Assembly: GCF_028768465.1 (NCBI RefSeq)
Contig: NZ_CP118225.1
Span: 1,593,001 to 1,657,000, forward strand
Source: Rhodopirellula sp. P2
GTDB taxonomy: Bacteria; Planctomycetota; Planctomycetia; Pirellulales; Pirellulaceae
Length of the DNA stretch: 64,000 nt
Direction: 5' to 3'
A program made the position numbers and the translations under genes. Below the pieces are notes generated by a model. The model was not told the origin of the DNA. It saw nothing but the letters and a program-made list of their open reading frames with translations, and did not search any database. Each line of letters opens with the position of its first letter. Within the stretch, counting starts at the first letter, position 1. This document shows, piece by piece, positions 1 through 64,000 of this stretch.

Positions 1-459
1 CTGTACAAGGGCACGGTGATTTTCACCAGCCACGATCGTCACTTCATGGCCGAAGTCGCAACGAATGTGATCGAAGTCAGAGACCGACGGGTTCGCAACT
101 ACTTCGGCAGTTACGAGACCTACTGCGAGGCGGTCGAGAAAGAAATTGACGAGGGCGAGCGGGTTCGCAATGCGAACGCCAAGGCGGCGGGGACCGCACC
201 CAAGGCGGGAGCGGCCAAGAGCAGTGGGGATTCACGACAGGACCAGAAAGAACAACGCAAACGCGAAAAAGAGGTCAAAAACCTGGAGCGAAAAATTGCC
301 AAGCTGGATGACGAAAAGAAGGAGCTGAACCAGAAGCTGCTGAACGAAACCAACCCTGCCGAAGCGGTTCGTTTGCACGATCAAATGCAAGCCTTCGAAA
401 CGGAACTGGCGGAAGCCGAAGAGCGTTGGATGGAGCTGAGTGCGGATCAGTGGGAGTGA
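1..459 (+). CDS. ABC-F family ATPase, C-terminal part (5' end outside window)
   Basis: The frame is open from the first base, so this is the tail of a longer gene. The first residues hold the H-loop of the second ATPase cassette (SHDRHFM, window residues 10-16), followed by the usual end of an ABC-F nucleotide-binding domain (VIEVRDRRVRNYFGSYETY). The last 90 or so residues are highly charged and heptad-like (KEQRKREKEVKNLERKIAKLDDEK), matching the C-terminal coiled coil of Uup/YdiF-type proteins. ABC-F proteins are soluble ATPases that act on ribosomes rather than transporters. Which subfamily this is cannot be decided without the N-terminal part. The stop is at 457-459, and the next gene is convergent. 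Confidence 0.85.
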   Translation: MYKGTVIFTSHDRHFMAEVATNVIEVRDRRVRNYFGSYETYCEAVEKEIDEGERVRNANAKAAGTAPKAGAAKSSGDSRQDQKEQRKREKEVKNLERKIAKLDDEKKELNQKLLNETNPAEAVRLHDQMQAFETELAEAEERWMELSADQWE

Positions 460-536
460 GCTGAGACTGGCGGTGGGTGTGCCCCATCACTGCTCTGTCC
501 ACACTCAAGTGCTTTGCCACACTCAACCGATCGCAT

Positions 537-3500
537 TCAGCGAACAAGAGAGGGTTCGATCAGCAGCAGGTCGTTCTGGGGCATCGCCACGGTGAGGTTT
601 TGGGTGCTGCCACTCGGCCAGCGAACTTCCATGGTGACCTCCGAATCGTTGTTCGGAATCGCAAAGGTGAGGGTTGGTTCGTTCGAGCATTGGTATCCCG
701 AACCAGCCATTCGCTGTCGCATCTGTGTTCCCGAACTGCTTGTCACCAGGACGGTTGTGCCGATCGCATCTCGCTCGGATGAAACACCGACCACGCGGAC
801 GGCCAGCGACTTGGTCACGCGAGGCGTGTGGTTGATCAGCAGGGCAGTGGGGCGGAACAAGTCGGTGATGACCAAGTCGGTTTGCCCATCTCGGTTGGCG
901 TCCAGCGTTGCCATGGCGCGTCCCAGGCGTGGTTCTTCGAAGTAGGGCCCGGCGGTGGATCCAGGAACCCATTGCCATTCATTGTTCCTGTCGATGGCGA
1001 ACAACTGGGCAGGCATTTCATACTGCAGGCCATCGTGTGAGAAGTCATCGATGTGACCATTGGCGATGACCAGTTCATCGATTGCGTCACCATCCAAGTC
1101 AATGAATTGCGTTCCAAATCCGAGCATGTCTTGGCTGGTCTCAGCCAGGTGAACGGATTCTGTCGTGTCTTGAAACAACCCCTCGTGAACTTGTTCGTAG
1201 AAGGTATTGGATTCGTCGGTGAAGTGAGTGACGAACAGGTCCAGGTCGAGGTCTCCGTCCGCATCGGACGCCGCAATCCCCATGGAGGCTTCTGCGGCGG
1301 ATTGGTGGTTGAAGGCGAGTCCGCGAATGGTGGCTTGTTCGTGCAGTGACTTCGAGGCAGGTTCAAATCGCCAGAAATGATTGGCGGTCATGTCGTTGGA
1401 AATGTAGATGTCCAGCCCATCGGCACCGTCAATTTGTCCGACCAGAATTCCCAGCCCACGACCGGGGTCGCTGTTGGCGAACCAAAGGTCGGTTTGGTCC
1501 TCAAAGAGAGCCGAACCCATGAGAACCCCGCGGTTGCGATGAACACGATCGCGTTCTGCCCGAAGGGAAATCGGTTGGCATGAACGGTACTCTTGAACGG
1601 CTTCGTCGAGGCAGCGTTGTTGATAAGGAGTCGGCCCGCCGCAGTAATTGACTTCGATCAGATCCGCCAAGCCATCCTGGTCGATGTCCGCAATCGCGGT
1701 CGATGAAGTCCAGGTGTTTCGAGGGTCCGTGCCGACCTGCGTCTTGGCAGTTCCCTCGGGATCCATCGCATCGTCAGGGTTGTCAAACATTGCCCGAGTG
1801 ACGTTGGTGAAGGTTCCGTCCCCGTTGTTTTGATACAGCGTGTTGATCCCAATGTTGGCGATCAAGCAATCAGGGAAACCATCCGCGTTGAAGTCGCCGA
1901 TGCCGACTCCCTGCGTGAACCCGGTGTCAGCCAAGCCGCTGGCGGAGGAGACGTCGATGAATGTTCCTGCCAGATTGCGGGCGGTGGTGTTGGGTTGGCT
2001 GTTGCGTTTGCCGGGGGTGCCGCCGTCCTTGCCGCCGTCCTTGCCGCCTGACGCGGTCAAGTGGAGATCGGGCCAGCCATCCAGGTCGAGGTCCAGCACC
2101 CCGGCGCCACCCAGTCCCGACTGCCACAGCCACAGCCCGTCTTCTGGTCGTGGACGCAGCAGACCAACGGTGTGGTTCAGGCCTCGGGTGGCCGCTTCAT
2201 CGATCAACCGGTATCCGCGATCACTGATTGTTCGCGTCGGGGCCGGGCGTTTGGGGGTGTTGGAAGCAGCCAAGGTTGAGCGGTCGTCCTCGGACAGGCG
2301 GCTGAACCAGCCGCGCTCGGCAGCCTCGGCGAGTCGCTCTTGGGTATCTGACTTGGTTGGCAGCCACTTCGTGTCGAAGGTTTGCCAGGGGGTTTTTCCG
2401 GTCAGTTGGCTTCGAGCGGCCGCGTAGGTGTCCTGCAGGTTTTCCGCTGGGTCTTGTGGCAATGCGAAAGCGGCTCGCAGCCAAACCACGGCTTCCCAGT
2501 GCCGCCCCAGGGCTTGCAGTTTTTCCGCTACAACAACTGCCAGGCGTTGTGAGTTGCGACGCCATCCAAGGAAGCCATCGATGGCGTCTCGCAACTCGTT
2601 GACCTGCCCGGCGCGAACCGCCACTTTCTGACTCAAGTCAAGGTTCCCGGAACTGGCCAACGCGGCGGTCAGCTTGGTCAGTGCTTCGTGGTGATTCGGA
2701 TCCAGTCGCACCGCTTCGGTGAACGCCGCGACGGCAAGCAAAGGGTCACCGTTGCGGTTCGCCCACACGCCACGAGCCAGCCACACCTGCGGGTGTTCCT
2801 CGTAGTCAGCGGCAAAGGGTTGGAGGGCAATTTGCTGAAGGGTTTCGGTGTCGTTTTCTTCCACGGCGGCGCGGGTCAAGAAAGCCCAGGCGGGGGTGAA
2901 CTCAGGGTGTTGTTTGACGACAGGTTTCAGTTGCTCAAGGACCTTTGTCCAGCGATGTTTGTAGGCGTCAAATCGCGTCAGTGCGTATTGAGGTCGCAAG
3001 TCCGAGGGGTTGAGTTTGAGGGCTTGCTCACACATTCTGTCATCGGCTTGAGGACGCGACGAGTCACTGGCGATCACCAGTTCCGAGATGCCTGCCTGTC
3101 CTCGTTGAATCAGGTATTGCAAGTGCATCATCGCATCCCGCTCCAACGCTTGGCTGATCATCAAACCGACCAGTGAGACTCTGCGACCAGCGTCGTCGGG
3201 ATGCAATTCCACGCATCGTTTCATCAATTCGATCGTGTCGAAGGCTCGGCCCTGTGCCATGTAAGCATGACCGGTCTTTTCGAACAAATCGGCAGACGGC
3301 AGGTCAGAGATTTCGATTGCCGTTTCGAACATCTCAATCGCGTCGCTGGTTTCCCCCAGCGCGTTCCAGGCATCGCCAAGCTCTTCATAGTTGCTGGGGC
3401 GATCACCCGCTGTGAGCATTGCCTGACGCGCGATCGAACGCAGCGACTGGGGGTCACGAGCGGCAACCGCGGCAGCGATCTGTTGTCGAAACGGATCCGG

Positions 3501-3674
3501 GGTGGGGTCGCTCGCCACAGTGGATTTGTCACCAGCGAGCTGCTTGGATTTCTCGCTCGTCTCGATGGGGTCGCGACCCGTGTTGGACTGCGGGGTGACG
3601 GAGGGATCGCTTGGTCGACATCCAGGCAACCAAAGAATCAGCAGTAGGAAAGCGAGGTTGCCGCCGAATTTCAT
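537..3674 (-). CDS. TPR / FG-GAP (VCBS) / ASPIC-UnbV lipoprotein, copy 1
   Basis: Predicted 1045-aa lipoprotein. I start at the ATG at 3674 because it gives a lipoprotein signal (hydrophobic run ending LPGC at about residue 19). The open frame extends further upstream, but that part crosses a terminator and is not coding-like. Order: TPR-like helical repeats (about 60-480), then a beta-propeller of FG-GAP repeats with calcium-loop motifs (GDFNADGFPD, DIDQDGLAD, SDADGDLDLD, DLDGDAIDE, LDANRDGQTD), then a C-terminal ASPIC/UnbV domain (SERDAIG..V near 950, EVRWPSGSTQ near the end). CRTAC1-type proteins of this architecture are common and exported in planctomycetes; the substrate is unknown. It has a same-architecture paralogue at 7603-10650. 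The two flank the DUF1559 genes on the same strand. Confidence 0.85.
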   Translation of the reverse strand: MKFGGNLAFLLLILWLPGCRPSDPSVTPQSNTGRDPIETSEKSKQLAGDKSTVASDPTPDPFRQQIAAAVAARDPQSLRSIARQAMLTAGDRPSNYEELGDAWNALGETSDAIEMFETAIEISDLPSADLFEKTGHAYMAQGRAFDTIELMKRCVELHPDDAGRRVSLVGLMISQALERDAMMHLQYLIQRGQAGISELVIASDSSRPQADDRMCEQALKLNPSDLRPQYALTRFDAYKHRWTKVLEQLKPVVKQHPEFTPAWAFLTRAAVEENDTETLQQIALQPFAADYEEHPQVWLARGVWANRNGDPLLAVAAFTEAVRLDPNHHEALTKLTAALASSGNLDLSQKVAVRAGQVNELRDAIDGFLGWRRNSQRLAVVVAEKLQALGRHWEAVVWLRAAFALPQDPAENLQDTYAAARSQLTGKTPWQTFDTKWLPTKSDTQERLAEAAERGWFSRLSEDDRSTLAASNTPKRPAPTRTISDRGYRLIDEAATRGLNHTVGLLRPRPEDGLWLWQSGLGGAGVLDLDLDGWPDLHLTASGGKDGGKDGGTPGKRNSQPNTTARNLAGTFIDVSSASGLADTGFTQGVGIGDFNADGFPDCLIANIGINTLYQNNGDGTFTNVTRAMFDNPDDAMDPEGTAKTQVGTDPRNTWTSSTAIADIDQDGLADLIEVNYCGGPTPYQQRCLDEAVQEYRSCQPISLRAERDRVHRNRGVLMGSALFEDQTDLWFANSDPGRGLGILVGQIDGADGLDIYISNDMTANHFWRFEPASKSLHEQATIRGLAFNHQSAAEASMGIAASDADGDLDLDLFVTHFTDESNTFYEQVHEGLFQDTTESVHLAETSQDMLGFGTQFIDLDGDAIDELVIANGHIDDFSHDGLQYEMPAQLFAIDRNNEWQWVPGSTAGPYFEEPRLGRAMATLDANRDGQTDLVITDLFRPTALLINHTPRVTKSLAVRVVGVSSERDAIGTTVLVTSSSGTQMRQRMAGSGYQCSNEPTLTFAIPNNDSEVTMEVRWPSGSTQNLTVAMPQNDLLLIEPSLVR

Positions 3675-3763
3675 GAGGGGGTCGAAAAACGAGTTGCGAA
3701 GAGTGGCCTGATGGAGACTACAGCAGAACGGGGGTGGAGAGTTCAAGTCAAAGGCACCAACCC

Positions 3764-3801
3764 AAAAAAAACGGGCCCCGAATGAAATTCGGAGCCCGTT
3801 T
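3764..3801 (-). terminator. Rho-independent terminator after DUF1559 copy 1
   Basis: A GC-rich hairpin (ACGGGC..GAAT / ATTC..GCCCGT) is followed on the minus strand by eight T residues. It lies 53 bases past the stop codon at 3854. An essentially identical hairpin follows the second DUF1559 copy at 5608-5645. Confidence 0.85.
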
Positions 3802-3853
3802 GAAATTTGAGCAGAAACGACACGGGATGTTGGAAGCACCCCGAGATCGGATC

Positions 3854-5082
3854 CTAGAGATCGTCGATGCTGACGACTTCTTTCATGCCCCGTGTGCTCA
3901 ACGCACCCCACAAGCCGTAGGGGCTGGCTGAGCCCGGAGCACGGTTTCCGGTTTGACCCAGCATGACCACGCCATTGTGGATGTTCCCTGAGTCGATCGA
4001 ATCCGTGATGAACTTGACAGCACCGTCCCCCATCAGCACGTGAATACCACCTTGGTGACGGCTGCTTGGTGGGCAAGCACCGGTGTCGAAGTCACCGCCG
4101 CCTCCAAAGCAGATTTCACTGTTGGGCGGCAAGATGCAGTTGAAACCGGTGTAGATAATCGGCGTGTCCATCCACCGGAAACCGCGTTTCCAGTCGGCTT
4201 GAGCGACACGCAGTCCGGTGTCGCCTGTTCCAGCAACATCAGGGTCCCAGAACTGTGGCCGGGCGGGGTCGATCCAACCGGCTTGGTCACGGCAGTGAGC
4301 AGGGTTGTTGTGAATCGTTCCCCAGCCAACGTTGTAGCGGGCGTTCGTGCTGATCGAATTGTCACCAAGGTCCGTTGCAATCTCGCCGCAGGCGATGGTG
4401 TTGGACAGGCCGTCCAAGACGTCACGGAATTTCAGTTGACGACGGTGGTAGAAGAAACCACGGTTGGTCGCGTTTGCGTTTTGGCCATTGTTGGGAGTCA
4501 AAACCCATTTGCCACCGGTGTGGTACATGTAGCCGTGGTTGACCCAGTCCGTGCTGTCGCCAATGCAAGCGGCGTAGTTGGTCCGGCCGTGTGCTGGTGC
4601 ACCGCGACCGGGGTCACTGGGGCAACGAAACGTTCCCACTTCGGTGAACCAAGGGCGGTACTCACCGCCCCAGGGTGCGGGACCCATGGGTGGGAATCCA
4701 GGGCTGATGGCATTGCCATTCATGTCCAAGTTGTAGGGATTGCTGATTTGCTCCCACAAACCTTGCTGCTCGATGAACGGTAGCAACGCTGGCAACCAGC
4801 TCAGGCGAAACTTGTTGGTCGTGAACCCGGGACCAGAGCCACCCGGGTCGCCATCGAGGTAGGTCCCACCGCCTTGCTTTGGCAAAGCATTGTAGGCTGA
4901 GTGATAGTTGTGAATGCCCAGCCCAATTTGCTTGAAATTGTTGCTGCACTGCATACGGCGGGCTGCTTCACGGGCAGCTTGAACGGCGGGCAAGAGTAGC
5001 CAACAAGGACGCCAATGATGGCGATCACGACCAGCAGCTCAACGAGCGTGAAGCCAGACGCTTTTGTTCTGTTTCGAACCAT
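3854..5082 (-). pseudogene. DUF1559 prepilin-like protein, copy 1, frameshifted near its N-terminus
   Basis: The ATG at 5082 (preceded by GGAA) opens MVRNRTKASGF and a class III prepilin signal (GFTLVELLVVIAIIGVLVG). The frame then breaks. The rest (LPAVQAAREAARRMQCSNNFKQIGLGIHNYHSAY... to MGDGAVKF and the end) continues in another frame up to 3854. Alignment with the intact copy at 5698-6927 shows one missing C near 4999-5002, where CCC became CC. DUF1559 proteins are planctomycete prepilin-like surface proteins with an H-x-GDG-type C-terminal motif, seen here as GGIHVLMGDGAVKF. Either the gene is inactivated, or the base was lost in sequencing. If it is translated, a +1 or -2 slip would be needed. 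Confidence 0.8.
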
Positions 5083-5607
5083 TTCATGTTCCAAATAGAA
5101 AACGTAAAGAAGAGAAAACGAAAGTGAAGGAATCGGAATTCGCAAAGTAACACGATATATGCACCCTCACATGCGCAAATATTACATTCTCTCAACGGGG
5201 ATTGAAATCCCATTGTTTGGCGATAGCGTTGCGGAGTCGCACAGTGGTGGCTCGTTGGAGGGGCGAAATCTGAAGAGGTGTTTGGCTGGATTCGCCATTG
5301 TCCACGTGAGTGGAGGGCTGCTCAGGACGGGAGTTTGAAATGGGCCGTATCCCCATAAGAGTGAACTTTTCGGACGCTTTGTCGGTAGCAAGTGCGAGCG
5401 AAGAGGCACTTGAAATAGCCGCGGCGTGGCGGAGGAGGGAACCCGAGTTCACAGAGTCCGCACGGCGTGCGGAACACCCAAAGAAATTTCTTCGAAATTT
5501 GTCGTGGACTCGCCACTTTCGCGGTGATTGCATTTTCCACTGGCGGTCTGCAGTCCAGTGTCACGAACGAACTGGGGCGAGGAGCATCCGCACGAAGGTG
5601 CAAGCAC
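5083..5607. other. Intergenic region between tandem DUF1559 copies
   Basis: About 525 bases with no credible gene. The short open frames here lack family features and start signals. The AT-rich stretch at 5140-5190 just upstream of copy 1 is the likely promoter area, but no clear -35/-10 pair could be assigned. A small GGGATT/AATCCC palindrome lies near 5198-5212. Confidence 0.5.
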
Positions 5608-5645
5608 AAAAAAAACGGGCCCCGAATGAAATTCGGAGCCCGTTT
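5608..5645 (-). terminator. Rho-independent terminator after DUF1559 copy 2
   Basis: Same hairpin and minus-strand T-tract as at 3764-3801, 53 bases past the stop codon at 5698. Its near-identity to the first copy shows that the duplication, or later gene conversion, included the terminator. Confidence 0.85.
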
Positions 5646-5697
5646 GAAATTTGAGCAGAAACGACACGGGATGTTGGAAGCACCCCGGGATCGGATC

Positions 5698-6927
5698 CTA
5701 GAGATCGTCGATGCTGACGACTTCTTTCATGCCCCGTGTGCTCAACGCACCCCACAAGCCGTAGGGGCTGGCTGAGCCCGGAGCACGGTTTCCGGTTTGA
5801 CCCAGCATGACCACGCCATTGTGGATGTTGCCCGAGTCGATCGAATCGGTCACGAACCGGACCGCTCCATCCCCCATCAGCACGTGCACACCGCCTTGGT
5901 GGCGGCTGCTTGGTGGGCAAGCACCGGTGTCAAAGTCACCTGAGCCTCCAAAGCAAACTTCACCGTTGGGTGGCAAGATACAGTTAAAACCGGTGTAGAT
6001 GATCGGGGTGTCCATCCAGCGGAAACCGCGTTTCCAATCGGCGTTCCCGGTCCGGATTCCGTTGCTGCCAGTGCCGGCAACATCAGGGTCCCAGAACTGT
6101 GGCCGGGCGGGGTCGATCCAACCGGCTTGGTCACGGCAGTGAGCAGGGTTGTTGTGAATCGTGCCCCAGCCGACACCGTAGCGAGCGTTCGTGGTGATCG
6201 AGTTGTCGCCCAAGTCAGTTGCGATTTCACCGCAAGCGATGGTGTTGGACAAGCCATCCAAGACGTCACGGAATTTCAGTTGACGACGGTGGTAGAAGAA
6301 GCCACGGTTGGTCGCGTTCGCGTTTTGGCCGTTGTTGGGAGTCAAGACCCATTTGCCACCGGTGTGACGCATGTAGCCGTGGTTGACCCAGTCCGTGCTG
6401 TCGCCGATGCAAGCGGCGTAGTTGGTTCGGCCGTGTGCTGGTGCACCGCGACCTGGATCGCTGGGGCAACGGAACGTTCCCACTTCAGTGAACCAAGGAC
6501 GATAGGCACCGCCCCAAGGCGCTGGTCCCATCGGTGGAAAACCTGGGCTGATGGCGTTGCCATTCATGTCCAAGTTGTAGGGGTTGCTGATTTGCTCCCA
6601 CAAACCTTGTTGTTCCACGAAGGGCAACAGGGCGGGAAGCCAGCTCAAGCGAAACTTGTTGGTCGTGAACCCGGGACCAGAGCCACCCGGGTCGCCATCC
6701 AGGTACGTGCCACCGGCTTGCTTTGGCAAAGCATTGTAGGCCGAGTGATAGTTGTGAATGCCCAACCCAATTTGCTTGAAATTGTTGCTGCACTGCATGC
6801 GGCGGGCTGCTTCACGGGCAGCTTGGACGGCGGGCAAGAGCAGCCCAACGAGGACACCAATGATGGCGATGACAACCAGCAGCTCAACGAGCGTAAAGCC
6901 GGAAGCTTTTGTTCGGTTTCGAACCAT
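5698..6927 (-). CDS. DUF1559 prepilin-like protein, copy 2 (intact)
   Basis: A 409-aa protein. The ATG at 6927 is chosen because GGAG lies 6 bases upstream and because it places the prepilin motif near the N-terminus (MVRNRTKASGFTLVELL, then LVGLLLPAVQAAREAARR). In established prepilins the processing site is G/FTLVE, so residue 11 would follow cleavage. The body carries the family landmarks: SNNFKQIGLGIHNYHSAY, a cysteine-containing FRCPSDPGRGAP segment, and the C-terminal GGVHVLMGDGAVRFV. It probably forms or decorates a type II secretion/pseudopilus-like surface structure. No secretion genes are nearby. It is a near-identical tandem paralogue of the frameshifted copy at 3854-5082. Confidence 0.92.
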   Translation of the reverse strand: MVRNRTKASGFTLVELLVVIAIIGVLVGLLLPAVQAAREAARRMQCSNNFKQIGLGIHNYHSAYNALPKQAGGTYLDGDPGGSGPGFTTNKFRLSWLPALLPFVEQQGLWEQISNPYNLDMNGNAISPGFPPMGPAPWGGAYRPWFTEVGTFRCPSDPGRGAPAHGRTNYAACIGDSTDWVNHGYMRHTGGKWVLTPNNGQNANATNRGFFYHRRQLKFRDVLDGLSNTIACGEIATDLGDNSITTNARYGVGWGTIHNNPAHCRDQAGWIDPARPQFWDPDVAGTGSNGIRTGNADWKRGFRWMDTPIIYTGFNCILPPNGEVCFGGSGDFDTGACPPSSRHQGGVHVLMGDGAVRFVTDSIDSGNIHNGVVMLGQTGNRAPGSASPYGLWGALSTRGMKEVVSIDDL

Positions 6928-7285
6928 TTCGCGCTCCAAAATAGGAATAGAGAAGAAAGTTGATTGCAGGCACCGGCATCGAAAGAAAAGCAACCCGAAT
7001 TCCTGCAATTTGTTACACTCGAAGGTTAAGAGGATCTAAGGGTGGCTGGAATCGCGTAAGATGAAGCGCAAAGGTGGAGGATCGACGCCTTGCGAGTTTT
7101 GAAGGGGTGTTTCCTGGCTTCGCAATCGGGTGGGGGACGGGGGTGCATCAACCCGGTGAGTTGTTTGCCGTGACGGAACACACATGTGAAATGTGCTTTT
7201 TTCCCGAGTCGAACGCTGGCAAGCGTTTGGCAATGGTGCGCGTGGGGATCTGCTCTGCAGGGGAGAGGGATCTGATTGCGCATGA
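6928..7285. other. Intergenic region, no gene seen
   Basis: It lies between the minus-strand DUF1559 gene and the terminator of the small lipoprotein gene, so it should hold the DUF1559 promoter. Short open frames on both strands have no start signals or recognisable motifs. Confidence 0.45.
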
Positions 7286-7316
7286 AAAAACCCAGCACTG
7301 AGGGAGTGCTGGGTGG
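7286..7316 (-). terminator. Rho-independent terminator of the 57-aa lipoprotein gene
   Basis: A perfect 9-bp stem (CCCAGCACT / AGTGCTGGG) with a GAGGG loop, followed on the minus strand by six T residues. It is placed just past the stop codon at 7344. Confidence 0.85.
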
Positions 7317-7343
7317 ACACGAAATTTCTTGGGATTTCGGTGA

Positions 7344-7517
7344 CTAGTCCTGCTGTGCGTCTGTGGCAGCGTCCATTTCTTGCTCGTACGAACTGTCGTC
7401 GTAGCTGAATTCAGCAGGCGGTTCAATTTGAGTGGTGCTGTCGCTGGGACCACAGCCCACGACAGAGAAGGTGCCGACGAAGACTAGCAACGCGAAAAAT
7501 GATTTTGCAGCATTCAT
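7344..7517 (-). CDS. Small acidic lipoprotein (57 aa), unknown function
   Basis: Found by reading the sequence directly. The ATG at 7517 opens MNAAKSFFALLVFVGTFSVV, a lipoprotein signal ending VVGC at residue 22. The mature part is about 35 residues and rich in Asp, Glu, Ser and Gln (SYDDSSYEQEMDAATDAQQD), ending at TAG 7344-7346. A strong terminator right after it supports a real transcription unit. It has no known family. It lies between the DUF1559 gene and the second FG-GAP lipoprotein, both on the same strand. Small acidic lipoproteins of this kind are often found next to DUF1559 genes in planctomycetes; that association is from memory and is not shown by this window. Confidence 0.7.
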   Translation of the reverse strand: MNAAKSFFALLVFVGTFSVVGCGPSDSTTQIEPPAEFSYDDSSYEQEMDAATDAQQD

Positions 7518-7602
7518 GGTAGGACTCGATGAAAGGGGGATGAATTTCCACCCCCCAGCCTAATCGCTTTGGAAAGTTCCTGGCAAGCGTTTGGCTCCAA
7601 GT

Positions 7603-10600
7603 TTAGGGGGGTGCAATATTCATCCAGTGAATCTTTGGTTGTCCTTCGACGATCAACCCTCGTCGATTCAACATCACAGGGTCGAATGTTTGCTTCTTTC
7701 CGCTGGGCCACTTCACCTCGATCCGAGGCCGGGTTTGGTTGGTGGGGATCCCGATGCAAACCACGGCTTCATTTCGGCACATGTAGCCGTCTCCGGTCAC
7801 GACCGCGTGCTGAATGGAGTTGTCATTCAGGTGCACCTGGACCGTGGCGCCGATTGCGTCTCGTTCGGAGTCGGTGCCAATGAGTTGCAGCTGCAGCCAA
7901 TCATTGTCCGTCTTGGTTTGGTTCTCCAGCAGTGCCAACGGGTCCATCAAGTCGCCGATCAAGAAATCGACCAAGCCGTCATGATTCCAATCCAGCCGGG
8001 CAACAGAGCGGCCCAGGTGCTGGTTGGCAAAGTAGCCGCTGGCATCGTCGGGCTGCGTTGGAATCCATCGCTGGTCGTGATTGATCAGTAACTGGGTGGG
8101 CATCCGGAAGTGTTGCTTCTGTGGTCGTCGATCTTCGATGTCACCATTGCCAACGACAAGATCCTGGTCGCCATCGTTTTCGAAGTCGATGGCTTGTGTT
8201 CCAAACCCAAGCATCGTCCGAGAGTGTTCTTCGAGACCACTTGCGAAGACAGCGTCGGTGTAGAGGTGGTCTGTTTGTTGCAGGTAGAGATTGGACAATT
8301 CGTCATCGAAATTGGTGACGTGGAAATCGAGAGTGTGGTTGCCATCAAAATCTCCCGCCGCGATTCCCATGCTGGCCAGCGGGCGACCGGTGACCCCGTT
8401 GGCGACACCGCTGAGCAGGGCGATGTCATGAAAGGTGTTGTGTGAAGTCGCGTCCCGATCCCAGAGTTGATTTTGAGTTTGGTCATTGGTGACAAAAATT
8501 TCGTTGCTGCCATCGGCATCCAAATCACCGACCACCAAACCCATTCCGCGATGTGCGTCCGATGTGGTGGGGCAGAGTTCGCGAAGGGTGTGGCCCTCCA
8601 GTGATCCGCTTGGACTGCTGAGGAAAACACGGTCTTCGGCGGCGGTGAACTGCATGGGGCCGGGCAAACGAATGGGCGTCCCGGAGGGATCGTATTGGAT
8701 CGAATCAAAGATTCGTTCATCGTCCACGTAGTTGACCTCCACGATGTCGGGCAAGTGGTCACCGGACACGTCCGCGATTGCCAACCCGGTGGTATAAATC
8801 CCTTGGTTCCAAGTTTTATCCACCTCAACCGATTCAAAGGTGCCGTCGCCTTGGTTGATCAACAGGTGATTGCGTCCCATGTTGCCAACCACCAGGTCAG
8901 GGAATCCATCCTGGTTGATATCACCGGCTGTCACGGCCATCGAGTACCCGCGGTCATCGACGTGGGCGGAGGCGGTTGCGTCTGCGAACGAATCGCCCAG
9001 GTGACGAGCGAGGTAGTTGCCGGATTTTCCAGGTTCGGTCGCGTTTCCATCGCCCTGGGCAGCGTAGATGTCAGTGTACCCATCCAGGTCAAAATCGAAG
9101 CAGGCCAATCCCGAGCCGAGTGGTTGGTGCAGCAGGAAATGTTTTTCGACGGGAGGGTGGGCATTGCGGTACTGGAAGTTCAGGCCCGTTTGCGAAGCAA
9201 CGTTTTCGAAGTGTGGCTGAATTGATGGTTCGTCACTGGGCGTGTGTTGAGACGGTGTGTCGGAGGCTGGCCTTGTCCGTTCACGCGAACTGACGAGTGA
9301 CTTCCAGTCGGTTTGAGGGGGCATCGCGGGGGGCAATCCGACGCGTTGAGCGAGCAAGGCATCGGCTGAGTTGACGGTTTGTTTCAGCTGGCTCAACGCA
9401 GCGAGGTGTTGATCAACGCGAGCTTGTTGTGGGGTGGTGTATGCGATGGCGTTGAACTGCCACGCAAGCGATTCAAACGGCAGTCCGATGGGGGTGAGTT
9501 GTTGAGACAAAATTTGGCAGGCTCGGCCCACGTTGCCTCGTCGAACCACGGTAGAAGTCGCGAGTTCAGCCAGATCCTTTGCCAGTTGGGCGCGTTCTTC
9601 CACACGGGATGCCGCTGGGTCGGAGTTCAGGCCACGCAGCGCGGTGCTGAGGCGTCGCAACGCAGACTCGTGGAGTGGTTCCAGTTCAACGGCCCGCTGG
9701 AAGGCTTGGCTCGCTGACGCCCATTCTCGGTTGGCCTGGTGCCAGGTTCCGATCGCCATCCAGTGGTCGGGGAACCGTTGGCATTCATTGGGAGCTTCCG
9801 CAAAGGCCAAGGAGGCTTCCTCGGTTTTGCCCATCTCCGCCAGGATTCTTGCTCGCAATGCAAGCAAGGCTGGTTCGTCCGCAGCGAAACCGGGAGCGTT
9901 TGCAAGGACATCCAGCGCCTGTTGGAATTGATTGTCGTCAAGCTTCTCGCGAGCGATTGCGAGTGCTTTTTGAGATGGCTTGGCGCGTGATTGTTGGCTG
10001 TCATGGATTTGTTGATCGGGCGCCAACAAGCAGAGCAGTTCGACGGTTGTCATCGGTGACCTTGGAACCAAGCGTCGTAGGTGCTCATTGGCTTCGAAAC
10101 GATTGCCTTGTTCGTTTTGAAGTGCCGCGATGGAACGAAGCGAATTCACATTGGAGGGGTCTGACTCGAGCAGTCGCGTGTGTCGGTGGATGGCAGCGTT
10201 GTAGTCGCCGCTTTCCGCCAGCCAGGCGGCTGCATTGGCAAGCAGCGTGGGGCGGTGCTGCGGCAACCGTTCGGCGGATTCATCCAGCAACGCGATGGCA
10301 GCGTCAAGGTTGTTCAGCGACCGTTCGGTCTGGGCCGTCAGCGCGATCACTTCCAGTTGATCGGGTTGCGATTGCAAGAGCGACCGCAGTTCTGTCAGAG
10401 CGCCCGAGGGGTTCCCCGATGCGAGGAGACGTCGGGCATGCAGCAGGGAGGGGGCTGGCTCGTTTGCAGTGTCCGATCCGGTTTGCGACGGAGTTTTCGC
10501 AGAGGCGGGCTGGCCAGATTCCGCTGAGCGAGATTGGGGGGGCGAGACTTTGGTGGCAGAGTCCTGGCGATCGCACCCCAGAATCGCAAGCAGCAGAAGC

Positions 10601-10650
10601 ACGCAGAGGCTGGCAGAAAAGGAGGCGACCGGTTCGGTCCGTTTGGACAT
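7603..10650 (-). CDS. TPR / FG-GAP (VCBS) / ASPIC-UnbV lipoprotein, copy 2
   Basis: A 1015-aa predicted lipoprotein. The ATG at 10650 opens a signal with lipobox LAILGC near residue 26. TPR-like repeats fill about residues 70-400. A long FG-GAP region follows with Asp-rich loops (DFDLDGYTD, GDINQDGFPD, DLDADGSNE, GDFDGNHTLD, DWNHDGLVD). The C-terminus is an ASPIC/UnbV domain (SERDAIGATVQVHL, EVKWPSGKKQ). Compared with the 537-3674 paralogue the order of domains is the same but the sequence is well diverged, so the duplication is old, unlike the recent DUF1559 duplication between them. It is presumably anchored to a membrane with the propeller exposed. Ligand unknown. Confidence 0.87.
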   Translation of the reverse strand: MSKRTEPVASFSASLCVLLLLAILGCDRQDSATKVSPPQSRSAESGQPASAKTPSQTGSDTANEPAPSLLHARRLLASGNPSGALTELRSLLQSQPDQLEVIALTAQTERSLNNLDAAIALLDESAERLPQHRPTLLANAAAWLAESGDYNAAIHRHTRLLESDPSNVNSLRSIAALQNEQGNRFEANEHLRRLVPRSPMTTVELLCLLAPDQQIHDSQQSRAKPSQKALAIAREKLDDNQFQQALDVLANAPGFAADEPALLALRARILAEMGKTEEASLAFAEAPNECQRFPDHWMAIGTWHQANREWASASQAFQRAVELEPLHESALRRLSTALRGLNSDPAASRVEERAQLAKDLAELATSTVVRRGNVGRACQILSQQLTPIGLPFESLAWQFNAIAYTTPQQARVDQHLAALSQLKQTVNSADALLAQRVGLPPAMPPQTDWKSLVSSRERTRPASDTPSQHTPSDEPSIQPHFENVASQTGLNFQYRNAHPPVEKHFLLHQPLGSGLACFDFDLDGYTDIYAAQGDGNATEPGKSGNYLARHLGDSFADATASAHVDDRGYSMAVTAGDINQDGFPDLVVGNMGRNHLLINQGDGTFESVEVDKTWNQGIYTTGLAIADVSGDHLPDIVEVNYVDDERIFDSIQYDPSGTPIRLPGPMQFTAAEDRVFLSSPSGSLEGHTLRELCPTTSDAHRGMGLVVGDLDADGSNEIFVTNDQTQNQLWDRDATSHNTFHDIALLSGVANGVTGRPLASMGIAAGDFDGNHTLDFHVTNFDDELSNLYLQQTDHLYTDAVFASGLEEHSRTMLGFGTQAIDFENDGDQDLVVGNGDIEDRRPQKQHFRMPTQLLINHDQRWIPTQPDDASGYFANQHLGRSVARLDWNHDGLVDFLIGDLMDPLALLENQTKTDNDWLQLQLIGTDSERDAIGATVQVHLNDNSIQHAVVTGDGYMCRNEAVVCIGIPTNQTRPRIEVKWPSGKKQTFDPVMLNRRGLIVEGQPKIHWMNIAPP

Positions 10651-10727
10651 GGCTCGTCACTGCAGAGGTGAAATCAACGTTGCGGATTTCACTCAGTGTA
10701 GCCGACCGGGGCGTTTCGACTGTCGCG

Positions 10728-12086
10728 TTAAAATCGCAGTTGACCACCAATGCTCAAGCCATGAGCCACGTAATCGTTTTGAATGAATCGGAATTCCGGA
10801 CGGGAAGGCGAGGTCACCACTCCGGGAGGAGCCAGCAGGTCGGGATCGACATCGCGGTCGATTTGGTCACCCGGGCGAGCGACGTTCGGCATGTAAAGCA
10901 GCGTGTAGCCAACCGTCGCGTCCAAGCAGCTGGTGAGGTGCACGCCGAGTGTGAACCCGACTTCTGGAACCATCGTGAACTCATCGCGACTGAACGTGCC
11001 GGAATTGTCACGTTGAGCATAGAGGCCGCCGGTGTAATCGTCGGTCACACCGGATTCGGTGATGGTGGTGTTCCCATTGATGGAGACGGTTTGGGATGTC
11101 GTTCCCACCGCGACACGCAAGAGGCTTTCCAGCCAAATGCGTTCCAGGTTGGCTTGGTAGACCACTCCCAATTGCAAACCATCAAATTCGTTGCTGGTCC
11201 GAAACGCTTCGTTCAGGTTGATCGTGCCGGGGGCGGCGGTGAGTTGTGATTCGAGTGATTCTGAAAACGTCAGCGATTCGTCCAGCTCAATGTGTCGGTA
11301 CCCGATCAGCCAATCGACTCGGTCGGTGTTGCGGCAGGTCACGCAGTTGCCACCGCATGTTGGGCACAGAGCGATGCGCCCGTTGACCAAGTAGGAGTTG
11401 AGTTTGGAACTGGCCCCGATCGACAAACTGCCGTCGACCACGCCGGGATAGTTGATCAGCTGAGAGGTCTCGATATCGGTGTCGGTTCGATAGAACGGGC
11501 GAGCCAGAATTTGGGTTCCGCCATCGCGGCTGAAGCCAGATTCATTCGATCCGATCCGGAAGAATTCCCCTTCGATTCCGAACGCTGAGGCCGGCGTGAC
11601 GAAGAACCCACCGCGGAACCGGATGCCGTTGGTGCTTTCATCGTTGATTTCCCCGCCATACAAGGTTTGGGTGTTTGCCAATCCCAACACACCGGCATCG
11701 GTTTGGGCGGTGCCCGTGGGGCTGGTCGTGGCCAAGGCAGGGGTTTCCATGCCGTCGGCCCACCAGCGGATGTAGTCGGTTCGCAACCAAAATCGATCCT
11801 GCGTGGCAACGGTGGGAACCAACAGGTTGCTCGGGAACGATTGGCTCGGAAACCCTGCTAAAAATCCGCCACCTTGGGTGCCGGAATTGTAGGCCGCGGT
11901 GGCGTAGGGATCGAGGTTGGTTCCACTGACTGGGACGACCGCATACTGTTGAGCTTGCACGCGTTGAGTTTCACATCCGAAGCTCAACAATAAAAACAGC
12001 GAGGCGATGATTGCGCCGCAAGTGAATGGTTTGCTGAGAGAGCGTGAAGCGTGGGACGCGAAACGTATTGTGGTCGGGGCTGGCAT
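10728..12086 (-). CDS. BBP7 family outer-membrane beta-barrel protein, copy 1
   Basis: A 452-aa protein with an N-terminal signal (hydrophobic run about residues 24-36, ending near VQA/QQY). Family landmarks are FWLRTDYIRWWADGM near residue 100, LYGGEINDESTNGIRFRGGFF, and alternating hydrophobic strands ending with VAHGLSIGGQLRF, an outer-membrane-barrel-like C-terminal strand closing in Phe. BBP7 proteins are abundant in Pirellulaceae and are thought to be outer-membrane barrels; the function is unknown. A CPTCGGNCVTCRN cysteine cluster lies mid-protein. It shares the family with 17390-19030, and the two flank the large DUF11 surface protein on the same strand. Confidence 0.8.
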   Translation of the reverse strand: MPAPTTIRFASHASRSLSKPFTCGAIIASLFLLLSFGCETQRVQAQQYAVVPVSGTNLDPYATAAYNSGTQGGGFLAGFPSQSFPSNLLVPTVATQDRFWLRTDYIRWWADGMETPALATTSPTGTAQTDAGVLGLANTQTLYGGEINDESTNGIRFRGGFFVTPASAFGIEGEFFRIGSNESGFSRDGGTQILARPFYRTDTDIETSQLINYPGVVDGSLSIGASSKLNSYLVNGRIALCPTCGGNCVTCRNTDRVDWLIGYRHIELDESLTFSESLESQLTAAPGTINLNEAFRTSNEFDGLQLGVVYQANLERIWLESLLRVAVGTTSQTVSINGNTTITESGVTDDYTGGLYAQRDNSGTFSRDEFTMVPEVGFTLGVHLTSCLDATVGYTLLYMPNVARPGDQIDRDVDPDLLAPPGVVTSPSRPEFRFIQNDYVAHGLSIGGQLRF

Positions 12087-12398
12087 TTTTTTTCCGTTCT
12101 AGATCGGATTCGCTCAAGATTTTGGCGTGTCCAACCGAACGGATCGTCAATCCAAGTCCATGGCGTCAAGACCAAACCAGGATCCTGGGTCGATTCCAAC
12201 GATGCAGCCGTTGTGAAACAGACCTCCGTCGCATGGTCCCGGGGTGACGTGTGGGACGGTTTGCAGGGCTGTTTGCAGGGCTGTTTGCGGAGGGGACTCT
12301 GCGAGCGAGATCGAAAGGAGCGTTCCAACACGTGGACGCGTTTGATGGTCGATGGGGTTCACGCGACGGGAGCGACAGAGATTGACGATGGGCGCATG
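12087..12398. other. Intergenic region upstream of the BBP7 gene
   Basis: No gene seen. A short direct repeat (about 11 bases, TTTGCAGGGCTG-like, two full copies plus a partial) lies at 12258-12290. The promoter of the BBP7 gene should lie here but was not resolved. Confidence 0.4.
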
Positions 12399-12437
12399 AA
12401 AAAGCCCGACCTTTTCCCCCCGAAAAAGGCCGGGCTT
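12399..12437 (-). terminator. Rho-independent terminator after the DUF11 surface protein
   Basis: A long hairpin (AAGCCCG.CCTTTT / AAAAGGCCGGGCTT) with a short C-rich loop and a minus-strand T-tract, about 85 bases past the stop codon at 12524. Confidence 0.8.
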
Positions 12438-12523
12438 GACTCACGAAATCGATCCGAGCGTTCCACCGGCTCCCCGTTGCCCGGCATCGATTTGTTGTCG
12501 CGAGTTCGCTTCAGTCCAATGGA

Positions 12524-15500
12524 TCAGCGATCCGTCGGACGACTTTGCACGCCTGGCGTTTGCATGAACGAAGCCAGGAAACTGCGTTTGCTGTTGTCGA
12601 CGACTGTGAAGTCGGTCAAGGCAACCACCGTCGGGTTGGTTCCACCCACATCGATGTCGTCGATGCTCTCGCCATTGCCCAAGCTTCCTTCCGAGGCACT
12701 TGGGAACTCCGGCCCATCGCTGGTGCCACTTGGCAAGGAAAGACGAGAGACTTGGTACTTGCCGGGCAACAGGTCTTCGAACAGGTACTCACCGTTGGCG
12801 TCCGTGGTCACAGTCACGGGAGTGAACGTGCTGCCGTCGGTGAGTGTGCCGGTCAGTTGCAGTTGAACACCGGCGTAGCCAATCTCGCCTGTGTCCCGCA
12901 CACCGTTGCCGTTGGCGTCACGGTACACGTTGCCCGAGATTTCATTGATGGCTTGGTCAATGGCAGTGGTTGCTGAGGCCGTGTTGTCGGTGGAGTTGGT
13001 TTCCGCGGTGGTGGTGGAGACCGTCACGTTGTTGACTTGGTCATCCGTCACGCCATCGTTGACAGAAGCAATGATCGTGAACTGGAACGAACTGCCCGAG
13101 GCAATCGTGCCGCCGTTGACCGTGACCGTTTGACCGGTTGCCGACAATGCTCCGCTTGGTCCTGTGCCGCTGACAAACGTCAGTCCGGCTGGCAGAGTGT
13201 CAACCGCCGTGACGGCTGCTGCTGGCGAAGGACCGTCGTTGAAGACATTGACGGTGTAAGTCAGTTGGACACCGGTTTGAGCCGTCGTCACATCCACGGT
13301 TTTGGTGACTCGCACGTTGGCTTCTGGAACCACGGTGACGGGCACGGATGCCGAGTTGTTGTCGGTCTGAGTTTCACCGGTGTCGGTCGCCAATGAAACG
13401 TTGTTGGTGATCGAACCCGAGGCATCGTCGTCGACGGTTGCCGTGATGGTCAGCGTTCGAGTCGTGCCAGGAGCAAGGTCGAATTCAGGGAAGACGATCA
13501 CGCCATTGGTGGTGCTGGTGGGCGTCACCGCGGCACCGCCTGAGGTGGCGGAGGCAAATGTCAGCCCCGCGGGCAACGTGTCGGTCACGATTGCACCGGT
13601 TGCCGTCGAGGGGCTTTCGCCATTGTCGGCTTCGGTGCCGTCGTCGTTGGTGTCGTGAGAGACCACGATGTTGAACGTCACGGTGTCATCGGGACCGAAG
13701 GTGGTGGCACCACCCTGGACGGTTTTGGCAATCGTCAAGTCGAACTCAGGCGTCACCGCCACGGTGACGGTGTCGGTGTTGTTGGTGCTGTCCAGTTCCG
13801 TCACCCCAGGAACTGCGACGGCTGCCGAGTTGACCAGGTCCGTTGTCACGGTGGGATCCACGTCCGCGGTGACCGTGAAGCTCCGCGTGGTGCCAACTGG
13901 AATCGAAGCGTATTCGACTTCCAACAAACGAGTGGTGGTGTTGAAGTTGGAGGTCGAAGAACCCGCCGCGGTGATCACCACGTTGGACAGTCCGGCTGGC
14001 AATGTGTCGGTGACGCGAGAGTTGATCGCATCGGAAACGCTGTCGTCGTCATGCGAGACCGTGAAGGTGTAGGTCACGGTGTCCGCACCTGGGACAACGG
14101 TGGCTTCCGCCGCCGTCTTTTCCAGGATCAAGTCGATGCGAGCATCGGGATCGATGTTGACGGTGGACGTGTTGTTGTTGGAGTCCGATTCTGGATCCGT
14201 GGTGCTGACCGTGGCCGTGTTGGCGATCACATCGAATTCATCCGAGCCGATTCCGACTTCGAATTCAAACGTCAGCGATTCGCTTGGGTCCAGGTTCGGA
14301 ACGGTGAAGGTCAGGGTTTGACCTGTTTGGATCACGGTGACCCCGGACGTTCCAGCATCAAAGCTGCCAGCGACCAAAGACAGGCCGTCGTCCAAGATGT
14401 CGACGACCGAAACCCCGCGAGCTTCGGACGGTCCGGCATTGCTGACCACGACCTGGTAGGTCACAAATCCGCCGGCAACAACTTGGAATGGCGAGGTGCT
14501 GTCGATGATGTCATCAGCGTCATCGCCATCGGTGCGATCATCTGGGATCCGAGTTTCAACGACGGTTTTAGCGACCGTCACATCGACTTCACGAACGACG
14601 TCGGTGGTGTCATTGGTGGTGACATCGGGTGCGTTGTCAGCTGTTGCGGTGACCGAGTTGTCCAGCGGTGAATTCGCGTCGGCGATGGTGGGATCAACCG
14701 TGACGATGATCTCGATGGTTTCGTCTTCCCCGGCGGCCAAGTCACCCAAGACCATTTGGATCTTGCCGATGTCTGGGCCCGCGGTCACGAGGCTGGCCGA
14801 ACCCGCACCGTCGGTGAAGCTGGCCGAGACAAACGAGACGCCTGCGGGCAGCGTGTCCAACGCGGTGACGTTGATTGCGTTGTCGGAGCTGGTGTTGGTG
14901 ACCGTGATTTCGTAGGTCAGTTGGTTGCCCGCGGTGACGGTCGTCAAGTTATCCGTTTTGGTCACGCTCAACGTTGCGATCGGAACGTCTGCATTGGCGA
15001 GCGAAACGTTGTTCAGCAAGGGGTCGGAGTCGACGGGGTTGGTGGGGTCATTGTCGACTTCCACTTCATAACCACTGACGTGAGCTTCGTTTTCAGGGTC
15101 CGCCGTGATGTCGGTGTCGATGTCGGTGAAGACTCGGTAGGTCACCGATCCCGAGGCTGCCAAGGCACCAACACTGAAGGTGCGGATCTCGCGACCGGCT
15201 CCGCCGACCTCGGTCGTGGTGGTGGTGGCAACGGCACCGCCGCCGCTGTCTTCGACGCGATCGAACGTCAATCCTTCAGGGATGTAATCTTCGACGCTCA
15301 CATCGGTCGCGTCGGTGGGACCCAGGTTTTCGATCACCAAGTCAAACACGGCGGTGCCGCCTGCGATCAGGCTCGACGAGGCGGTGACCAGCGACTTGGT
15401 GATTCGCAGGTCCGTGTTGGGGACCACGCCAAAGTCGACGGTCGAGTTGGTGTTGTTGTCGGTGCCGTCGGTCGTGGGCTCGCCGTTGACTTCCAGGGTG

Positions 15501-17083
15501 ATCGCACCGCTGACCAAGCCGATTCCATCGACGTAGGTGCCGTCGTTGTCGTCGTTGGCGTTCAGGTCGGTGTCCGCTGCCGCGGTGCCACTGCCAGAGT
15601 GCCCAAAGAGTGGTTGGCCCGTTGCGAATTCCGACTCAGGAATCACGACGGCGTAGGTTCCAGGCCCCAGTGGATCGCCGCTGGTCAGCGTGGTGAATGT
15701 GTAAGCACCCGAGGTGGCTCCACCGGTCACGGTGGTGGTTGCGATGGGTGTGTCGCCAGCGTCAACGGTGTCAGAGGGACCGCTCAGGGCATACAGTTCG
15801 ACCACGATTTCATTGCCCACACCGGGGTTGGGGAAATCGGGTTCGCCGGCATCGCGATCGCCGTTGTTCTGGTTGGCTTGGTTGGTGCCGCCGCCATCGT
15901 CGATGAAGATTTTACCGCCCAATTCCATGGGCTGAATGCTGGCCAGGTTGATGACGTTTTCGTTGCTGCGTTGGGATTCCAAAACGGCAACGAAGAGGTC
16001 CAAACTGGACGCTCCCGCACCACCGTTGCTGGAGACACCATCGACGAAGACTTCGATCGCACCGACGTCGCTGAAGTCGGCACCCGTTCCGGTGTCGGAA
16101 AAGGCACTGAATGGCACGAACAATTCTTCAGCTGGGCCACCAATGTTGCTGGGCAGGTCCAGCATGGCGGTCGAGAAGTTGCCGGCATCGGTGTAGATTC
16201 GGATTTCCAAACCGTCGGTCACGACCTGATCGCTGCGGACCGAAAGGACGATCCCGGCTGCGTTGTCCGAGTCAGAAAGATCGGCACTGCCCAATCCAGT
16301 CGGGTTCAGAGCCAGGGCAACGCCATCCCCATCCACACCGTCGTATTGAACAAGCAGGGTTGCTGTGACATCGCCACCGTTGCTGAAGACCAGTTCACCG
16401 GATCCTGTGGCGATTTCAAATTGGCTGTCGCCACTGGATTTGGCATTGAGGTAGATTTCCACATCTCGCTCGTCACCAATCACGGCACCACCGGAGGTCA
16501 ACGCACCGCTGCTGCTGGTGGTGGTGCTGAGGGCGACGGTTTCGGTGATCGGTTGCGATGGTTGGTCGATCGAGAAGGCATCGATCACCGTGGCCGTGAC
16601 GCCCGTGTCATCGGTGATGGTGACGGTCGCGGTGTCAGGGAAGACCAAGCCGCTGAGGTCAGCACCACCCGGGGCGTCTTCTTGGGTCAAGAAGTACACA
16701 CCGGTGGCTGTTGTGCCAGTGGCGTCGGAGCCGTCTAGGTTGGTGAAGCGGTAGGCACCATCGGCCACTGTGGTGACGGAGCCTTCGACAACGTCGGTGC
16801 CGATTTCCAGCGTTCCGTTGGAGTTGGCGTCACGGTACAAGGTGATCAACGCACCCTCGATGGCTGGTTCGCCACCGTCCATTGATCCGCTTCCATCGCT
16901 GTCGATGTAGGCGACTCCGCTGATTGCACCCAGGTCGGCGGCCATCAGCTCTCGCTTTTGCAGGGATTCCAGTCTCAGACGCCGTTGTCCACGACGACCA
17001 CGACGGCTGGATTTCGCTTGATCAGCTTGATTGGTGCGACGGTTTTGACCGGTCAGACGGTCGATCATGCGTTGGAAGATCAT
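12524..17083 (-). CDS. Giant DUF11 / SdrD-B-like repeat surface protein
   Basis: A 1519-aa protein. The ATG at 17083 has AGGGA 7 bases upstream, better than the upstream in-frame start at 17143. The N-terminus is basic (RRGRRGQRRLRLESLQKRELMAAD), a motif typical of exported planctomycete surface proteins and used here instead of a normal signal peptide. It is followed by an SdrD-B/Cna-B-like module (GVAYIDSDGSGSMDGGEPAIEGA), a second such module mid-protein (GGKIFIDDGGGTN), six DUF11 repeats each with a [DN]TLPAGL-type motif (for example AVDTLPAGLTFV), and a C-terminal SdrD-B module (ISGNVYRDANGNGVRDTGE). Asp/Asn-rich loops suggest calcium binding. It is probably an adhesin or structural surface protein. 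It sits between two BBP7 genes and has its own terminator. Confidence 0.87.
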   Translation of the reverse strand: MIFQRMIDRLTGQNRRTNQADQAKSSRRGRRGQRRLRLESLQKRELMAADLGAISGVAYIDSDGSGSMDGGEPAIEGALITLYRDANSNGTLEIGTDVVEGSVTTVADGAYRFTNLDGSDATGTTATGVYFLTQEDAPGGADLSGLVFPDTATVTITDDTGVTATVIDAFSIDQPSQPITETVALSTTTSSSGALTSGGAVIGDERDVEIYLNAKSSGDSQFEIATGSGELVFSNGGDVTATLLVQYDGVDGDGVALALNPTGLGSADLSDSDNAAGIVLSVRSDQVVTDGLEIRIYTDAGNFSTAMLDLPSNIGGPAEELFVPFSAFSDTGTGADFSDVGAIEVFVDGVSSNGGAGASSLDLFVAVLESQRSNENVINLASIQPMELGGKIFIDDGGGTNQANQNNGDRDAGEPDFPNPGVGNEIVVELYALSGPSDTVDAGDTPIATTTVTGGATSGAYTFTTLTSGDPLGPGTYAVVIPESEFATGQPLFGHSGSGTAAADTDLNANDDNDGTYVDGIGLVSGAITLEVNGEPTTDGTDNNTNSTVDFGVVPNTDLRITKSLVTASSSLIAGGTAVFDLVIENLGPTDATDVSVEDYIPEGLTFDRVEDSGGGAVATTTTTEVGGAGREIRTFSVGALAASGSVTYRVFTDIDTDITADPENEAHVSGYEVEVDNDPTNPVDSDPLLNNVSLANADVPIATLSVTKTDNLTTVTAGNQLTYEITVTNTSSDNAINVTALDTLPAGVSFVSASFTDGAGSASLVTAGPDIGKIQMVLGDLAAGEDETIEIIVTVDPTIADANSPLDNSVTATADNAPDVTTNDTTDVVREVDVTVAKTVVETRIPDDRTDGDDADDIIDSTSPFQVVAGGFVTYQVVVSNAGPSEARGVSVVDILDDGLSLVAGSFDAGTSGVTVIQTGQTLTFTVPNLDPSESLTFEFEVGIGSDEFDVIANTATVSTTDPESDSNNNTSTVNIDPDARIDLILEKTAAEATVVPGADTVTYTFTVSHDDDSVSDAINSRVTDTLPAGLSNVVITAAGSSTSNFNTTTRLLEVEYASIPVGTTRSFTVTADVDPTVTTDLVNSAAVAVPGVTELDSTNNTDTVTVAVTPEFDLTIAKTVQGGATTFGPDDTVTFNIVVSHDTNDDGTEADNGESPSTATGAIVTDTLPAGLTFASATSGGAAVTPTSTTNGVIVFPEFDLAPGTTRTLTITATVDDDASGSITNNVSLATDTGETQTDNNSASVPVTVVPEANVRVTKTVDVTTAQTGVQLTYTVNVFNDGPSPAAAVTAVDTLPAGLTFVSGTGPSGALSATGQTVTVNGGTIASGSSFQFTIIASVNDGVTDDQVNNVTVSTTTAETNSTDNTASATTAIDQAINEISGNVYRDANGNGVRDTGEIGYAGVQLQLTGTLTDGSTFTPVTVTTDANGEYLFEDLLPGKYQVSRLSLPSGTSDGPEFPSASEGSLGNGESIDDIDVGGTNPTVVALTDFTVVDNSKRSFLASFMQTPGVQSRPTDR

Positions 17084-17389
17084 GTCCAATTCCCTGGAAA
17101 CTGTTGTCTTGTTGGGGGAGCGTGCGTCTCCGGAGCCTGCCACGCGAAATCATCTGGGATGACGCGACCGGCTCGTGGCTAGGTGGGGCGTTGGATGCGC
17201 TCACCCGGCGAATGGTTTCATTCTTCACCGCTCCGAATCCCTCGGCTTCGGTGTAATCGGCATGTTTGCTTCATTCGGGTCAGCTGATTCATTGCGAGTC
17301 AGCGGAATTTTTCGAATTGTTCCTCCCAGCACCCCACTTGGGATTGCCGGTCGAATCAGCAGGCCTTGCCAAGCCTTGCAACGTGTTCT
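17084..17389. other. Intergenic region between BBP7 copy 2 and the DUF11 gene
   Basis: About 306 bases between two co-directional minus-strand genes. No gene, hairpin terminator or clear promoter could be supported. The promoter of the DUF11 gene is expected here. Confidence 0.4.
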
Positions 17390-19030
17390 CTACCAGCGGT
17401 ACTCGCCACCGAAGCTGATGCCTTGGGCCCAGTAGTCGGAGTTGTCGAATTCGAAGGCGGGGTAATCAGCCAAGACCGTGCTGGCTGCACCGTTGGGCAA
17501 TTGAGCCGTGTCGACGCGGCGGTCGATGTGATCGCCAGGTCGCACCACGTTGGACCAGTACAGGAACGTGTATCCGAACGTGGCTCGCAGTTGATCCGTG
17601 ACTTGGTAACCCAGTGTCAGGTCAAGTTGTGGCAGGACAGAGAACTCGTCGCGGCTGTATTCGCCGATGTTGGAGTTCTGAGCCAGCAAACCGCCCTTTT
17701 GAGCTGCCGCACCGTCGATCGATGTTTCACCGTCGATGGTGACTCGTTGGCGAGTGTTGCCAACGCCCAATCGGATCAGGGCATCAAAGGTCCAGTAACC
17801 GCGGGTTCGTTTGTACATCCAACCCAGGTCCAACCCGTTGAACTGGTTGCGAGTTCGGAAGTCATCGAAGATGTCGTACTGCATCACCGCTGCGGTGCCT
17901 GATGGGATGCTGGTGAGGTCTTCGGTGATTCGAACGCCTTCACGCAGTTCGACTTGGCGGAATCCGATCAGGTATTCAATTCGTTCACAGGTGTGTTCCG
18001 GGCAACCGCAGAAGACGCCTTGGCTGCAGCTGGTTTCGCTGCGGCGTAGGTGACGCAGGTTGATTCCCCAGCCTCGCAAGCGACTGTCGACATCGACGGC
18101 CACCGTTCCCGCAAGTTGGCTGGGAAATGCGACTTGTTGTTGATCTTCGACGCTGCCGTTGGCCACGTTGATGAAGGGACGACCAAGGTATTGTGAGTCT
18201 GCACCACTGGCACGGTAGCTGTCGGTTTCTTCCCCGATTCCAAAACCTTCTGCACCGATGCCCCAGGTGTGGCACTTGTCCAACCAGAATCCAAACTTCA
18301 GACGCAAACCGTCCATGTTGTCGGTCAAGACATCTTCTCCGCCGTACAACACGCGACCCGGATCATTCGGGAAACGTTGAGATGGCAACACGTCGGTGGA
18401 CACCAATGGTGGCAACGACATGCCATCTTGCCACCACATCAGGTACTCAGCCGAGAACCATCCGTCCTGTGGCCAGCAAAGCGTCATGCAGGGACGCATC
18501 GCGTCGCAGTCGTTGTACTCGCCGCACATTGGATCGCCGTTGTGGCAAACCCCACTGCCGCAACCGATGCCATCGCATCCGCCATAGCTGAGTGAACCGC
18601 AACCGCCATCGCACCCATGGTCGCCGCATCCGCAGCTGCCCATTGGCATGGAGTCGCAACCACCGTCCAGCATCGGGTCGTAGATGACCTGACCGTCCAA
18701 GGGCATGGAATGCGTCATCGGGCCTTCTTCAATGATCGGGTGGATCGAAGGCGGCATGGGCGGAGAAGGCAAAGGTGACGTGTGGTCCACCAAGCGAACG
18801 TTCGCCGACTTCGGGCGATTCGCGTTGGTCGACTGCGAGGTCGTTTTTTGCGAGAGGTCTCGGACCGGCTGCCACGATGCTCGAGCGTTCTGCTCGATGT
18901 AGCTCGCGTTGCGGACCGAACCGGATTGGTTCGACCGAGTTGAATTGGTTTGTGCATGCAGAGGGGCTGCCATCACGGCGAGCGTCCCAAAGATACAGAA
19001 GTAAAACAGACGTTTTGACACGGGCGTCAC
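17390..19030 (-). CDS. BBP7 family outer-membrane protein, copy 2, with Cys/Gly-rich linker
   Basis: A 546-aa protein with a likely GTG start at 19030 giving a signal peptide (LFYFCIFGTLAVMAAPLHAQ). After a low-complexity Ser/Asn region comes an unusual Cys/Gly/Asp/His-rich stretch at about residues 125-185 (GSCGCGDHGCDGGCGSL, then GIGCGSGVCHNGDPMCGEYNDCD). The barrel follows with the BBP7 signatures (GWFSAEYLMWWQDGMSLP, LYGGEDVLTDNMDGLRLKFGFW) and the closing strand YWAQGISFGGEYRW. The Cys-rich linker could bind metal or form disulfides; this is inference. It is upstream of and co-directional with the DUF11 gene. A divergent plus-strand operon begins at 19390. Confidence 0.8.
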   Translation of the reverse strand: MTPVSKRLFYFCIFGTLAVMAAPLHAQTNSTRSNQSGSVRNASYIEQNARASWQPVRDLSQKTTSQSTNANRPKSANVRLVDHTSPLPSPPMPPSIHPIIEEGPMTHSMPLDGQVIYDPMLDGGCDSMPMGSCGCGDHGCDGGCGSLSYGGCDGIGCGSGVCHNGDPMCGEYNDCDAMRPCMTLCWPQDGWFSAEYLMWWQDGMSLPPLVSTDVLPSQRFPNDPGRVLYGGEDVLTDNMDGLRLKFGFWLDKCHTWGIGAEGFGIGEETDSYRASGADSQYLGRPFINVANGSVEDQQQVAFPSQLAGTVAVDVDSRLRGWGINLRHLRRSETSCSQGVFCGCPEHTCERIEYLIGFRQVELREGVRITEDLTSIPSGTAAVMQYDIFDDFRTRNQFNGLDLGWMYKRTRGYWTFDALIRLGVGNTRQRVTIDGETSIDGAAAQKGGLLAQNSNIGEYSRDEFSVLPQLDLTLGYQVTDQLRATFGYTFLYWSNVVRPGDHIDRRVDTAQLPNGAASTVLADYPAFEFDNSDYWAQGISFGGEYRW

Positions 19031-19389
19031 CCATCAATAGCTGGAGTCGGGGGGGGAGGTGAGGATCGACCCCGTTGGCCAGACTGACAAATGCATGTCG
19101 AGTCACGCCGTCGGTCGAGAATCACCGGCTCACCACTCGTATCGACCCGGTTTGTCGAGATCCTGCATCCAAAAACCTCAAAATTGGAAAAATCGTTACG
19201 GTCGCCGTTCTCGGAAAACTCAGCTGAAGGGCCCTGTCTTGCCAGGATTGCCTGGGTTGTTGGTTTGCAGCCGCGACGGCGGTTTCACGGGCGATTCTGT
19301 GAAACAGCGGACTTCCCCTGAAACCGTCTCTGGCGCCGCTATAATGCAGAGGTTCTGATTCCGCCCAGAAACTCGCCTCAACTCCCTCC
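19031..19389. other. Divergent intergenic region
   Basis: About 360 bases between the divergent BBP7 gene and the PSCyt/DUF1501 operon; no gene is seen. It should hold promoters in both directions. Confidence 0.5.
19340..19345 (+). promoter_or_regulatory. Candidate -10 box for the PSCyt/DUF1501 operon
   Basis: An exact TATAAT about 45 bases upstream of the start at 19390. No convincing -35 hexamer lies 16-18 bases upstream, so this rests on the -10 match and its position alone. Confidence 0.35.
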
Positions 19390-22300
19390 ATGCCAAATCT
19401 CCCCCCCAGCTTCCCGTCCCCTGCCGATGAGAATGCTCCCGGTCGTCCTGTGCCCTGGGTCCCAGTGCTTCGATGCATCCTCTGCCGGAGTGGCAGCCAG
19501 GAGCACGCTGGCTGGCCCTGGAGGGTCGCGTTGCTCGGCTGCCTGTGCCTGAGTCATTTCGTGGCGGACGCGGCTCATGGTGCGGAACCCGCCACGGCAA
19601 ACGGCCCCGCACCTGGCGATGTAGCTCCCGTCGACTTCAATTCCCAGATTCGCCCGATCCTCGTCGCGAATTGCACGTCGTGTCACGGTGGGGTGAAGCA
19701 AGCCGGTGACGTCTCGTTCATCTATCCCGAGCAAGTCCTGCCGCCGGATGGCTGGATCGTGGAACCGGGTGACCCAGACGCGTCGATCCTGATCGAACGC
19801 ATCACAACGGACGATGCCGACATCCGCATGCCGCCGCCGGACGAGCATCCCGATCCTCTGTCTCCGGAAGACATTGAGTTGCTACGTCGCTGGATCGCCG
19901 AAGGAGCCCCCTGGCAAAACATGTGGGCGCTCACGCCATTGGCACCCGCCGTGTCATCCGTCACTTCCGAGCAGGCCAGCAAAGAGAGACCCCGTTGGGG
20001 AACGCAATCACTCGATCAAATCGTGCTGGCAAACTTAACAGCCAAGGATCAAACGCCCAGTGAAGAAGCACCCGCGGAGCAGTGGCTCCGACGAGCCTCG
20101 TTTGATTTGATCGGATTGCCACCGTCGGAAGCACAACTCACGGGGTTTCTCTCGAAGCTGGAAGCTTCGTCTTCGCCGAACGAGAAAGAAGCTGCCTATG
20201 CCGCAGAAGTCGACGCGATGTTGGCCGAGTCTCACTTTGGCGAACGTTGGGCATCGGTGTGGATGGACCTCGCTCGCTACGCCGACTCGATGGGGTTCGA
20301 AAAGGATCCTCACCGTGACATGTGGCCGTACCGTGATTGGTTGATCGAGGCTTTCAACGCCGACATGCCCTACGATCAATTCACTATCAAGCAACTGGCG
20401 GGCGACTTGGTCGAAGACGCGACCGCGGAAGACTGGATCGCAACCGCGTTTCATCGCAACACACAAACCAACACCGAAGGCGGGACCGACGACGAAGAGT
20501 TTCGCATCGCCGCGCTGATCGACCGAGTCAACACGACTTGGACGGTGTGGCAGGCCAGCACCTTTGGTTGCGTGCAGTGCCATTCGCATCCGTACGATCC
20601 GATCGAACACAACGAGTACTACGCATCGTTGGCGATGTTCAACGACACGATGGATGTGGATCTGCCAGACGAGTATCCGACCATTCGGATTCCCAACGAT
20701 CCGTCCCAATTGGAACAAGCGATCGATGTGCAGCGACGAGCTGAAGAACTGCGTCAGCAACGCAATGCGGTCGGATGGAACGTTGCCCACACCGCGAAAT
20801 GGCAGTCGCTGGCACCAGCTTCGTTTGCAACCACCGACGGCAAACTGAAGCAGGTCGACAATCAAATCGTCACCGATGGCGGAACCTTCCCGCCTGGCAC
20901 GAAGTACACGATCGAGTTGGATCTCGAGAGTTTGCAAACTCAATTGGGTGAGCAACCGTTGTCGGCGATGAAGCTGGACATCTTGCCGCTCAGCGATGAT
21001 CCGGCGCAGTGGCCTGAACAGGGTTCCGTGCTCAGCGAACTCACCGCCGAATGGATCGACGCCGAAGGCAAGGCCAACCCGGTCGAGTGGGCCGGAGTCA
21101 TCGTGGATGCGATCACCGGCAGCTCCGAACCGGACGATGTTCTTCGTGGCAACGCGTCGGGTGCCGGCGAATACCCGAAGCTGACCGGGCCACGCCAAAC
21201 CGTGTTTGTGATGCGAAAGCCAAATTCCTGGGAGTCGCTGAACGAAAAGTCCATTCGCACCTTGCGATTGACGATGCGTCAGTCGCACTCGACCTCGGGA
21301 AACGTTGCCACACCGATCCGTCGATTGGAATGGTTCGCGACATCGGACGAGGAAGCCAGCCAGTTGCTCGCCAGCGACCAGTGGAAACAACTCAGCGAAT
21401 CGCTCGCGCAAGCCCGCAAGGAAGCATCGCAGATCAAAGGCCCCAAGTTGCCGATCGTTTCCAATCGTCCGGACACGGCTGGGCGAGAAACACGTGTGTT
21501 CGTGCGTGGCAACTGGATGGAACGCGGTGAACAGGTTGATCCGGCCATCCCCGTCGCCTTCACCCAAGGCACCTCGGTTCGTCCCGCGGACGTGAAGAAC
21601 CGCTTGGACTTAGCACAATGGTTGGTTTCCAATGACAACCCGCTAACACCGCGCGTTTGGGCCAACCGGATTTGGGCTCAGTTGTTCGGAATTGGATTGG
21701 TGGAAACGCAAGAGGACTTTGGATCCAGCGGGCTGCAGCCGACCCATCCACAGTTGCTCGATCACTTGGCTTTCCGATTGCGAGACGAGCACCGTTGGCA
21801 CTTGAAACCGTTCCTGCGTGAGTTGGTGTTGTCATCGACTTATCGCCAAACGCATCACGTCAGCAAAGAACTGCAACAGGCTGATCCGCGAAATCAGTGG
21901 TTGGCTCGCGGGCCGCGAACGCGATTGACCGCCGAGATGGTTCGCGATCAAGCCTTGGCTGTGTCAGGATTGTTGACCGAGCAAATCGGTGGCCCGTCCG
22001 TCATGCCGCCTCAACCCGATGGCGTTTGGCAGACCGTTTACAGCGGTGCGTCTTGGAAAACCGCGACCGGTCCCGAGCGTTATCGACGGGCGCTCTACAC
22101 GTACTGGCGACGGACGAGTCCCTACCCGAGTTTCTTGACCTTTGATTCACCCACACGAGATCTGTGTGCACCACGACGAATTGCGACCAACACGCCGTTG
22201 CAAGCCTTGGTGACGCTGAATGATCCTGTCTACGCCGAATGCGGGAAGGCTTTGGTCGAACAAACTGCCGCGGCCGATTCCCAGGACGCCAGCAATCCGA

Positions 22301-22506
22301 TCGAGTCACAAATCGCTCGCATGTTCGTTTGGGTGACCCAAAGCGAACCGTCGGAATGGGAACTTCATGAACTGAAGGCTCTTTACGACGACCTGGATGA
22401 AACCAGCGGCGTCCCCCAAGGCGACGGCAAACTCGACGTGGACCAGAACGCACTCGCGATTGTGGCCAGCACCATTTTGAACCTCGACAAAGCACTGACC
22501 AAATGA
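19390..22506 (+). CDS. Planctomycete cytochrome-c-like protein (PSCyt1-DUF1549-DUF1553)
   Basis: A 1038-aa exported protein. The ATG at 19390 leaves a long N-terminal part before the hydrophobic segment at about residues 43-62. Haem-type motif CTSCH is at residues 95-99 in the PSCyt1 domain (FNSQIRPILVANC). DUF1549 (PSCyt2) follows (ERWASVWMDLARYADSMGF, then CVQCHSHPYDP near residue 396). The C-terminal DUF1553 (PSD1) starts near NRLDLAQWLVSNDNPLTPRVWANRIW and includes LSSTYRQTHHV. These proteins are planctomycete-specific, and their biochemical role is unsettled; links to polysaccharide use have been proposed. The stop overlaps the next start by 4 bases (ATGA), so the pair is co-translated. 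Confidence 0.93.
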   Translation: MPNLPPSFPSPADENAPGRPVPWVPVLRCILCRSGSQEHAGWPWRVALLGCLCLSHFVADAAHGAEPATANGPAPGDVAPVDFNSQIRPILVANCTSCHGGVKQAGDVSFIYPEQVLPPDGWIVEPGDPDASILIERITTDDADIRMPPPDEHPDPLSPEDIELLRRWIAEGAPWQNMWALTPLAPAVSSVTSEQASKERPRWGTQSLDQIVLANLTAKDQTPSEEAPAEQWLRRASFDLIGLPPSEAQLTGFLSKLEASSSPNEKEAAYAAEVDAMLAESHFGERWASVWMDLARYADSMGFEKDPHRDMWPYRDWLIEAFNADMPYDQFTIKQLAGDLVEDATAEDWIATAFHRNTQTNTEGGTDDEEFRIAALIDRVNTTWTVWQASTFGCVQCHSHPYDPIEHNEYYASLAMFNDTMDVDLPDEYPTIRIPNDPSQLEQAIDVQRRAEELRQQRNAVGWNVAHTAKWQSLAPASFATTDGKLKQVDNQIVTDGGTFPPGTKYTIELDLESLQTQLGEQPLSAMKLDILPLSDDPAQWPEQGSVLSELTAEWIDAEGKANPVEWAGVIVDAITGSSEPDDVLRGNASGAGEYPKLTGPRQTVFVMRKPNSWESLNEKSIRTLRLTMRQSHSTSGNVATPIRRLEWFATSDEEASQLLASDQWKQLSESLAQARKEASQIKGPKLPIVSNRPDTAGRETRVFVRGNWMERGEQVDPAIPVAFTQGTSVRPADVKNRLDLAQWLVSNDNPLTPRVWANRIWAQLFGIGLVETQEDFGSSGLQPTHPQLLDHLAFRLRDEHRWHLKPFLRELVLSSTYRQTHHVSKELQQADPRNQWLARGPRTRLTAEMVRDQALAVSGLLTEQIGGPSVMPPQPDGVWQTVYSGASWKTATGPERYRRALYTYWRRTSPYPSFLTFDSPTRDLCAPRRIATNTPLQALVTLNDPVYAECGKALVEQTAAADSQDASNPIESQIARMFVWVTQSEPSEWELHELKALYDDLDETSGVPQGDGKLDVDQNALAIVASTILNLDKALTK

Positions 22507-23975
22507 ATCCTCTCAACGACTCCGTGCGTCATGGTTTGTTGGAATGGCAAACACGGCGACACTTTTTGCAGAACTGCTCCCTCGGTCTGGCCGGGATGTG
22601 GTTAGGCAGTCAGGCCAATCTTGCTCGCGGTGAGGCCGCGCAAGTCGGTGACGCGGCACCGATGTTGGCACCGCATTTTCCACCCAAAGCCAAACGTGTG
22701 ATCTTCCTGCACATGGCAGGCGGACCGAGCCAGTTGGAATTGTTTGACTACAAACCCGACTTGCAGCAACTCGATGGGCAAGACACCCCGGCCAGTTTCT
22801 TGGAAGGAAAGCGTTTCGCCTTCATTCAAGGCGTTCCAAAATTGTTGGGGCCGCAATTCCCCTTCGCACAATACGGCGAAAGTGGGGCTTGGGTTTCCGA
22901 TCGTTTGCCGCACTTTCAGTCGGTGGTCGACAAGGTTTGCTTCGTCAAATCGATGCACACAACTCAGTTCAATCACGGTCCTGCTCAGTTGCTCTTGCAC
23001 ACCGGCAGTCAAAATCTTGGCTCTGCGTCCTTTGGTGCTTGGACGATGTACGGTCTCGGCAGTGAAAACCAAAACCTGCCTGGGTTTGTCGTCCTGGTCT
23101 CCGGCGGCAAAACACCGTCGGCAGGAAAGAGCGTTTGGGGATCGGGCTTCCTGCCTTCTGTGCATCAAGGCGTCCAGTGCCGCAGCAAAGGCGACCCGGT
23201 CCTGTACCTTTCCAATCCGGAAGGCGTCAGCCGCATTCAGCGACGTCGAGCTTTGGACACGCTGGCCAAGCTCAACCGAGAAACGTTTGAGCAAACCGGT
23301 GACGCCGAAGTGCTCACGCGAATTTCTCAGTATGAAATGGCGTTCCGGATGCAGACCAGCGCGACCGAAGCGTTTGATTTGACTCAGGAAACCGCCAACG
23401 TTCACGCAATGTACGGCACCAAGCCCGGCGAAGAATCGTTTGCGAACAATTGTTTGCTCGCTCGCCGGTTAGCGGAACGCGACGTGCGTTTCATTCAATT
23501 GTTTCACTGGGGTTGGGACTCCCACGGTGCGGGAGCCAACGAAGCGATCAACAAAGGATTCCACGATCGTTGCCGTGAAGTCGACCAGCCAATGACGGCG
23601 CTACTGAAAGATCTAGATCAACGTGGCCTGCTGGAAGACACGTTGGTTGTCTGGGGCGGCGAGTTTGGTCGGACGCCGATGCGAGAGAATCGCGGCGGTC
23701 GCGAGATGAAGTTGATCGGTCGCGACCACAATCCCGGCGCTTTCACGATGTGGTTTGCGGGCGGCGGAATCAAACCCGGCGTTTCGATCGGGCACACGGA
23801 CGACATCGGCTACGAGGCGGTCGAGAACAAGGTTTCGCCTCACGACTTGCACGCGACACTTCAGCATCTGCTGGGCATCGATCACCACAAGTTGACTTAC
23901 ATGAGCCAAGGCTTGCCGCAACGATTGTCCAACGTGACCCAGCCCTCACGAATCGTGACGGACATGTTTGCTTGA
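22503..23975 (+). CDS. DUF1501 domain protein with Tat signal
   Basis: A 490-aa protein starting in a 4-base ATGA overlap with the preceding gene. A twin-arginine motif (TRRHFLQN, residues 17-24) and hydrophobic stretch indicate Tat export. DUF1501 landmarks are HMAGGPSQLELFDYKP near residue 70, HWGWDSHG, GGEFGRTPM and GIKPGVSIGHTDDIGY, which resemble the alkaline phosphatase/sulfatase superfamily core without the full sulfatase signature. DUF1501 genes are nearly always paired with PSCyt1/DUF1549/DUF1553 genes in planctomycetes, as here, so the two products probably work together in the periplasm. Substrate unknown. Confidence 0.93.
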   Translation: MNPLNDSVRHGLLEWQTRRHFLQNCSLGLAGMWLGSQANLARGEAAQVGDAAPMLAPHFPPKAKRVIFLHMAGGPSQLELFDYKPDLQQLDGQDTPASFLEGKRFAFIQGVPKLLGPQFPFAQYGESGAWVSDRLPHFQSVVDKVCFVKSMHTTQFNHGPAQLLLHTGSQNLGSASFGAWTMYGLGSENQNLPGFVVLVSGGKTPSAGKSVWGSGFLPSVHQGVQCRSKGDPVLYLSNPEGVSRIQRRRALDTLAKLNRETFEQTGDAEVLTRISQYEMAFRMQTSATEAFDLTQETANVHAMYGTKPGEESFANNCLLARRLAERDVRFIQLFHWGWDSHGAGANEAINKGFHDRCREVDQPMTALLKDLDQRGLLEDTLVVWGGEFGRTPMRENRGGREMKLIGRDHNPGAFTMWFAGGGIKPGVSIGHTDDIGYEAVENKVSPHDLHATLQHLLGIDHHKLTYMSQGLPQRLSNVTQPSRIVTDMFA

Positions 23976-24028
23976 GATGATTCGCCTTGCGAGAGAGAGT
24001 TTTTGAAGCCTCATCGGATATCGCACCC

Positions 24029-24313
24029 ATGCACAACGACGAAGATCCGTTTGATTCAACCGGCAGCCAACACGTCGATGCAGACCCGTGGGGTGCTCCG
24101 AACTCTCGGTCAACTCGGTGGCCCTTTCGTATCTTCGCGGCGATTTTGGGGGTGTTTACCATTCGGCTTGCTGTCGCCAATGCGCTCCCATTGAACTGGG
24201 GCAATTTCTGTTTCGCATTGTTTTATTCGCTGTTCGGCTTGCAGATGCTGATTGCATCCGTCACAGGACGCTGGTGGACGGCTTCCGATCTTGATTCGCT
24301 CGCTGATCGATAG
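24029..24313 (+). CDS. Small two-helix membrane protein, unknown function
   Basis: 94 aa from the ATG at 24029; an upstream in-frame TTG at 23987 is less likely. An acidic polar N-terminus (MHNDEDPFDSTGSQ) is followed by two predicted membrane segments, about residues 34-58 (WPFRIFAAILGVFTIRLAVA) and 62-81 (NFCFALFYSLFGLQMLIASV), with a short polar tail. It has no recognised family. It starts 53 bases after the DUF1501 stop on the same strand, so it may be the last gene of that operon. Confidence 0.55.
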   Translation: MHNDEDPFDSTGSQHVDADPWGAPNSRSTRWPFRIFAAILGVFTIRLAVANALPLNWGNFCFALFYSLFGLQMLIASVTGRWWTASDLDSLADR

Positions 24314-24396
24314 AAGGCAGGTGGCACCGTTTGGAAAACGCATCATGTTTCGATTCGACGGCCGCCACCGGGGCGGAACCGCGTGCGATTGGGCGT

Positions 24397-24514
24397 GCCA
24401 TCTCGGGGCTTCCACCCCGAGCTATCCATGAGGACTCCTCCGGAGCCTTGGACGCAGATTCGCCCCGGAGGGGGCCGTCATCGTTAGCTCGGAGCGGAAG
24501 CCCCGAGGCCATCT
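24397..24514. repeat. Imperfect inverted repeat between convergent genes
   Basis: The arms at 24397-24427 (CCATCTCGGGGCTTCC...CCGAGCTA) and 24485-24514 (TAGCTCGG...GGAAGCCCCGAGG) are inverted copies with a few mismatches, about 60 bases apart. The loop holds further small palindromes. It fills the gap between the convergent genes ending at 24313 and 24519 and may act as a two-way terminator or be a mobile palindromic repeat. Confidence 0.6.
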
Positions 24515-24518
24515 GAAA

Positions 24519-25553
24519 TCAGCCGCTGAGGCCTGGGTAGCGTTGTTGCAGTTCGGAGCGGGCTTCGGCGGCGCGGTCGGGTTTGCCGACTTTGGTCCAC
24601 AGATCCGCGAGTTGTTTCAATGCTTCTGAATGCGGGCCAGGGTGAGTCGAGAACATCAGCTGGGTGTGCAGGTAGGCCAGCAAGGCTCCTTGGTTGTCGC
24701 CCATGGCCATGTAGCTGGCACCTTGGGCATTGTAGATTTCGGCAGCCGTCTCGGTGTCCGTTGGATTCAACTTGGCGATCAGTTCGTTGACCATGTCCAG
24801 GGCTTCTTTGCCTTGGCCCTGTTTTGCGGTGGCGATGGCCAGGGCTGCTTTGGACAGCGTTTGCAGGCGTGCCCCCTCGGGCGATTGGACACCAATGCTG
24901 ACGATCTTTTGCAAGTCGCTGGCAGCCTCGGCATCTTTGCCTTGTTTCAGTTTGACCAACGCATTGAGATAAAGCGACTCAACTTTGGTTTCCGCCGAAG
25001 GAGCGTTGCGAAGCGACCCGTAGTACTTCGACGCTTGGTCGTACGAGCCCAACTTGACCGCGAGGTCACCGAGCAGTTTGGCTGTTTCGTAGAAGTGCCA
25101 AGAGCCCGTGTTTTGCTTGATGAAGTTGAGTGCGGCGGTTGCCGAGGCTCGCAAGTCGCCATTGCCGGACAAAGCCTGCTGGGCCTGGCAGTACATCACG
25201 TAGTAGGCGAAGTCCGCTTTTTGAGGGTCCCGATTCAGCTTGCTGGCATCGACGGTCTTGAGTTCCGCGATCGCTTGATCGAATTGGTTGTCGAGTGCGA
25301 ATTCACGGCCTTGCGTCAGGCCGCCGGGGTCGCCTTGAAAGAGCACCTTCTCGATTGCACCCGCGTTGAACGTTTGGTCTTTGCCGGACACCGACATCAC
25401 AATGCCGTTCTTGCTGATGGATTTGATCTTTCCCAAGACGACCTCACCACCGCGAGGGTAGAGGCGATCGGTTTGCGCCATGACGGGGGACGCCAGCAGC
25501 AATCCGAGCAAAACGGCACTACAGCGAATCGAAAGACGAGCGATGGCAATCAT
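24519..25553 (-). CDS. Secreted TPR protein with N-terminal Sm-like module
   Basis: 344 aa from the ATG at 25553, which gives a clean signal peptide (MIAIARLSIRCSAVLLGLLL, cleavage near VMA/QT). Upstream in-frame codons fall in a palindromic repeat and are not used. The mature N-terminus is a short beta module (GGEVVLGKIKSISKNGIVMS ... AGAIEKVLF) resembling Sm/SH3-like repeats, the same pattern seen repeatedly in the thioredoxin protein at 42770-45880. The rest is TPR-like (ALDNQFDQAIAELKTV, AYLHTQLMFSTHPGPHSEALKQLADLWTKVGKPDRAAEA). Probably a periplasmic scaffold. It follows the 1008-aa TPR protein on the same strand. Confidence 0.75.
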   Translation of the reverse strand: MIAIARLSIRCSAVLLGLLLASPVMAQTDRLYPRGGEVVLGKIKSISKNGIVMSVSGKDQTFNAGAIEKVLFQGDPGGLTQGREFALDNQFDQAIAELKTVDASKLNRDPQKADFAYYVMYCQAQQALSGNGDLRASATAALNFIKQNTGSWHFYETAKLLGDLAVKLGSYDQASKYYGSLRNAPSAETKVESLYLNALVKLKQGKDAEAASDLQKIVSIGVQSPEGARLQTLSKAALAIATAKQGQGKEALDMVNELIAKLNPTDTETAAEIYNAQGASYMAMGDNQGALLAYLHTQLMFSTHPGPHSEALKQLADLWTKVGKPDRAAEARSELQQRYPGLSG

Positions 25554-25593
25554 GGATGTCAGTGCTGGAAGAGTGAATGCAGGTTGGGAAGGT

Positions 25594-25661
25594 GTAGCGA
25601 AAGTCGTCAAGACTTTCGGCGAATCATGGTGCAGCTCAAAACTCTTGACGAGTTTCGCTAC
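25594..25661. repeat. Two-armed palindromic repeat, copy a
   Basis: Left arm GTAGCGAAAGTCGTCAAGAC followed by TTTCG, right arm AAAACTCTTGACGAGTTTCG followed by CTAC. Each arm is itself a palindrome (CGAAAGTC/GACTTTCG on the left, ACTC/GAGT on the right) and the arms are inverted to each other. It sits between the genes at 24519 and 25688. Other copies lie near 59988, 61906, 63074 and 63529. Confidence 0.8.
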
Positions 25662-25687
25662 CCCGGACATGGAGTTGAAATGGAACG

Positions 25688-28600
25688 TTACTTCAGGCCA
25701 GTCGCGGGTTGCCCGGCGGCTTGTTGAATTTGTTTGAGCAGGGCGTCAAACTTTTGCTTTTGCTCGGGCCCGCCCATTTCGGGATACAGGACAACCAGTC
25801 CGGTGATGTCTCGAATGGCTTGTTCAACGATGGCGTCGCTGTTCGTCGATTTGCCTTGCAGGTACCGACACAGAGCAACGTGGTAGCGAGATTCAAAGAA
25901 GATGTCTCGGAACTGTTCATTTCGCTGAGTGAGTTGACTGATCCGGCCCCAGCCCCAAATCGTGTTCTTCTTGTCTGGTCCAGGGCGACCTCCACTGAGT
26001 GCGGACTTGTAGGCTCGACCGGCGAATTTGGGTTGCAACTCGCCTGCCCATTGTTCGTACGTCAGCGCGGCTTCCTTTTGTGCGTCCAGCATCATCGATT
26101 TTTGCTTCAGAACGCTTTCCAGCTCATTGAGTGCCGCCGAGTATTCACCTCGCAGACGTTGTGTTTTGCCCAGCAGGAATCGATTGGTCAGGCCTGCTTC
26201 AGAAGGATCCTTCAAACTGGTGAAGGTATCGGCAGCCGACTTCAGCAACGCGGCGGCTTGACCGTTGGCTTTCTTTTGACCGGGAGCCATGGTTGCCTCA
26301 CCGAGTTCCATCAGAGTCTGGCCAACCCATTGCAGGGTCGCTTTGTCGTCCGTTGAATCAGCGATGCGAGTCAGGAAGACCTGGAAGGCATCGACGAGTT
26401 TGGTCTTCTTGGCCGGAGGTGCCGTGTCGAGCTGTTGGCGGATGTCGTTTGCCAGCGACACAAACGTGCTGACCAAGCGTTTCTCGCCGTCGGCTCCTTG
26501 TGCGTTGGAACGAAGTTCATCGATGGCGCCGGCCGCACGGTCAAGCAATTTGTCCGTGCCATCGTCGCTGGTCGTCATCAGCCCCACAACCGCTTGCAGT
26601 TCCGTGCGATACAGATCGGAAATCATGGAAGTGGAGGGTTTGTCCATCTTCGATCGATTGGCGATGGGGCCGAACTTGGGATGGTCCAGTGTTTGGACAG
26701 CAGCCTTGGGGGCATCGGTTCGGACTTGGATCTTGGCCAAAGTGAGCGCCGCTTGGAAGGCTTCCATCGACACCAAGCCACCCGAGATCCCGTCGAGTCC
26801 CTTCTGAAGTTCCGTGGCGGCGGCCTTCATCTGTGCCTGAGCCTCGTCGGTCTTCTGATCCGAGATCAGTCGAATGGAATCGTTCCACAGCGATTGACCG
26901 AGCAACCGCGCCAGCATGAATTTCTGGGGGCCATCGGCCATCTCGTCGATCAGTTTTCGGCTGCCATCAAAGTCATCGTTGCTCAGCGCCAATCGCACCA
27001 TGATGTCTTGCGCTGCCGCGGCCTTCGGATCGTCAGGCCAGATGCGGACCAAGTAGTCGCCAACGGACTGCAGTTCTTTGAGCCAGTACTCGGCTTCGCG
27101 ATCACCTGATTGCGCGATCAGTTTTTGAGCGGAGCCCAGTGCCAAGACGCCGCCGACCAACCCTGCGTCGGTTCCAGGAGCGTTCTGCGCGAGGAAACGG
27201 CCGGCCACAAAGCTGTCGCGGAAGTGCTCTTCTTGTTGCAGCAGGTAGGTCAAGAACTTGCGGGCTTCGTTGACCTGCATGCTGTCCGATTCGGAATCGA
27301 TCATCGACAACCCACGCCGCAGGATGATCACGCCGGTCTGACGAGCGTTGACGAGGGAGTCTTCGACTTCCTTGATTTGGTCGGCGGGAGCTTTGTCCGC
27401 TTGAAGCTTTTGCAGTTGTTCGCTCAACAACTGAGTCGTTTGAACCAATTGGTTCGCCGAGCTGAAGGCTTCGTCAAAGTTGGCTGGATCGTCAGCGGTG
27501 GGAAGTTCCACCGTTTCGTCGCTGGATTCCACCCCGAGTTCGGCCAGCAGAGTTTGGGTTTCGTCGGTGTGAGGACCCTCCACCTTTCTGGCTGACAAGA
27601 GCAGTTGTCGGGCGTCGCTGGTCGCTCGCTTTCGCTCGTTGGGTTTGGTGTCTTTCTCGTCCTTGCTTTTCGCGATGAATGCTTTGGCCAGTTCAATCCG
27701 CAGTTCTTGAGCAATCGGCAGTCGCTTCTCATTGGGGCGTAGCGTTTTTTCAAACTCTTCGCCTTGTTGGATGGCGTCTTTGTAGTTCGGTGGGTCTTCC
27801 GCGAGCGCCAATTTGATCAGTCCGATCGTGGCCCCGATCTTGGGTTCACGAAGCGGATCGGCGTCCTGCTGTTCCAGCATTCGCGTGTAGCTTTCGATCG
27901 CCTTTTCTTTTCGACCGAGCAAGCGTTCGATGTCACCGCGTTTGTGGTAGGCGGACGCACCGATGATGTACTTCTCATACTTCTCGCTCAGTTCGACCAT
28001 CTCGACGAGCGACTTTTCAAGCAGTCCTTTGCCGTCTTGGGCTGGGTTTTCGAACGTCTTCGCGCCCATCAGTTGAGCTTCGCCAGTGTTTTGGCGAGCC
28101 AGCAGATACTCGAAACGATACTGGTCCCGCAGAGCGGCCTTGTCGGGATCCTTGGCAGGATCGATCTTGGCGCCCTGCATGCCTTCCAACTTGGATTTCA
28201 GATCCGCTTGAATGGCGCTGAATGTTTGGGCGGCCTTGGCATAGGTCTCTCTTGCTTTTTTTCGTTTGTCGAAATCCAGCTCACCGCTCATGTATTGGGC
28301 TGCGCGAACCATCTGCAATTTGCCCAGCATCGATCGAGCTTCACTGGCTCGTTCGTGAGACGAATTGGCGTCCACGTAGGCCTGAAGTTCCGCTTCCGCT
28401 TTCTCGAATGCTTGGTCGCGTTGGCTGGTGCTTCGAGAGGCGATGGCGGCATCGATCGAGGTCTGGGCTTTTTCGAGCGGGATCGCGGAAAGCAGTTGGG
28501 GGTCCACGCCGGGGACATTTGGCAACCGATCCAGGTACACGTCGGCCAGTTCGTAGTAGCCCGCCGAGCGAAGACGTTTCAAAAATTCTTCCGCGGGTTC

Positions 28601-28714
28601 ACCTTCTGCGGCAACGTTGGACGATGACTGCAGAATGGAACTGAAGAACATCGCCGCAACGACCCGGATGGCTAGTCGAGATCGGCGACGAGACGATGGA
28701 GTCGGTGCTGGCAT
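25688..28714 (-). CDS. Large secreted helical-repeat (TPR-like) protein, unknown function
   Basis: 1008 aa from the ATG at 28714; a second candidate ATG at 28783 would only lengthen the basic N-terminus. The start RRRSRLAIRVVAAMFFSS is a signal peptide, cleaved near VAA/EGEP. The rest is almost wholly helical, rich in Ala, Gln, Glu and Lys, with TPR-like units (GASAYHKRGDIERLLGRKEK, AIESYTRMLEQQDADP; GLTNRFLLGKTQRLRGEYSA, ALNELESVLKQKS). No catalytic motif seen. It ends 134 bases upstream of the secreted TPR gene at 24519-25553, with a palindromic repeat in the gap, and is divergent from the membrane protein at 28865. Probably a periplasmic scaffold. Confidence 0.8.
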   Translation of the reverse strand: MPAPTPSSRRRSRLAIRVVAAMFFSSILQSSSNVAAEGEPAEEFLKRLRSAGYYELADVYLDRLPNVPGVDPQLLSAIPLEKAQTSIDAAIASRSTSQRDQAFEKAEAELQAYVDANSSHERASEARSMLGKLQMVRAAQYMSGELDFDKRKKARETYAKAAQTFSAIQADLKSKLEGMQGAKIDPAKDPDKAALRDQYRFEYLLARQNTGEAQLMGAKTFENPAQDGKGLLEKSLVEMVELSEKYEKYIIGASAYHKRGDIERLLGRKEKAIESYTRMLEQQDADPLREPKIGATIGLIKLALAEDPPNYKDAIQQGEEFEKTLRPNEKRLPIAQELRIELAKAFIAKSKDEKDTKPNERKRATSDARQLLLSARKVEGPHTDETQTLLAELGVESSDETVELPTADDPANFDEAFSSANQLVQTTQLLSEQLQKLQADKAPADQIKEVEDSLVNARQTGVIILRRGLSMIDSESDSMQVNEARKFLTYLLQQEEHFRDSFVAGRFLAQNAPGTDAGLVGGVLALGSAQKLIAQSGDREAEYWLKELQSVGDYLVRIWPDDPKAAAAQDIMVRLALSNDDFDGSRKLIDEMADGPQKFMLARLLGQSLWNDSIRLISDQKTDEAQAQMKAAATELQKGLDGISGGLVSMEAFQAALTLAKIQVRTDAPKAAVQTLDHPKFGPIANRSKMDKPSTSMISDLYRTELQAVVGLMTTSDDGTDKLLDRAAGAIDELRSNAQGADGEKRLVSTFVSLANDIRQQLDTAPPAKKTKLVDAFQVFLTRIADSTDDKATLQWVGQTLMELGEATMAPGQKKANGQAAALLKSAADTFTSLKDPSEAGLTNRFLLGKTQRLRGEYSAALNELESVLKQKSMMLDAQKEAALTYEQWAGELQPKFAGRAYKSALSGGRPGPDKKNTIWGWGRISQLTQRNEQFRDIFFESRYHVALCRYLQGKSTNSDAIVEQAIRDITGLVVLYPEMGGPEQKQKFDALLKQIQQAAGQPATGLK

Positions 28715-28864
28715 AATGGGTGCAGACGAGGTGGGAGAAGAGCTTCGGATGGTGGTGCCGCGACCCTTGCGGTTGTGTTGCATCGCAAAGGACTAGATTA
28801 AAGTGCGAAAGTACCGGGAGCAACCTTTTGCGGCCGGATGTGTCCACGAATCCAATGCGTGACC

Positions 28865-31291
28865 ATGCGTATCCCCAACGAAATCAATCGTGACAATCTC
28901 TATCGTCGACGCGCGCGAGGTGGCCTTCCCACCCAAACTTACCGGCGGCTGTTTCGGTTGATGCTGGCGTTGGTATTGGTCCTGATGGTGATGAGGCAAG
29001 CGGCGCGTCCTGGGGTGTATGCGATCTTCTTTCCCGAGACGATGGTCCCGGTCCAAGTGGAGACAACCTCGCGTTTGACCGAGAAAACCGACGCGCAAGA
29101 GGCTCCATCGGAGTGGGAAACGGTTCAGGCTGCCGTCGCAGAACAAATTCTTTCAGAAGACCAAACGCTCGAAGACGGCGAACGTACCCCCACCCGAATG
29201 GAGCAGGATTCGCTCATCGCTCAGGTGGACGACGGAACCGTTTGGCGGTCCGCGGATCAGCCCGCTCTGTGCGCGACGTTGGCGCTGCACCGATCACAGC
29301 AGGCTTGGTCAGCGGAGCCACCTTTTGAGCCCGTGCTGGAAACGGGCGTGTTGCCGTTGTTGCAGCAGCCGGAGGTTTACCGAGGTCGAACGGTCCGTGC
29401 GACCGGAAAGTTGGTGCGGATTGTTTCTGTTCAAGCCAACGCGAACCAATGGGGAATCGATCGCTACTGGGATTGTTGGTTGCAACCCGAAGACGGAAGC
29501 CAGCGGCCTTGGCTGGTCATTGTCCCTGAATTGCCCAACGGAATTCGCGAATTGGTGCCGGGCCTTGTGAGTGATTCAACGGCCAGCGGTGCGTTGGATG
29601 TGGATTCACCGCTGCCGACGATCATCGTCGAGGGGGAATTTCTGAAACGGCTTTCGTATCAATCTGCCGATGGGGTGGAGCTCACGCCCGTCGTCGTGGG
29701 GCACGTGCAAGCAGTCCGGTCCAACGGCAACCCGGTCGTTGGAGCCGCGATTCAGTCTGTGACGGCGGAAGGTTCGGGGGTGCAGTCGCAGGAGAAGTCC
29801 CGTCCGCTGTCGTTGGGGATGATTGTTGTGATCGCGACTTTGATTGGGGTGGCGATCGGAGTCTTGGTGATGTGGCGTTCAGCGGTCTCACACCGGCGTC
29901 TACGTGCCAGACGCCAGCAAGATCATGTCACCTTGCCGCTGGTGGCGTTTTTGGCGTTGGGGTTCTCGTCCTGGACGGTCAATCAGGCTTGGGGTGTCGC
30001 GCCGCAGTCCGACGTTTCTGTTTCCGAGCAAGAGACGAGACTCGGGAAAAGTGACACGTCGTTGCTGGATGTGTTGTCCGGGTTTGACCTCGAGCGATTG
30101 CAACGACTCGGCGATCGAATGCGAACCGGAAGCAATGGCGATGCAGCCAGGGACGAGCAAGCCAAGTTGGTGTTCCGGTTGAAGCGGTTGTCGGAATCCA
30201 CATTGGATCAGCGTCGCCCCGACTCGGGCACCTCATCGGTCTCGGTGGGAGATGCCATGGAGATCGATGGAAAGATTGAGTCGTTGCAATTTGTGGCCGT
30301 TCCGGAGGAGTTGACTGAGTTCTTGGGGCTGCGTCAGTTGGTGGAGTTGGTTGTGGCTGATGAAGCTGGATCGCGCATGTTGATCGTTGCTGCGCCGTTG
30401 CCAAAGCAGGTTGCGGTGGGGGATCGCTTGTCAGGCGTTGGTGTTGCGGTTCATGGCGGCGACGAAACGCCGGCCATTGCCGTGGCTGGAAATCTCCGTT
30501 GGCATCCGGTGCAACCCGAGTCACTCGGCTGGCAGGTGCTCAGCGAGTTGGGGGTGGACATCTCTCGGTTGCCCGAGATTGTGTCGCTCAGTCGCCGGCC
30601 CTTGATGGACGCGGACTCGCAGGTTTTCTTTTCAATGATTGGGGCGGCACATCAAGCGGGCTTGATTCCCGTCAGCAGCGAACCGCTGGGGCCCATTGCG
30701 TCCGCGATGCGAGCGTCGGCAGTGGAGGTCAGTCCAACGGATCTGTTGAAGGAGCCCCAGAAGTGGATGGGGCAGTGGATCCGGATCGATGTCGAGACAG
30801 TCCGGTGGACTCGCGTGTCGGTGGAACTGGATGCTCGGGCTCAAGAGGTTGGCAGCGACCATTACTACCAAATCGACGCGATGGGTGATCTGGGCAATGT
30901 GCAGCTGAAGATTGCGACGGAAGATGGCGAGACCGTCACGATGGAAAATCGTTATCCGGTGACGTTGGTGACCGCCGAGTTGCCCGCGTTCCTGGCCGAG
31001 GAGAACGCTCTGTCACGCACGATTTCCAAGCCGGTTCGGGTGGAAGGATTTTTCTATCGCTTGTGGAGTTACGAGTCCGATCTCATGGCCTCGCACGACG
31101 GCAAGCAGTTTGCGCCGTTGTTGATCGCGGGCCGCTGGGTCGATCGAACCCCAACATCGAAGGATCCCATCGGCGTCCGTTGGATCGGAACCCTCGCAGC
31201 GGCGGGAGTGGTCACGGCGATTGTGGCGGCACTCGTGTTCGCTTGGTGCAATCGCCGCGGCGACCGGTTGGCACGCCAGCAGCGAGTGTAG
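28865..31291 (+). CDS. Internally duplicated membrane protein with OB/Sm-like modules
   Basis: 808 aa from the ATG at 28865 (alternative ATG at 28838). N-terminal membrane helix at about residues 28-43 (LFRLMLALVLVLMVM). Each half of the protein has the same layout: a beta module (PEVYRGRTVRATGKLVRI in the first half; PQKWMGQWIRIDVETVRW in the second), then a VEG.F..RL.Y.S segment (IIVEGEFLKRLSYQSADG; VRVEGFFYRLWSYESD), then a membrane helix (LGMIVVIATLIGVAIGVLVM; WIGTLAAAGVVTAIVAALVF). A further hydrophobic segment (VTLPLVAFLALGFSS) separates the halves and looks like an internal signal sequence. No known family. Divergent from the helical-repeat gene at 25688-28714. Confidence 0.8.
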   Translation: MRIPNEINRDNLYRRRARGGLPTQTYRRLFRLMLALVLVLMVMRQAARPGVYAIFFPETMVPVQVETTSRLTEKTDAQEAPSEWETVQAAVAEQILSEDQTLEDGERTPTRMEQDSLIAQVDDGTVWRSADQPALCATLALHRSQQAWSAEPPFEPVLETGVLPLLQQPEVYRGRTVRATGKLVRIVSVQANANQWGIDRYWDCWLQPEDGSQRPWLVIVPELPNGIRELVPGLVSDSTASGALDVDSPLPTIIVEGEFLKRLSYQSADGVELTPVVVGHVQAVRSNGNPVVGAAIQSVTAEGSGVQSQEKSRPLSLGMIVVIATLIGVAIGVLVMWRSAVSHRRLRARRQQDHVTLPLVAFLALGFSSWTVNQAWGVAPQSDVSVSEQETRLGKSDTSLLDVLSGFDLERLQRLGDRMRTGSNGDAARDEQAKLVFRLKRLSESTLDQRRPDSGTSSVSVGDAMEIDGKIESLQFVAVPEELTEFLGLRQLVELVVADEAGSRMLIVAAPLPKQVAVGDRLSGVGVAVHGGDETPAIAVAGNLRWHPVQPESLGWQVLSELGVDISRLPEIVSLSRRPLMDADSQVFFSMIGAAHQAGLIPVSSEPLGPIASAMRASAVEVSPTDLLKEPQKWMGQWIRIDVETVRWTRVSVELDARAQEVGSDHYYQIDAMGDLGNVQLKIATEDGETVTMENRYPVTLVTAELPAFLAEENALSRTISKPVRVEGFFYRLWSYESDLMASHDGKQFAPLLIAGRWVDRTPTSKDPIGVRWIGTLAAAGVVTAIVAALVFAWCNRRGDRLARQQRV

Positions 31292-31330
31292 GAGGTGCGT
31301 TTTGAGCCACGGTAGTGGCGACACAGCCTT

Positions 31331-31356
31331 TGCCGGGCCTGTGAAGGCCCGGTTTC
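31331..31356 (+). terminator. Terminator-like hairpin after the duplicated membrane protein
   Basis: GCCGGGCC/GGCCCGG stem with a TGTGAA loop, followed by TTTCAAATTT. It is 40 bases past the stop at 31291. The T-tract is interrupted, so termination may be weak. Confidence 0.55.
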
Positions 31357-31377
31357 AAATTTGAGTTCACGAACCAA

Positions 31378-31390
31378 GCCCCAACGGGGC
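31378..31390. repeat. GCCCCAACGGGGC palindrome, isolated copy
   Basis: A short palindrome, GCCCC-AAC-GGGGC, identical in core to the cluster at 40178-40378. It lies between convergent genes. Confidence 0.7.
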
Positions 31391-31455
31391 GACACAACGA
31401 ATCCAGCGGAGATATGTGCCGGCCCTTTGGGCCTCAAAACGCAACTTCAAAATCA

Positions 31456-33930
31456 CTACCGGTCTTCGCCCAGTTTGATCTCGAAACCGGTTCGCTCGTT
31501 GATCGTTTCAAAGAATCCACGAACGATGTTGGTCGCTCCGTCGTCACCGATCAGCTGGGCCATGAAACGCTGTTGCGGCTGGCTGAATTGCTCTCGCAGT
31601 TGCTCCATCTCAGGTTGGAACTGAGTGGGTTGAACCACGTAGTAAACCGAGAGAGGTGCGTTGGGGGCGACATTGGCTTGGCCGACTTCGGTGTTGAAGA
31701 CCGATCGCATGAATTCATCACCGACCGAGTTCAGTTCAGGGACATTGCCGATCGAAGTTTGCATCATCCCGACCATGTTGAGCCAGCTGAACGGGCCCAG
31801 TCCGGTGTGCAAGTTGTCTTCTTTGCCTTCCGGGACGACGTCGGCCAGTTTCTTGCCTTCGGTCAAGGAGTCGGCCAGTTTCCGGGCCGCTGCTTGGGCC
31901 AATTCACGAGCTTCTTCCGTGCGGATCGCCAGGATGACTTCTTCGCGAACCTCGTCCAGTTCGGGGGTGTACGCTTCGATGTCTTTGGTTTTCCAAGAGA
32001 CATACGACTTCGCATTTTCGAGGTCCACCGAACGTTGGGGCGCGAACTCTGGTTGGGCAGGGATGGATGAACCGTCTTGCATGGCGGCTCCAAACATCAT
32101 CGCGTAGTAGGGAGCACCGCGTTGTTGCAGCGATTGGCCCAGCCCGTAGGATTCGCCGATCGGCTCTTCGCTGACGGAGACACGATTGACCAAGCCGGTC
32201 GTGCCATAGCCGAGTCCCTTTTCTTCTGCGATCGCCTTCAAGTCCGGACGTGTGGGAGCCTCTTCGGCGGTCGAAACGCCAACCGCAACGTTGCTCTCGT
32301 GGACGGCCATTTCACTGAAGTAGTCCCGCATCAAGGCGTTCATTTCGGTGATGGTTTGGTCCAGCTTTTGACGTGCGGTTTCGGAAACCATGTCGGTGGC
32401 AATTGCATCGCGAACGTCTTCGAAGGATTGCGGTTTGGTCTCGGCCGGTTCGTCGCCCAGGTCCAACCCGTCGCCCAGTTCCATTTCGTCTTCGTTGGTT
32501 TCAGTGGCTGGGGGAGCGTCGGCAGGAGTTTCTGCGGCGTCATCGTCGTCTTGGAACGCGACCAGTTGGACCGCTTCGTCGCGTGAGCGGAGCATGGAAC
32601 TGTCTTCGCTGGCCGGTTCGTCCGTGCTTTCTTCGGAGCCTGTTTCTTCCGAGCTGGTTTCCTCGGCAGGAGTTTCTTCGGCAGGAGTTTCTTCGGCAGG
32701 AGTTTCTTCGGCAGGAGTTTCTTCGGCAGGAGTTTCTTCGGCAGGAGTTTCTTCGGCAGGAGTTTCTTCGGAGGTGGGTTCTTCCGCTGGGGTTTCCTCG
32801 GAGGCGGTTTCACTGCTTTCTTCGCTGGCGGGCTCGGTTTCAGCTTCCGCTTCGGTGGTTTCTTCCACCATTTCTTCCGCGACCGGTTCTTCGGTGGTTT
32901 CCACCGTTTCTTCGACGGCTTCTTCCGCAGCGTTTTCGGTTTCCATTGCTTCGAGTTCCGCGGTGGCGTCCTCGGTTGCCTCAACGGGCATTTGGAAATC
33001 ACCGCCGGCCAGTCGGCGTTCGTATTCGGCGCGGATGGCTTCTTCGGTCAGTTTGGCTTTTTCTCGTTCAACGAACTCGTTCAGGTCGGCGAAGACAAAT
33101 TCGATTTCGGCCGAATCCGGACGACGGAACTTGGGTTCAGGGCTTTGGTCGTTGGGATAGGCCAGCAGGTCCTTTCCAGCGTCATAGACTTCTTGGATTT
33201 TGGACTGGCTGGGGGATTCATCGGTTTGGTCGAGGTATTCGGCGACCAACACGCCGTAGGCGTCGATGTTTGCGGACTGATTGGTCTTCAGGAAATTTCG
33301 CCATTGAGCCAACGGGGTGGTGACAGGCATGCGGCCGTTCATCAGTCCCACCATTGCACTGCGTTGGTAAAGATCCGACAGCAAATGCATCCGCAGCTGT
33401 TCGTACAGTTGGATGGGACCCATTTGGTTTTTGGTGAACTGCATCAGCATCGAACCGATTTCGTTGTCGCTGAGCAATCCATCGGTGTAGCGGCTGAGCC
33501 AGTTGCGAACGGACGTGTCATCCAGCTCGAAACCAGCTTTTCTGGCTTCGCTGTAAAACCGCATCGTGTTGATGGTGGCTTCTTCGCTTGGGTTCGCATC
33601 GATGCCGAGCGATTGAATCTGGCCTGATTCTTGATCGTATTGAAAACCAGGAACCTGTGGCACTCCCCCACGCCGGAGCGTTTCTTGGCCCAGATCGCTG
33701 AGGAACCCGACGATTGCACGGTGCTGCTGAGTTGTGCGGGCGACGCGGCTCTGCGTCAGCGTGACACCGTCATAGACCGCCGCGACAGGGTCGGAATTGG
33801 ATCCGCCTCCTCGCCGCAGGTAAGTGTCCAACGCAGGCAAGACGACGAACGCAAACAATGCCAACAAAGTCAACAAGACCATCATTGGTTTGAGGTTGCG
33901 TCGAAAAATCTCGAACGGGCTACTGCTCAT
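31456..33930 (-). CDS. Membrane-anchored PpiD/SurA-like folding factor with EETPA repeats
   Basis: 824 aa from the ATG at 33930. The N-terminus is like PpiD: a short cytosolic part (MSSSPFEIFRRNLKP) and one membrane helix (MMVLLTLLALFAFVVLPALD), then AAVYDGVTLTQSRVARTTQQ, as in SurA-N type domains. The C-terminus resembles the PpiD/parvulin chaperone tail (ELDEVREEVILAIRTEEARE, LAQAAARKLADSL). In the middle, about residues 340-460, is a very acidic Glu/Thr/Ser/Pro tract containing seven EETPA units. No clear catalytic parvulin domain was recognised, so it may be a chaperone without isomerase activity. It is convergent with the gene ending at 31291. Confidence 0.7.
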   Translation of the reverse strand: MSSSPFEIFRRNLKPMMVLLTLLALFAFVVLPALDTYLRRGGGSNSDPVAAVYDGVTLTQSRVARTTQQHRAIVGFLSDLGQETLRRGGVPQVPGFQYDQESGQIQSLGIDANPSEEATINTMRFYSEARKAGFELDDTSVRNWLSRYTDGLLSDNEIGSMLMQFTKNQMGPIQLYEQLRMHLLSDLYQRSAMVGLMNGRMPVTTPLAQWRNFLKTNQSANIDAYGVLVAEYLDQTDESPSQSKIQEVYDAGKDLLAYPNDQSPEPKFRRPDSAEIEFVFADLNEFVEREKAKLTEEAIRAEYERRLAGGDFQMPVEATEDATAELEAMETENAAEEAVEETVETTEEPVAEEMVEETTEAEAETEPASEESSETASEETPAEEPTSEETPAEETPAEETPAEETPAEETPAEETPAEETPAEETSSEETGSEESTDEPASEDSSMLRSRDEAVQLVAFQDDDDAAETPADAPPATETNEDEMELGDGLDLGDEPAETKPQSFEDVRDAIATDMVSETARQKLDQTITEMNALMRDYFSEMAVHESNVAVGVSTAEEAPTRPDLKAIAEEKGLGYGTTGLVNRVSVSEEPIGESYGLGQSLQQRGAPYYAMMFGAAMQDGSSIPAQPEFAPQRSVDLENAKSYVSWKTKDIEAYTPELDEVREEVILAIRTEEARELAQAAARKLADSLTEGKKLADVVPEGKEDNLHTGLGPFSWLNMVGMMQTSIGNVPELNSVGDEFMRSVFNTEVGQANVAPNAPLSVYYVVQPTQFQPEMEQLREQFSQPQQRFMAQLIGDDGATNIVRGFFETINERTGFEIKLGEDR
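32661..32765. repeat. Seven tandem 15-bp repeats inside the PpiD-like gene
   Basis: The unit CTTCGGCAGGAGTTT is repeated seven times almost perfectly (the first unit starts CC instead of CT). On the minus strand it encodes EETPA units in frame. Identical codons in all units point to recent slippage expansion rather than selection on protein sequence alone. It also creates repeat-rich open frames on the other strand that are not genes. Confidence 0.95.
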
Positions 33931-34195
33931 CGTTGGGTCCAAAAAACAAAATGGTTGCAATTCAAACCGCAGAGGGTATCCCCACGGGAATTTACTGGTC
34001 AAGGTGAGTTGAATCGAAGGCTCGCTAGCGGGGCAAGCACCTCGGCGTGATTGGGCGGTCGATTGGGTGAAAGGAATGTCAGAATAGGCAAACGGCGAGG
34101 AATGGCTGGTTCATCACCACGCTTCGGGGGCTTCCTGGCCTTCGGATCACCAGGGATTGGGCCAGCGCCTGCTCCCCTGGAAAGAGCTGAGCCAA
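33931..34195. other. Intergenic region upstream of the PpiD-like gene
   Basis: No gene is seen. It must hold the PpiD-like promoter, which I could not place. It is bounded by the terminator of the M13 peptidase gene. Confidence 0.4.
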
Positions 34196-34230
34196 GAAAA
34201 AGAATCCCAGCTCATTCGCTGGGAATGAGC
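34196..34230 (-). terminator. Terminator of the M13 peptidase gene
   Basis: A minus-strand hairpin, CCCAGC-GAATGA-GCTGGG (or the alternative GCTCATT/AATGAGC), followed by ATTCTTTTTC. It is about 40 bases past the stop at 34268. Confidence 0.7.
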
Positions 34231-34267
34231 TTTCGGTAACATCCGATTTCTGAAATTCGCGGCGATC

Positions 34268-36403
34268 TCACCAGATTCGAATGCGTTCTTCCGGAGCGAT
34301 GTAGAGCGGATCGGTCTCGTCGATTCGGAACGCTTCGTACCAAGCGTCCATGTTGCGGACGATTCCGTTGACGCGGTATTCGCTGGGGCTGTGCGGGTCC
34401 GTGATCAAACGTTTCCGCAATTCGGGTTCGCGATACAGGCGACGCCAGATCTGGGCCCAGCCCAGGAAGAATCGTTGATCACCGGTCAAATTGTCGATGA
34501 CCTTGGCCGGTTGGCCTTCCAATGACAGTCGATAAGCCTCGTAAGCAACGCTCAGTCCGCCCAAGTCGCCGATGTTTTCGCCCAGCGTCAGTTCGCCGTT
34601 GACGTTCATGTCCTCAAACGGTTGGAACTCGTTGTACTGGTCGACCAAACCGGAGGCTCGCTTTTCAAATTCTTCGCGATCCTTGGGCGTCCACCAATTC
34701 ACGAGGTTCCCGTCGCCGTCGTACTTGCTGCCTTTGTCATCAAAGCCGTGCGAAAGCTCGTGGCCGATGACCGCGCCGATTCCGCCATAGTTGACCGCGT
34801 CATCGGCGGCCAAATTGAAAAACGGTGGTTGCAAGATCGCGGCCGGGAAGACGATTTCGTTCATCGTCGGGTTGTAGTAAGCGTTGATCGTTTGTGGCGT
34901 CATGTGCCATTCGTTGCGATCAATCGGCCCACCCAGTTTGGCGAGTTGACGCTCGGTTTCAAAAATCGACGCGGCGATCAAATTGGTCGCGGGGGACTCA
35001 GCAGTGATGTCGAGTTTGCTGTAGTCCTTCCATTCGTCCGGGTAGCCGATTTTGGTGTGGAATTTGCCGAGTTTCGTGAGGGCCTGCTTCTTCGTGCCTT
35101 CGCTCATCCAGTCACGCGATTCAATGCGTTCGGCAAAGGCGCGTTTGAGGTTTTCGACCAATTCGTTCATGCGGCGTTTGGCTTCGGGAGCAAAGTGCTC
35201 TTCGACGTACAGTTGCCCGACGACCTCACCCAAAACGCTGCCGGTCAAATCGACCGCGCGTTTCCACATCGGTTGTTGCTCATCGATTCCCGAGATCGTT
35301 TTGTCGTGGAATTCGAAGTGGCGGCGTTCCAAGTCTTCGGTCAATGCCGACGCGTAGGCGTCGATGGCATGGAACTGGAAGTACGCTTGCCATGCTTCGA
35401 GGCTGTGGTTGGCGAAGGTCTCACTGAGTGATTCCATGTAGCTGGGTTGCCGGACGACAAAGGCGTCTTGGTCGGTCAAGCCAATCGCATGGGTCATTGC
35501 GGGGACGTCGAAGCCCGCGATCGTTTCGTCGACTTCCGCGAGCGTGAGCTTGTTGTAGGTCTTTTCCGGATCGCGATTTTCGGTCTTGGTCCATTGGTTC
35601 TTCGCCAGTTCGGTTTCGATGGCGACGACTTGCTGTGCCAACTCTTCGGCGGACTCAACCGACAAGACTTGCAGCATGTCTTGCACGTAAACCTGCAACG
35701 CTTGGCGAGCCGACACGTATTGGGGATCGTCTTCGAGGTAATAATCGCGGTCGGGCAGCGACAATCCAGATTGAGACAGGTACACCGTGTAGGTGTCGCT
35801 GGCCTTGGCATCGACGCTGATGTAGGCACCCAAGGGAGCACCCACGCCAACGCGAGACAGGCGACCGATCGTGGCCCCCAGATCCTTTTTGGATTTCAAT
35901 CCGTCGACGATCTCCAAAACGGGTTGGATGGGTTTGAGCCCGAGTGCATTGCGTTGGTCGAGGTCCAACACGCTGCGATACAGATCGCCGACCTTTTGGG
36001 CTGGCGTGCCCTGCTCGGCTTTGGTCTCAGCGGATTGTTCGATCAACGCTCGGACTTGGGACCGCGTCGCGTCGTCCAACACCGTGAAGATTCCGTAGTT
36101 GGATTTGTCCGATGGAATCGGCGTGTTTTCCAGCCACTCTTCATTGGCATGCAAGTAGAAGTTTTGCCCCGGTTCGACCGTGGCGCTGAACAGGGACTGG
36201 TCGATGCCAGAGACTTTGTCGGCAACCGTTTGGCTGGTCTTGCCGGGAGATTCCGCCGAGACGACCGCGGGATGCAAAACCGCGGCGAACAAGGCCAAAC
36301 CCGCGGCGGATTTGCCGAGCGACGACAGACCGGCCATCGCGATTCCAAAGCAGCCCTGCAGGCGAACCCTGCGGGAAGAACGAGGGGCTGAGGGTCGGGG
36401 CAT
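34268..36403 (-). CDS. M13 family zinc metallopeptidase (neprilysin/PepO type)
   Basis: 711 aa from the ATG at 36403, close to the usual length for bacterial M13 peptidases. The longer frame would start on a TTG at 36457. It has an N-terminal signal segment (MAGLSSLGKSAAGLALFAAV, cleavage near VSA/ES). Catalytic motif HELSH at residues 548-552 supplies two zinc ligands and the catalytic Glu. GENIGDLGG about 60 residues later gives the third ligand, and NAYYNPTMNEIVFPAAIL is the substrate-binding motif typical of the family. It should cleave oligopeptides in the periplasm. It has its own terminator and lies divergent from the Gfo/Idh/MocA gene. Confidence 0.95.
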   Translation of the reverse strand: MPRPSAPRSSRRVRLQGCFGIAMAGLSSLGKSAAGLALFAAVLHPAVVSAESPGKTSQTVADKVSGIDQSLFSATVEPGQNFYLHANEEWLENTPIPSDKSNYGIFTVLDDATRSQVRALIEQSAETKAEQGTPAQKVGDLYRSVLDLDQRNALGLKPIQPVLEIVDGLKSKKDLGATIGRLSRVGVGAPLGAYISVDAKASDTYTVYLSQSGLSLPDRDYYLEDDPQYVSARQALQVYVQDMLQVLSVESAEELAQQVVAIETELAKNQWTKTENRDPEKTYNKLTLAEVDETIAGFDVPAMTHAIGLTDQDAFVVRQPSYMESLSETFANHSLEAWQAYFQFHAIDAYASALTEDLERRHFEFHDKTISGIDEQQPMWKRAVDLTGSVLGEVVGQLYVEEHFAPEAKRRMNELVENLKRAFAERIESRDWMSEGTKKQALTKLGKFHTKIGYPDEWKDYSKLDITAESPATNLIAASIFETERQLAKLGGPIDRNEWHMTPQTINAYYNPTMNEIVFPAAILQPPFFNLAADDAVNYGGIGAVIGHELSHGFDDKGSKYDGDGNLVNWWTPKDREEFEKRASGLVDQYNEFQPFEDMNVNGELTLGENIGDLGGLSVAYEAYRLSLEGQPAKVIDNLTGDQRFFLGWAQIWRRLYREPELRKRLITDPHSPSEYRVNGIVRNMDAWYEAFRIDETDPLYIAPEERIRIW

Positions 36404-36655
36404 ACGAGTGGTCACGAGCAATCCTTTTGTCGAAACGAGTCGATTGGAAAGAATCAATGGGAGGGTGCGAAGTCAGCGGAGAAACGACCCATACGATTCC
36501 AGCGAATTGCTAGTTCGTGGGGCAAAACTCCGGGGGCATCGTCCCACAAATCCGGGTTGGTGTCAGGTGCGGAAATGCGACACTTGGGCACCCCGGCCGG
36601 GTAAGATGTCTGACCCACCCGCACCCCCGCCTTTCGTTCTTTTTGCGAGGAAATC

Positions 36656-38008
36656 ATGCCAAAGTCCCACCCCACGCCCGAATCGCAATCGGTCTCGCGT
36701 CGTCGATTCCAAAAAACAGCCGCGACCACATTTGTGCTCTCCGCCGGAACGGCTTTGTCGCGTGCCCGGGCAGCGGGAGCCAACGATCGCGTTGGTCTGG
36801 GGTTCATCGGCGTTGCCAACCGTGGCAGCCAATTGATGAAAGCCTTCGCTGAGCACAAAGATTGTCAGCCTGTGGCGGTCTGTGATGTGGATTCCCAAGC
36901 GATGGCGGCGGCCGCGAAAAAGGCCAGTGAAACGGCGGGGAGCAGCGTCTATCAAACCGGCGACTATCGCGAATTGTTGGAACGCTCCGACGTGGATGCT
37001 GTGGTCATCGCCAGCCCCGATCATTGGCACGCTTTGCAAATGATCTCGGCCTGCCAAGCGGGCAAGGACGTTTACGTCGAAAAACCATTGTCGGCGACGA
37101 TTTTCGAAGGACGAGCGATGGTCAACGCCGCTCGCAAGTTCAATCGGGTCACGCAAGTCGGCACGCATCGCCGCAGCAGCCCGCTGTATCACGAATTGGC
37201 CGGGCGTGTGCAGGATGATTTGCTGGGAAAAGTCTGCGTCTCACGTGCCTATCGACTCAGCAACATGGCTCCCGCTGGCATCGGCAAACTTCCCACGTCC
37301 AAACCACCTGCCCATTTGAATTGGGACATGTGGGTGGGCCCGCGTGCCGAGCAACCCTATCAAGACAACATCGCCCCGTACAAATTTCGTTGGTGGCAGG
37401 ATTACAGTTCGCAAATGGGGAACTGGGGAGTGCACTACCTCGACGCGATTCGTTGGTGCCTGGGCGAAGAGGCACCCTCGAGTGTTTGTGCGATGGGGGG
37501 ACGCTTTGGCGTCGACGACGACCGCACGATCCCGGACACGATGGAGGTGACGTTCCAATTCGCATCGGGACGCTTGGCGGTTTTTGGACAATACGAAACC
37601 AGCATGAACCCAACGCTCGCGTCAGGCGAAATCGAACTGCGTGGCACCAAGGGGACCGCATACGTTTCCGAACGTCAGTATGAGATCCTTCCTGAACGAC
37701 GCGGTCAGTTTTCGAAGCAAGACGACTTTGCCAAGCCAGAGACACGTTCGGAGGTTTCGAACAATCATGTGTTGACCGTCAATCACGCACGCAACTTTTT
37801 GGACTGCATGGTTTCGCGTGAACGTTGTCACGCGGACATTGAGATCGGTCATCGCAGCACCACGTTTTGTCACCTGGCGAACATTTCGCAAACGTTGGGC
37901 AAGCGATTGGATTGGGATGCAAAGGCGGAGAGGTTCACCAACGACGAATCCGCCAACGAGATGTTGCACTACGAATACCGTGCCCCATGGAAATTGCCCA
38001 CGGTGTAA
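36656..38008 (+). CDS. Tat-exported Gfo/Idh/MocA family oxidoreductase
   Basis: 450 aa. The ATG at 36656 has GAGG 5 bases upstream. A Tat motif (SRRRFQKT, residues 14-21) precedes a hydrophobic stretch ending near ARA/AGA. The Rossmann region follows (GLGFIGVANRGSQL), then CDVDSQAM, DVDAVVIASPDHWHA and the family motif EKPLSATIFEGRAMV, where the Lys is the catalytic residue. The C-terminal domain includes NWGVHYLDAIRWCLGE. NAD(P)-dependent sugar or sugar-derivative oxidoreductases of this type are strongly expanded in planctomycetes; the substrate is unknown. Tat export suggests it folds with its cofactor before secretion. The gene is followed at once by the palindromic array. Confidence 0.93.
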   Translation: MPKSHPTPESQSVSRRRFQKTAATTFVLSAGTALSRARAAGANDRVGLGFIGVANRGSQLMKAFAEHKDCQPVAVCDVDSQAMAAAAKKASETAGSSVYQTGDYRELLERSDVDAVVIASPDHWHALQMISACQAGKDVYVEKPLSATIFEGRAMVNAARKFNRVTQVGTHRRSSPLYHELAGRVQDDLLGKVCVSRAYRLSNMAPAGIGKLPTSKPPAHLNWDMWVGPRAEQPYQDNIAPYKFRWWQDYSSQMGNWGVHYLDAIRWCLGEEAPSSVCAMGGRFGVDDDRTIPDTMEVTFQFASGRLAVFGQYETSMNPTLASGEIELRGTKGTAYVSERQYEILPERRGQFSKQDDFAKPETRSEVSNNHVLTVNHARNFLDCMVSRERCHADIEIGHRSTTFCHLANISQTLGKRLDWDAKAERFTNDESANEMLHYEYRAPWKLPTV

Positions 38009-38019
38009 AACGTCGTAGC

Positions 38020-38765
38020 CGGATTCGCCAGAATTCGGAGAGCACGATCTTGTAGCCGGATTCGCCAGAATTCGGAATCACCGCGAAGTCACCCACCGAA
38101 TTCTTGGCGAATCCGGCTACGTTATCGCTGCGTAGGCCAGGTTCCACCTGGCGATGGTGATACGCTAGCCCACGATACGCTCGCGAGCGACGTTGAATCA
38201 CACGCCTCGCTTTGTTCCAAAGCATCGATTGCGGTCGCCAGGTACAACCTGGCCTACGAATCGAGGTAGCCGGATTCGCCAGAATTCGGAATCACCGCGA
38301 AGTCACCCACCGAATTCTTGGCGAATCCGGCTACGTCATCGCTGCGTAGGCCAGGTTCTACCTGGCGATGGTGATATGCTAGCCCACGATACGCTCGCGA
38401 GCGACGTTGAATCACACGTCTCGCTTTGTTCCAAAGCATCGATTGCGGTCGCCAGGTACAACCTGGCCTACGAATCGAGGTAGCCGGATTCGCCAGAATT
38501 CGGAAGGCACCGCGAAGTCACCCACCGAATTCTTGGCGAATCCGGCTACGTCATCGCTGCGTAGGCCAGGTTCTACCTGGCGATGGTGATACGCTAGCCC
38601 ACGATACGCTCGCGAGCGACGTTGAATCACACGTCTCGCTTTGTTCCAAAGCGTCGATTGCGGTCGCCAGGTACAACCTGGCCTACGAATCGAGGTAGCC
38701 GGATTCGCCAGAATTCGGAAGGCACGGCGAAGTCGCCCACCGAATTCTTGGCGAATCCGGCTACG
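38020..38765. repeat. Tandem array of 214-bp units made of two nested palindromes
   Basis: Units start at 38052, 38266, 38480 and 38695, giving periods of 214, 214 and 215. The first three are complete, the fourth is cut off at 38765, and a degenerate fragment precedes the first. Each unit holds palindrome A (GTAGCCGGATTCGCCAGAAT ... GGCGAATCCGGCTAC, about 69 bp) and palindrome B (CGTAGGCCAGGT ... ACCTGGCCTACG, about 128 bp with a spacer including GATACGCTCGCGAGCG). Copies differ by only a few bases. The array exactly fills the gap between two convergent genes. Palindrome B has a solitary half at 39941. I see no gene in it; the small open frames read the repeat. Confidence 0.95.
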
Positions 38766-38766
38766 G

Positions 38767-39927
38767 TCATTTCTGGGGGTCTTGCAGGCCCTTGTCGATC
38801 AATTCCAACTGCTTTTGAACGCGCTGCTCGACTGCTTCGGGACGGCTGAGTTCCGCGATGGAGTCACTGATTTGTTGCAACTGCTTTTCCAGTTGCTGGA
38901 TGTGCATTTGCTTCATTCGGATCTGCTCCCTTTCAAGTTCGATGAACATCGCCTTGATTCGCTCTTTGGCTTTTGATTTTGCTGCCTTCGATGCTTCGTT
39001 GTCGCCTGCTTCACTCAAACTCTTGAGCTCTCGGCCGATCTGTTGGCGAATTCTCTGAGCCTTATCGGCAGCTTTTTGAATCGAAGCAGGTCTGGATGCC
39101 GGTGGAGCGGCAAACGGATCGGCTCCCGTTTCGGCACCAAATGGATCCGATGTCTGCGGTGAGGAAGTCTTCTTGGGCGGGGACCCGCCAAACGGATCGA
39201 CGGTGGCGGGAGCAAATGGATCGGTTGCGGGCGCATCAAACGGGTTGCGGTTCATCAGTTCTTGCGAGAAGAACAGGTCGATGCGTGGCCGTCGGCGGCT
39301 GGTCTCGGACCACTCGGCCAAGTCCAACGCGATCGCGACGTGTTGTTCCATGTTGGATTTCAAGGTCGCCTGGCTTCCAACCGGGACCTGCAACCAAATG
39401 CTGCTTTGGTCTTTGGGAATGCTGAAGTCACTGGGCAGGAACGTCACACGGTTCAAACCGAATCGCAGTGCTTTCAGTCGGATCTTTCGTTTCAAAGAAT
39501 CGAGGTCTTCTTCTTTCAATCCCTCCGGCATGCGAGCGATGACATGCCGCTCGGGTTTGTCGGGGATCGAGAGCTTCATGTCCAAGTCGATCAAACCAGA
39601 AGTGGGTTTTCGATATTGGATGGCGGAGACTGAGCCGCCCCCCATGCCTCCCATTCCACCTCCGCCGTAATCGTAGTTTGGAAAACACTTCAGGACGTCC
39701 TGGACCGTCATGAAAGGTTTGGTCTCGAAGTCATAGTCGGGACCGAGAAGGATCGTGACCTTGAGAGGAAGGTTGGAAGGTGACGGAGGAGCCGTGCTCA
39801 TTCCCATGTCCATCCCCGTGCCGTCCATCCCCATGTCTCCCTGCGCCTGCAGCGAACCAGTGGGCATGGCGATACCAAGCATCGATGAGAAGACAACCGC
39901 AAACAGCAGGCTCAGTCGTGTGCACAT
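38767..39927 (-). CDS. Secreted protein of unknown function with C-terminal coiled coil
   Basis: 386 aa. The ATG at 39927 has GGAGA 7 bases upstream, one of the best ribosome-binding sites in the window, so the longer upstream frame is rejected. Signal peptide MCTRLSLLFAVVFSSMLGIA, cleaved near LQA/QG. Then a Met/Gly-rich stretch (GDMGMDGTGMDMGMSTAPP), a beta-rich middle with a GGGGMGGMGGGS loop, a low-complexity Pro/Asp/Pro-Phe region with repeated DPFA/DPFG units (about 225-275), and a long charged coiled coil to the end (AKERIKAMFIELEREQIRMK). No family recognised. Its stop abuts the palindromic array. Confidence 0.75.
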   Translation of the reverse strand: MCTRLSLLFAVVFSSMLGIAMPTGSLQAQGDMGMDGTGMDMGMSTAPPSPSNLPLKVTILLGPDYDFETKPFMTVQDVLKCFPNYDYGGGGMGGMGGGSVSAIQYRKPTSGLIDLDMKLSIPDKPERHVIARMPEGLKEEDLDSLKRKIRLKALRFGLNRVTFLPSDFSIPKDQSSIWLQVPVGSQATLKSNMEQHVAIALDLAEWSETSRRRPRIDLFFSQELMNRNPFDAPATDPFAPATVDPFGGSPPKKTSSPQTSDPFGAETGADPFAAPPASRPASIQKAADKAQRIRQQIGRELKSLSEAGDNEASKAAKSKAKERIKAMFIELEREQIRMKQMHIQQLEKQLQQISDSIAELSRPEAVEQRVQKQLELIDKGLQDPQK

Positions 39928-39940
39928 AAGATTTCTCCGA

Positions 39941-39967
39941 GTAGGCCAGGTCTCACCTGGTGATGGG
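39941..39967. repeat. Solitary palindrome-B half next to a ribosome-binding site
   Basis: GTAGGCCAGGTCTCACCTGG followed by TGATGGG matches the left part of palindrome B of the 38 kb array. It lies directly upstream of the GGAGA ribosome-binding site of the gene starting at 39927, so its AGGT/ACCT hairpin would be in the 5' untranslated region. Confidence 0.7.
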
Positions 39968-40578
39968 TTTGTTTTTCGTTCTTTATGGGGCAGATCCTTT
40001 GTGGGTTTCGGCCCGGTGCACCTCTCCCGAAACGAAGTATGGGGAGAGGTCGAGCGACGCCGTTCAGGCGTACGCGAGGGTGAGGGTCGGGCATGGGAAG
40101 CAAGGTGCATTGCCTGGACGGTCAACACTTGAGGGGTGACACCGTTCTGGACCGCGTAAGTTCTGTTGCACGACTTCGCCCCAACGGGGCAGCCCTATCA
40201 CAGCCCAGGGCGACGCCCTGGGGTGCGGCGGGAACAAGATTGCAAAGCCCCAACGGGGCGGTCCTAGCGTTTTTGCGGGACTCTCTGTTAGGGCCGCCCC
40301 GTTGGGGCTCGCGTTGGAGCGTTCGTAACGAAACCCCAGGCGATGCCTGGGGCTATCATAGAGCTGCCCCGTTGGGGCGTGGGACAGAACCAAAACCCAC
40401 GCCGCATTGTCCGTGTCGACCCTCAAGTTTTGACGGTCTTCGCGTAACTCTTCCCCATAACCCTCCCCTCGCTTCGCTCGACCCTCCCAGAGGGAGGGTG
40501 ATGATAAACGCTTGGCGAAACGGCAAGTAAAAACTGCACGACATCTTCGCTCAAGACGGCGAAGCTGAGACGATGCAC
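39968..40578. repeat. Gene-free region packed with palindromic repeats
   Basis: About 610 bases between two minus-strand genes. It contains a CCTCTCCC...GGGGAGAGG element near 40021-40050. Four GCCCC(AAC/GTT)GGGGC palindromes follow at 40178-40190, 40247-40259, 40296-40308 and 40366-40378, in two orientations, mixed with CCCAGGGCG/CGCCCTGGG-type hairpins. A CCCTCCC..GGGAGGG element lies at 40461-40500. No protein-coding gene is credible. The kinase gene ends at 40579, so some of these may serve as its terminator. Confidence 0.8.
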
Positions 40579-42045
40579 TCACGGTTGTTCCTTGACCTCG
40601 AGGCTTCGTTGCAGCGATTCGATCTGCTTCTGTATAAGTTCCAGTTGGGAATCGATCTCGGCGAACGAGGTGGTTTCGTTCTTTGTCTGATCGTCCCACA
40701 CCGATTCGGTGACCGGCCCAGCAAAGGCATACTCGGAGGCGACGGGCTCGGGTTGGGGCGAAGACGAATTGCTAGCAGGTTGCGTCTCGACGACGGTTGA
40801 TTGGCTGGTTCGGGATCGGTTCCAAACATTGATCGCCGACAATGGGATGGAAGCCAGAAGCAGAACCGTCAGTAGAATCGCGAGACGGATGTGGGGTCTT
40901 TTCGATGCCATCACTTCGCTCGGAAGAGGGATGCTGGGTTGTTGCACGTGGGCCAAGCAGGCTTCCAGCAAACGCTGCGTTTCTTCGGCGCTGCTGATTC
41001 GATTTCGTGCATCCTTGCGAAGCAATTGATCGACCAAGTGGTCCATCCAAACCGGAACACTCGCTTGGCTTTCTCGCATCGGACGATGAGGATGATCCGT
41101 GATCCGTCTGAGAATTCCGTAGCTGGTTTCCGAACGAAAGGGCGGGCGTCCTGTTGCCATCGCGTACAGAACACATCCGAGTGCAAACAGATCGCTGCGA
41201 GCATCGACCGATTCACCACGGGCTTGTTCGGGTGACATGTACTGCGGGGTTCCCGCGATCACGCCGGAGCGTGTGACGGTTGCATCATCGGCGGCGCGGG
41301 CCAAACCAAAGTCGGTCAGCATCGTTCGGTCGACGGCGGGTTCGATCAGAATGTTGGCGGGCTTGACGTCACGATGCACCAATCCTTGACGATGGGCGGC
41401 AGCGAGTGCTGCGGCGACTTGGATACCGATCCGCAGCACATCGGTGATCGGCAGTGGGCCCTCGGTGTCGATGCGTTGTTGCAGTGTTCGGCACGCCACA
41501 AACGGCATCACCAAGTAGGGCAGGGTGGCGGATTCACTGACAGACAAAATCGGCATCACGTTGGGATGCACGATCGCCGCGGTCGCTTGTGCCTCACGAA
41601 GAAAACGTTTGCGAGCCGTTCCGATCGAGGCCAAGTGCGGCGACATGACTTTGATGGCCACCGGACGATTCAGTTCCGGTTGAAAACCCTTCAGCACAAT
41701 TCCCATCCCGCCATGCCCGATCACGGATTGGACTTCGAATTCGCCGAGTTTGCCAATCGCATCGGGTTGGTCGGTTGGCTGCAGAAACGATACCGCGAAA
41801 TCGGCCAGCCAAGCCGTCTCGCTGGGTTCAGCCAACTTGGGCGTGTCGAGCGTGAAGCTGCCTGACATCGTCTCGCGGCGAAGCGATTCACGAATTGCGT
41901 GGGAGGACTCGGCAAACCGCTCGATTCTGTTTTGACAGAGCTCGCAATCATCGAGGTGCGAGGTGACATCTTCGTCGGTCAGCGCGTCGGCGTGTTCGTC
42001 GAGCACCAATCGCAGGACGTCGTCGCTGGGGTGTTGGGGTTTCAC
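40579..42045 (-). CDS. Ser/Thr protein kinase with N-terminal ZAS-like motif and C-terminal membrane helix
   Basis: 488 aa from a GTG at 42045 that overlaps the sigma-factor stop (GTGA); an AGGTGA ribosome-binding site 4 bases upstream fixes this start. Residues 29-38 read SHLDDCELCQ, an H-x3-C-x2-C pattern (H30, C34, C37) as in zinc-binding anti-sigma factors. The kinase domain follows: glycine loop IGHGGMGIV (109-117), Lys 132, HRDVKPAN with catalytic Asp 226, DFGLAR (245-250) and GTPQYMSPEQ. A membrane helix (IRLAILLTVLLLASIPLSAI) comes after about residue 380, then a polar tail ending in a short coiled coil. It probably senses the envelope and regulates the coupled ECF sigma factor, through phosphorylation or the ZAS motif; this is inference. 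Confidence 0.93.
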   Translation of the reverse strand: MKPQHPSDDVLRLVLDEHADALTDEDVTSHLDDCELCQNRIERFAESSHAIRESLRRETMSGSFTLDTPKLAEPSETAWLADFAVSFLQPTDQPDAIGKLGEFEVQSVIGHGGMGIVLKGFQPELNRPVAIKVMSPHLASIGTARKRFLREAQATAAIVHPNVMPILSVSESATLPYLVMPFVACRTLQQRIDTEGPLPITDVLRIGIQVAAALAAAHRQGLVHRDVKPANILIEPAVDRTMLTDFGLARAADDATVTRSGVIAGTPQYMSPEQARGESVDARSDLFALGCVLYAMATGRPPFRSETSYGILRRITDHPHRPMRESQASVPVWMDHLVDQLLRKDARNRISSAEETQRLLEACLAHVQQPSIPLPSEVMASKRPHIRLAILLTVLLLASIPLSAINVWNRSRTSQSTVVETQPASNSSSPQPEPVASEYAFAGPVTESVWDDQTKNETTSFAEIDSQLELIQKQIESLQRSLEVKEQP

Positions 42046-42623
42046 TGCATCACCTCGTCGAGAACCACTCGAATGCGACGCAGGATGCGGGAACGCGACA
42101 TGTAAATGCTGCCGGCGGAGACGTTCAGTTCTCCAGCGATCTCCGCAACCGGTCGGCCTTCGATCATCGTGCCCCAAAACGCTTTCCAGCTCGTGGGGGC
42201 AAATTCGGAGCGGACTTTCTCGGCCGCCCAGACAATCAATTCATGTTGGTACTGATCTTCCAACACGGGATCATCCACGGCGGGCTGTTGGTCGAGTTGC
42301 AACAGTGCGTCCGTGCCGCCCTGGCCAGTGATTTGTTTCCGCTGGCGAGCCATGTATTTGATCACGACGTTGCGAGAGACCCGGTGGACCCAACGCCGGA
42401 ACGAGGCGTCTTTGCCGTCGTCTTCGAATCCATCAATGCTGCGAGCGATCGAGATCAGGACTTGCTGGGTGACGTCGGCGACGTGCGACGGGGGCGTTCC
42501 ATGCCGGGCAACCAGGTGTTTGAGAAAGGGCTCGTACGTTTCCACAAACGACCACCAAGCCGATTGGTCTTCCGCACCGCCCAAGCGAACGATCAAGCTC
42601 GGTCGTGTCTCGGGTGAGTGCAT
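42042..42623 (-). CDS. ECF-type RNA polymerase sigma factor
   Basis: 193 aa. Sigma region 2 spans about 20-95 (WWSFVETYEPFLKHLVARHG, VADVTQQVLISIARSIDGFE, FRRWVHRVSRNVVIKYMARQ). Sigma region 4 is at about 140-190 (WKAFWGTMIEGRPVAEIAGE, LNVSAGSIYMSRSRILRRIR), with a helix-turn-helix. It lacks sigma regions 1 and 3, as expected for ECF sigma factors. Its stop overlaps the GTG start of the Ser/Thr kinase. Pairs of ECF sigma factor and Ser/Thr kinase are established as an ECF group common in planctomycetes. It starts 146 bases past the end of the eight-gene operon on the same strand; no terminator is seen between, so read-through is possible. Confidence 0.92.
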   Translation of the reverse strand: MHSPETRPSLIVRLGGAEDQSAWWSFVETYEPFLKHLVARHGTPPSHVADVTQQVLISIARSIDGFEDDGKDASFRRWVHRVSRNVVIKYMARQRKQITGQGGTDALLQLDQQPAVDDPVLEDQYQHELIVWAAEKVRSEFAPTSWKAFWGTMIEGRPVAEIAGELNVSAGSIYMSRSRILRRIRVVLDEVMQ

Positions 42624-42769
42624 GGCTGGGGACCGCCGAAAAGAAAAGCCGCATCTGCTCCACGACGTTGCTCCTGTCCGAGCGACGCTGTGAATGAAAC
42701 GTGTCGTCTAAAAAGTACAGTCCTCCACCGAGCGAGAATCTCACGCCTGTCGAAAAGTTTTTTTGAAAC

Positions 42770-45700
42770 TCAGTTTTGTTCCGCAGGCTCACCCAGCGTT
42801 TCGCGAATCGCGTCGGCCAATTGTTCGCCCAGTTTCGAGCCGCCACCGACGAAGACTCGTGTCACGGTGCCCTCCGCGTCGATCACCACGGTCTGCGGAA
42901 TCGCGTTGGCTTGGTAGCGTCCTGCCGCGACACCGTCGATGTCCATCACGACTTCGGGGCTGACCCCAATTCGGTCGAGTGTGTTGCGAATGTCTTCGGC
43001 GCTCTCCTGCAAATTGACGGCGACCAAGCGGACTTGTTCAGGATCAAATTCGGCAACGGCTTCCTCGATCACGGGCATGGCTTGCAGACAGGGGCCGCAC
43101 CAGGTCGCCCAGAAATCCAGGACCAGTGTGCGACCGGTTTGATCCGCGATTTGGAACGGTTCGCCGTCGAGTGTTTTGAGTTTGAAGTCCGGAGCAGGAT
43201 TTCCAACCAAGGGAGAGCGAGTGCCCGCCAGCGAGTCGTCCCCACCACCCGAGTCGCCGATGATGGGTTCAGGGGCGTTCACGAGCTGCCAAATGGCGTG
43301 AGGGTCGTCGGGGTTGTCACGGTCGTCGATTTGGCCGAAATACAGTTCTTCGCAGTTGGAGAGCGGCAGTCGGATCGGACCGAGGAAAAAGTTGTCACCG
43401 ATCAACGTTTGGTTGATGACACTCTCGGGAACCAAGGACAATCGGTTGCCGTCGTGCATCTTGCCTTGCACGGTCAGGACGGTGCCATCGCTCGTGTCTT
43501 CGTCAGCATTTTGTACTTCGGTATCAGCATCCGTGTCGGGGGTGTTCTCGTCTTCCGTTTCGAGTGGTGGTTTCAACCAAATGATTTGCGAGATGACGTT
43601 GCGAGGAATCGTGATCGTTTCCAACCGCGATTCCACTTTGGCAACTTCTTCCGTCAGGGTTACCAGTCGACAACGCATCATGTCGCCGTTGTTGGCGATC
43701 AAGAGGTGGGTTGGCGGGCTGTTCTTGCGATTCCGCGGAACGGTGAGCAATCGCTGGCGTTCCTGTTCATCGATGACCGGTTCCGAACCGGTCGAGTTCA
43801 GATGAATCGCACGGATTTGTTCACGCGGGAGCTTGGTTTTTTGGGTCATCCCTGATTCGAAGGTGACCTCGTTTTCGTCGATCGAAATCACTTTGCCAGG
43901 AATGACTTCTCCCGTCTTCAGGTAGATCGGTTTTCCGGCGACGGTCTTTAAGTTCGCTTGGGGATCAAAGACTTTGCTGAACACATTCCAAACCCCAGGT
44001 TTTGCGGCTGGCCGGATGGGGGCGGCCTGGCGATTTTGAGCCTGCACCACACCGTTTTGTTTTTGGACCGCTTGACGAATTTTTTGAAGCCTTTCGATAC
44101 GAAGCTCCGTCGCGGATTTCGTGGTTTCCACTTTGGGACGCAGGATCAATTTTCCGGTGACATTGGGGCGCATGACCGATGCGATGGTGCCAGCCGGTTC
44201 GAACCGAAGTGCCGTTGGTTGGCTGTCGGGTTCGGCGTCGAGCAGACGTCCATGGAGCCGTGTGCCTTCAAGTTCCAATCGCATTTGTCCCCGCAGGGAA
44301 GGGACGTTCGGTTTCGATGCTTGGAAGTCAATTGTATCGATGCTGGAAATCGGGATCGTGACTTCGCCTTGGGTCGCCTCAGCGATCACATGCAAAGACT
44401 GTTGATCGATTCGTTGCAGGCGACCGCTCAATCGCATTCCATCAAAAGTTCGGATTTGCAATTGATCGAGACTGGGCAGTTCGGGCTCGGAAGCTTCATC
44501 CGAGTCGGCTGGATCGAGGTCCACCACCATGATTTGATCGGCATGGATGGAGCGTTCTTCTTCGCCTGCTTGGAACTGCCACAAGTTATCCTCGATGCCT
44601 TTCCAGATGCCTTGGAATGCATCGCCGTTGGTCAGGTGGACCGTCGTTTTGACGCCGTTTTCGTCGGTGTTCTCGGACGCTTCAGCGGTGTCATTGGATT
44701 TTGGAGCTGGATCGGTGGCGTGCAGGACTTGCAAGGAACGGATACGAAGGGTGCCGTCGATGTTGCGGAAGTAGATGCCGGTCTGAGTAATCCGTGGCGT
44801 TTTGATGGGCAGCGTGTACTGCGTCAGTGTTTCGCCACGCATCGATTCGATCATCACGTGACGGTTGGCTTGGTCAATCTTCAAAGTCACCTGCAGCCGG
44901 TTGCCGAGTTCTTTGAGTTTCGCGATGGATTCCACCCCAGCCAGCGAACCATCCTCCCAAACGGCGACGACGTCATCGTCCCAAACTTCAATGTGGAATG
45001 CGTCGGCCCAAGTGTTTTCAGGGGATTCAGGATCGACGCCGATGGCGATGACAAAGTTCGGTTTTCCTTCCCAGGCGATGTCCAGTTCGACGCGAGCCAA
45101 TCGCGGAAGCTGGAGGTCGCGGAAAATGGTGGCCAATGCGGTGCTGGTTTCCAACGTGCCCTGGGAATCCACCCAGCTTTCAAGTCGACCGTTCGACTCC
45201 CAATCATCGCGTGATCCGGGGCCTTGGAAGACAACGGCGCGGCTATCATCCCAGCGAAAAATTTGGCGAACCTTGGCGAGAGGCAGTTCCGATGTTTCGC
45301 CTCCGGTGAGGGAAACCGTCAATGGATCGCCAACCTGGACGATATCGCCGAACAGACGATCGCCATTGAGCAGTTCCAGTGCGAACCGACCTTGGGTGGC
45401 GGTGATTTCCGAGGGAGGCGGAAAGGTGGCCGATGCCAAGGACGCGAAGGGGAAGGAAAACGGTGTGGCAAACCCCTGGTTTTGCCAGTTCACAACCGTT
45501 GGGGATTCTCCTTCGCTGATTCGTGATGCTGCGAAATTCCCTAGCACATGATCGCCATTGTTCAGTCGCAGGATCCCGGAAAAGTCATTCGCGAACAATG
45601 GAGGGGTGCACAACGCCCGGTTCAGGAAACCAAAGGCGCCCACTAGCAAGATCAGGGACACCCTCGCCGCGGTGGAAGTCCTTCGGTGCCTTTGGGAGGG

Positions 45701-45880
45701 ACGGTCCGCTTCGGGCCGGGGAGTGCGATTGCTGAGTTCAGGCTCGACCCTCCCCTCGCTTCGCTCGACCCTCCCAGTGGGAGGGTGAAGGGTGAAAACG
45801 CCGATGTTTGCAAGGTCTGAACACCGGATGAGCTTGGCGAATGGTCGTTTCATGCGATCGTGATTTTCCAAGGTTTTCAT
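42770..45880 (-). CDS. Multi-module secreted protein: Sm-like repeats, LamG-like domain, C-terminal thioredoxin (TlpA type)
   Basis: 1036 aa. The ATG at 45880 overlaps the upstream stop by 4 bases (ATGA). A second in-frame ATG at 45853 is possible. The signal/anchor (RVSLILLVGAFGFLNRALC) only begins near residue 70 because a palindromic repeat is read in frame before it (HPPTGRVERSEGRVEPE). Then come short beta modules of one pattern, NGD..x.G...(I/L)P...(I)..I.F, about eight of them (such as NGDRLFGDIVQVGDPLTVSL; NGDAFQGIWKGIEDN; FDGMRLSGRLQRIDQQSLHV; KTGEVIPGKVISIDENEVTF). A LamG/DUF1080-like jelly-roll sits between the second and third (GPGSRDDWESNGRLESWVDS to GIYFRNIDGTLRIRSLQVL). The C-terminus is a TlpA-like thioredoxin with WCGPC at 927-931. 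Last gene of the operon; probably a periplasmic thiol-redox protein. Confidence 0.85.
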   Translation of the reverse strand: MKTLENHDRMKRPFAKLIRCSDLANIGVFTLHPPTGRVERSEGRVEPELSNRTPRPEADRPSQRHRRTSTAARVSLILLVGAFGFLNRALCTPPLFANDFSGILRLNNGDHVLGNFAASRISEGESPTVVNWQNQGFATPFSFPFASLASATFPPPSEITATQGRFALELLNGDRLFGDIVQVGDPLTVSLTGGETSELPLAKVRQIFRWDDSRAVVFQGPGSRDDWESNGRLESWVDSQGTLETSTALATIFRDLQLPRLARVELDIAWEGKPNFVIAIGVDPESPENTWADAFHIEVWDDDVVAVWEDGSLAGVESIAKLKELGNRLQVTLKIDQANRHVMIESMRGETLTQYTLPIKTPRITQTGIYFRNIDGTLRIRSLQVLHATDPAPKSNDTAEASENTDENGVKTTVHLTNGDAFQGIWKGIEDNLWQFQAGEEERSIHADQIMVVDLDPADSDEASEPELPSLDQLQIRTFDGMRLSGRLQRIDQQSLHVIAEATQGEVTIPISSIDTIDFQASKPNVPSLRGQMRLELEGTRLHGRLLDAEPDSQPTALRFEPAGTIASVMRPNVTGKLILRPKVETTKSATELRIERLQKIRQAVQKQNGVVQAQNRQAAPIRPAAKPGVWNVFSKVFDPQANLKTVAGKPIYLKTGEVIPGKVISIDENEVTFESGMTQKTKLPREQIRAIHLNSTGSEPVIDEQERQRLLTVPRNRKNSPPTHLLIANNGDMMRCRLVTLTEEVAKVESRLETITIPRNVISQIIWLKPPLETEDENTPDTDADTEVQNADEDTSDGTVLTVQGKMHDGNRLSLVPESVINQTLIGDNFFLGPIRLPLSNCEELYFGQIDDRDNPDDPHAIWQLVNAPEPIIGDSGGGDDSLAGTRSPLVGNPAPDFKLKTLDGEPFQIADQTGRTLVLDFWATWCGPCLQAMPVIEEAVAEFDPEQVRLVAVNLQESAEDIRNTLDRIGVSPEVVMDIDGVAAGRYQANAIPQTVVIDAEGTVTRVFVGGGSKLGEQLADAIRETLGEPAEQN
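45746..45787. repeat. Palindromic repeat inside the 5' end of the thioredoxin-protein gene
   Basis: GACCCTCCCCTCGCTTCGCT followed by CGACCCTCCCAGTGGGAGGGTG. It is nearly the same as the intergenic copy at 40461-40500 and related to the inverted repeats around 57136 and 57612. Here it lies in the translated region ahead of the signal peptide. Confidence 0.75.
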
Positions 45881-46944
45881 CGTTCGTAGATCGGCAAGAA
45901 GCGGAAGTTGAGCGCCATGGCCAACAGCGACAACGAGGTTTCAACGGTGGGGCCAAAGTTGCCCGAGAAGCTTCCATCGTCGCTCTGGCTGGCCTTGAGT
46001 TGACGGATCAAATCCTTGTTCCATTTTTCCCAGGCATCGACATCGCCTTGGAACAACGCCTGGGCTTGGTAGTAGTTTCCGTAGCTTTTGTAGGACCCAC
46101 CGGAGGTGTCCATTTGGTTGGTCAACGCGGTCAAGGTGGTTTTGAATTCGGGCATGTCTTTTCGGCGTGAGACGGCATAGACCAAGCACCCAATCGAAAT
46201 TCGCGGTGTCGAATTGTCAAACCCACCCAGTCCAGCGTAAGCGACTTGTCCGGACGAGCTGGTCATGGATTTGAAATAGGCCACACCGCGGTCGATCGCT
46301 TCATCGGGAACCTTGACGCCCGCGTTGCGGGCCGCCAGCAATCCGACCATGACAGCGCCACTGACGGAGGTGTCGGCGTCTTTGGCATCCGCGCCGTATC
46401 GCCAGCCCCCGTAGGAGTTCTTCTTTTGCGAGGTCACTGCGCCGCGAACGGCGAGTTCCAGGGCTTCGCCGAGCGAGCGATCCAGTTTCTTGCCGCCGGT
46501 GGTGAGCAGGCGTTCGTTGACCACACCGTAGGCTTCGGCGAGAGCCAACATTGCGAAGCCGTGGTTGTACATGCTGGCGTGGCCGCCGGGGCCGCTGTTG
46601 CCGCCCAGGATGCCCGAGTTGGAATCTTGTGAGTTGACGATGCTGATCAACCCGCGGCGGATGTTGCTGCTGTAGATGCCGTAGTTGGGGTCCTCACCCG
46701 AGGCCAGGAACGTCATCACGGCCATGCCGGTCACGCCGGGGCCGGCGTAGGATCCGCCGGACCATTCGCCCGTCTCGGTTTGTGATTTGGCCAGATACTG
46801 AAGGCCTTTTTCGTAGATCTCTCGAACATCACGCGGGACCACATCGCCGAGTTGTGCGGTCGGGAATTGGGCTTGGGCGGGGGTTGAAAAGAATGTTCCG
46901 ATCATCAGCAAAGCGAGGATCGCGTTGGGGCTCATGGTCTTCAT
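45877..46944 (-). CDS. Squalene-cyclase/prenyltransferase-like alpha-toroid protein
   Basis: 355 aa with a signal peptide (MSPNAILALLMIGTFFSTPA, cleaved near AQA/QF). Repeats of the terpene-cyclase/prenyltransferase alpha-alpha toroid are visible: GLQYLAKSQTETGEWSGGSY, GLISIVNSQDSNSGILGGNS, HGFAMLALAEAYG, GAVTSQKKNSYGGWRYGAD, GVAYFKSMTSSSGQVAYAGL and LKASQSDDGSFSGNFGPTVE, i.e. QW-like motifs. No DxDD cyclase motif was found, so a non-catalytic or peptide-binding toroid, as in many secreted planctomycete proteins, is more likely than hopanoid synthesis. Both ends overlap their neighbours by 4 bases. Confidence 0.85.
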   Translation of the reverse strand: MKTMSPNAILALLMIGTFFSTPAQAQFPTAQLGDVVPRDVREIYEKGLQYLAKSQTETGEWSGGSYAGPGVTGMAVMTFLASGEDPNYGIYSSNIRRGLISIVNSQDSNSGILGGNSGPGGHASMYNHGFAMLALAEAYGVVNERLLTTGGKKLDRSLGEALELAVRGAVTSQKKNSYGGWRYGADAKDADTSVSGAVMVGLLAARNAGVKVPDEAIDRGVAYFKSMTSSSGQVAYAGLGGFDNSTPRISIGCLVYAVSRRKDMPEFKTTLTALTNQMDTSGGSYKSYGNYYQAQALFQGDVDAWEKWNKDLIRQLKASQSDDGSFSGNFGPTVETSLSLLAMALNFRFLPIYER

Positions 46945-47741
46945 TGGATCAGTCCCTGTTGCAGGAGCATCTGGCGAACGCCTTTGGCCCGTTCCGCGAG
47001 TCTCTCGACGATTTGGATTTGTTCTGGATCGAGAATGCGCTCAGCTTCCTTCTCTGTGATTTCGCCGATCCAGATGCTGAGCAGGTAGTGCTGCAACGCG
47101 ACTTGATTGTTGCCGGTTGGGAGTTCTTGGATCTGTTGGATTTTTTTCTGAAAGAGCTCATGCAGTTGCCGTTGTTGTTTAGCCGTCAGGGCTGCGCCAC
47201 GCCCCAGCGTGGCCAGGAACACTTTGCTGCTGCCTTCGAGTTTGGCACGGTACTGCTTGATTTCGAGCTCTTCCAATTCGCTGGCTTGGTCTTCGGTCAT
47301 CACGTATCGAGTGACCTTCTGAATCAGGGATCCATTGCCAAAAAGACCTTGGGTCAGTTCTTGCTGAAGTGGCGATGCCAGTTGGTAGGCTTCATTGATG
47401 TCTTGGTTGCCGTTCTTCTGTTCCATCTGGAGGAACTTTTCACGTGCGTCGTTGACTCGGTCAAAGAAGCGTTTGATGTCACCTTGGCCGGCGAGCCGGA
47501 GGGCGTCCTTTTGGCTCTCGGTCAGCGGAGTGGATTGTTCAATTCGGACGAACTGAAGTTCGATTTCCTTTTTGAGGCCGGTGCGACAGCGTGCTTCGTC
47601 TCGGCCATGTCGTTGAAAAATCCAACTGTCAAACTGGGGCAAGTCAATCTGGTTCTGAGCAACGCACCGAGTGGGAGCCATTCCGCCAAGTGACCCAAGC
47701 AGAATGGCAGCGAACAAACCAACCCATCCAAACGGTTTCAT
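46941..47741 (-). CDS. Small secreted helical protein with LTxxQ motifs, paralogue 1
   Basis: 266 aa. The ATG at 47741 is supported by AGGAG 9 bases upstream and a 4-base overlap with the upstream stop; the longer frame is rejected. Signal peptide MKPFGWVGLFAAILLGSLGG, cleaved near CVA/QN. The mature part is helical and charged with motifs LTESQKDALRL and LTAKQQRQLHELFQKKIQQI. This LTxxQ pattern recalls Spy/CpxP-type periplasmic proteins, and the adjacent 255-aa gene has the same motifs at similar positions. No family assigned. It overlaps its operon neighbours by 4 bases at each end. Confidence 0.8.
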   Translation of the reverse strand: MKPFGWVGLFAAILLGSLGGMAPTRCVAQNQIDLPQFDSWIFQRHGRDEARCRTGLKKEIELQFVRIEQSTPLTESQKDALRLAGQGDIKRFFDRVNDAREKFLQMEQKNGNQDINEAYQLASPLQQELTQGLFGNGSLIQKVTRYVMTEDQASELEELEIKQYRAKLEGSSKVFLATLGRGAALTAKQQRQLHELFQKKIQQIQELPTGNNQVALQHYLLSIWIGEITEKEAERILDPEQIQIVERLAERAKGVRQMLLQQGLIQ

Positions 47742-48505
47742 GGCAGCCACTCCTTTTCTAAGAAACGCTCTGGGGATTGGCCGATCATGACCCCCATGCT
47801 GACCTGCTGATGAGAGGCCCAGGCCGCTTGTTGATCGGAGTTGAGGACTTTTCGGAGCAGGTTGCTGGGGATGACCGGGACGAAGTTTGGGTTGTTGGCA
47901 TAATTGCCAATCCATTCCACATCGAGGTCCGACCATCCGGTTAGAAAGACCGTTCGAAGTTTTCGTTGCTGCACGTCGGTGAGAACCAACTTTGCATCCA
48001 AGAGAGTGACGAGGTAGTCCGTGGCGGCCTCGCGTTCGATCCGCTCTCGTTGAGAGGATTCTTGCTTGTACTTTTGGAATTGCTGCTCTGTTAACAGCAA
48101 CGGCAGGAAGTCCATCGTGTCGTCGCGGATTCGGCGATAGGGATTCGCTGCAAGCGTTTCACCATTGAGTCCATGAAATCGAGGTTGCTGGTTGACTCGA
48201 GCGTTGTTCGCCAGCAAGTCACCCATTTCATCAAACGCCTCTTGAGCCGACTCGACGATGGCCTGCATCTGTTCTTCGGTCGGTTTGCACACTCGGTGCA
48301 CGAACGACAATTCCGCATTCATCAGTGGCTTGAGGAATTCGGGTGGTTTGGGTTTCTCCTTCTTGGCTCGGACTTCTTTGGCTAACAAACGATTGAGGAC
48401 ATTGAATTCTTGGATCGCCTCATTCGTCAGTTCCTGTGATGAGACCGGACGCGCCATCAGTGCCATCAGACCGAGCAGTAGAAAGCTCCAGCGGCGGATG
48501 GACAT
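47738..48505 (-). CDS. Small secreted helical protein with LTxxQ-like motifs, paralogue 2
   Basis: 255 aa. The ATG at 48505 shares one base with the upstream stop (TGATG). Signal peptide MSIRRWSFLLLGLMALMARP, cleaved near VSS/QE. Motifs PTEEQMQAIVESAQEAFDEM and LTDVQQRKLRTVFLTGWSDL match the layout of the downstream 266-aa protein (LTESQ..., LTAKQ...), so these look like tandem paralogues. The Arg/Glu-rich middle (QESSQRERIEREAATDYLVT) is helical. No known family; a periplasmic role is inferred. Confidence 0.8.
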   Translation of the reverse strand: MSIRRWSFLLLGLMALMARPVSSQELTNEAIQEFNVLNRLLAKEVRAKKEKPKPPEFLKPLMNAELSFVHRVCKPTEEQMQAIVESAQEAFDEMGDLLANNARVNQQPRFHGLNGETLAANPYRRIRDDTMDFLPLLLTEQQFQKYKQESSQRERIEREAATDYLVTLLDAKLVLTDVQQRKLRTVFLTGWSDLDVEWIGNYANNPNFVPVIPSNLLRKVLNSDQQAAWASHQQVSMGVMIGQSPERFLEKEWLP

Positions 48506-51500
48506 CAGGATCCTCCCAGTCGGCTGAAGTATTGATCCAGTCCGCGACGGAATTCTTCGGGCAGTTCTGCGCCGGTTTCACCGGTCGATTGCGTGACGTT
48601 CTTGTTCTCTCGCACTTCCTTATCGTTCTTGCTTTTGCCCAGCAACGCCAAAGCGGAATCCGCACTGTTGCCGCCTCCGGTTCCGCCACCAGGCGAACCG
48701 CCACCGCCTCCGCCACCCTTCGGGTTGATGCGTTTGGAACGCAGAATCAATTCAATGGCTTCGGTCTCGGCGGCAATGGCTTGGGAACCCGTGTTGGGTT
48801 GCTTCAAGATCGAAGTGGCATCGGTCATCACTGAGTCGACAGCGGCCAGCATCTTGAGCTCTTTCCCGAAGTGCTTGGTCGCGTCGGGCAATTCGCGAAT
48901 GCGGCCAATCACGTCCACGACGCGTTCGTTGATCTCCGTTTGAGTCTTGGCCAGCGTTGCCGCGGTGGCTTCGTGGTCCTTGGATTCAACGGCCTCCTTG
49001 GCTTGTTCGGCCACGCGAGTTTCGTCGCGTAGGTTGACTTCGGATTCCAAAATTTGCATCACGTCGCGAACGATCGACGGTGGCAGGCTTTCCGGTGACT
49101 TGCCGCCGGGGCAACTGCCGTTGCAGGCGGGGTCGACCAAGTTTTCTGCCCAGCGGTCCAGGGAATCGGACCAGAACTCACACTGCGCGACGGACATGCC
49201 CTGTTGGTCCTTGATCGCCGCGGAAAGTTGACGCAAGCCACCGATCACATCACTGGATTTCATTTCGTCCAAGGTGACTTTGAACTGGGCGAAACGTCGT
49301 CGTTCAAAGTAGGCCTCCATGTCGTCCATGATGTAGGAGATTTGTTCCGTGCTTTCGTCCTCGGTGGTTTGTAGTGAGGTGAAGACCTCTTTGACTTTCT
49401 CGTCGATGCGTGGGGCACGTTGACCAAATGCCGGTTCGAGATGGTTGGTCAATTGCTTGGCGACCAAGTTCTGTTTGCGTGAGGCGGCCTTCAATCGTTT
49501 GACCAACGTGCTGCCTTCGAGATTCGCCAGGATGAGATTCAGTTCGTCGGCGATCTTGTCGAACTCGTCGAGCAATTCTTTCTGCTCGGTGATCGCTTGC
49601 GTCATCTTCAAAGGCTCGTCCTTCTTCGGTTTGTCATCCGAAGGTTGGCTCTTGCCCATCACTGTGGTGGTTGGCAAACGCAACGCAGGATTGCTGGGTT
49701 TCTTGGGACCACCGGGGGAGCCTTTGCCTTCATCGGGTGAGTTGGCCGAGGATTCCATGTCGACCAACTGCGGTGCCGCACGTGGTTTGGGGCCAGGGTG
49801 CTTGGACGCTTGAGCACCGGGGCCTGGGCCGCCCGCACGACTTTGTCCCGCTTGGGGACCGCCGGGACTCTTGGGACCAGGTTTGGATGCAATTTTCGGT
49901 GCCTCTTGTGCCGCGTCATCCAGCAAATTCGCGACGCTGGGCATCCGGTTGTCGGAGAGGTCCTGCAAAACCTGCAGCATCTCCGCCCAACGTTCCAGGT
50001 GGCCGACACCGATTTCGGGATTCTTCGAGGCCGCCAAAACCAATTGGTCACCCGCTTGGCCGAGACGTTCCAGTCGACGGCCGTTGGAGCGTTCGGCAGA
50101 TGCCTGGCGTTCGATGTCGCGTTGGTGTTGCTCGAGTTCGATTTCGTCAGCGGACAACGCTCGAAGTTGTTTGTTCTTCTCGTGCAGTTGGCGTTCGCGG
50201 TCTCGAACGTCGAGAGCTTGGCGATGCCATTTGCTCAGTTGTTCGGTCATCCAAATCGCATGCTGGTCCGGGGTGAGGACGTACAGCAAAAAAGGCGGCG
50301 ACAACACACGGGCCCGCTCGGGCAGGTAGTCCTCCGCCCAAACTTGCAGTTCGATCGGTTGAGCGGGAATCCCCAGCGACTTGGCTGAAAACGTTCCCAT
50401 CGCTTCCAGACTGGCGGCGGTCGGATCGCCTGCGGCGAGCGCACGTTCGCCTTCGGCGGGTTCTTCGACCGCACCGACGTCCATGCCTTTCCACTGGATG
50501 CCAACGCGGCGGATGCCGAAGTCATCGTTGGCGCGGACTTGGAACGTCAGTGTTTCCGAATCCAACACGACGGCTTGGCGTTCCAGTCCATCGCAGATCA
50601 ACGTGGGGGCTTCGTCGTCAATTGCCTCGATCGACAGCGTGAACGGTTCGCGTCCCGTCAGTCCCATCTGATCACGCCATTGGAACTGCAGTGTTTCGGT
50701 CTCAGTGGCTTGCACGGAGTCGCTGGCCAATTGCGGTCCATCGACGGGCCGCGATTGTTCGTTGACTTTCCCATCGGCCAATTCGCGATTGGCGATCGCG
50801 GTCACGACGGCTTGGCTTCCGCGTACAACGGTCAGCGAACCGCCTCGTGTGTCGATTTGTTTGGGTTCAGGCTGGCCGAGGTATTCGGGCAAGTTCACGT
50901 CCGCGACGATCTTGGAAAGTTCAGGACGCAGCGTGGGTTTCAGTTTCACCGATTGCTTCACATCCCCAACGGTGAGCGACATTGGATGTTCGCTGAGTTG
51001 GGGCGGCAGGGCAAAGGCGTACTGCCCATCGCGAAGGGTGGCTTGGATTGGTTTCTGTTGCCCAATGTGCAGTTCGGCGGACTCGGGTTGCCAGCGAGAA
51101 TCGGCGCTCAAGGCAACCGGCAGCACAACCGGTTCGCCGTGTGGAATGTAGACGTCGCTCGCCAACGCATCGATCCGAGTGAACGTGTATCGCGGCGTGG
51201 AACCCCACGGTGCCAGCAATCGCGTCATCGCGTTACCGGTCGCAGCGGGGTAGGTCACCGCCAAGGTTCCGATGGCCAGCACGGTGGCGGCGGCCAAACC
51301 GGTCCAGGCTTTGTACCAGGAGTTCGGGGCGGCGCCGCGAAAGTCTTTGCCTGCCGCATCGTCGGCGACCTGCACCATGGCAGCTTGGCAAAGCTGGGGT
51401 GAACGAGCTTGTTCGGAGGCGTTCTGAGTCAGCTCGATCACGCCCAGCAAACGGTCACCGATCGCGGGCATCTTTTCGCTCAGCAATCTGGCGAGCGGTT

Positions 51501-51789
51501 CGAGGGCTTGGTGCTTGTAGACCCATTTGTAGATCGCCCACGGCACGATGCCGATCAATGCGAATCCGCCGATCCAGAGCAGGCCCCGGAGAATTGCCGG
51601 TGTGTCGGTGAAGCGATCCATCCCGTAGACGAGCAGAAACGCCAGCCCGATTCCCGCGACCACGATCGCGACGGCTTCGGTCAGTTTGATTTGCCAAACT
51701 CGCCGCCGGTAAGTCAGCAATTGCTGCTTGAGCGAATCGGGAATGCGCAAGTTTGTTTGCGCGGGTGAATGGTTGTCTGCAATCTTCAT
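48505..51789 (-). CDS. DUF4175-like large membrane protein
   Basis: 1094 aa. The ATG at 51789 overlaps the upstream stop (ATGA). Three membrane segments: about residues 40-60 (AVAIVVAGIGLAFLLVYG), 70-90 (LLWIGGFALIGIVPWAIYKW) and 160-180 (LAAATVLAIGTLAVTYPAAT). A long beta-rich extracytoplasmic region follows, then coiled-coil stretches (LHEKNKQLRALSADEIELEQ, HQRDIERQA), a Pro/Gly-rich linker (PGPKSPGGPQAGQSRAGGPG) and a Gly-rich C-terminal part ending ELPEEFRRGLDQYFSRLGG, the closing motif I associate with DUF4175-like proteins in MoxR/BatA clusters. Function unknown; probably the structural hub of the cluster. Confidence 0.8.
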   Translation of the reverse strand: MKIADNHSPAQTNLRIPDSLKQQLLTYRRRVWQIKLTEAVAIVVAGIGLAFLLVYGMDRFTDTPAILRGLLWIGGFALIGIVPWAIYKWVYKHQALEPLARLLSEKMPAIGDRLLGVIELTQNASEQARSPQLCQAAMVQVADDAAGKDFRGAAPNSWYKAWTGLAAATVLAIGTLAVTYPAATGNAMTRLLAPWGSTPRYTFTRIDALASDVYIPHGEPVVLPVALSADSRWQPESAELHIGQQKPIQATLRDGQYAFALPPQLSEHPMSLTVGDVKQSVKLKPTLRPELSKIVADVNLPEYLGQPEPKQIDTRGGSLTVVRGSQAVVTAIANRELADGKVNEQSRPVDGPQLASDSVQATETETLQFQWRDQMGLTGREPFTLSIEAIDDEAPTLICDGLERQAVVLDSETLTFQVRANDDFGIRRVGIQWKGMDVGAVEEPAEGERALAAGDPTAASLEAMGTFSAKSLGIPAQPIELQVWAEDYLPERARVLSPPFLLYVLTPDQHAIWMTEQLSKWHRQALDVRDRERQLHEKNKQLRALSADEIELEQHQRDIERQASAERSNGRRLERLGQAGDQLVLAASKNPEIGVGHLERWAEMLQVLQDLSDNRMPSVANLLDDAAQEAPKIASKPGPKSPGGPQAGQSRAGGPGPGAQASKHPGPKPRAAPQLVDMESSANSPDEGKGSPGGPKKPSNPALRLPTTTVMGKSQPSDDKPKKDEPLKMTQAITEQKELLDEFDKIADELNLILANLEGSTLVKRLKAASRKQNLVAKQLTNHLEPAFGQRAPRIDEKVKEVFTSLQTTEDESTEQISYIMDDMEAYFERRRFAQFKVTLDEMKSSDVIGGLRQLSAAIKDQQGMSVAQCEFWSDSLDRWAENLVDPACNGSCPGGKSPESLPPSIVRDVMQILESEVNLRDETRVAEQAKEAVESKDHEATAATLAKTQTEINERVVDVIGRIRELPDATKHFGKELKMLAAVDSVMTDATSILKQPNTGSQAIAAETEAIELILRSKRINPKGGGGGGGSPGGGTGGGNSADSALALLGKSKNDKEVRENKNVTQSTGETGAELPEEFRRGLDQYFSRLGGS

Positions 51790-54050
51790 ATCAATCCGAC
51801 TCCCTTGCGACCGATCCAAAACAATGCCAACAGAGCGATGAATCCACCGACGATTGCCGGGTGACTCCAAAGTGCGATGCGACGAATCGAAGGCGGGCGG
51901 TCAGGCATGGCGGACAGCCACGCGATCACGTCTTCCACACGATCGACGGTGAAGACTTGCCCGTTGGTGACGCGAGCGATTTCTTGCATCACGTCCGGGC
52001 GAGCTGGTTTTCCAATTTGTTCCAAGGCGACTCCTTGAGCAAACACCGTGGTCTGCAAGGAGTCACCGGTTTGTTTGCAAAACAAAGTCAAGTTGTGTTC
52101 GCCGGGTTCTTCCGGTGTGAAGCGGCCCGCGAACGCCCCCCAGGCTTCGCCCGAGGATTGCAGTTGAATCGTTTGCGAACGGCCGGACGGAGCAACGATT
52201 TGCAACGTCACGTCGCCTTCGGAGAGCGGTTCGCCGCTGGCTTCCATCACGTTTGCGTTGACGCTGACCGTTTGGCGGACTTGCGGTTGTTCGGGCGAGT
52301 AATACAAACGCATCGTTTCGCCTTGGGCCATGTTCCGGCGATACGCCATCCAACGCACGACTTGGCCCCAGAACCGATAGTGGTACAAATCCTCGACGCC
52401 TTTTCGCCAACGCCAAGCACCATCGGTTCCCATGAACAGGACTTTGCCCGCTCCATAAGTCCGAGTGACCAGGAGCGGCAGGCGGCCGAAGCGGTTGCTG
52501 ACCTCTTGGTGAACCAGCAGCGTTTCCGATCCCGGTTTGGCGGCCAGCACGGGGGCGTACCACTGAAATCCAGGCAGGTTGCCCCAGACTTCCAGGTTGT
52601 CGTCGGCGGTGTCGGCGAGTTTCGTCAGCAAGCTGCGGCGACCGAGTTGCGTGAGTTCAAAGTGCTGCGCGGTCCGCGAACCCCAGCCACCAGGTTGGCC
52701 TTCGTCGAGCGTGACCGGCAACAGATCCTTCAGCGGTGTCTCTTGCAAGCTGAGCTGGCGGCCTTCCCAACCGGGGATGAAGACCAAACCGCTGGCTTGT
52801 TGTTCGACCAAACCATGCAACCACTCGCATTGTTCCATTGTCAGTTGATCGTCGTCCAAGCCAACGTCGCCGAGGAAGACGACGTCGTACTTCGACAGCT
52901 CTTCCTTTGTATCGGGGAAGGTTGCGATGTAATCGGAGTTGCCTCCCCCGCGAGCGTCCAAGCCCGGATGGAACAGCAAGCACGAAACCTCCACACCCGG
53001 ATCACGAGACAGTGCGTTTCGCAGATAACGGTATTCCCAGCGGGGAACCGATTCGATCACGAGCACGCGAAGTTTTTCTTCTCGAATGGAGATCGGCGCG
53101 GCGATCTCGTTGTTGTCGTTGAGCAGTTCGTTGGGATGTTTACTGATCGTCAGTGTCAGCGTTTCATCGCCGAGTTCTTCCGGTTCCCAATCGATCGAAT
53201 CGTTGGTGCGGCCCATCGCGGCAATGCGGATGTCCTTGGTGATCGTTTCGCCTTGGGAGGTGGTCATGGTGACCGTCGCGGCGTGGTCTCGTGGTAGCGA
53301 GCTTTCGATCGAAAAGGGGATCCGAACCTTTTTCCCGCCGATCGCAAAGGTGGGCACATCGAAGCTGAGCAGTTCGACATCGGGCAAACGTTCTTCGCTG
53401 CCCACGGGAACGGTGAACACGGGAACGCCCATCGATCGCAGTCGGCCCGCCGCACGCACGGGCGCGTCGCCTTGGTTCCAGTCTCCGTCCGACGCCAACA
53501 CGACGCCGAGCAAATGTGGGTGCTTGCGGACGACATCCAGCAGTGGGCTGGAGAGGTCCGTGCCTTTCTCTTCGACGAACTCAGCGGTCTCACCAGGAGC
53601 AATTCCGGCGGGGTTGGAGATCGGGGTGATGCGATCGGGGGCGCTGGGTTCTGGCTTGGTTTCGGCGAACGGTTCGATGACCACTTCGGCCCGCGATTCG
53701 AGCGACTTCCAAGCTTCGATTTGCGTCAGCGAGGCGATTGCTTGTTCGCGGGTTTGAGGTTCCGAATTCACCACGTCCCGCGTTTGCATGCTGCCGGAAT
53801 TGTCGTACAGCACCGCGACGACGGGTTTGTCATCGGGAACGTATTGTTCGACCCATTCAGGACCGCCGAGCAACATCGCGGCGATCACGACGACAACCAA
53901 ACGCAACGCTTCCAGCAACACCGTCGCTTTGCGGAAGTGGTTTCGCCAGCACGCCAGGAAGCCCAACACGAGCGTCAACGTGATTGCCAGCACCGCGATG
54001 GCGATCGTCCAAGGCGTCCAGGCAAACGAGAGCGAGTAGGTTTCGATCAT
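51786..54050 (-). CDS. VWA/glutamine-amidotransferase-like membrane protein
   Basis: 754 aa. The ATG at 54050 lies in a 4-base overlap with the BatA-like gene. Two N-terminal membrane helices (about 13-35 and 46-63) precede a VWA domain with MIDAS motif DNSGS (83-87). Residues 195-230 continue that fold (LLGVVLASDGDWNQGDAPVR). Then comes a beta domain and a class-I-GATase-like region (VLVIESVPRWEYRYLRNALS; YDVVFLGDVGLDDDQLTMEQ; GLVFIPGWEG), which lacks a clear catalytic triad. A C-terminal helix (PAIVGGFIALLALFWIGRKG) anchors the end. Such proteins occur next to BatA in planctomycete MoxR clusters. Role unknown. Confidence 0.88.
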   Translation of the reverse strand: MIETYSLSFAWTPWTIAIAVLAITLTLVLGFLACWRNHFRKATVLLEALRLVVVVIAAMLLGGPEWVEQYVPDDKPVVAVLYDNSGSMQTRDVVNSEPQTREQAIASLTQIEAWKSLESRAEVVIEPFAETKPEPSAPDRITPISNPAGIAPGETAEFVEEKGTDLSSPLLDVVRKHPHLLGVVLASDGDWNQGDAPVRAAGRLRSMGVPVFTVPVGSEERLPDVELLSFDVPTFAIGGKKVRIPFSIESSLPRDHAATVTMTTSQGETITKDIRIAAMGRTNDSIDWEPEELGDETLTLTISKHPNELLNDNNEIAAPISIREEKLRVLVIESVPRWEYRYLRNALSRDPGVEVSCLLFHPGLDARGGGNSDYIATFPDTKEELSKYDVVFLGDVGLDDDQLTMEQCEWLHGLVEQQASGLVFIPGWEGRQLSLQETPLKDLLPVTLDEGQPGGWGSRTAQHFELTQLGRRSLLTKLADTADDNLEVWGNLPGFQWYAPVLAAKPGSETLLVHQEVSNRFGRLPLLVTRTYGAGKVLFMGTDGAWRWRKGVEDLYHYRFWGQVVRWMAYRRNMAQGETMRLYYSPEQPQVRQTVSVNANVMEASGEPLSEGDVTLQIVAPSGRSQTIQLQSSGEAWGAFAGRFTPEEPGEHNLTLFCKQTGDSLQTTVFAQGVALEQIGKPARPDVMQEIARVTNGQVFTVDRVEDVIAWLSAMPDRPPSIRRIALWSHPAIVGGFIALLALFWIGRKGVGLI

Positions 54051-56104
54051 GCCGTGGCACCTCCGACGGATGGGGAGGCTGGTTGGGCGGATTGCCGCGG
54101 CAAACACAGGATGGCTTCGCCGACCATCGCGATCAGCATCAAGATCAGGAACGCTCGCCAGACTTCATCGACCAAGGAATTGGACTCGCCCGCGGTTTGG
54201 TTGACGCGTTCCAACACCAAACCTTGAAAGAGGTCGTCGATTTGGGATTCTTCCAGTGTGTCGGTGGCGTCTTCTCCGGCGGATCGATTGATCGCGTTGA
54301 AGCGGTCACCATCGGCGTAGACCCCTGCGGTGAAAGCGTGTTCTGTTGAAAGCGAATCGTCCGGCCCTTGCAATCGTTTCCAACTCGCGGCTACTTCTGC
54401 ATCGACCGTTCCCGCATCCAAGCGACCTGTGTTGGCCAGCGACGCAGCACCGTCGACCAAGGCTCGCTGGATCATCACGTAAAGCACAACACCGTCCGAT
54501 GAAAGGGTCGAATCCTCTGCCGCCGGGGTCGTGCCACAAAAGTAAACGCCACCGCGAGGCGTGGGGACTCGGACCATCACCGGTTCGTCATTGGAGAGTT
54601 TGGCCAGCGGGGTGGTTTCACCGGACAGGGCCGCCAGACGATGCACCTTCAGTTTTCCAACCGGCAGGGACGCTCCCGCCAATGTCTTGCCGAGCAAGTC
54701 GGCTTCACCTCGCCAAGTCGCGATCGAGACGTCGTCTTTCAAGTCCGTCCAGGGAGAATACGACACGCCAAACAATTCCGCGTTGGGATCAGGATTGTCG
54801 GGCGGAAAGAAGATCACTCGGCCCCCGCGGTCCAGGAACGATTCCAAGCGTTTACGAAGTTCGGCGTTGGACGCGCCGGTGGGCAGTGGGGCTTGCCAAA
54901 GCAAGAGTGCGGTTTCATCCCAGGCGATCGATGGCACTTCGGCGGGCAGCAGGACTTCAGCGGAAGCCTCGATGTTTGGATCGGGAGTGATCTCGGCGGC
55001 CAATCGCAGCACGTTGGCAACGTCCTCGTTCGAGGACACCACCACGCTTTTTCGTGGCGGTGGTTCGTCAAAGACAAAGTAATACGTGTTGTCGGCGTTG
55101 TTCCCATCGGCGGGCAACGACACGTGACCCAGTCCGCTCACTTGTTCACGATCCAAGGGGACTCGCAAGTCCGTGAATTCACCCGAACCGGAATCAAGTG
55201 GCAGTTCAACAATCGATTCAGCTCCATCCAGATCCATGCGGATCGATGGCGCGGGTGCGTTCGCCGTGTCGCTGTTTTCAGAACCGCTTTGAAGTTTGCC
55301 CGACAGCATCAGCACACGTTCATCGCCTTCGGATCGCAGGACGATGTCGTCGATGCGGATCGCTCGGTTGGGTTGGTCCGTTCCCGCGACGGTCAACAGA
55401 CGGAACCGGACTCGGCGTCCGAATTGGGCGAGGGCTTCGCGAAGCGTGGGCCAACGTCCGTCTCGCGATTGCCAATCGTGTTCGCGAGCATCCGAGCAAA
55501 TCCAAACATCGGTTTGTCCCATCGAGTTGGCTTGGATGGTGTCGAGTGCCGCCAGCATCATCGCAGGGATGTCTGCCGATGCATCCGACGGGCCCGTTTG
55601 CGGGAGGTCCAGCAGTTCTTCGGGAGACGCCAGTTCTCGCGCGGGGGATGATTCGGCCGCCGCGACCGTGTTGCTGTCGATCAGCAGGACTCGGCCGGCA
55701 CCGAGTGTTTGCAATGTTTCAGCGATTTGAGCCACACCGGCTTGCAGTTTGGTTCGCGAGTCACCCGCCGCGTTGGCGTTCATCGAGGGCGATCGATCCA
55801 GCAGCACGATCGTGTTCGCGGACGAGCCGCCTGAGAGTGAGCCGACCAAACCGCCACCCAGCGAACCGCTGGCGAGTGGTCGTCCGATGGCAACGATCAA
55901 GGCCAACAGCACCAGGGTTCGCAAAGCCAGAATGGCCCACTGGCGAATGCGAGCGTAACCTCGATTCATTCGGTTTGCGGCCAGCAGGAACCTCATCGCG
56001 GCCCACTGCGTCGTTTGATAACGACGCTGGTTGATCAAGTGGATCAGGATCGGCAGCAAAGCGATCGGCAGGGCGAGCAGCATCCAAGGTTGGAGAAAGC
56101 TCAT
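54047..56104 (-). CDS. BatA-like VWA membrane protein
   Basis: 685 aa. The ATG at 56104 overlaps the DUF58 stop by 4 bases. The N-terminal BatA-type region is clear: a helix (PWMLLALPIALLPILIHLIN, 6-25), RRYQTTQWAAMRFLLAA, then a second helix (WAILALRTLVLLALIVAIGR, 56-75). The VWA domain begins at about residue 98 with MIDAS DRSPS (103-107). A later segment contains FLDRGGRVIFFPPDNPD, and the C-terminus is a membrane helix (AFLILMLIAMVGEAILCLP). BatA proteins work with MoxR ATPases and DUF58 proteins in envelope stress or the assembly of metalloenzymes and surface complexes. Confidence 0.92.
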   Translation of the reverse strand: MSFLQPWMLLALPIALLPILIHLINQRRYQTTQWAAMRFLLAANRMNRGYARIRQWAILALRTLVLLALIVAIGRPLASGSLGGGLVGSLSGGSSANTIVLLDRSPSMNANAAGDSRTKLQAGVAQIAETLQTLGAGRVLLIDSNTVAAAESSPARELASPEELLDLPQTGPSDASADIPAMMLAALDTIQANSMGQTDVWICSDAREHDWQSRDGRWPTLREALAQFGRRVRFRLLTVAGTDQPNRAIRIDDIVLRSEGDERVLMLSGKLQSGSENSDTANAPAPSIRMDLDGAESIVELPLDSGSGEFTDLRVPLDREQVSGLGHVSLPADGNNADNTYYFVFDEPPPRKSVVVSSNEDVANVLRLAAEITPDPNIEASAEVLLPAEVPSIAWDETALLLWQAPLPTGASNAELRKRLESFLDRGGRVIFFPPDNPDPNAELFGVSYSPWTDLKDDVSIATWRGEADLLGKTLAGASLPVGKLKVHRLAALSGETTPLAKLSNDEPVMVRVPTPRGGVYFCGTTPAAEDSTLSSDGVVLYVMIQRALVDGAASLANTGRLDAGTVDAEVAASWKRLQGPDDSLSTEHAFTAGVYADGDRFNAINRSAGEDATDTLEESQIDDLFQGLVLERVNQTAGESNSLVDEVWRAFLILMLIAMVGEAILCLPRQSAQPASPSVGGATA

Positions 56105-57012
56105 CGTCCCCCCTTTGCCATCGCACGTCGGGTCAAGAAGTTCGTCAGCACTTCGGGGTACGGTTGATCAATGCTGACGCGGTGGTAGTCGACGCCGGAG
56201 GACACCACGATCCGTTGCAGTTGATCCAAGTAACTTTGCAAGGCATCGTGATACCGATCCGCAATCTCGCTTGGTTCCGCGAAGATGGCCGTGCCTCCTT
56301 CCATGTCGAGGAAGCGGGTCGGCCGGGAAAATTCGAAGTTCAGTTCCATCGGATCGAGCAGATGGAACAGTGACAGATCGTGTTTGCGGAATCGCAAGTG
56401 TTCAAAGCAGCTTCGCAGTTGATCCGGATCGACGAAGAAGTCCGAGATCACGATCACCATCGCGGCTTGGCGGGTTGTCTCGGCCAATTCATGCAAGACA
56501 TCGGCGAGATGGGTTTCGCCTTGGCCGCGAGTTTCTTCGAGGGCATCGAAGATGGTTTTGAGGTGAGCCGGGTTGCGGCGTGGAGGCAGGTGACCGGTGA
56601 TGCCATTGCTGACACACGACAGTCCCACGGCGTCGCCCTGTTGCACGGCCAAGTAGCCAATCGCCGCGGCGATCCGACGAGCGTACTGCAATTTATTGAG
56701 TTCACCGGAGCCATATTCCATTGAGCCGCTGGTGTCCAAAACCAGTTGCAATCGCAGGTTGGTGTCCGCTTCGAACTCTTTGACGTAGTAGCGATCGCTG
56801 CGACCATGGGCTCGCCAGTCCAGTCGCCTGAGGTCATCGCCGGGCACGTACTTCCGGTACTCGGCGAACTCCACACTGGCGCCCCGCATGGGGCTGGTGT
56901 GCCGACCAGAAACATTGCCTCGCATTGGCCGGCGCGCAAACAAAGGCAACCCCGACAAGCCTGCCAAGACAGTCGGTTCCAGAAATTCGCGAGGAGTGTG
57001 TTGTTCGGACAA
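56101..57012 (-). CDS. DUF58 (VWA-like) protein
   Basis: 303 aa. The family motif YVPGDDLRRLDWRAHGR lies at 55-71, followed by KEFEAD and the MIDAS motif DTSGS (93-97). There is no signal peptide or membrane helix, as is usual for short DUF58 proteins. It is the first gene of the eight-gene overlapping operon and normally follows a MoxR gene directly. Here a 540-bp inverted-repeat cassette and a minisatellite lie between it and MoxR at 57708. Its own start may therefore depend on read-through or a new promoter. Confidence 0.93.
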   Translation of the reverse strand: MSEQHTPREFLEPTVLAGLSGLPLFARRPMRGNVSGRHTSPMRGASVEFAEYRKYVPGDDLRRLDWRAHGRSDRYYVKEFEADTNLRLQLVLDTSGSMEYGSGELNKLQYARRIAAAIGYLAVQQGDAVGLSCVSNGITGHLPPRRNPAHLKTIFDALEETRGQGETHLADVLHELAETTRQAAMVIVISDFFVDPDQLRSCFEHLRFRKHDLSLFHLLDPMELNFEFSRPTRFLDMEGGTAIFAEPSEIADRYHDALQSYLDQLQRIVVSSGVDYHRVSIDQPYPEVLTNFLTRRAMAKGGR

Positions 57013-57024
57013 AGCGTTGGAAGT

Positions 57025-57115
57025 GAGTTGCGAGTTGCGAGTTGCGAGTTGCGAGTTGCTAGAGGCTAGAGGCTAGAGGCTAGAGGCTAGAGGCTAGAGG
57101 CTAGAAGCTAGAAGC
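57025..57115. repeat. Two adjoining 7-bp minisatellites
   Basis: GAGTTGC is repeated five times (57025-57059), directly followed by TAGAGGC six times and its variant TAGAAGC twice (57060-57115). It lies between the DUF58 start and the inverted-repeat cassette. Being seven bases long, changes in copy number would alter spacing and, if translated, the frame. Confidence 0.95.
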
Positions 57116-57135
57116 TAAGAGTTGTCTCCCCCAAG

Positions 57136-57198
57136 GAGCGAAGCGACGCGTCGTCCCCTCTCCCCCGGCTTCCGGGGGAGAGGGCAAGGGTGAGGGGG
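57136..57198. repeat. Left inverted repeat of the DUF559 cassette
   Basis: About 63 bases. It contains an internal hairpin CTCTCCCCCGG-CTT-CCGGGGGAGAG and the tail GGCAAGGGTGAGGGGG. Its inner 46 bases are exactly inverted at 57612-57675; the outer part (GAGCG.AGCGACGCG) differs by a few bases and one indel. Confidence 0.9.
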
Positions 57199-57215
57199 CA
57201 GATTCCAAAACACCA

Positions 57216-57584
57216 TCATTCATGACTTTTCCATTCCTCCCCCATCGCCCGCAGAATCGCGACACCAACCGCTTCAGTGTTCTCCAAGACATCTGTGTTT
57301 CGAAAACGAATCACGGTCCATCCTTCGCGGTTCAATCGAGCTGTTCGGTTCATGTCTTGTTGCTCTTGATGTTCGTGGTAGTCGCCATCGAGTTCAACGA
57401 TCAATCGTTTCTCGACGCAGGCGAAGTCAGCGATGAAAGGCGGGATTGGAAACTGGCGTCGGAATTTGTGTCCGTTGAGTCGACGGTTGCGGAGGAGTGT
57501 CCAGACGAGTGATTCGGGCTTGGTTTGGTGGGTGCGAAGTTCGCGTGCGTTTTGGGTGAATTGAGGTGGTTGGCGGATTGGCAT
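57216..57584 (-). CDS. DUF559 family endonuclease-like protein
   Basis: 122 aa from the ATG at 57584, the usual size for DUF559; upstream in-frame codons read the inverted repeat. Motifs: ARELRTHQTKPESLVW (Glu 24), LNGHKFRRQFPI, FIADFACVEKRLIVELDGDYHEHQ (Asp 53, Glu 64, Asp 66) and GWTVIRFRNTDVL. The layout matches Vsr-like/PD-(D/E)xK nucleases, but activity is not established for the family. It lies wholly inside the cassette bounded by the repeats at 57136-57198 and 57612-57675 and separates MoxR from DUF58, so it looks like an insertion. Confidence 0.88.
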   Translation of the reverse strand: MPIRQPPQFTQNARELRTHQTKPESLVWTLLRNRRLNGHKFRRQFPIPPFIADFACVEKRLIVELDGDYHEHQEQQDMNRTARLNREGWTVIRFRNTDVLENTEAVGVAILRAMGEEWKSHE

Positions 57585-57611
57585 GGTTGGCTTTGAGACT
57601 TGGGTTGGATT

Positions 57612-57675
57612 CCCCCTCACCCTTGCCCTCTCCCCCGGAAGCCGGGGGAGAGGGGACATCGCGTCGCTGACGCTC
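57612..57675. repeat. Right inverted repeat of the DUF559 cassette
   Basis: Inverted copy of 57136-57198, with the inner 46 bases identical. It lies 32 bases from the MoxR stop. No target-site duplication was recognised at the outer ends. Confidence 0.9.
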
Positions 57676-57707
57676 CCTCTTTTTTACTAACAGCTAACAG
57701 CTACTAC

Positions 57708-58748
57708 CTAGCCTTCCTCCTCGAGCAATCGGGCGACGATGTCTCGAGCGGACATGCCTTCGGCTTGGGCGGCGAAGGTGGTGATCAGTCGGTGAGTCAG
57801 CACGGGCTGAGCCACCGCGCGAACGTCTTCGGTGCGGACCATGTACGAACCTTCCAAGGCGGCGTGAGACTTGGCGCCCAAGATCAAATCCTGAACCGCT
57901 CGTGGACCAGCACCCCAGGACACCAAGGGCAGCAACCAGGACGGCGCGGTTCCGCCGGCCGGTCGAGTCTTGCGGACCAATTGGGCGGCTTCCGTGTAGA
58001 TGTGATCGGGCACCGGGATACGCCGCACCAAGTCTTGATTGGCGATGATGTTTTCTGCCGTCATCAAGTGCTGGAGTTCAGGCAGGCGTCCGCCGGTGGT
58101 CGTGCGCGCGATCGCGATCTCTTCTTCTTCGGATGGGTAGTCCAGTTCGATCAAGGCCATGAAGCGATCCAGTTGAGCTTCCGGCAACGGGTACGTGCCC
58201 TCTTGTTCGACTGGGTTCTGAGTTGCGAGCACCATGAACGGTGGGGGCAAGTCAAAGCCTTTGCCAACGACTGTGATGCGTTGCTCTTGCATCGCTTCCA
58301 GCATCGCGGCCTGGGTCTTGGGTGGTGCTCGGTTGATTTCGTCGGCCAGCACGATGTTGGCGAACACGGGACCGTGAGCAAATTGGAACTCGCGACGCCC
58401 GTCGCCGTTGTCTTGCAAGATGTCGGTGCCGGTGATGTCCATGGGCATCAAGTCCGGTGTGAACTGAATGCGACTGAACTGCAGCGACATCGTTTCGGCG
58501 AGCTTGCTGACCAGCAGTGTCTTGGCGAGTCCCGGGACACCCATCAGCAAAGCGTGCCGCCGGGCAAACAGACACACCAACAACAAGTCGACCGTCTCGC
58601 GTTGGCCAACGATCACACGAGCCAACTCGTCTCGGAGTTGCTGGGTCAACCGTCCGAGGCGATCGACCGCTTGGACATCGTCATCGCTCAGCGATGGTTC
58701 GGTCACCGAGGAAGCGGATGAAGGATTGGAGACCGCCGAATGCGACAT
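57708..58748 (-). CDS. MoxR family AAA+ ATPase
   Basis: 346 aa. Walker A-like loop GVPGLAKT at 70-77, Walker B VLADEIN near 135, then RAPPKTQAAMLEAMQEQRIT, sensor motif LATQNPVEQEGTYPLPEAQL and the sensor-2 region (GAGPRAVQDLILGAKSHA). MoxR ATPases are cytoplasmic chaperones that act on VWA partners such as DUF58 and BatA proteins, present just downstream at 54047-57012. The N-terminus has a Ser-rich tail before QAVDRLGRLTQQLRDELARV. A candidate promoter is near 58790-58820. Confidence 0.95.
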   Translation of the reverse strand: MSHSAVSNPSSASSVTEPSLSDDDVQAVDRLGRLTQQLRDELARVIVGQRETVDLLLVCLFARRHALLMGVPGLAKTLLVSKLAETMSLQFSRIQFTPDLMPMDITGTDILQDNGDGRREFQFAHGPVFANIVLADEINRAPPKTQAAMLEAMQEQRITVVGKGFDLPPPFMVLATQNPVEQEGTYPLPEAQLDRFMALIELDYPSEEEEIAIARTTTGGRLPELQHLMTAENIIANQDLVRRIPVPDHIYTEAAQLVRKTRPAGGTAPSWLLPLVSWGAGPRAVQDLILGAKSHAALEGSYMVRTEDVRAVAQPVLTHRLITTFAAQAEGMSARDIVARLLEEEG

Positions 58749-58790
58749 CTGTTATTTCCCGTCGTGAACATGGTTGAAACCAGCGGTGTA

Positions 58791-58821
58791 CTATAACCCC
58801 CTTTGGGGGATCGAAGCAAAG
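58791..58821 (-). promoter_or_regulatory. Candidate MoxR promoter with GC palindrome
   Basis: On the minus strand, TTGCTT and TATAGT are separated by about 19 bases that hold the palindrome CCCCC-AAA-GGGGG, about 45 bases upstream of the MoxR start at 58748. The spacing is slightly long and the -35 weak. The palindrome could be an operator or an unrelated hairpin. Confidence 0.3.
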
Positions 58822-58925
58822 TGATGGTGGGAAGTTTGGTCCGGTTTCGCAGCGTCGAAAGGCCGGAAGCCGCCGTGCGCCTATGAGTTTGGAAAATCAA
58901 GTTTTTTGACACGAGGGGATCGAAG

Positions 58926-59922
58926 ATGCGGGACACTGTTTGCAAAGGCCGCGGAAAACAGCGGCAAAATGGATTTGGCGGGCACTCGAAGTGGCTGGGG
59001 ATGATCCTGGTGCTCGCCGCGACGGCGGTGCCGGGCGGTTCCTCGAAAACTCATGCACAAGACGCTCTTCGCGCGGTGGTGCAGACCGACTTGTTGGCGG
59101 AGTCGGCGCCCGTCGAGAAGGTCGGTGGGCGATATGTCCCCGATGATGCGGCAGGCAACAGAAGCGTATGCCGAGCGAGTCTCAGCCTTAGTGAAGGAGG
59201 CGATTCAGCCAATTCGCGAGGGCACGGATCTGACCATCGCGGTGGAGTCGCAGATGGGAATCGCATCGACCGGCGTGTTGGTGGGGTTGTTGCTGCCGGC
59301 TGTGCAAGCTGCCAGACAAGCGGCGCGTCGGATGCAGTCATCCAACAACATCAAGCAGATCATGTTGGCGATGCACAATCACCACGCCGCTTTTAGCGAA
59401 CTGCCTCTCTCTGCCATCGTGGATGACGATGGGAATCCGTTGCTGAGTTGGCGAGTGGCTTTGTTGCCCTTCCATGACGAGAATGAGCTGTACCAGCAAT
59501 TCCGATTGGACGAACCCTGGGACAGCGAGCACAACCTTCCCTTGGCTCAGCAGATCCCTTCGGTCTATCAGCCGCCCGGCGTGCTCGTCCCGCCTGGGCA
59601 CACGATCTACCAAGCCGTCGTCGGCGACACGATTGGTCTGAAACCGAGGCAGCGAACTGGGTTTCGGGAATTCTTGGACGGACTTTCGAATTCCGTTTTG
59701 GTTTTGGAAACGAATGCGGAGCAAGCCGTTGTCTGGACCAAGCCGGAGGACATTGCGATTGACCTGGACGATCCGCTGAACGGGCTGGGGCAGGCTTGGC
59801 AGGGAGGGTTTCACGTCGGCATGGGTGACGGCGCCGTGAAGTTCATCTCCGAGGCGATCGACCCAGACCTCTTTCGGAAGCTCCTGACGCGAGCCGGGCG
59901 CGAACCGGTTGATATCCCTTAA
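58926..59922 (+). pseudogene. DUF1559-like gene, signal-peptide type, frameshifted
   Basis: The ATG at 58926 has GAGGGG 7 bases upstream and encodes a signal peptide (WLGMILVLAATAVPGGSSKT, cleaved near AQ/DALRAV). The frame breaks at a CCCC run at 59138-59141. Removing one C joins GGRYVP to MMRQATEAYAERVSALVKEA, and the DUF1559 body continues to 59922 (VLVGLLLPAVQAARQAARRM, NNIKQIMLAMHNHH, GGFHVGMGDGAVKFI). Unlike typical DUF1559 proteins it has no GFTLVELL prepilin signal; about 90 residues precede the GLLLPAVQ motif. It is either a broken gene or has a sequencing error in the C run. The downstream part alone could start near 59053. Confidence 0.7.
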
Positions 59923-59987
59923 AGATACGGGATATGGCTGGCGGCTTAGCAACGCACGATCAAATGCTGTTGGTGCAATTGCTCTCC

Positions 59988-60053
59988 GTAGCGAAAGTCG
60001 TCAAGACTTTCGGTTTTTCCGCTACCGACAAAACTCTTGACGAGTTTCGCTAC
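59988..60053. repeat. Two-armed palindromic repeat, copy b
   Basis: Same layout as copy a at 25594: GTAGCGAAAGTCGTCAAGAC-type left arm and CTCTTGACGAGTTTCGCTAC right arm, with a short T-rich spacer. It lies between the convergent DUF1559-like and serine dehydratase genes and could act as a two-way terminator. Confidence 0.8.
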
Positions 60054-60083
60054 CCGGAAACCAAGCTGTAACAGACCACTGGC

Positions 60084-61724
60084 TCAAGTCGCAGTGGGCA
60101 CCTTGGCGTCCAATTGAATGGGAGCCGCTCCGCCGCTGCATCCACATCCGCTGCCGCATTGTTGCAGTCGCTTTTCGATCTGCAGGGATGTTGGCGTGGT
60201 GGCCAAGCCGCCCAGGGCGGTGCAGCGATGTTCACGCGGCATCCGTTCGGAGACTCGGCGAGCCGCGTCGATGGTTTCGTCCAGTGGGATGACGGGATCG
60301 AATCCAGCCAAGCACATGTTGGCACAGGAGATCGCGTTGCTGGCCGCGATCACGTTCTTGCCCAAGCAGGGGACTTCCACACGGTTGGCAACCGGATCGC
60401 AGATCAGGCCCAACATGTTTTGCAGAGCCATCGATGCGGCGCCGGTGGCTTGCGTGGTTGTTCCACCCGCCATCGTGACCAGTGCTGCCGCGGACATCGC
60501 TGCGGCCGAGCCACCTTCGGCTTGGCATCCACCGACTTCGGCAGCGAAGCTCCAGGCGGTCGCGATGAACACGCCGATCAAACCGGCCGCCAGAAACGCT
60601 TTGGCGATTTCTTCGTCGGAGAGTGACAAGGACTCGCCCATCGCCAAGCAAGTCGCTGGCAGTGCCGCGCAGGCTCCCGCAGTGGGAGCGGCAATGATGA
60701 CGCCCATCGAGCTTTTCACTTCCATCATGGCGGTCGTGTAAAGCACGATTTGGTTCAGCGCACCCGCGTCGAGCAACTGACCGGACTGCAACTTGTCGCG
60801 AAAACCGCCGGACTGGTATCCGAGCACTCGGTCGGCGTACTCGGTTCCGTTCAGACCGGACTCAATGCTGGTGCGGGCGATCTGAACGATCTTGATCATG
60901 CGATCCAGGACTTCGCGTTCGGTCAAGCCGCCACGCTGCGTTTCGTATTCAACCGCCCATTTCCAAAGTGGCTTGGAATCCACCTCGGCTAGCGATGTCA
61001 GCGTGCTGCAATCTTGAAAGGGGAGCTTTGCCTGGGGACGCGAGCGGATGGGAAGCACGGGGGCCAGCCGAACGATCGGCTCGGAGCTTTCCCATGGAAG
61101 TGATCTTTGTAGCGTCGCGGATTCCAAGCGTTGGCTGGATTGAATCTGCAGCATCACATTTTGATCGGATGTCCGTACATGGACATGGTCAGCCAGCAGT
61201 TCTTTCGCCAGCGACTCACAATCCAGGGCTTGGATGGTGTCGTCGCAGGCGGGAGCATTGAGGCGAACCAAGGTCTCGTCAAAGCCGCCGTCCATGCGGA
61301 CCTCGAAGTCATCGATGGAGGTGACCTCAATCATGCCCCCACCGGTCGAGATCGCGATCAACGTGTGCGACTCTTGTTCGCCGCAAACCGTCAGGCGGTA
61401 AGTGTTCGGGTGAGCGTCGCCGAAGTCGCCGTATTCGAATTCAAAGGCGATGCCATTGTCGATCAAGTGTTGGCGAGAGTTGGGCAGGCGTTCGTCGTGG
61501 GCTTCCCATCCCAGCAGCCCGCCGAACAGCCCCATGTCGGATCCTTGGCTGGTGTGGGTCGCGGGTAGCGATCCGGATTCGTCGAACTGGATCAGCACAT
61601 GCTGGAGGTCGCCCCCCACCAAATCACGGGCCAGACGCCCAATTCGAAGTGCCGCGGCGCAGTGCGAACTGCTGGGGCCACGCATCACCGGGCCGATGAC
61701 GTCATTGAAGATGCTGACGGTCAT
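60084..61724 (-). CDS. sdaA: L-serine ammonia-lyase (Fe-S L-serine dehydratase), fused beta-alpha type
   Basis: 546 aa from the ATG at 61724; a TTG at 61745 is less likely. The beta domain begins with SIFNDVIGPVMRGPSSSHCA, where family members have GPSSSHT. The alpha domain has GGLTEREVLDRM, SSMGVIIAAPTAGACAALPA, AAEVGGCQAEGGSAAAMSAA, ICDPVANRVEVPCLGKN and ANMCLAGFDPVIPLDETIDA, with the cysteines expected to bind the 4Fe-4S cluster. It converts L-serine to pyruvate and ammonia in the cytoplasm. An unusual tail with CGSGCGCSGG adds four cysteines after the normal end. Single-gene unit; no amino-acid transporter nearby. Confidence 0.95.
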   Translation of the reverse strand: MTVSIFNDVIGPVMRGPSSSHCAAALRIGRLARDLVGGDLQHVLIQFDESGSLPATHTSQGSDMGLFGGLLGWEAHDERLPNSRQHLIDNGIAFEFEYGDFGDAHPNTYRLTVCGEQESHTLIAISTGGGMIEVTSIDDFEVRMDGGFDETLVRLNAPACDDTIQALDCESLAKELLADHVHVRTSDQNVMLQIQSSQRLESATLQRSLPWESSEPIVRLAPVLPIRSRPQAKLPFQDCSTLTSLAEVDSKPLWKWAVEYETQRGGLTEREVLDRMIKIVQIARTSIESGLNGTEYADRVLGYQSGGFRDKLQSGQLLDAGALNQIVLYTTAMMEVKSSMGVIIAAPTAGACAALPATCLAMGESLSLSDEEIAKAFLAAGLIGVFIATAWSFAAEVGGCQAEGGSAAAMSAAALVTMAGGTTTQATGAASMALQNMLGLICDPVANRVEVPCLGKNVIAASNAISCANMCLAGFDPVIPLDETIDAARRVSERMPREHRCTALGGLATTPTSLQIEKRLQQCGSGCGCSGGAAPIQLDAKVPTAT

Positions 61725-62147
61725 GGGGTCGCTCAACTGCAGCAAGAGAGGAGAAGGAAGAAGCGAAGACTCTGACTCAATTGACTTGCTGCGTCAAATT
61801 AATCATGGAAAACCGAACGCGGAAGGAAGCTAGTTCGCCCTAACGGATGGATTCGGGGAGTCGTCGGCGTTGTGCGTTTGGTTCCATCCTGAAACGTCTG
61901 GTTGTGTAGCGAAACTCGTCAAGAGTTTCGGCTGGCTCAAAAAACTCTCCATTCCGCCGTGGCCATTGATCACGGCGGGATGGAAACTCGCGAAACCATA
62001 GTGCGTCACAACCCCAGACGTTGAAGCAGGTACGCAGGTGTCATCGGGTATGTGAGCCGTTTGGCGTTAGCCACGGTTCCCACGCAAAACCGGGGTGAAC
62101 GCCCAAGCGGCTCACATGATTGTGCCTGCTCGTTCCTGCCGACCTAC
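61725..62147. other. Intergenic region with half of the palindromic repeat
   Basis: About 420 bases, no gene seen. A single arm of the two-armed repeat (GTAGCGAAACTCGTCAAGAG, then TTTCG) lies at 61906-61930. The likely serine dehydratase promoter is close to 61750-61830. Another imperfect inverted pair (AGCCGTTTGGCGTT / AACGCCCAAGCGGCT) lies at 62047-62115, near the stop of the next gene, and may be its terminator. Confidence 0.5.
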
Positions 62148-62954
62148 TTAGAAGAACAGCTGCTGCGTGAGTTTTTGGTTCTTCGAGGGGGAGACCCGAA
62201 GGGCTTGCGTCGCGAGATGGCGGTCGGCACAGATCAGGTGCAGTTGATCGCCGAGGCATTCACGGTGGGTTCGCAGCGTCACGTCGGGGTCGTTGTTCTC
62301 GTCGGAAAGGTGAGCCAAGCAGGCCCACTGCAGATGGTCGCTGGCGTGCGAGATCACTTCCGCGGCTTCGCGGTTGGAGATGTGCCCGCCGGAACCCGAG
62401 ATGCGATCGCGAAGGAAGTCGGGGTAGGCCGAGGCGGCCAGCATGTCTTCGTCGTAGTTGCTTTCGATGAGCAATGCATCGAGCGTGTTGACGCTGGCGA
62501 GCAGGTCATCGAAGACACATCCCAGATCCGTCCACAATCCAAATCGAGAGCATCCGTTGTCGAGTGTGAAGGCGGCCCCGTCGACTCCGTCGTGCGGCGT
62601 GGGCATGGTTTCGATGGTCGTCTGGCCGACCGTGAATGATTCGCCGGGAACGAAGTGCTGGATGTCTTGGACGGGGCCAAGTGGAACGCGGCTTTCGGTC
62701 GCTCGCAGGGTTCGCCGACTGATGTGAATCGGCACGTTCAGTTTGCGGTTCAGGACGCCCAGGCAACCGATGTGGTCGCGGTGTTCGTGCGAGATCACGA
62801 TGGCATCGATTTCCGAGGCATCACGCCCGGCTTCGTTCAAGCGTGTTTGGACTTTGCGGAAACTGATTCCCGCATCAAAGAGCAGGCATACCGAGCCCGT
62901 GTCGACGAAGACACAGTTGCCGCTGCTTCCTGATTGCAAACACAGAACATCCAT
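62148..62954 (-). CDS. MBL-fold metallo-hydrolase, YycJ/WalJ-like
   Basis: 268 aa. The N-terminal LCLQSGSSGNCVFVDTG is typical of the YycJ/WalJ subgroup. Metal-binding motif HEHRDH at 56-61 (H56, H58, D60, H61), later TPHDGVDGAAF and a C-terminal AHLSDENND segment with further ligands. Members are proposed 5' exonucleases or hydrolases linked to DNA replication or cell-wall signalling; the exact substrate is not fixed. The start codon lies about 15 bases from the window's next intergenic part. No operon partner. Confidence 0.88.
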   Translation of the reverse strand: MDVLCLQSGSSGNCVFVDTGSVCLLFDAGISFRKVQTRLNEAGRDASEIDAIVISHEHRDHIGCLGVLNRKLNVPIHISRRTLRATESRVPLGPVQDIQHFVPGESFTVGQTTIETMPTPHDGVDGAAFTLDNGCSRFGLWTDLGCVFDDLLASVNTLDALLIESNYDEDMLAASAYPDFLRDRISGSGGHISNREAAEVISHASDHLQWACLAHLSDENNDPDVTLRTHRECLGDQLHLICADRHLATQALRVSPSKNQKLTQQLFF

Positions 62955-63073
62955 GCCGGCAATCGTAGCAGGTTCTCAAGCGATTGACGACGAATGATTC
63001 TGAACGGCGGTTGCCGCGTTTGAACTGGTAGCAAACGCGGCGTCACTGCTGAAAGGAGGTTTCCGTCCGTCGA

Positions 63074-63135
63074 CGACACTCGTCAAGAGTTTCGACCGTC
63101 ACGAGATCTTCGAAAGTCTTGACGACTTTCGCTAC
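63074..63135. repeat. Two-armed palindromic repeat, copy d
   Basis: ACTCGTCAAGAGTTTCG arm first, then CGAAAGTCTTGACGACTTTC followed by GCTAC, i.e. the element in the opposite orientation to copies a and b. It lies just downstream of the FmdB-type gene (minus strand) and may terminate it. Confidence 0.75.
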
Positions 63136-63185
63136 GTCATTCTCCGGAAAACAAGCTGCATCGGGGCACGAGCCAATGAGCGCGT

Positions 63186-63467
63186 TCAGTCCTTCGACTT
63201 CTTCGCTTTGCTGTCGCTCTTTTTTCCATCGCCTTTGGGTTCCGCCTTGGGTTTGTCGGCGCTCTGACCTTTTTTGTAGCTCTCGCTGCGGTAGTCGGTT
63301 TGGTAGAAACCGCTGCCTTTGAAGACGATTGCAGCCCCGGTTCCAAACTGGCGTTGCAGTTTGTTCTTTTTGCATTCCGGGCACTTCTTCAGCACTTCGT
63401 CGTTGATGCCTTGGAACACTTCCAACTCGTGACCACAAGCTTCGCACAGATAATCGTAAGTCGGCAT
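63186..63467 (-). CDS. FmdB-type zinc ribbon protein
   Basis: 93 aa from the ATG at 63467, which starts with the family's MPTYDYLCEACGHELE; the open upstream frame reads a palindromic repeat. Two CxxC pairs (C8-C11, C29-C32) form the zinc ribbon. YQTDYRSESY follows, then a Lys/Asp/Ser-rich tail. FmdB proteins are small putative regulators of unknown mechanism; similar genes often lie beside grpE or dnaK-type genes in planctomycetes (recollection). It sits 90 bases downstream of grpE on the same strand. Confidence 0.9.
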   Translation of the reverse strand: MPTYDYLCEACGHELEVFQGINDEVLKKCPECKKNKLQRQFGTGAAIVFKGSGFYQTDYRSESYKKGQSADKPKAEPKGDGKKSDSKAKKSKD

Positions 63468-63528
63468 AGCAAAGGATTGAAAGAAGAAGGGGGAGGGAGG
63501 AATGACGTCAAAGTCGAGTCGGTGATCT

Positions 63529-63555
63529 TCGAAAGTCTTGACGACTTTCGCCACG
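63529..63555. repeat. Two-armed palindromic repeat, single arm (copy e)
   Basis: CGAAAGTCTTGACGACTTTC followed by GCCAC, one arm of the family seen at 25594, 59988 and 63074. It lies between grpE and the FmdB-type gene, only 2 bases from the grpE stop, and could trim or attenuate the transcript. Confidence 0.75.
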
Positions 63556-63557
63556 GA

Positions 63558-64000
63558 TCAGGCGGAGCCATCACCGGTGCTGACGACGACTTGAGCCGGA
63601 CGCACAACGCGGTCATGCATTTGGAAGCCAGGTGTGGCGACGTGAGCCACCATGCCCGAGGCGATCTCAGGATGAGGCATTTGCGAGATGGCTTCGTGAA
63701 AGTTCGGGTCGAACAGTTCGCCTGCGGCCGGGATCTCTTTGATCGCGTGTTTGGCCAGCACGTCATCGAGCTGCTTGCGAACCATGGAAACACCTTCGAC
63801 CAATCCGGCGACCGATTCCCCTTCCCCCGCAGCGGTTGCTGCGTCGATCGCTCGCAACAGGTTGTCGCGGACTTGGAGGATGTCGGTGACCAGCGGCATG
63901 CCAGCGAATTTCAGTTGGGCTTCGGTGTCGCGTCGCAAGCGTTTGCGGAAGTTCTCCGCTTCGGCTTGGGCTTGCAAAACACGCTTGTTCGCTTCTTCCA
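63558..64000 (-). CDS. grpE: GrpE nucleotide exchange factor, C-terminal part (N-terminus outside window)
   Basis: The frame is open to the end of the window (EEANKRVLQAQAEAENFRKR). It contains the GrpE core: AEAENFRKRLRRDTEAQLKF, VTDILQVRDNLLRAIDAA, GVSMVRKQLDDVLAKHAIKE and the beta domain GELFDPNFHEAISQMPHPE, ending PAQVVVSTGDGSA. GrpE releases ADP from DnaK. The dnaK/dnaJ partners are not in the window. Confidence 0.95.
   Translation of the reverse strand, partial: EEANKRVLQAQAEAENFRKRLRRDTEAQLKFAGMPLVTDILQVRDNLLRAIDAATAAGEGESVAGLVEGVSMVRKQLDDVLAKHAIKEIPAAGELFDPNFHEAISQMPHPEIASGMVAHVATPGFQMHDRVVRPAQVVVSTGDGSA

Follow-up and report, generated by a model that had tools for sequence, protein, structure and literature searches.

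We propose that nine genes on the minus strand of the window (the whole stretch of 64,000 nucleotides of Rhodopirellula DNA analysed here), namely a MoxR gene (g0) and eight further genes, g1 to g8, form one operon encoding an ATP-driven, Bat-like machine that would mature or repair envelope proteins, with a redox loop in g4 that would be recharged by g8. For this explanation, taken jointly, we put the probability at roughly 0.6. As judged from its distribution, the operon is real and conserved and behaves as one system. Furthermore, comparison of homologues shows the UGA found in the g4 loop of about a quarter of those sampled to be one that is predicted to be read as selenocysteine (Sec) by means of a downstream hairpin.

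Composition and boundary of the operon

The features discussed below are as follows.

57708..58748, minus strand: g0, MoxR-type AAA+ ATPase (AAA_3, 209 bits), the operon's first gene in relatives
57013..57707, no strand: insert between the MoxR and DUF58 genes, with a DUF559 open reading frame at 57216-57659 and inverted repeats of about 64 bp
56101..57012, minus strand: g1, DUF58 protein (147 bits), VWA with MIDAS DxSxS (MIDAS in 50/51 rows)
54047..56104, minus strand: g2, BatA/two_anch membrane protein, 3 TM segments (PF07584, 65.5 bits; TIGR02226, 93.2 bits)
51786..54050, minus strand: g3, membrane protein, VWA-like MIDAS, 3 TM segments, weak GATase1-like match
48505..51789, minus strand: g4, putative Sec/Cys redox family, with 3 TM segments, Ig-like beta domains, long helices and a disordered linker
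49111..49125, minus strand: codons of C889-N-G-S-C893 in g4, with UGA (Sec) at these positions in relatives
49072..49104, minus strand: stretch around the SLPP codons, site of the AGUUU-loop hairpin in Sec relatives
47738..48505, minus strand: g5, probably secreted, related to g6, no Pfam family
46941..47741, minus strand: g6, probably secreted, all-helical (AF2 pLDDT 90.9)
45877..46944, minus strand: g7, probably secreted, alpha/alpha-toroid-type, C-terminus LPIYER (SQHop_cyclase_C, 28.6 bits)
42770..45880, minus strand: g8, repeat region and C-terminal ResA/TlpA-type thioredoxin with WCGPC (Pfam/NCBIfam)

An earlier note on this DNA had described g1 to g8 and their seven junctions, and inspection of the open reading frames finds all of these exactly where it placed them. 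Each overlap is of 1 or 4 bases, with ATGA at 56101/56104, 54047/54050, 51786/51789, 47738/47741, 46941/46944, and 45877/45880, and TGATG at 48505, the g4/g5 junction. The boundary drawn in that note needs to be moved, since it left out the MoxR gene. The Walker A motif of g0 is conserved in 46/46 orthologue rows, and in two genus-mates (loci L018 and L020) the gap between the MoxR and DUF58 genes is a single bp; the insert is present in the window's species and its closest relative (L017). An Rfam search of the window returned nothing at gathering scores, and a tRNA search of the window found none.

The overlaps had also been taken to imply a complex of fixed stoichiometry. When the longest possible open reading frames are used at orthologue loci, the next gene begins past the stop in 32/45 g3-g4 pairs, 12/23 g4-g5 pairs, 20/39 g7-g8 pairs, and 14/49 g1-g2 pairs. 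Gene order is kept over many genera; the overlaps themselves are not. Because they vary in this way, the overlaps alone are no sign of fixed stoichiometry, and 13 of the g3 loci fetched have no g4 in the downstream stretch. Even in the window, the g7/g8 overlap may not mark the true start of g8, as the hydrophobic, signal-peptide-like stretch of g8 starts only near residue 68 and there are alternative in-frame GTG codons at 45661 and 45643.

The comparison of gene order across planctomycetes that the earlier note had suggested, together with the co-occurrence of the genes, places the last four genes within the system. Among 149 Pirellulaceae genomes searched (orthologue thresholds of 1e-100, 1e-60, and 1e-90 for g3, g4, and g7), 71 have an orthologue of at least one of these markers, and 65 of the 71 have all three, the opposite of the outcome that the earlier note had named as refuting a single system. 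The remaining 78, including one of the window's own genus (G141), lack all three. The operon is also present in Singulisphaera and Schlesneria. In some genomes, it is split after g3; g4 lies elsewhere in 12 of the genomes that hold the 13 loci mentioned above.

Profile matches in Pfam and NCBIfam bear out the DUF58 and BatA/two_anch labels given previously to g1 and g2. No TM segment was found in g1, and it is therefore probably cytoplasmic; a VWA-like MIDAS is present in 61/65 rows of g2. For g3, the label VWA/GATase survives in part: the Pfam match is weak or missing, but MIDAS DxSxS is present in 62/66 orthologue rows. The g3 at locus L043 looks broken. A search of Pfam gave no LTxxQ match for g5 or g6, and Foldseek found no match for g6 in the PDB at E<=0.001. 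The toroid label of g7 is supported by a short profile match to squalene-hopene cyclases, and g7 is likely to be related to toroid proteins; its C-terminus is invariant in 16/16. The catalytic motif of squalene-hopene cyclase is DxDD, which g7 does not have, the conserved stretch resembling it being DADTSVSG or a close variant in 16/16. In g8, residues 893-1013 match ResA (E 4.6e-19), in agreement with the thioredoxin label. The domain does not seem to be an obligatory part of the system, given that the CxxC is degenerate or absent in 14/93 scored g8 homologues; g8 proteins that lack the thioredoxin still keep a conserved repeat core.

Predicted selenocysteine in the g4 family

The label DUF4175-like (which we take to mean PF13779) was not upheld for g4. 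No Pfam or NCBIfam family was found in 18/18 homologues at E<=0.01, and DUF4175 was not listed at E<=10 for the 6 looked at to that depth. In addition to the parts given above, g4 holds a helical bundle bearing a CxxxC loop. Of its 85 Foldseek matches at E<=0.001, the 50 that were listed are mostly tandem Ig arrays, including complement and macroglobulin, with low TM-scores, and a link of g4 or g7 to macroglobulins is not claimed. A sequence search of the PDB gave one weak match, to a collagen-adhesin (E 0.0012). By the positive-inside rule, g4 is probably membrane anchored and periplasmic.

The g4 of the window is a Cys form (C889, C893), for which the hairpin is not needed, and SelA, SelD, SelB, and tRNA-Sec are all absent above the cut-off from the window's genome. 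Among 128 distinct homologues, 32 have an in-frame TGA at the CxxxC positions, where open reading frame calling ended the Sec-form g4. When TGAs are counted only inside the aligned part of each stretch, with duplicate contigs kept in, they occur in the interior of 39/158 matched g4 stretches, every one at the motif, compared with 0/90 for MoxR, 0/100 for DUF58, 1/122 for g3, 0/114 for g5, 2/125 for g6, 0/130 for g7, and 0/122 for g8. Stretches matching the BatA profile have 3/223, all at the natural end of g3. Selenocysteine in other genes of the operon was considered and rejected: the TGAs in question came from wide envelopes and are absent or rare inside the aligned parts.

Both the sequence past the TGA and the structure of the RNA are consistent with decoding. 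In the 32 Sec forms, identity to the window is 48.7% after the TGA and 40.3% before it. The loop AGUUU is found in 31/31 Sec DNA windows versus 14/90 others, and the first four pairs of the hairpin are complete in 28/31 versus 1/90; the motif TGA and the AGUUU hairpin occur together in 20/20 Sec-form Pirellulaceae genomes. The distance from UGA to loop is 18-36 nt in 36/36 UGAs examined. In PMC13188914, the bacterial SECIS is placed 16-37 nt from the UGA, and its criteria are given as a loop of 3-9 nt with G in the first two places, a stem of >=4 bp, and an MFE<=-7.5. The last of these values is reached by 35/36 UGA-to-hairpin stretches. Covariation involves one pair of third codon positions with 9 double-change cells, a score reached by 0/500 shuffles; in one control, scored by how many pairs have both of their bases altered, the real structure does not outperform the shuffles (486/500). 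The covariation amounts to a single base pair.

The 20 Sec-form Pirellulaceae genomes carry tRNA-Sec in 20 cases, SelB in 19, SelA in 17, and SelD in 18, and those missing some part are assemblies of 82-87% completeness. As tRNA-Sec is also found in 10 of 48 genomes with a non-Sec g4, possession of the machinery does not oblige a genome to use a Sec g4. Many Sec forms come from metagenome assemblies; they also include a single-contig, 99% complete genome (G055). In 26/32 Sec forms, the loop has one Sec and zero Cys. In 22/128 g4 proteins, the loop thiol has been lost, indicating that the redox chemistry is dispensable to the machine. In Schlesneria, g4 forms have 3-4 Cys in the loop, which could bind metal.

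On this comparative evidence, g4 would represent a new, apparently uncatalogued Sec/Cys protein family. Nothing like it appears in the accessible part of a table that was published in 2026 and covers 119 selenoprotein families (PMC13188914), or in literature titles and the starts of abstracts, and a term search of PMC12013277 returned no hits; an earlier listing is possible among the S9 candidates of PMC4807772, a study that describes selenoproteins from P1 as well as from P2, a Rhodopirellula. The selenoproteins with UxxU/UxxxxU (TsoB, Prx-like thiol:disulfide oxidoreductase) share with g4 the pairing of Sec in short motifs, but they are listed in PMC13188914 as rhodanese/DsbD-fusion or peroxiredoxin-like (PF00578), whereas g4 is set apart by its description: a loop on a helical bundle, a TM anchor, and Ig-like domains.

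Probable coupling of g4 to g8 and alternative readings

A thiol-redox theme had been suggested from g8; it is real, and stronger than the earlier note could see, as g4 itself bears a redox motif. The CxxC of g8 is intact in 74/74 homologues that accompany a g4 with a thiol or selenol versus 5/19 that accompany a g4 with neither (Fisher p=8e-13, in a test that ignores kinship). A branch-length estimate for five coincident losses is only about 0.002, and all 5 clades that have lost the thioredoxin are nested inside clades of Cys-less g4. The exceptions are five Cys-less g4 (four in one clade plus L205) with an intact g8 thioredoxin. Two genomes with two copies each give the same picture: in G036, one locus (L022) has a Cys g4 and an intact thioredoxin, and the other (L079) has neither; in G134, one (L069) has two Sec and an intact thioredoxin, and the other (L073) has no loop thiol and a degenerate thioredoxin. 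Since the g8 CxxC is kept with a g4 thiol or selenol and mostly lost without one, the two proteins most likely act as partners in electron transfer.

Other readings of these data can be weighed. Errors, pseudogenes, or ordinary stop codons might account for the in-frame TGAs, as the number of metagenome assemblies suggests, but this is hardly credible given that the TGAs fall at Cys columns only, are followed by a SECIS hairpin and by conserved sequence, co-occur with the machinery, and are found in the single-contig genome. It is also very unlikely that g4 to g8 constitute a distinct system and only accompany a common MoxR module. The 13 split loci would fit such a view; however, both halves are present together even when split, and more than half of the Pirellulaceae genomes searched are without all three markers.

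There is a small but real chance that the operon serves the structure or assembly of the envelope, with g4 mainly a scaffold and its thiol loop a regulatory redox sensor. The g4 proteins without any loop thiol, the repeat core retained by thioredoxin-less g8, and the Ig-like and long helical architecture of g4 all agree with this, but repeated use of Sec would seem costly for a mere sensor, and the loop is coupled to the g8 thioredoxin. Alternatively, the loop could be a metal site, with MoxR/VWA inserting metal into an envelope client and g4 acting as a metal relay. MoxR/VWA pairs such as NorQD and CoxD are described as metal inserters in the literature, and some g4 loops have 3-4 Cys (e.g., ACCGKCPGCK). 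This nevertheless appears improbable, because a lone Sec with no other loop thiol, as in most Sec forms, is a poor chelate, and because swaps of Sec for Cys and loss alongside the thioredoxin fit redox use.

Proposed machine and its relation to known systems

In the Bat-like machine that we favor, the parts would lie in the planctomycete inner membrane and periplasm. Cytoplasmic MoxR and DUF58 would drive the membrane VWA proteins g2 and g3, which would open or remodel envelope client proteins; the Sec/Cys loop of g4 would then reduce or mature these clients and be recharged by g8. The helical proteins g5 and g6 and the toroid g7 may serve as client-binding or scaffold parts.

The Bat (Bacteroides aerotolerance) operon shares MoxR, DUF58, and BatA-type VWA membrane proteins with MIDAS. 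The planctomycete operon, in contrast, adds the Sec/Cys protein, the thioredoxin protein, the toroid, and the helical proteins, and at E<=0.1 none of its nine proteins matches a Pfam family for BatC (TPR), BatD, or BatE (SH3/TPR). The four-gene Rhizobium operon RL3499-RL3502, which reportedly has no redox part, shares a MoxR of the MRP group and is likewise a broadly conserved operon; in the literature, it is described as important for membrane integrity and morphology. The planctomycete operon may be seen as a redox-equipped functional relative of both. The C-terminus of g8 is shared with the ResA/TlpA thiol-disulfide oxidoreductases, but here the domain follows a long repeat region within one protein and is linked to g4. 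The metal-insertion chaperones of the MoxR/VWA type, NorQD among them, share an AAA+ protein with VWA partners; in this operon, however, Pfam recognises no metalloenzyme client.

According to PMC3557215, Bat-type MoxR/VWA operons occur in several phyla, a proposal of 1999 held that Bat reduces oxidised periplasmic proteins or exports reducing power, and bat mutants of L. biflexa had no oxidative-stress defect. More tentatively than the machine itself, and with less than even confidence, we suggest that the operon encodes the first membrane machine of the MoxR-VWA (Bat-type) kind in which a redox centre can be identified: ATP-powered and selenium-capable, it would reduce or mature envelope proteins, and one SECIS hairpin lies within range of two UGAs, so that g4 could carry UxxxU.

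To our knowledge, no testable redox residue is known in Bat-type operons. Ordinary gene calling stops at UGA, and about a quarter of the sampled g4 homologues are therefore liable to truncated annotation. The family would add to the selenoproteins one of unusual build, with a membrane anchor, Ig-like domains, a helical bundle, and up to two Sec. A Sec/Cys loop and a probable thioredoxin partner inside a Bat-type machine, in several planctomycete families, would make the reducing-power idea directly testable.

In-frame TGA codons in g4

A whole-genome search revealed one or two TGAs inside g4 (48505-51789; a Cys form in the window, with C889 and C893) in 20 genomes. In 16 of these, all 21 TGAs coincide with one or other of the two Cys columns in the motif DRWAE-x-LV-x-P-x-C-x-G-x-C-PG, and the TGAs of the remaining four genomes lie on the same two columns. 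When the aligned part of each gene was counted, with duplicate contigs kept in, interior TGAs were present in 39/158 matched g4 stretches, every one at the motif, whereas MoxR, DUF58, g3, g5, g6, g7 and g8 each had between 0 and 2 such stretches out of 90-130; the BatA profile gave TGAs in 3/223 stretches, which represent the natural g3 end. In the whole-genome search, the matched g4 stretch of one genome, G139 (G139:C55:11591-14230), contains a TAG. Once duplicates and matches short of the motif had been dropped and loci L221-L224 left out, the 128 distinct g4 sequences comprised 32 selenocysteine (Sec) forms, four of them with two Sec, 74 Cys forms and 22 with neither, and parsimony requires 13 changes between Sec and non-Sec. 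Conservation downstream of the TGA is as high as that upstream, which indicates that the sequence past the TGA is translated. From sequence comparison, g4 is thus very probably (about 0.97) a Sec-containing protein in the TGA-bearing relatives. Some g4 loops (L127-L131, L146, L162) have four Cys, e.g. ACCGKCPGCK, and could be metal binders.

A hairpin with an AGUUU loop is found in 31/31 distinct Sec DNA windows; at this place, AGUUU occurs in 14/90 non-Sec homologues, which are free in codon use. The first four base pairs of the stem are all present in 28/31 and 1/90, respectively. The fourth pair, formed by the third positions of two codons, is the only stem pair changed on both sides; it covaries as C-G, U-A, G-C and U-G (9 double-change cells, 27 distinct rows), with a covariation score reached by 0/500 shuffles. 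The distance from UGA to loop is 18-36 nt in 36/36 cases, with both UGAs of the two-UGA genes included, and 35/36 UGA-hairpin stretches have a folding energy of -7.5 kcal/mol or below. This spacing and folding energy agree with the bacterial SECIS model published in PMC13188914. In two-Sec g4 genes, a single hairpin lies within range of both UGAs.

Of the 20 genomes with a TGA-bearing g4, tRNA-Sec (>60 bits) is present in 20, SelB (over its cut-off) in 19, SelA in 17 and SelD in 18, while the 48 genomes with non-Sec g4, a set that omits G068 because its g4 is partial, include 10 with tRNA-Sec and 9 with SelB (Fisher, 4e-10 and 3e-9, respectively). SelA occurs in 1/12 non-Sec control genomes (273.7 bits; cut-off, 267.9) and SelD in 0/12. 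The window's genome has no tRNA-Sec, SelB, SelA or SelD above cut-off. In addition, nine SelD matches in eight Sec-form genomes (G081, G022, G027, G070, G004, G016, G044 and G063) have one TGA each, which fits UGA decoding in those genomes.

Protein architecture and the g8 thioredoxin

The AF2 model of g4 (pLDDT 81.5) has the following parts:

N-terminal helices: three TM segments
residues 212-505: Ig-like strands
after the Ig-like strands: long helices
residues 635-724: disordered linker
residues 728-1020: helical bundle
between helices 863-884 and 904-929: loop with C889/C893

By the positive-inside rule, the g4 domains would be periplasmic, like the g2 and g3 VWA domains. The g6 model is all helical (pLDDT 90.9), with no PDB structure match at E<=0.001, and the g7 C-terminus, LPIYER (45877-45897), is invariant in 16/16 homologues.

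The C-terminus of g8 is a ResA/TlpA-type thioredoxin (Trx). Scored on complete g8 only, which sets aside 35 more homologues without a scorable g8, its WCxPC site is intact in 74/74 homologues with one or more Cys or Sec residues in the g4 motif and in 5/19 homologues having none; these exceptions are four EVTKGGASPGG homologues and locus L205. Mapped onto a g4 tree, there are 8 changes of the thiol state and 5 of the Trx site. The five Trx-less clades are all nested in Cys-less clades, an outcome with a chance of about 0.002 if the five losses are placed by branch length alone. Furthermore, two genomes have two operon copies each (L022 and L079 in G036; L069 and L073 in G134), and in both, one copy pairs a thiol/selenol g4 with an intact Trx and the other has neither. 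This co-occurrence argues that g4 and g8 are likely redox partners.

Operon layout and conservation

Eight minus-strand genes lie at 42770-57012 in this genome (7.29 Mb, one contig), and the overlaps that the earlier note claimed at their seven junctions are all present exactly. Upstream lie:

57708-58748: MoxR, the first operon gene
57013-57707: insert between MoxR and DUF58, with a DUF559 ORF (57216-57659; 131 bits) and flanking inverted repeats of about 64 bp

MoxR and DUF58 are some 700-900 bp apart in the window and in L017, and 1 bp apart in L018 and L020, two loci of the same genus. Parts of the insert also match other genome sites (28 matches in total, with self-matches of the insert and its repeats counted). 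It resembles a small element, mobile or flanked by repeats, that would have broken the operon after MoxR. The nearest relative in the set is G130 (single contig; g3 97% identical).

Among 149 genomes of the window's family, which is probably Pirellulaceae to judge by named relatives, orthologues of g3 (1e-100), g4 (1e-60) and g7 (1e-90) occur in 69, 69 and 68, respectively; all three occur together in 65/71 genomes having any of them and are missing from 78/149, and G141, from the window's genus and 99% complete, has none at these thresholds. The exceptions are assemblies 72-86% complete (G034, G050, G063) or 98-99% complete yet in 240-520 contigs (G033, G046, G068), with the genes on short contigs in G046 and G068. 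Gene order across loci is moxR-DUF58-BatA-g3-g4-(g5,g6)-g7-g8. The upper half is joined, with g8 downstream, in 61/70 non-duplicate loci that extend 7.5 kb or more to both sides of g4, a proportion that applies to loci chosen for holding g3 or g4 and is not a genome-wide rate. In thirteen of the fetched g3 loci, the downstream stretch lacks g4; it lies elsewhere in 12 of these genomes, near g7 in most, and in G046 g7 alone was found. Between g4 and g7, 0 to 8 copies of g5/g6-like genes were detected (L127, L128, L129, L137, L162); Schlesneria and some further genomes show tandem expansion of these genes.

Scanning one genome for each species gave 417 g4 relatives; the best 80, which were kept, include Singulisphaera acidiphila, Adhaeretor mobilis, Bythopirellula polymerisocia, Rhodopirellula europaea and uncultured Schlesneria. 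Most of the paralogous clusters L080-L094, from the same family, have MoxR, DUF58, BatA and g3-, g4- and g7-like genes in partly different orders, without g5/g6 and mostly without g8, which suggests a wider group of such machines.

A possible Bat-like machine

No row of the 2026 selenoprotein table (PMC13188914), which covers 119 families, corresponds to g4, and no Pfam or NCBIfam model matched any of 18 homologues at E<=0.01. Literature searches found nothing on it; an earlier listing is possible in supplementary table S9 of PMC4807772.

In the available accounts, MoxR/VWA systems remodel protein complexes, and Rhizobium RL3499 is important for membrane integrity. According to one proposal, the Bat system reduces oxidised proteins of the periplasm or exports reducing power, though Leptospira biflexa bat mutants had no such defect (PMC3557215). 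Given the remodelling, the reducing-power proposal and the membrane role of RL3499, the operon may be read as a Bat-like machine with an exposed redox centre. In this model, the g4 loop would act on clients and be recharged by g8, MoxR, DUF58, g2 and g3 would supply the work, and g5-g7 would bind or scaffold. That the operon's role in the envelope is reductive is, by analogy with these systems, a tentative proposal that may well prove otherwise.
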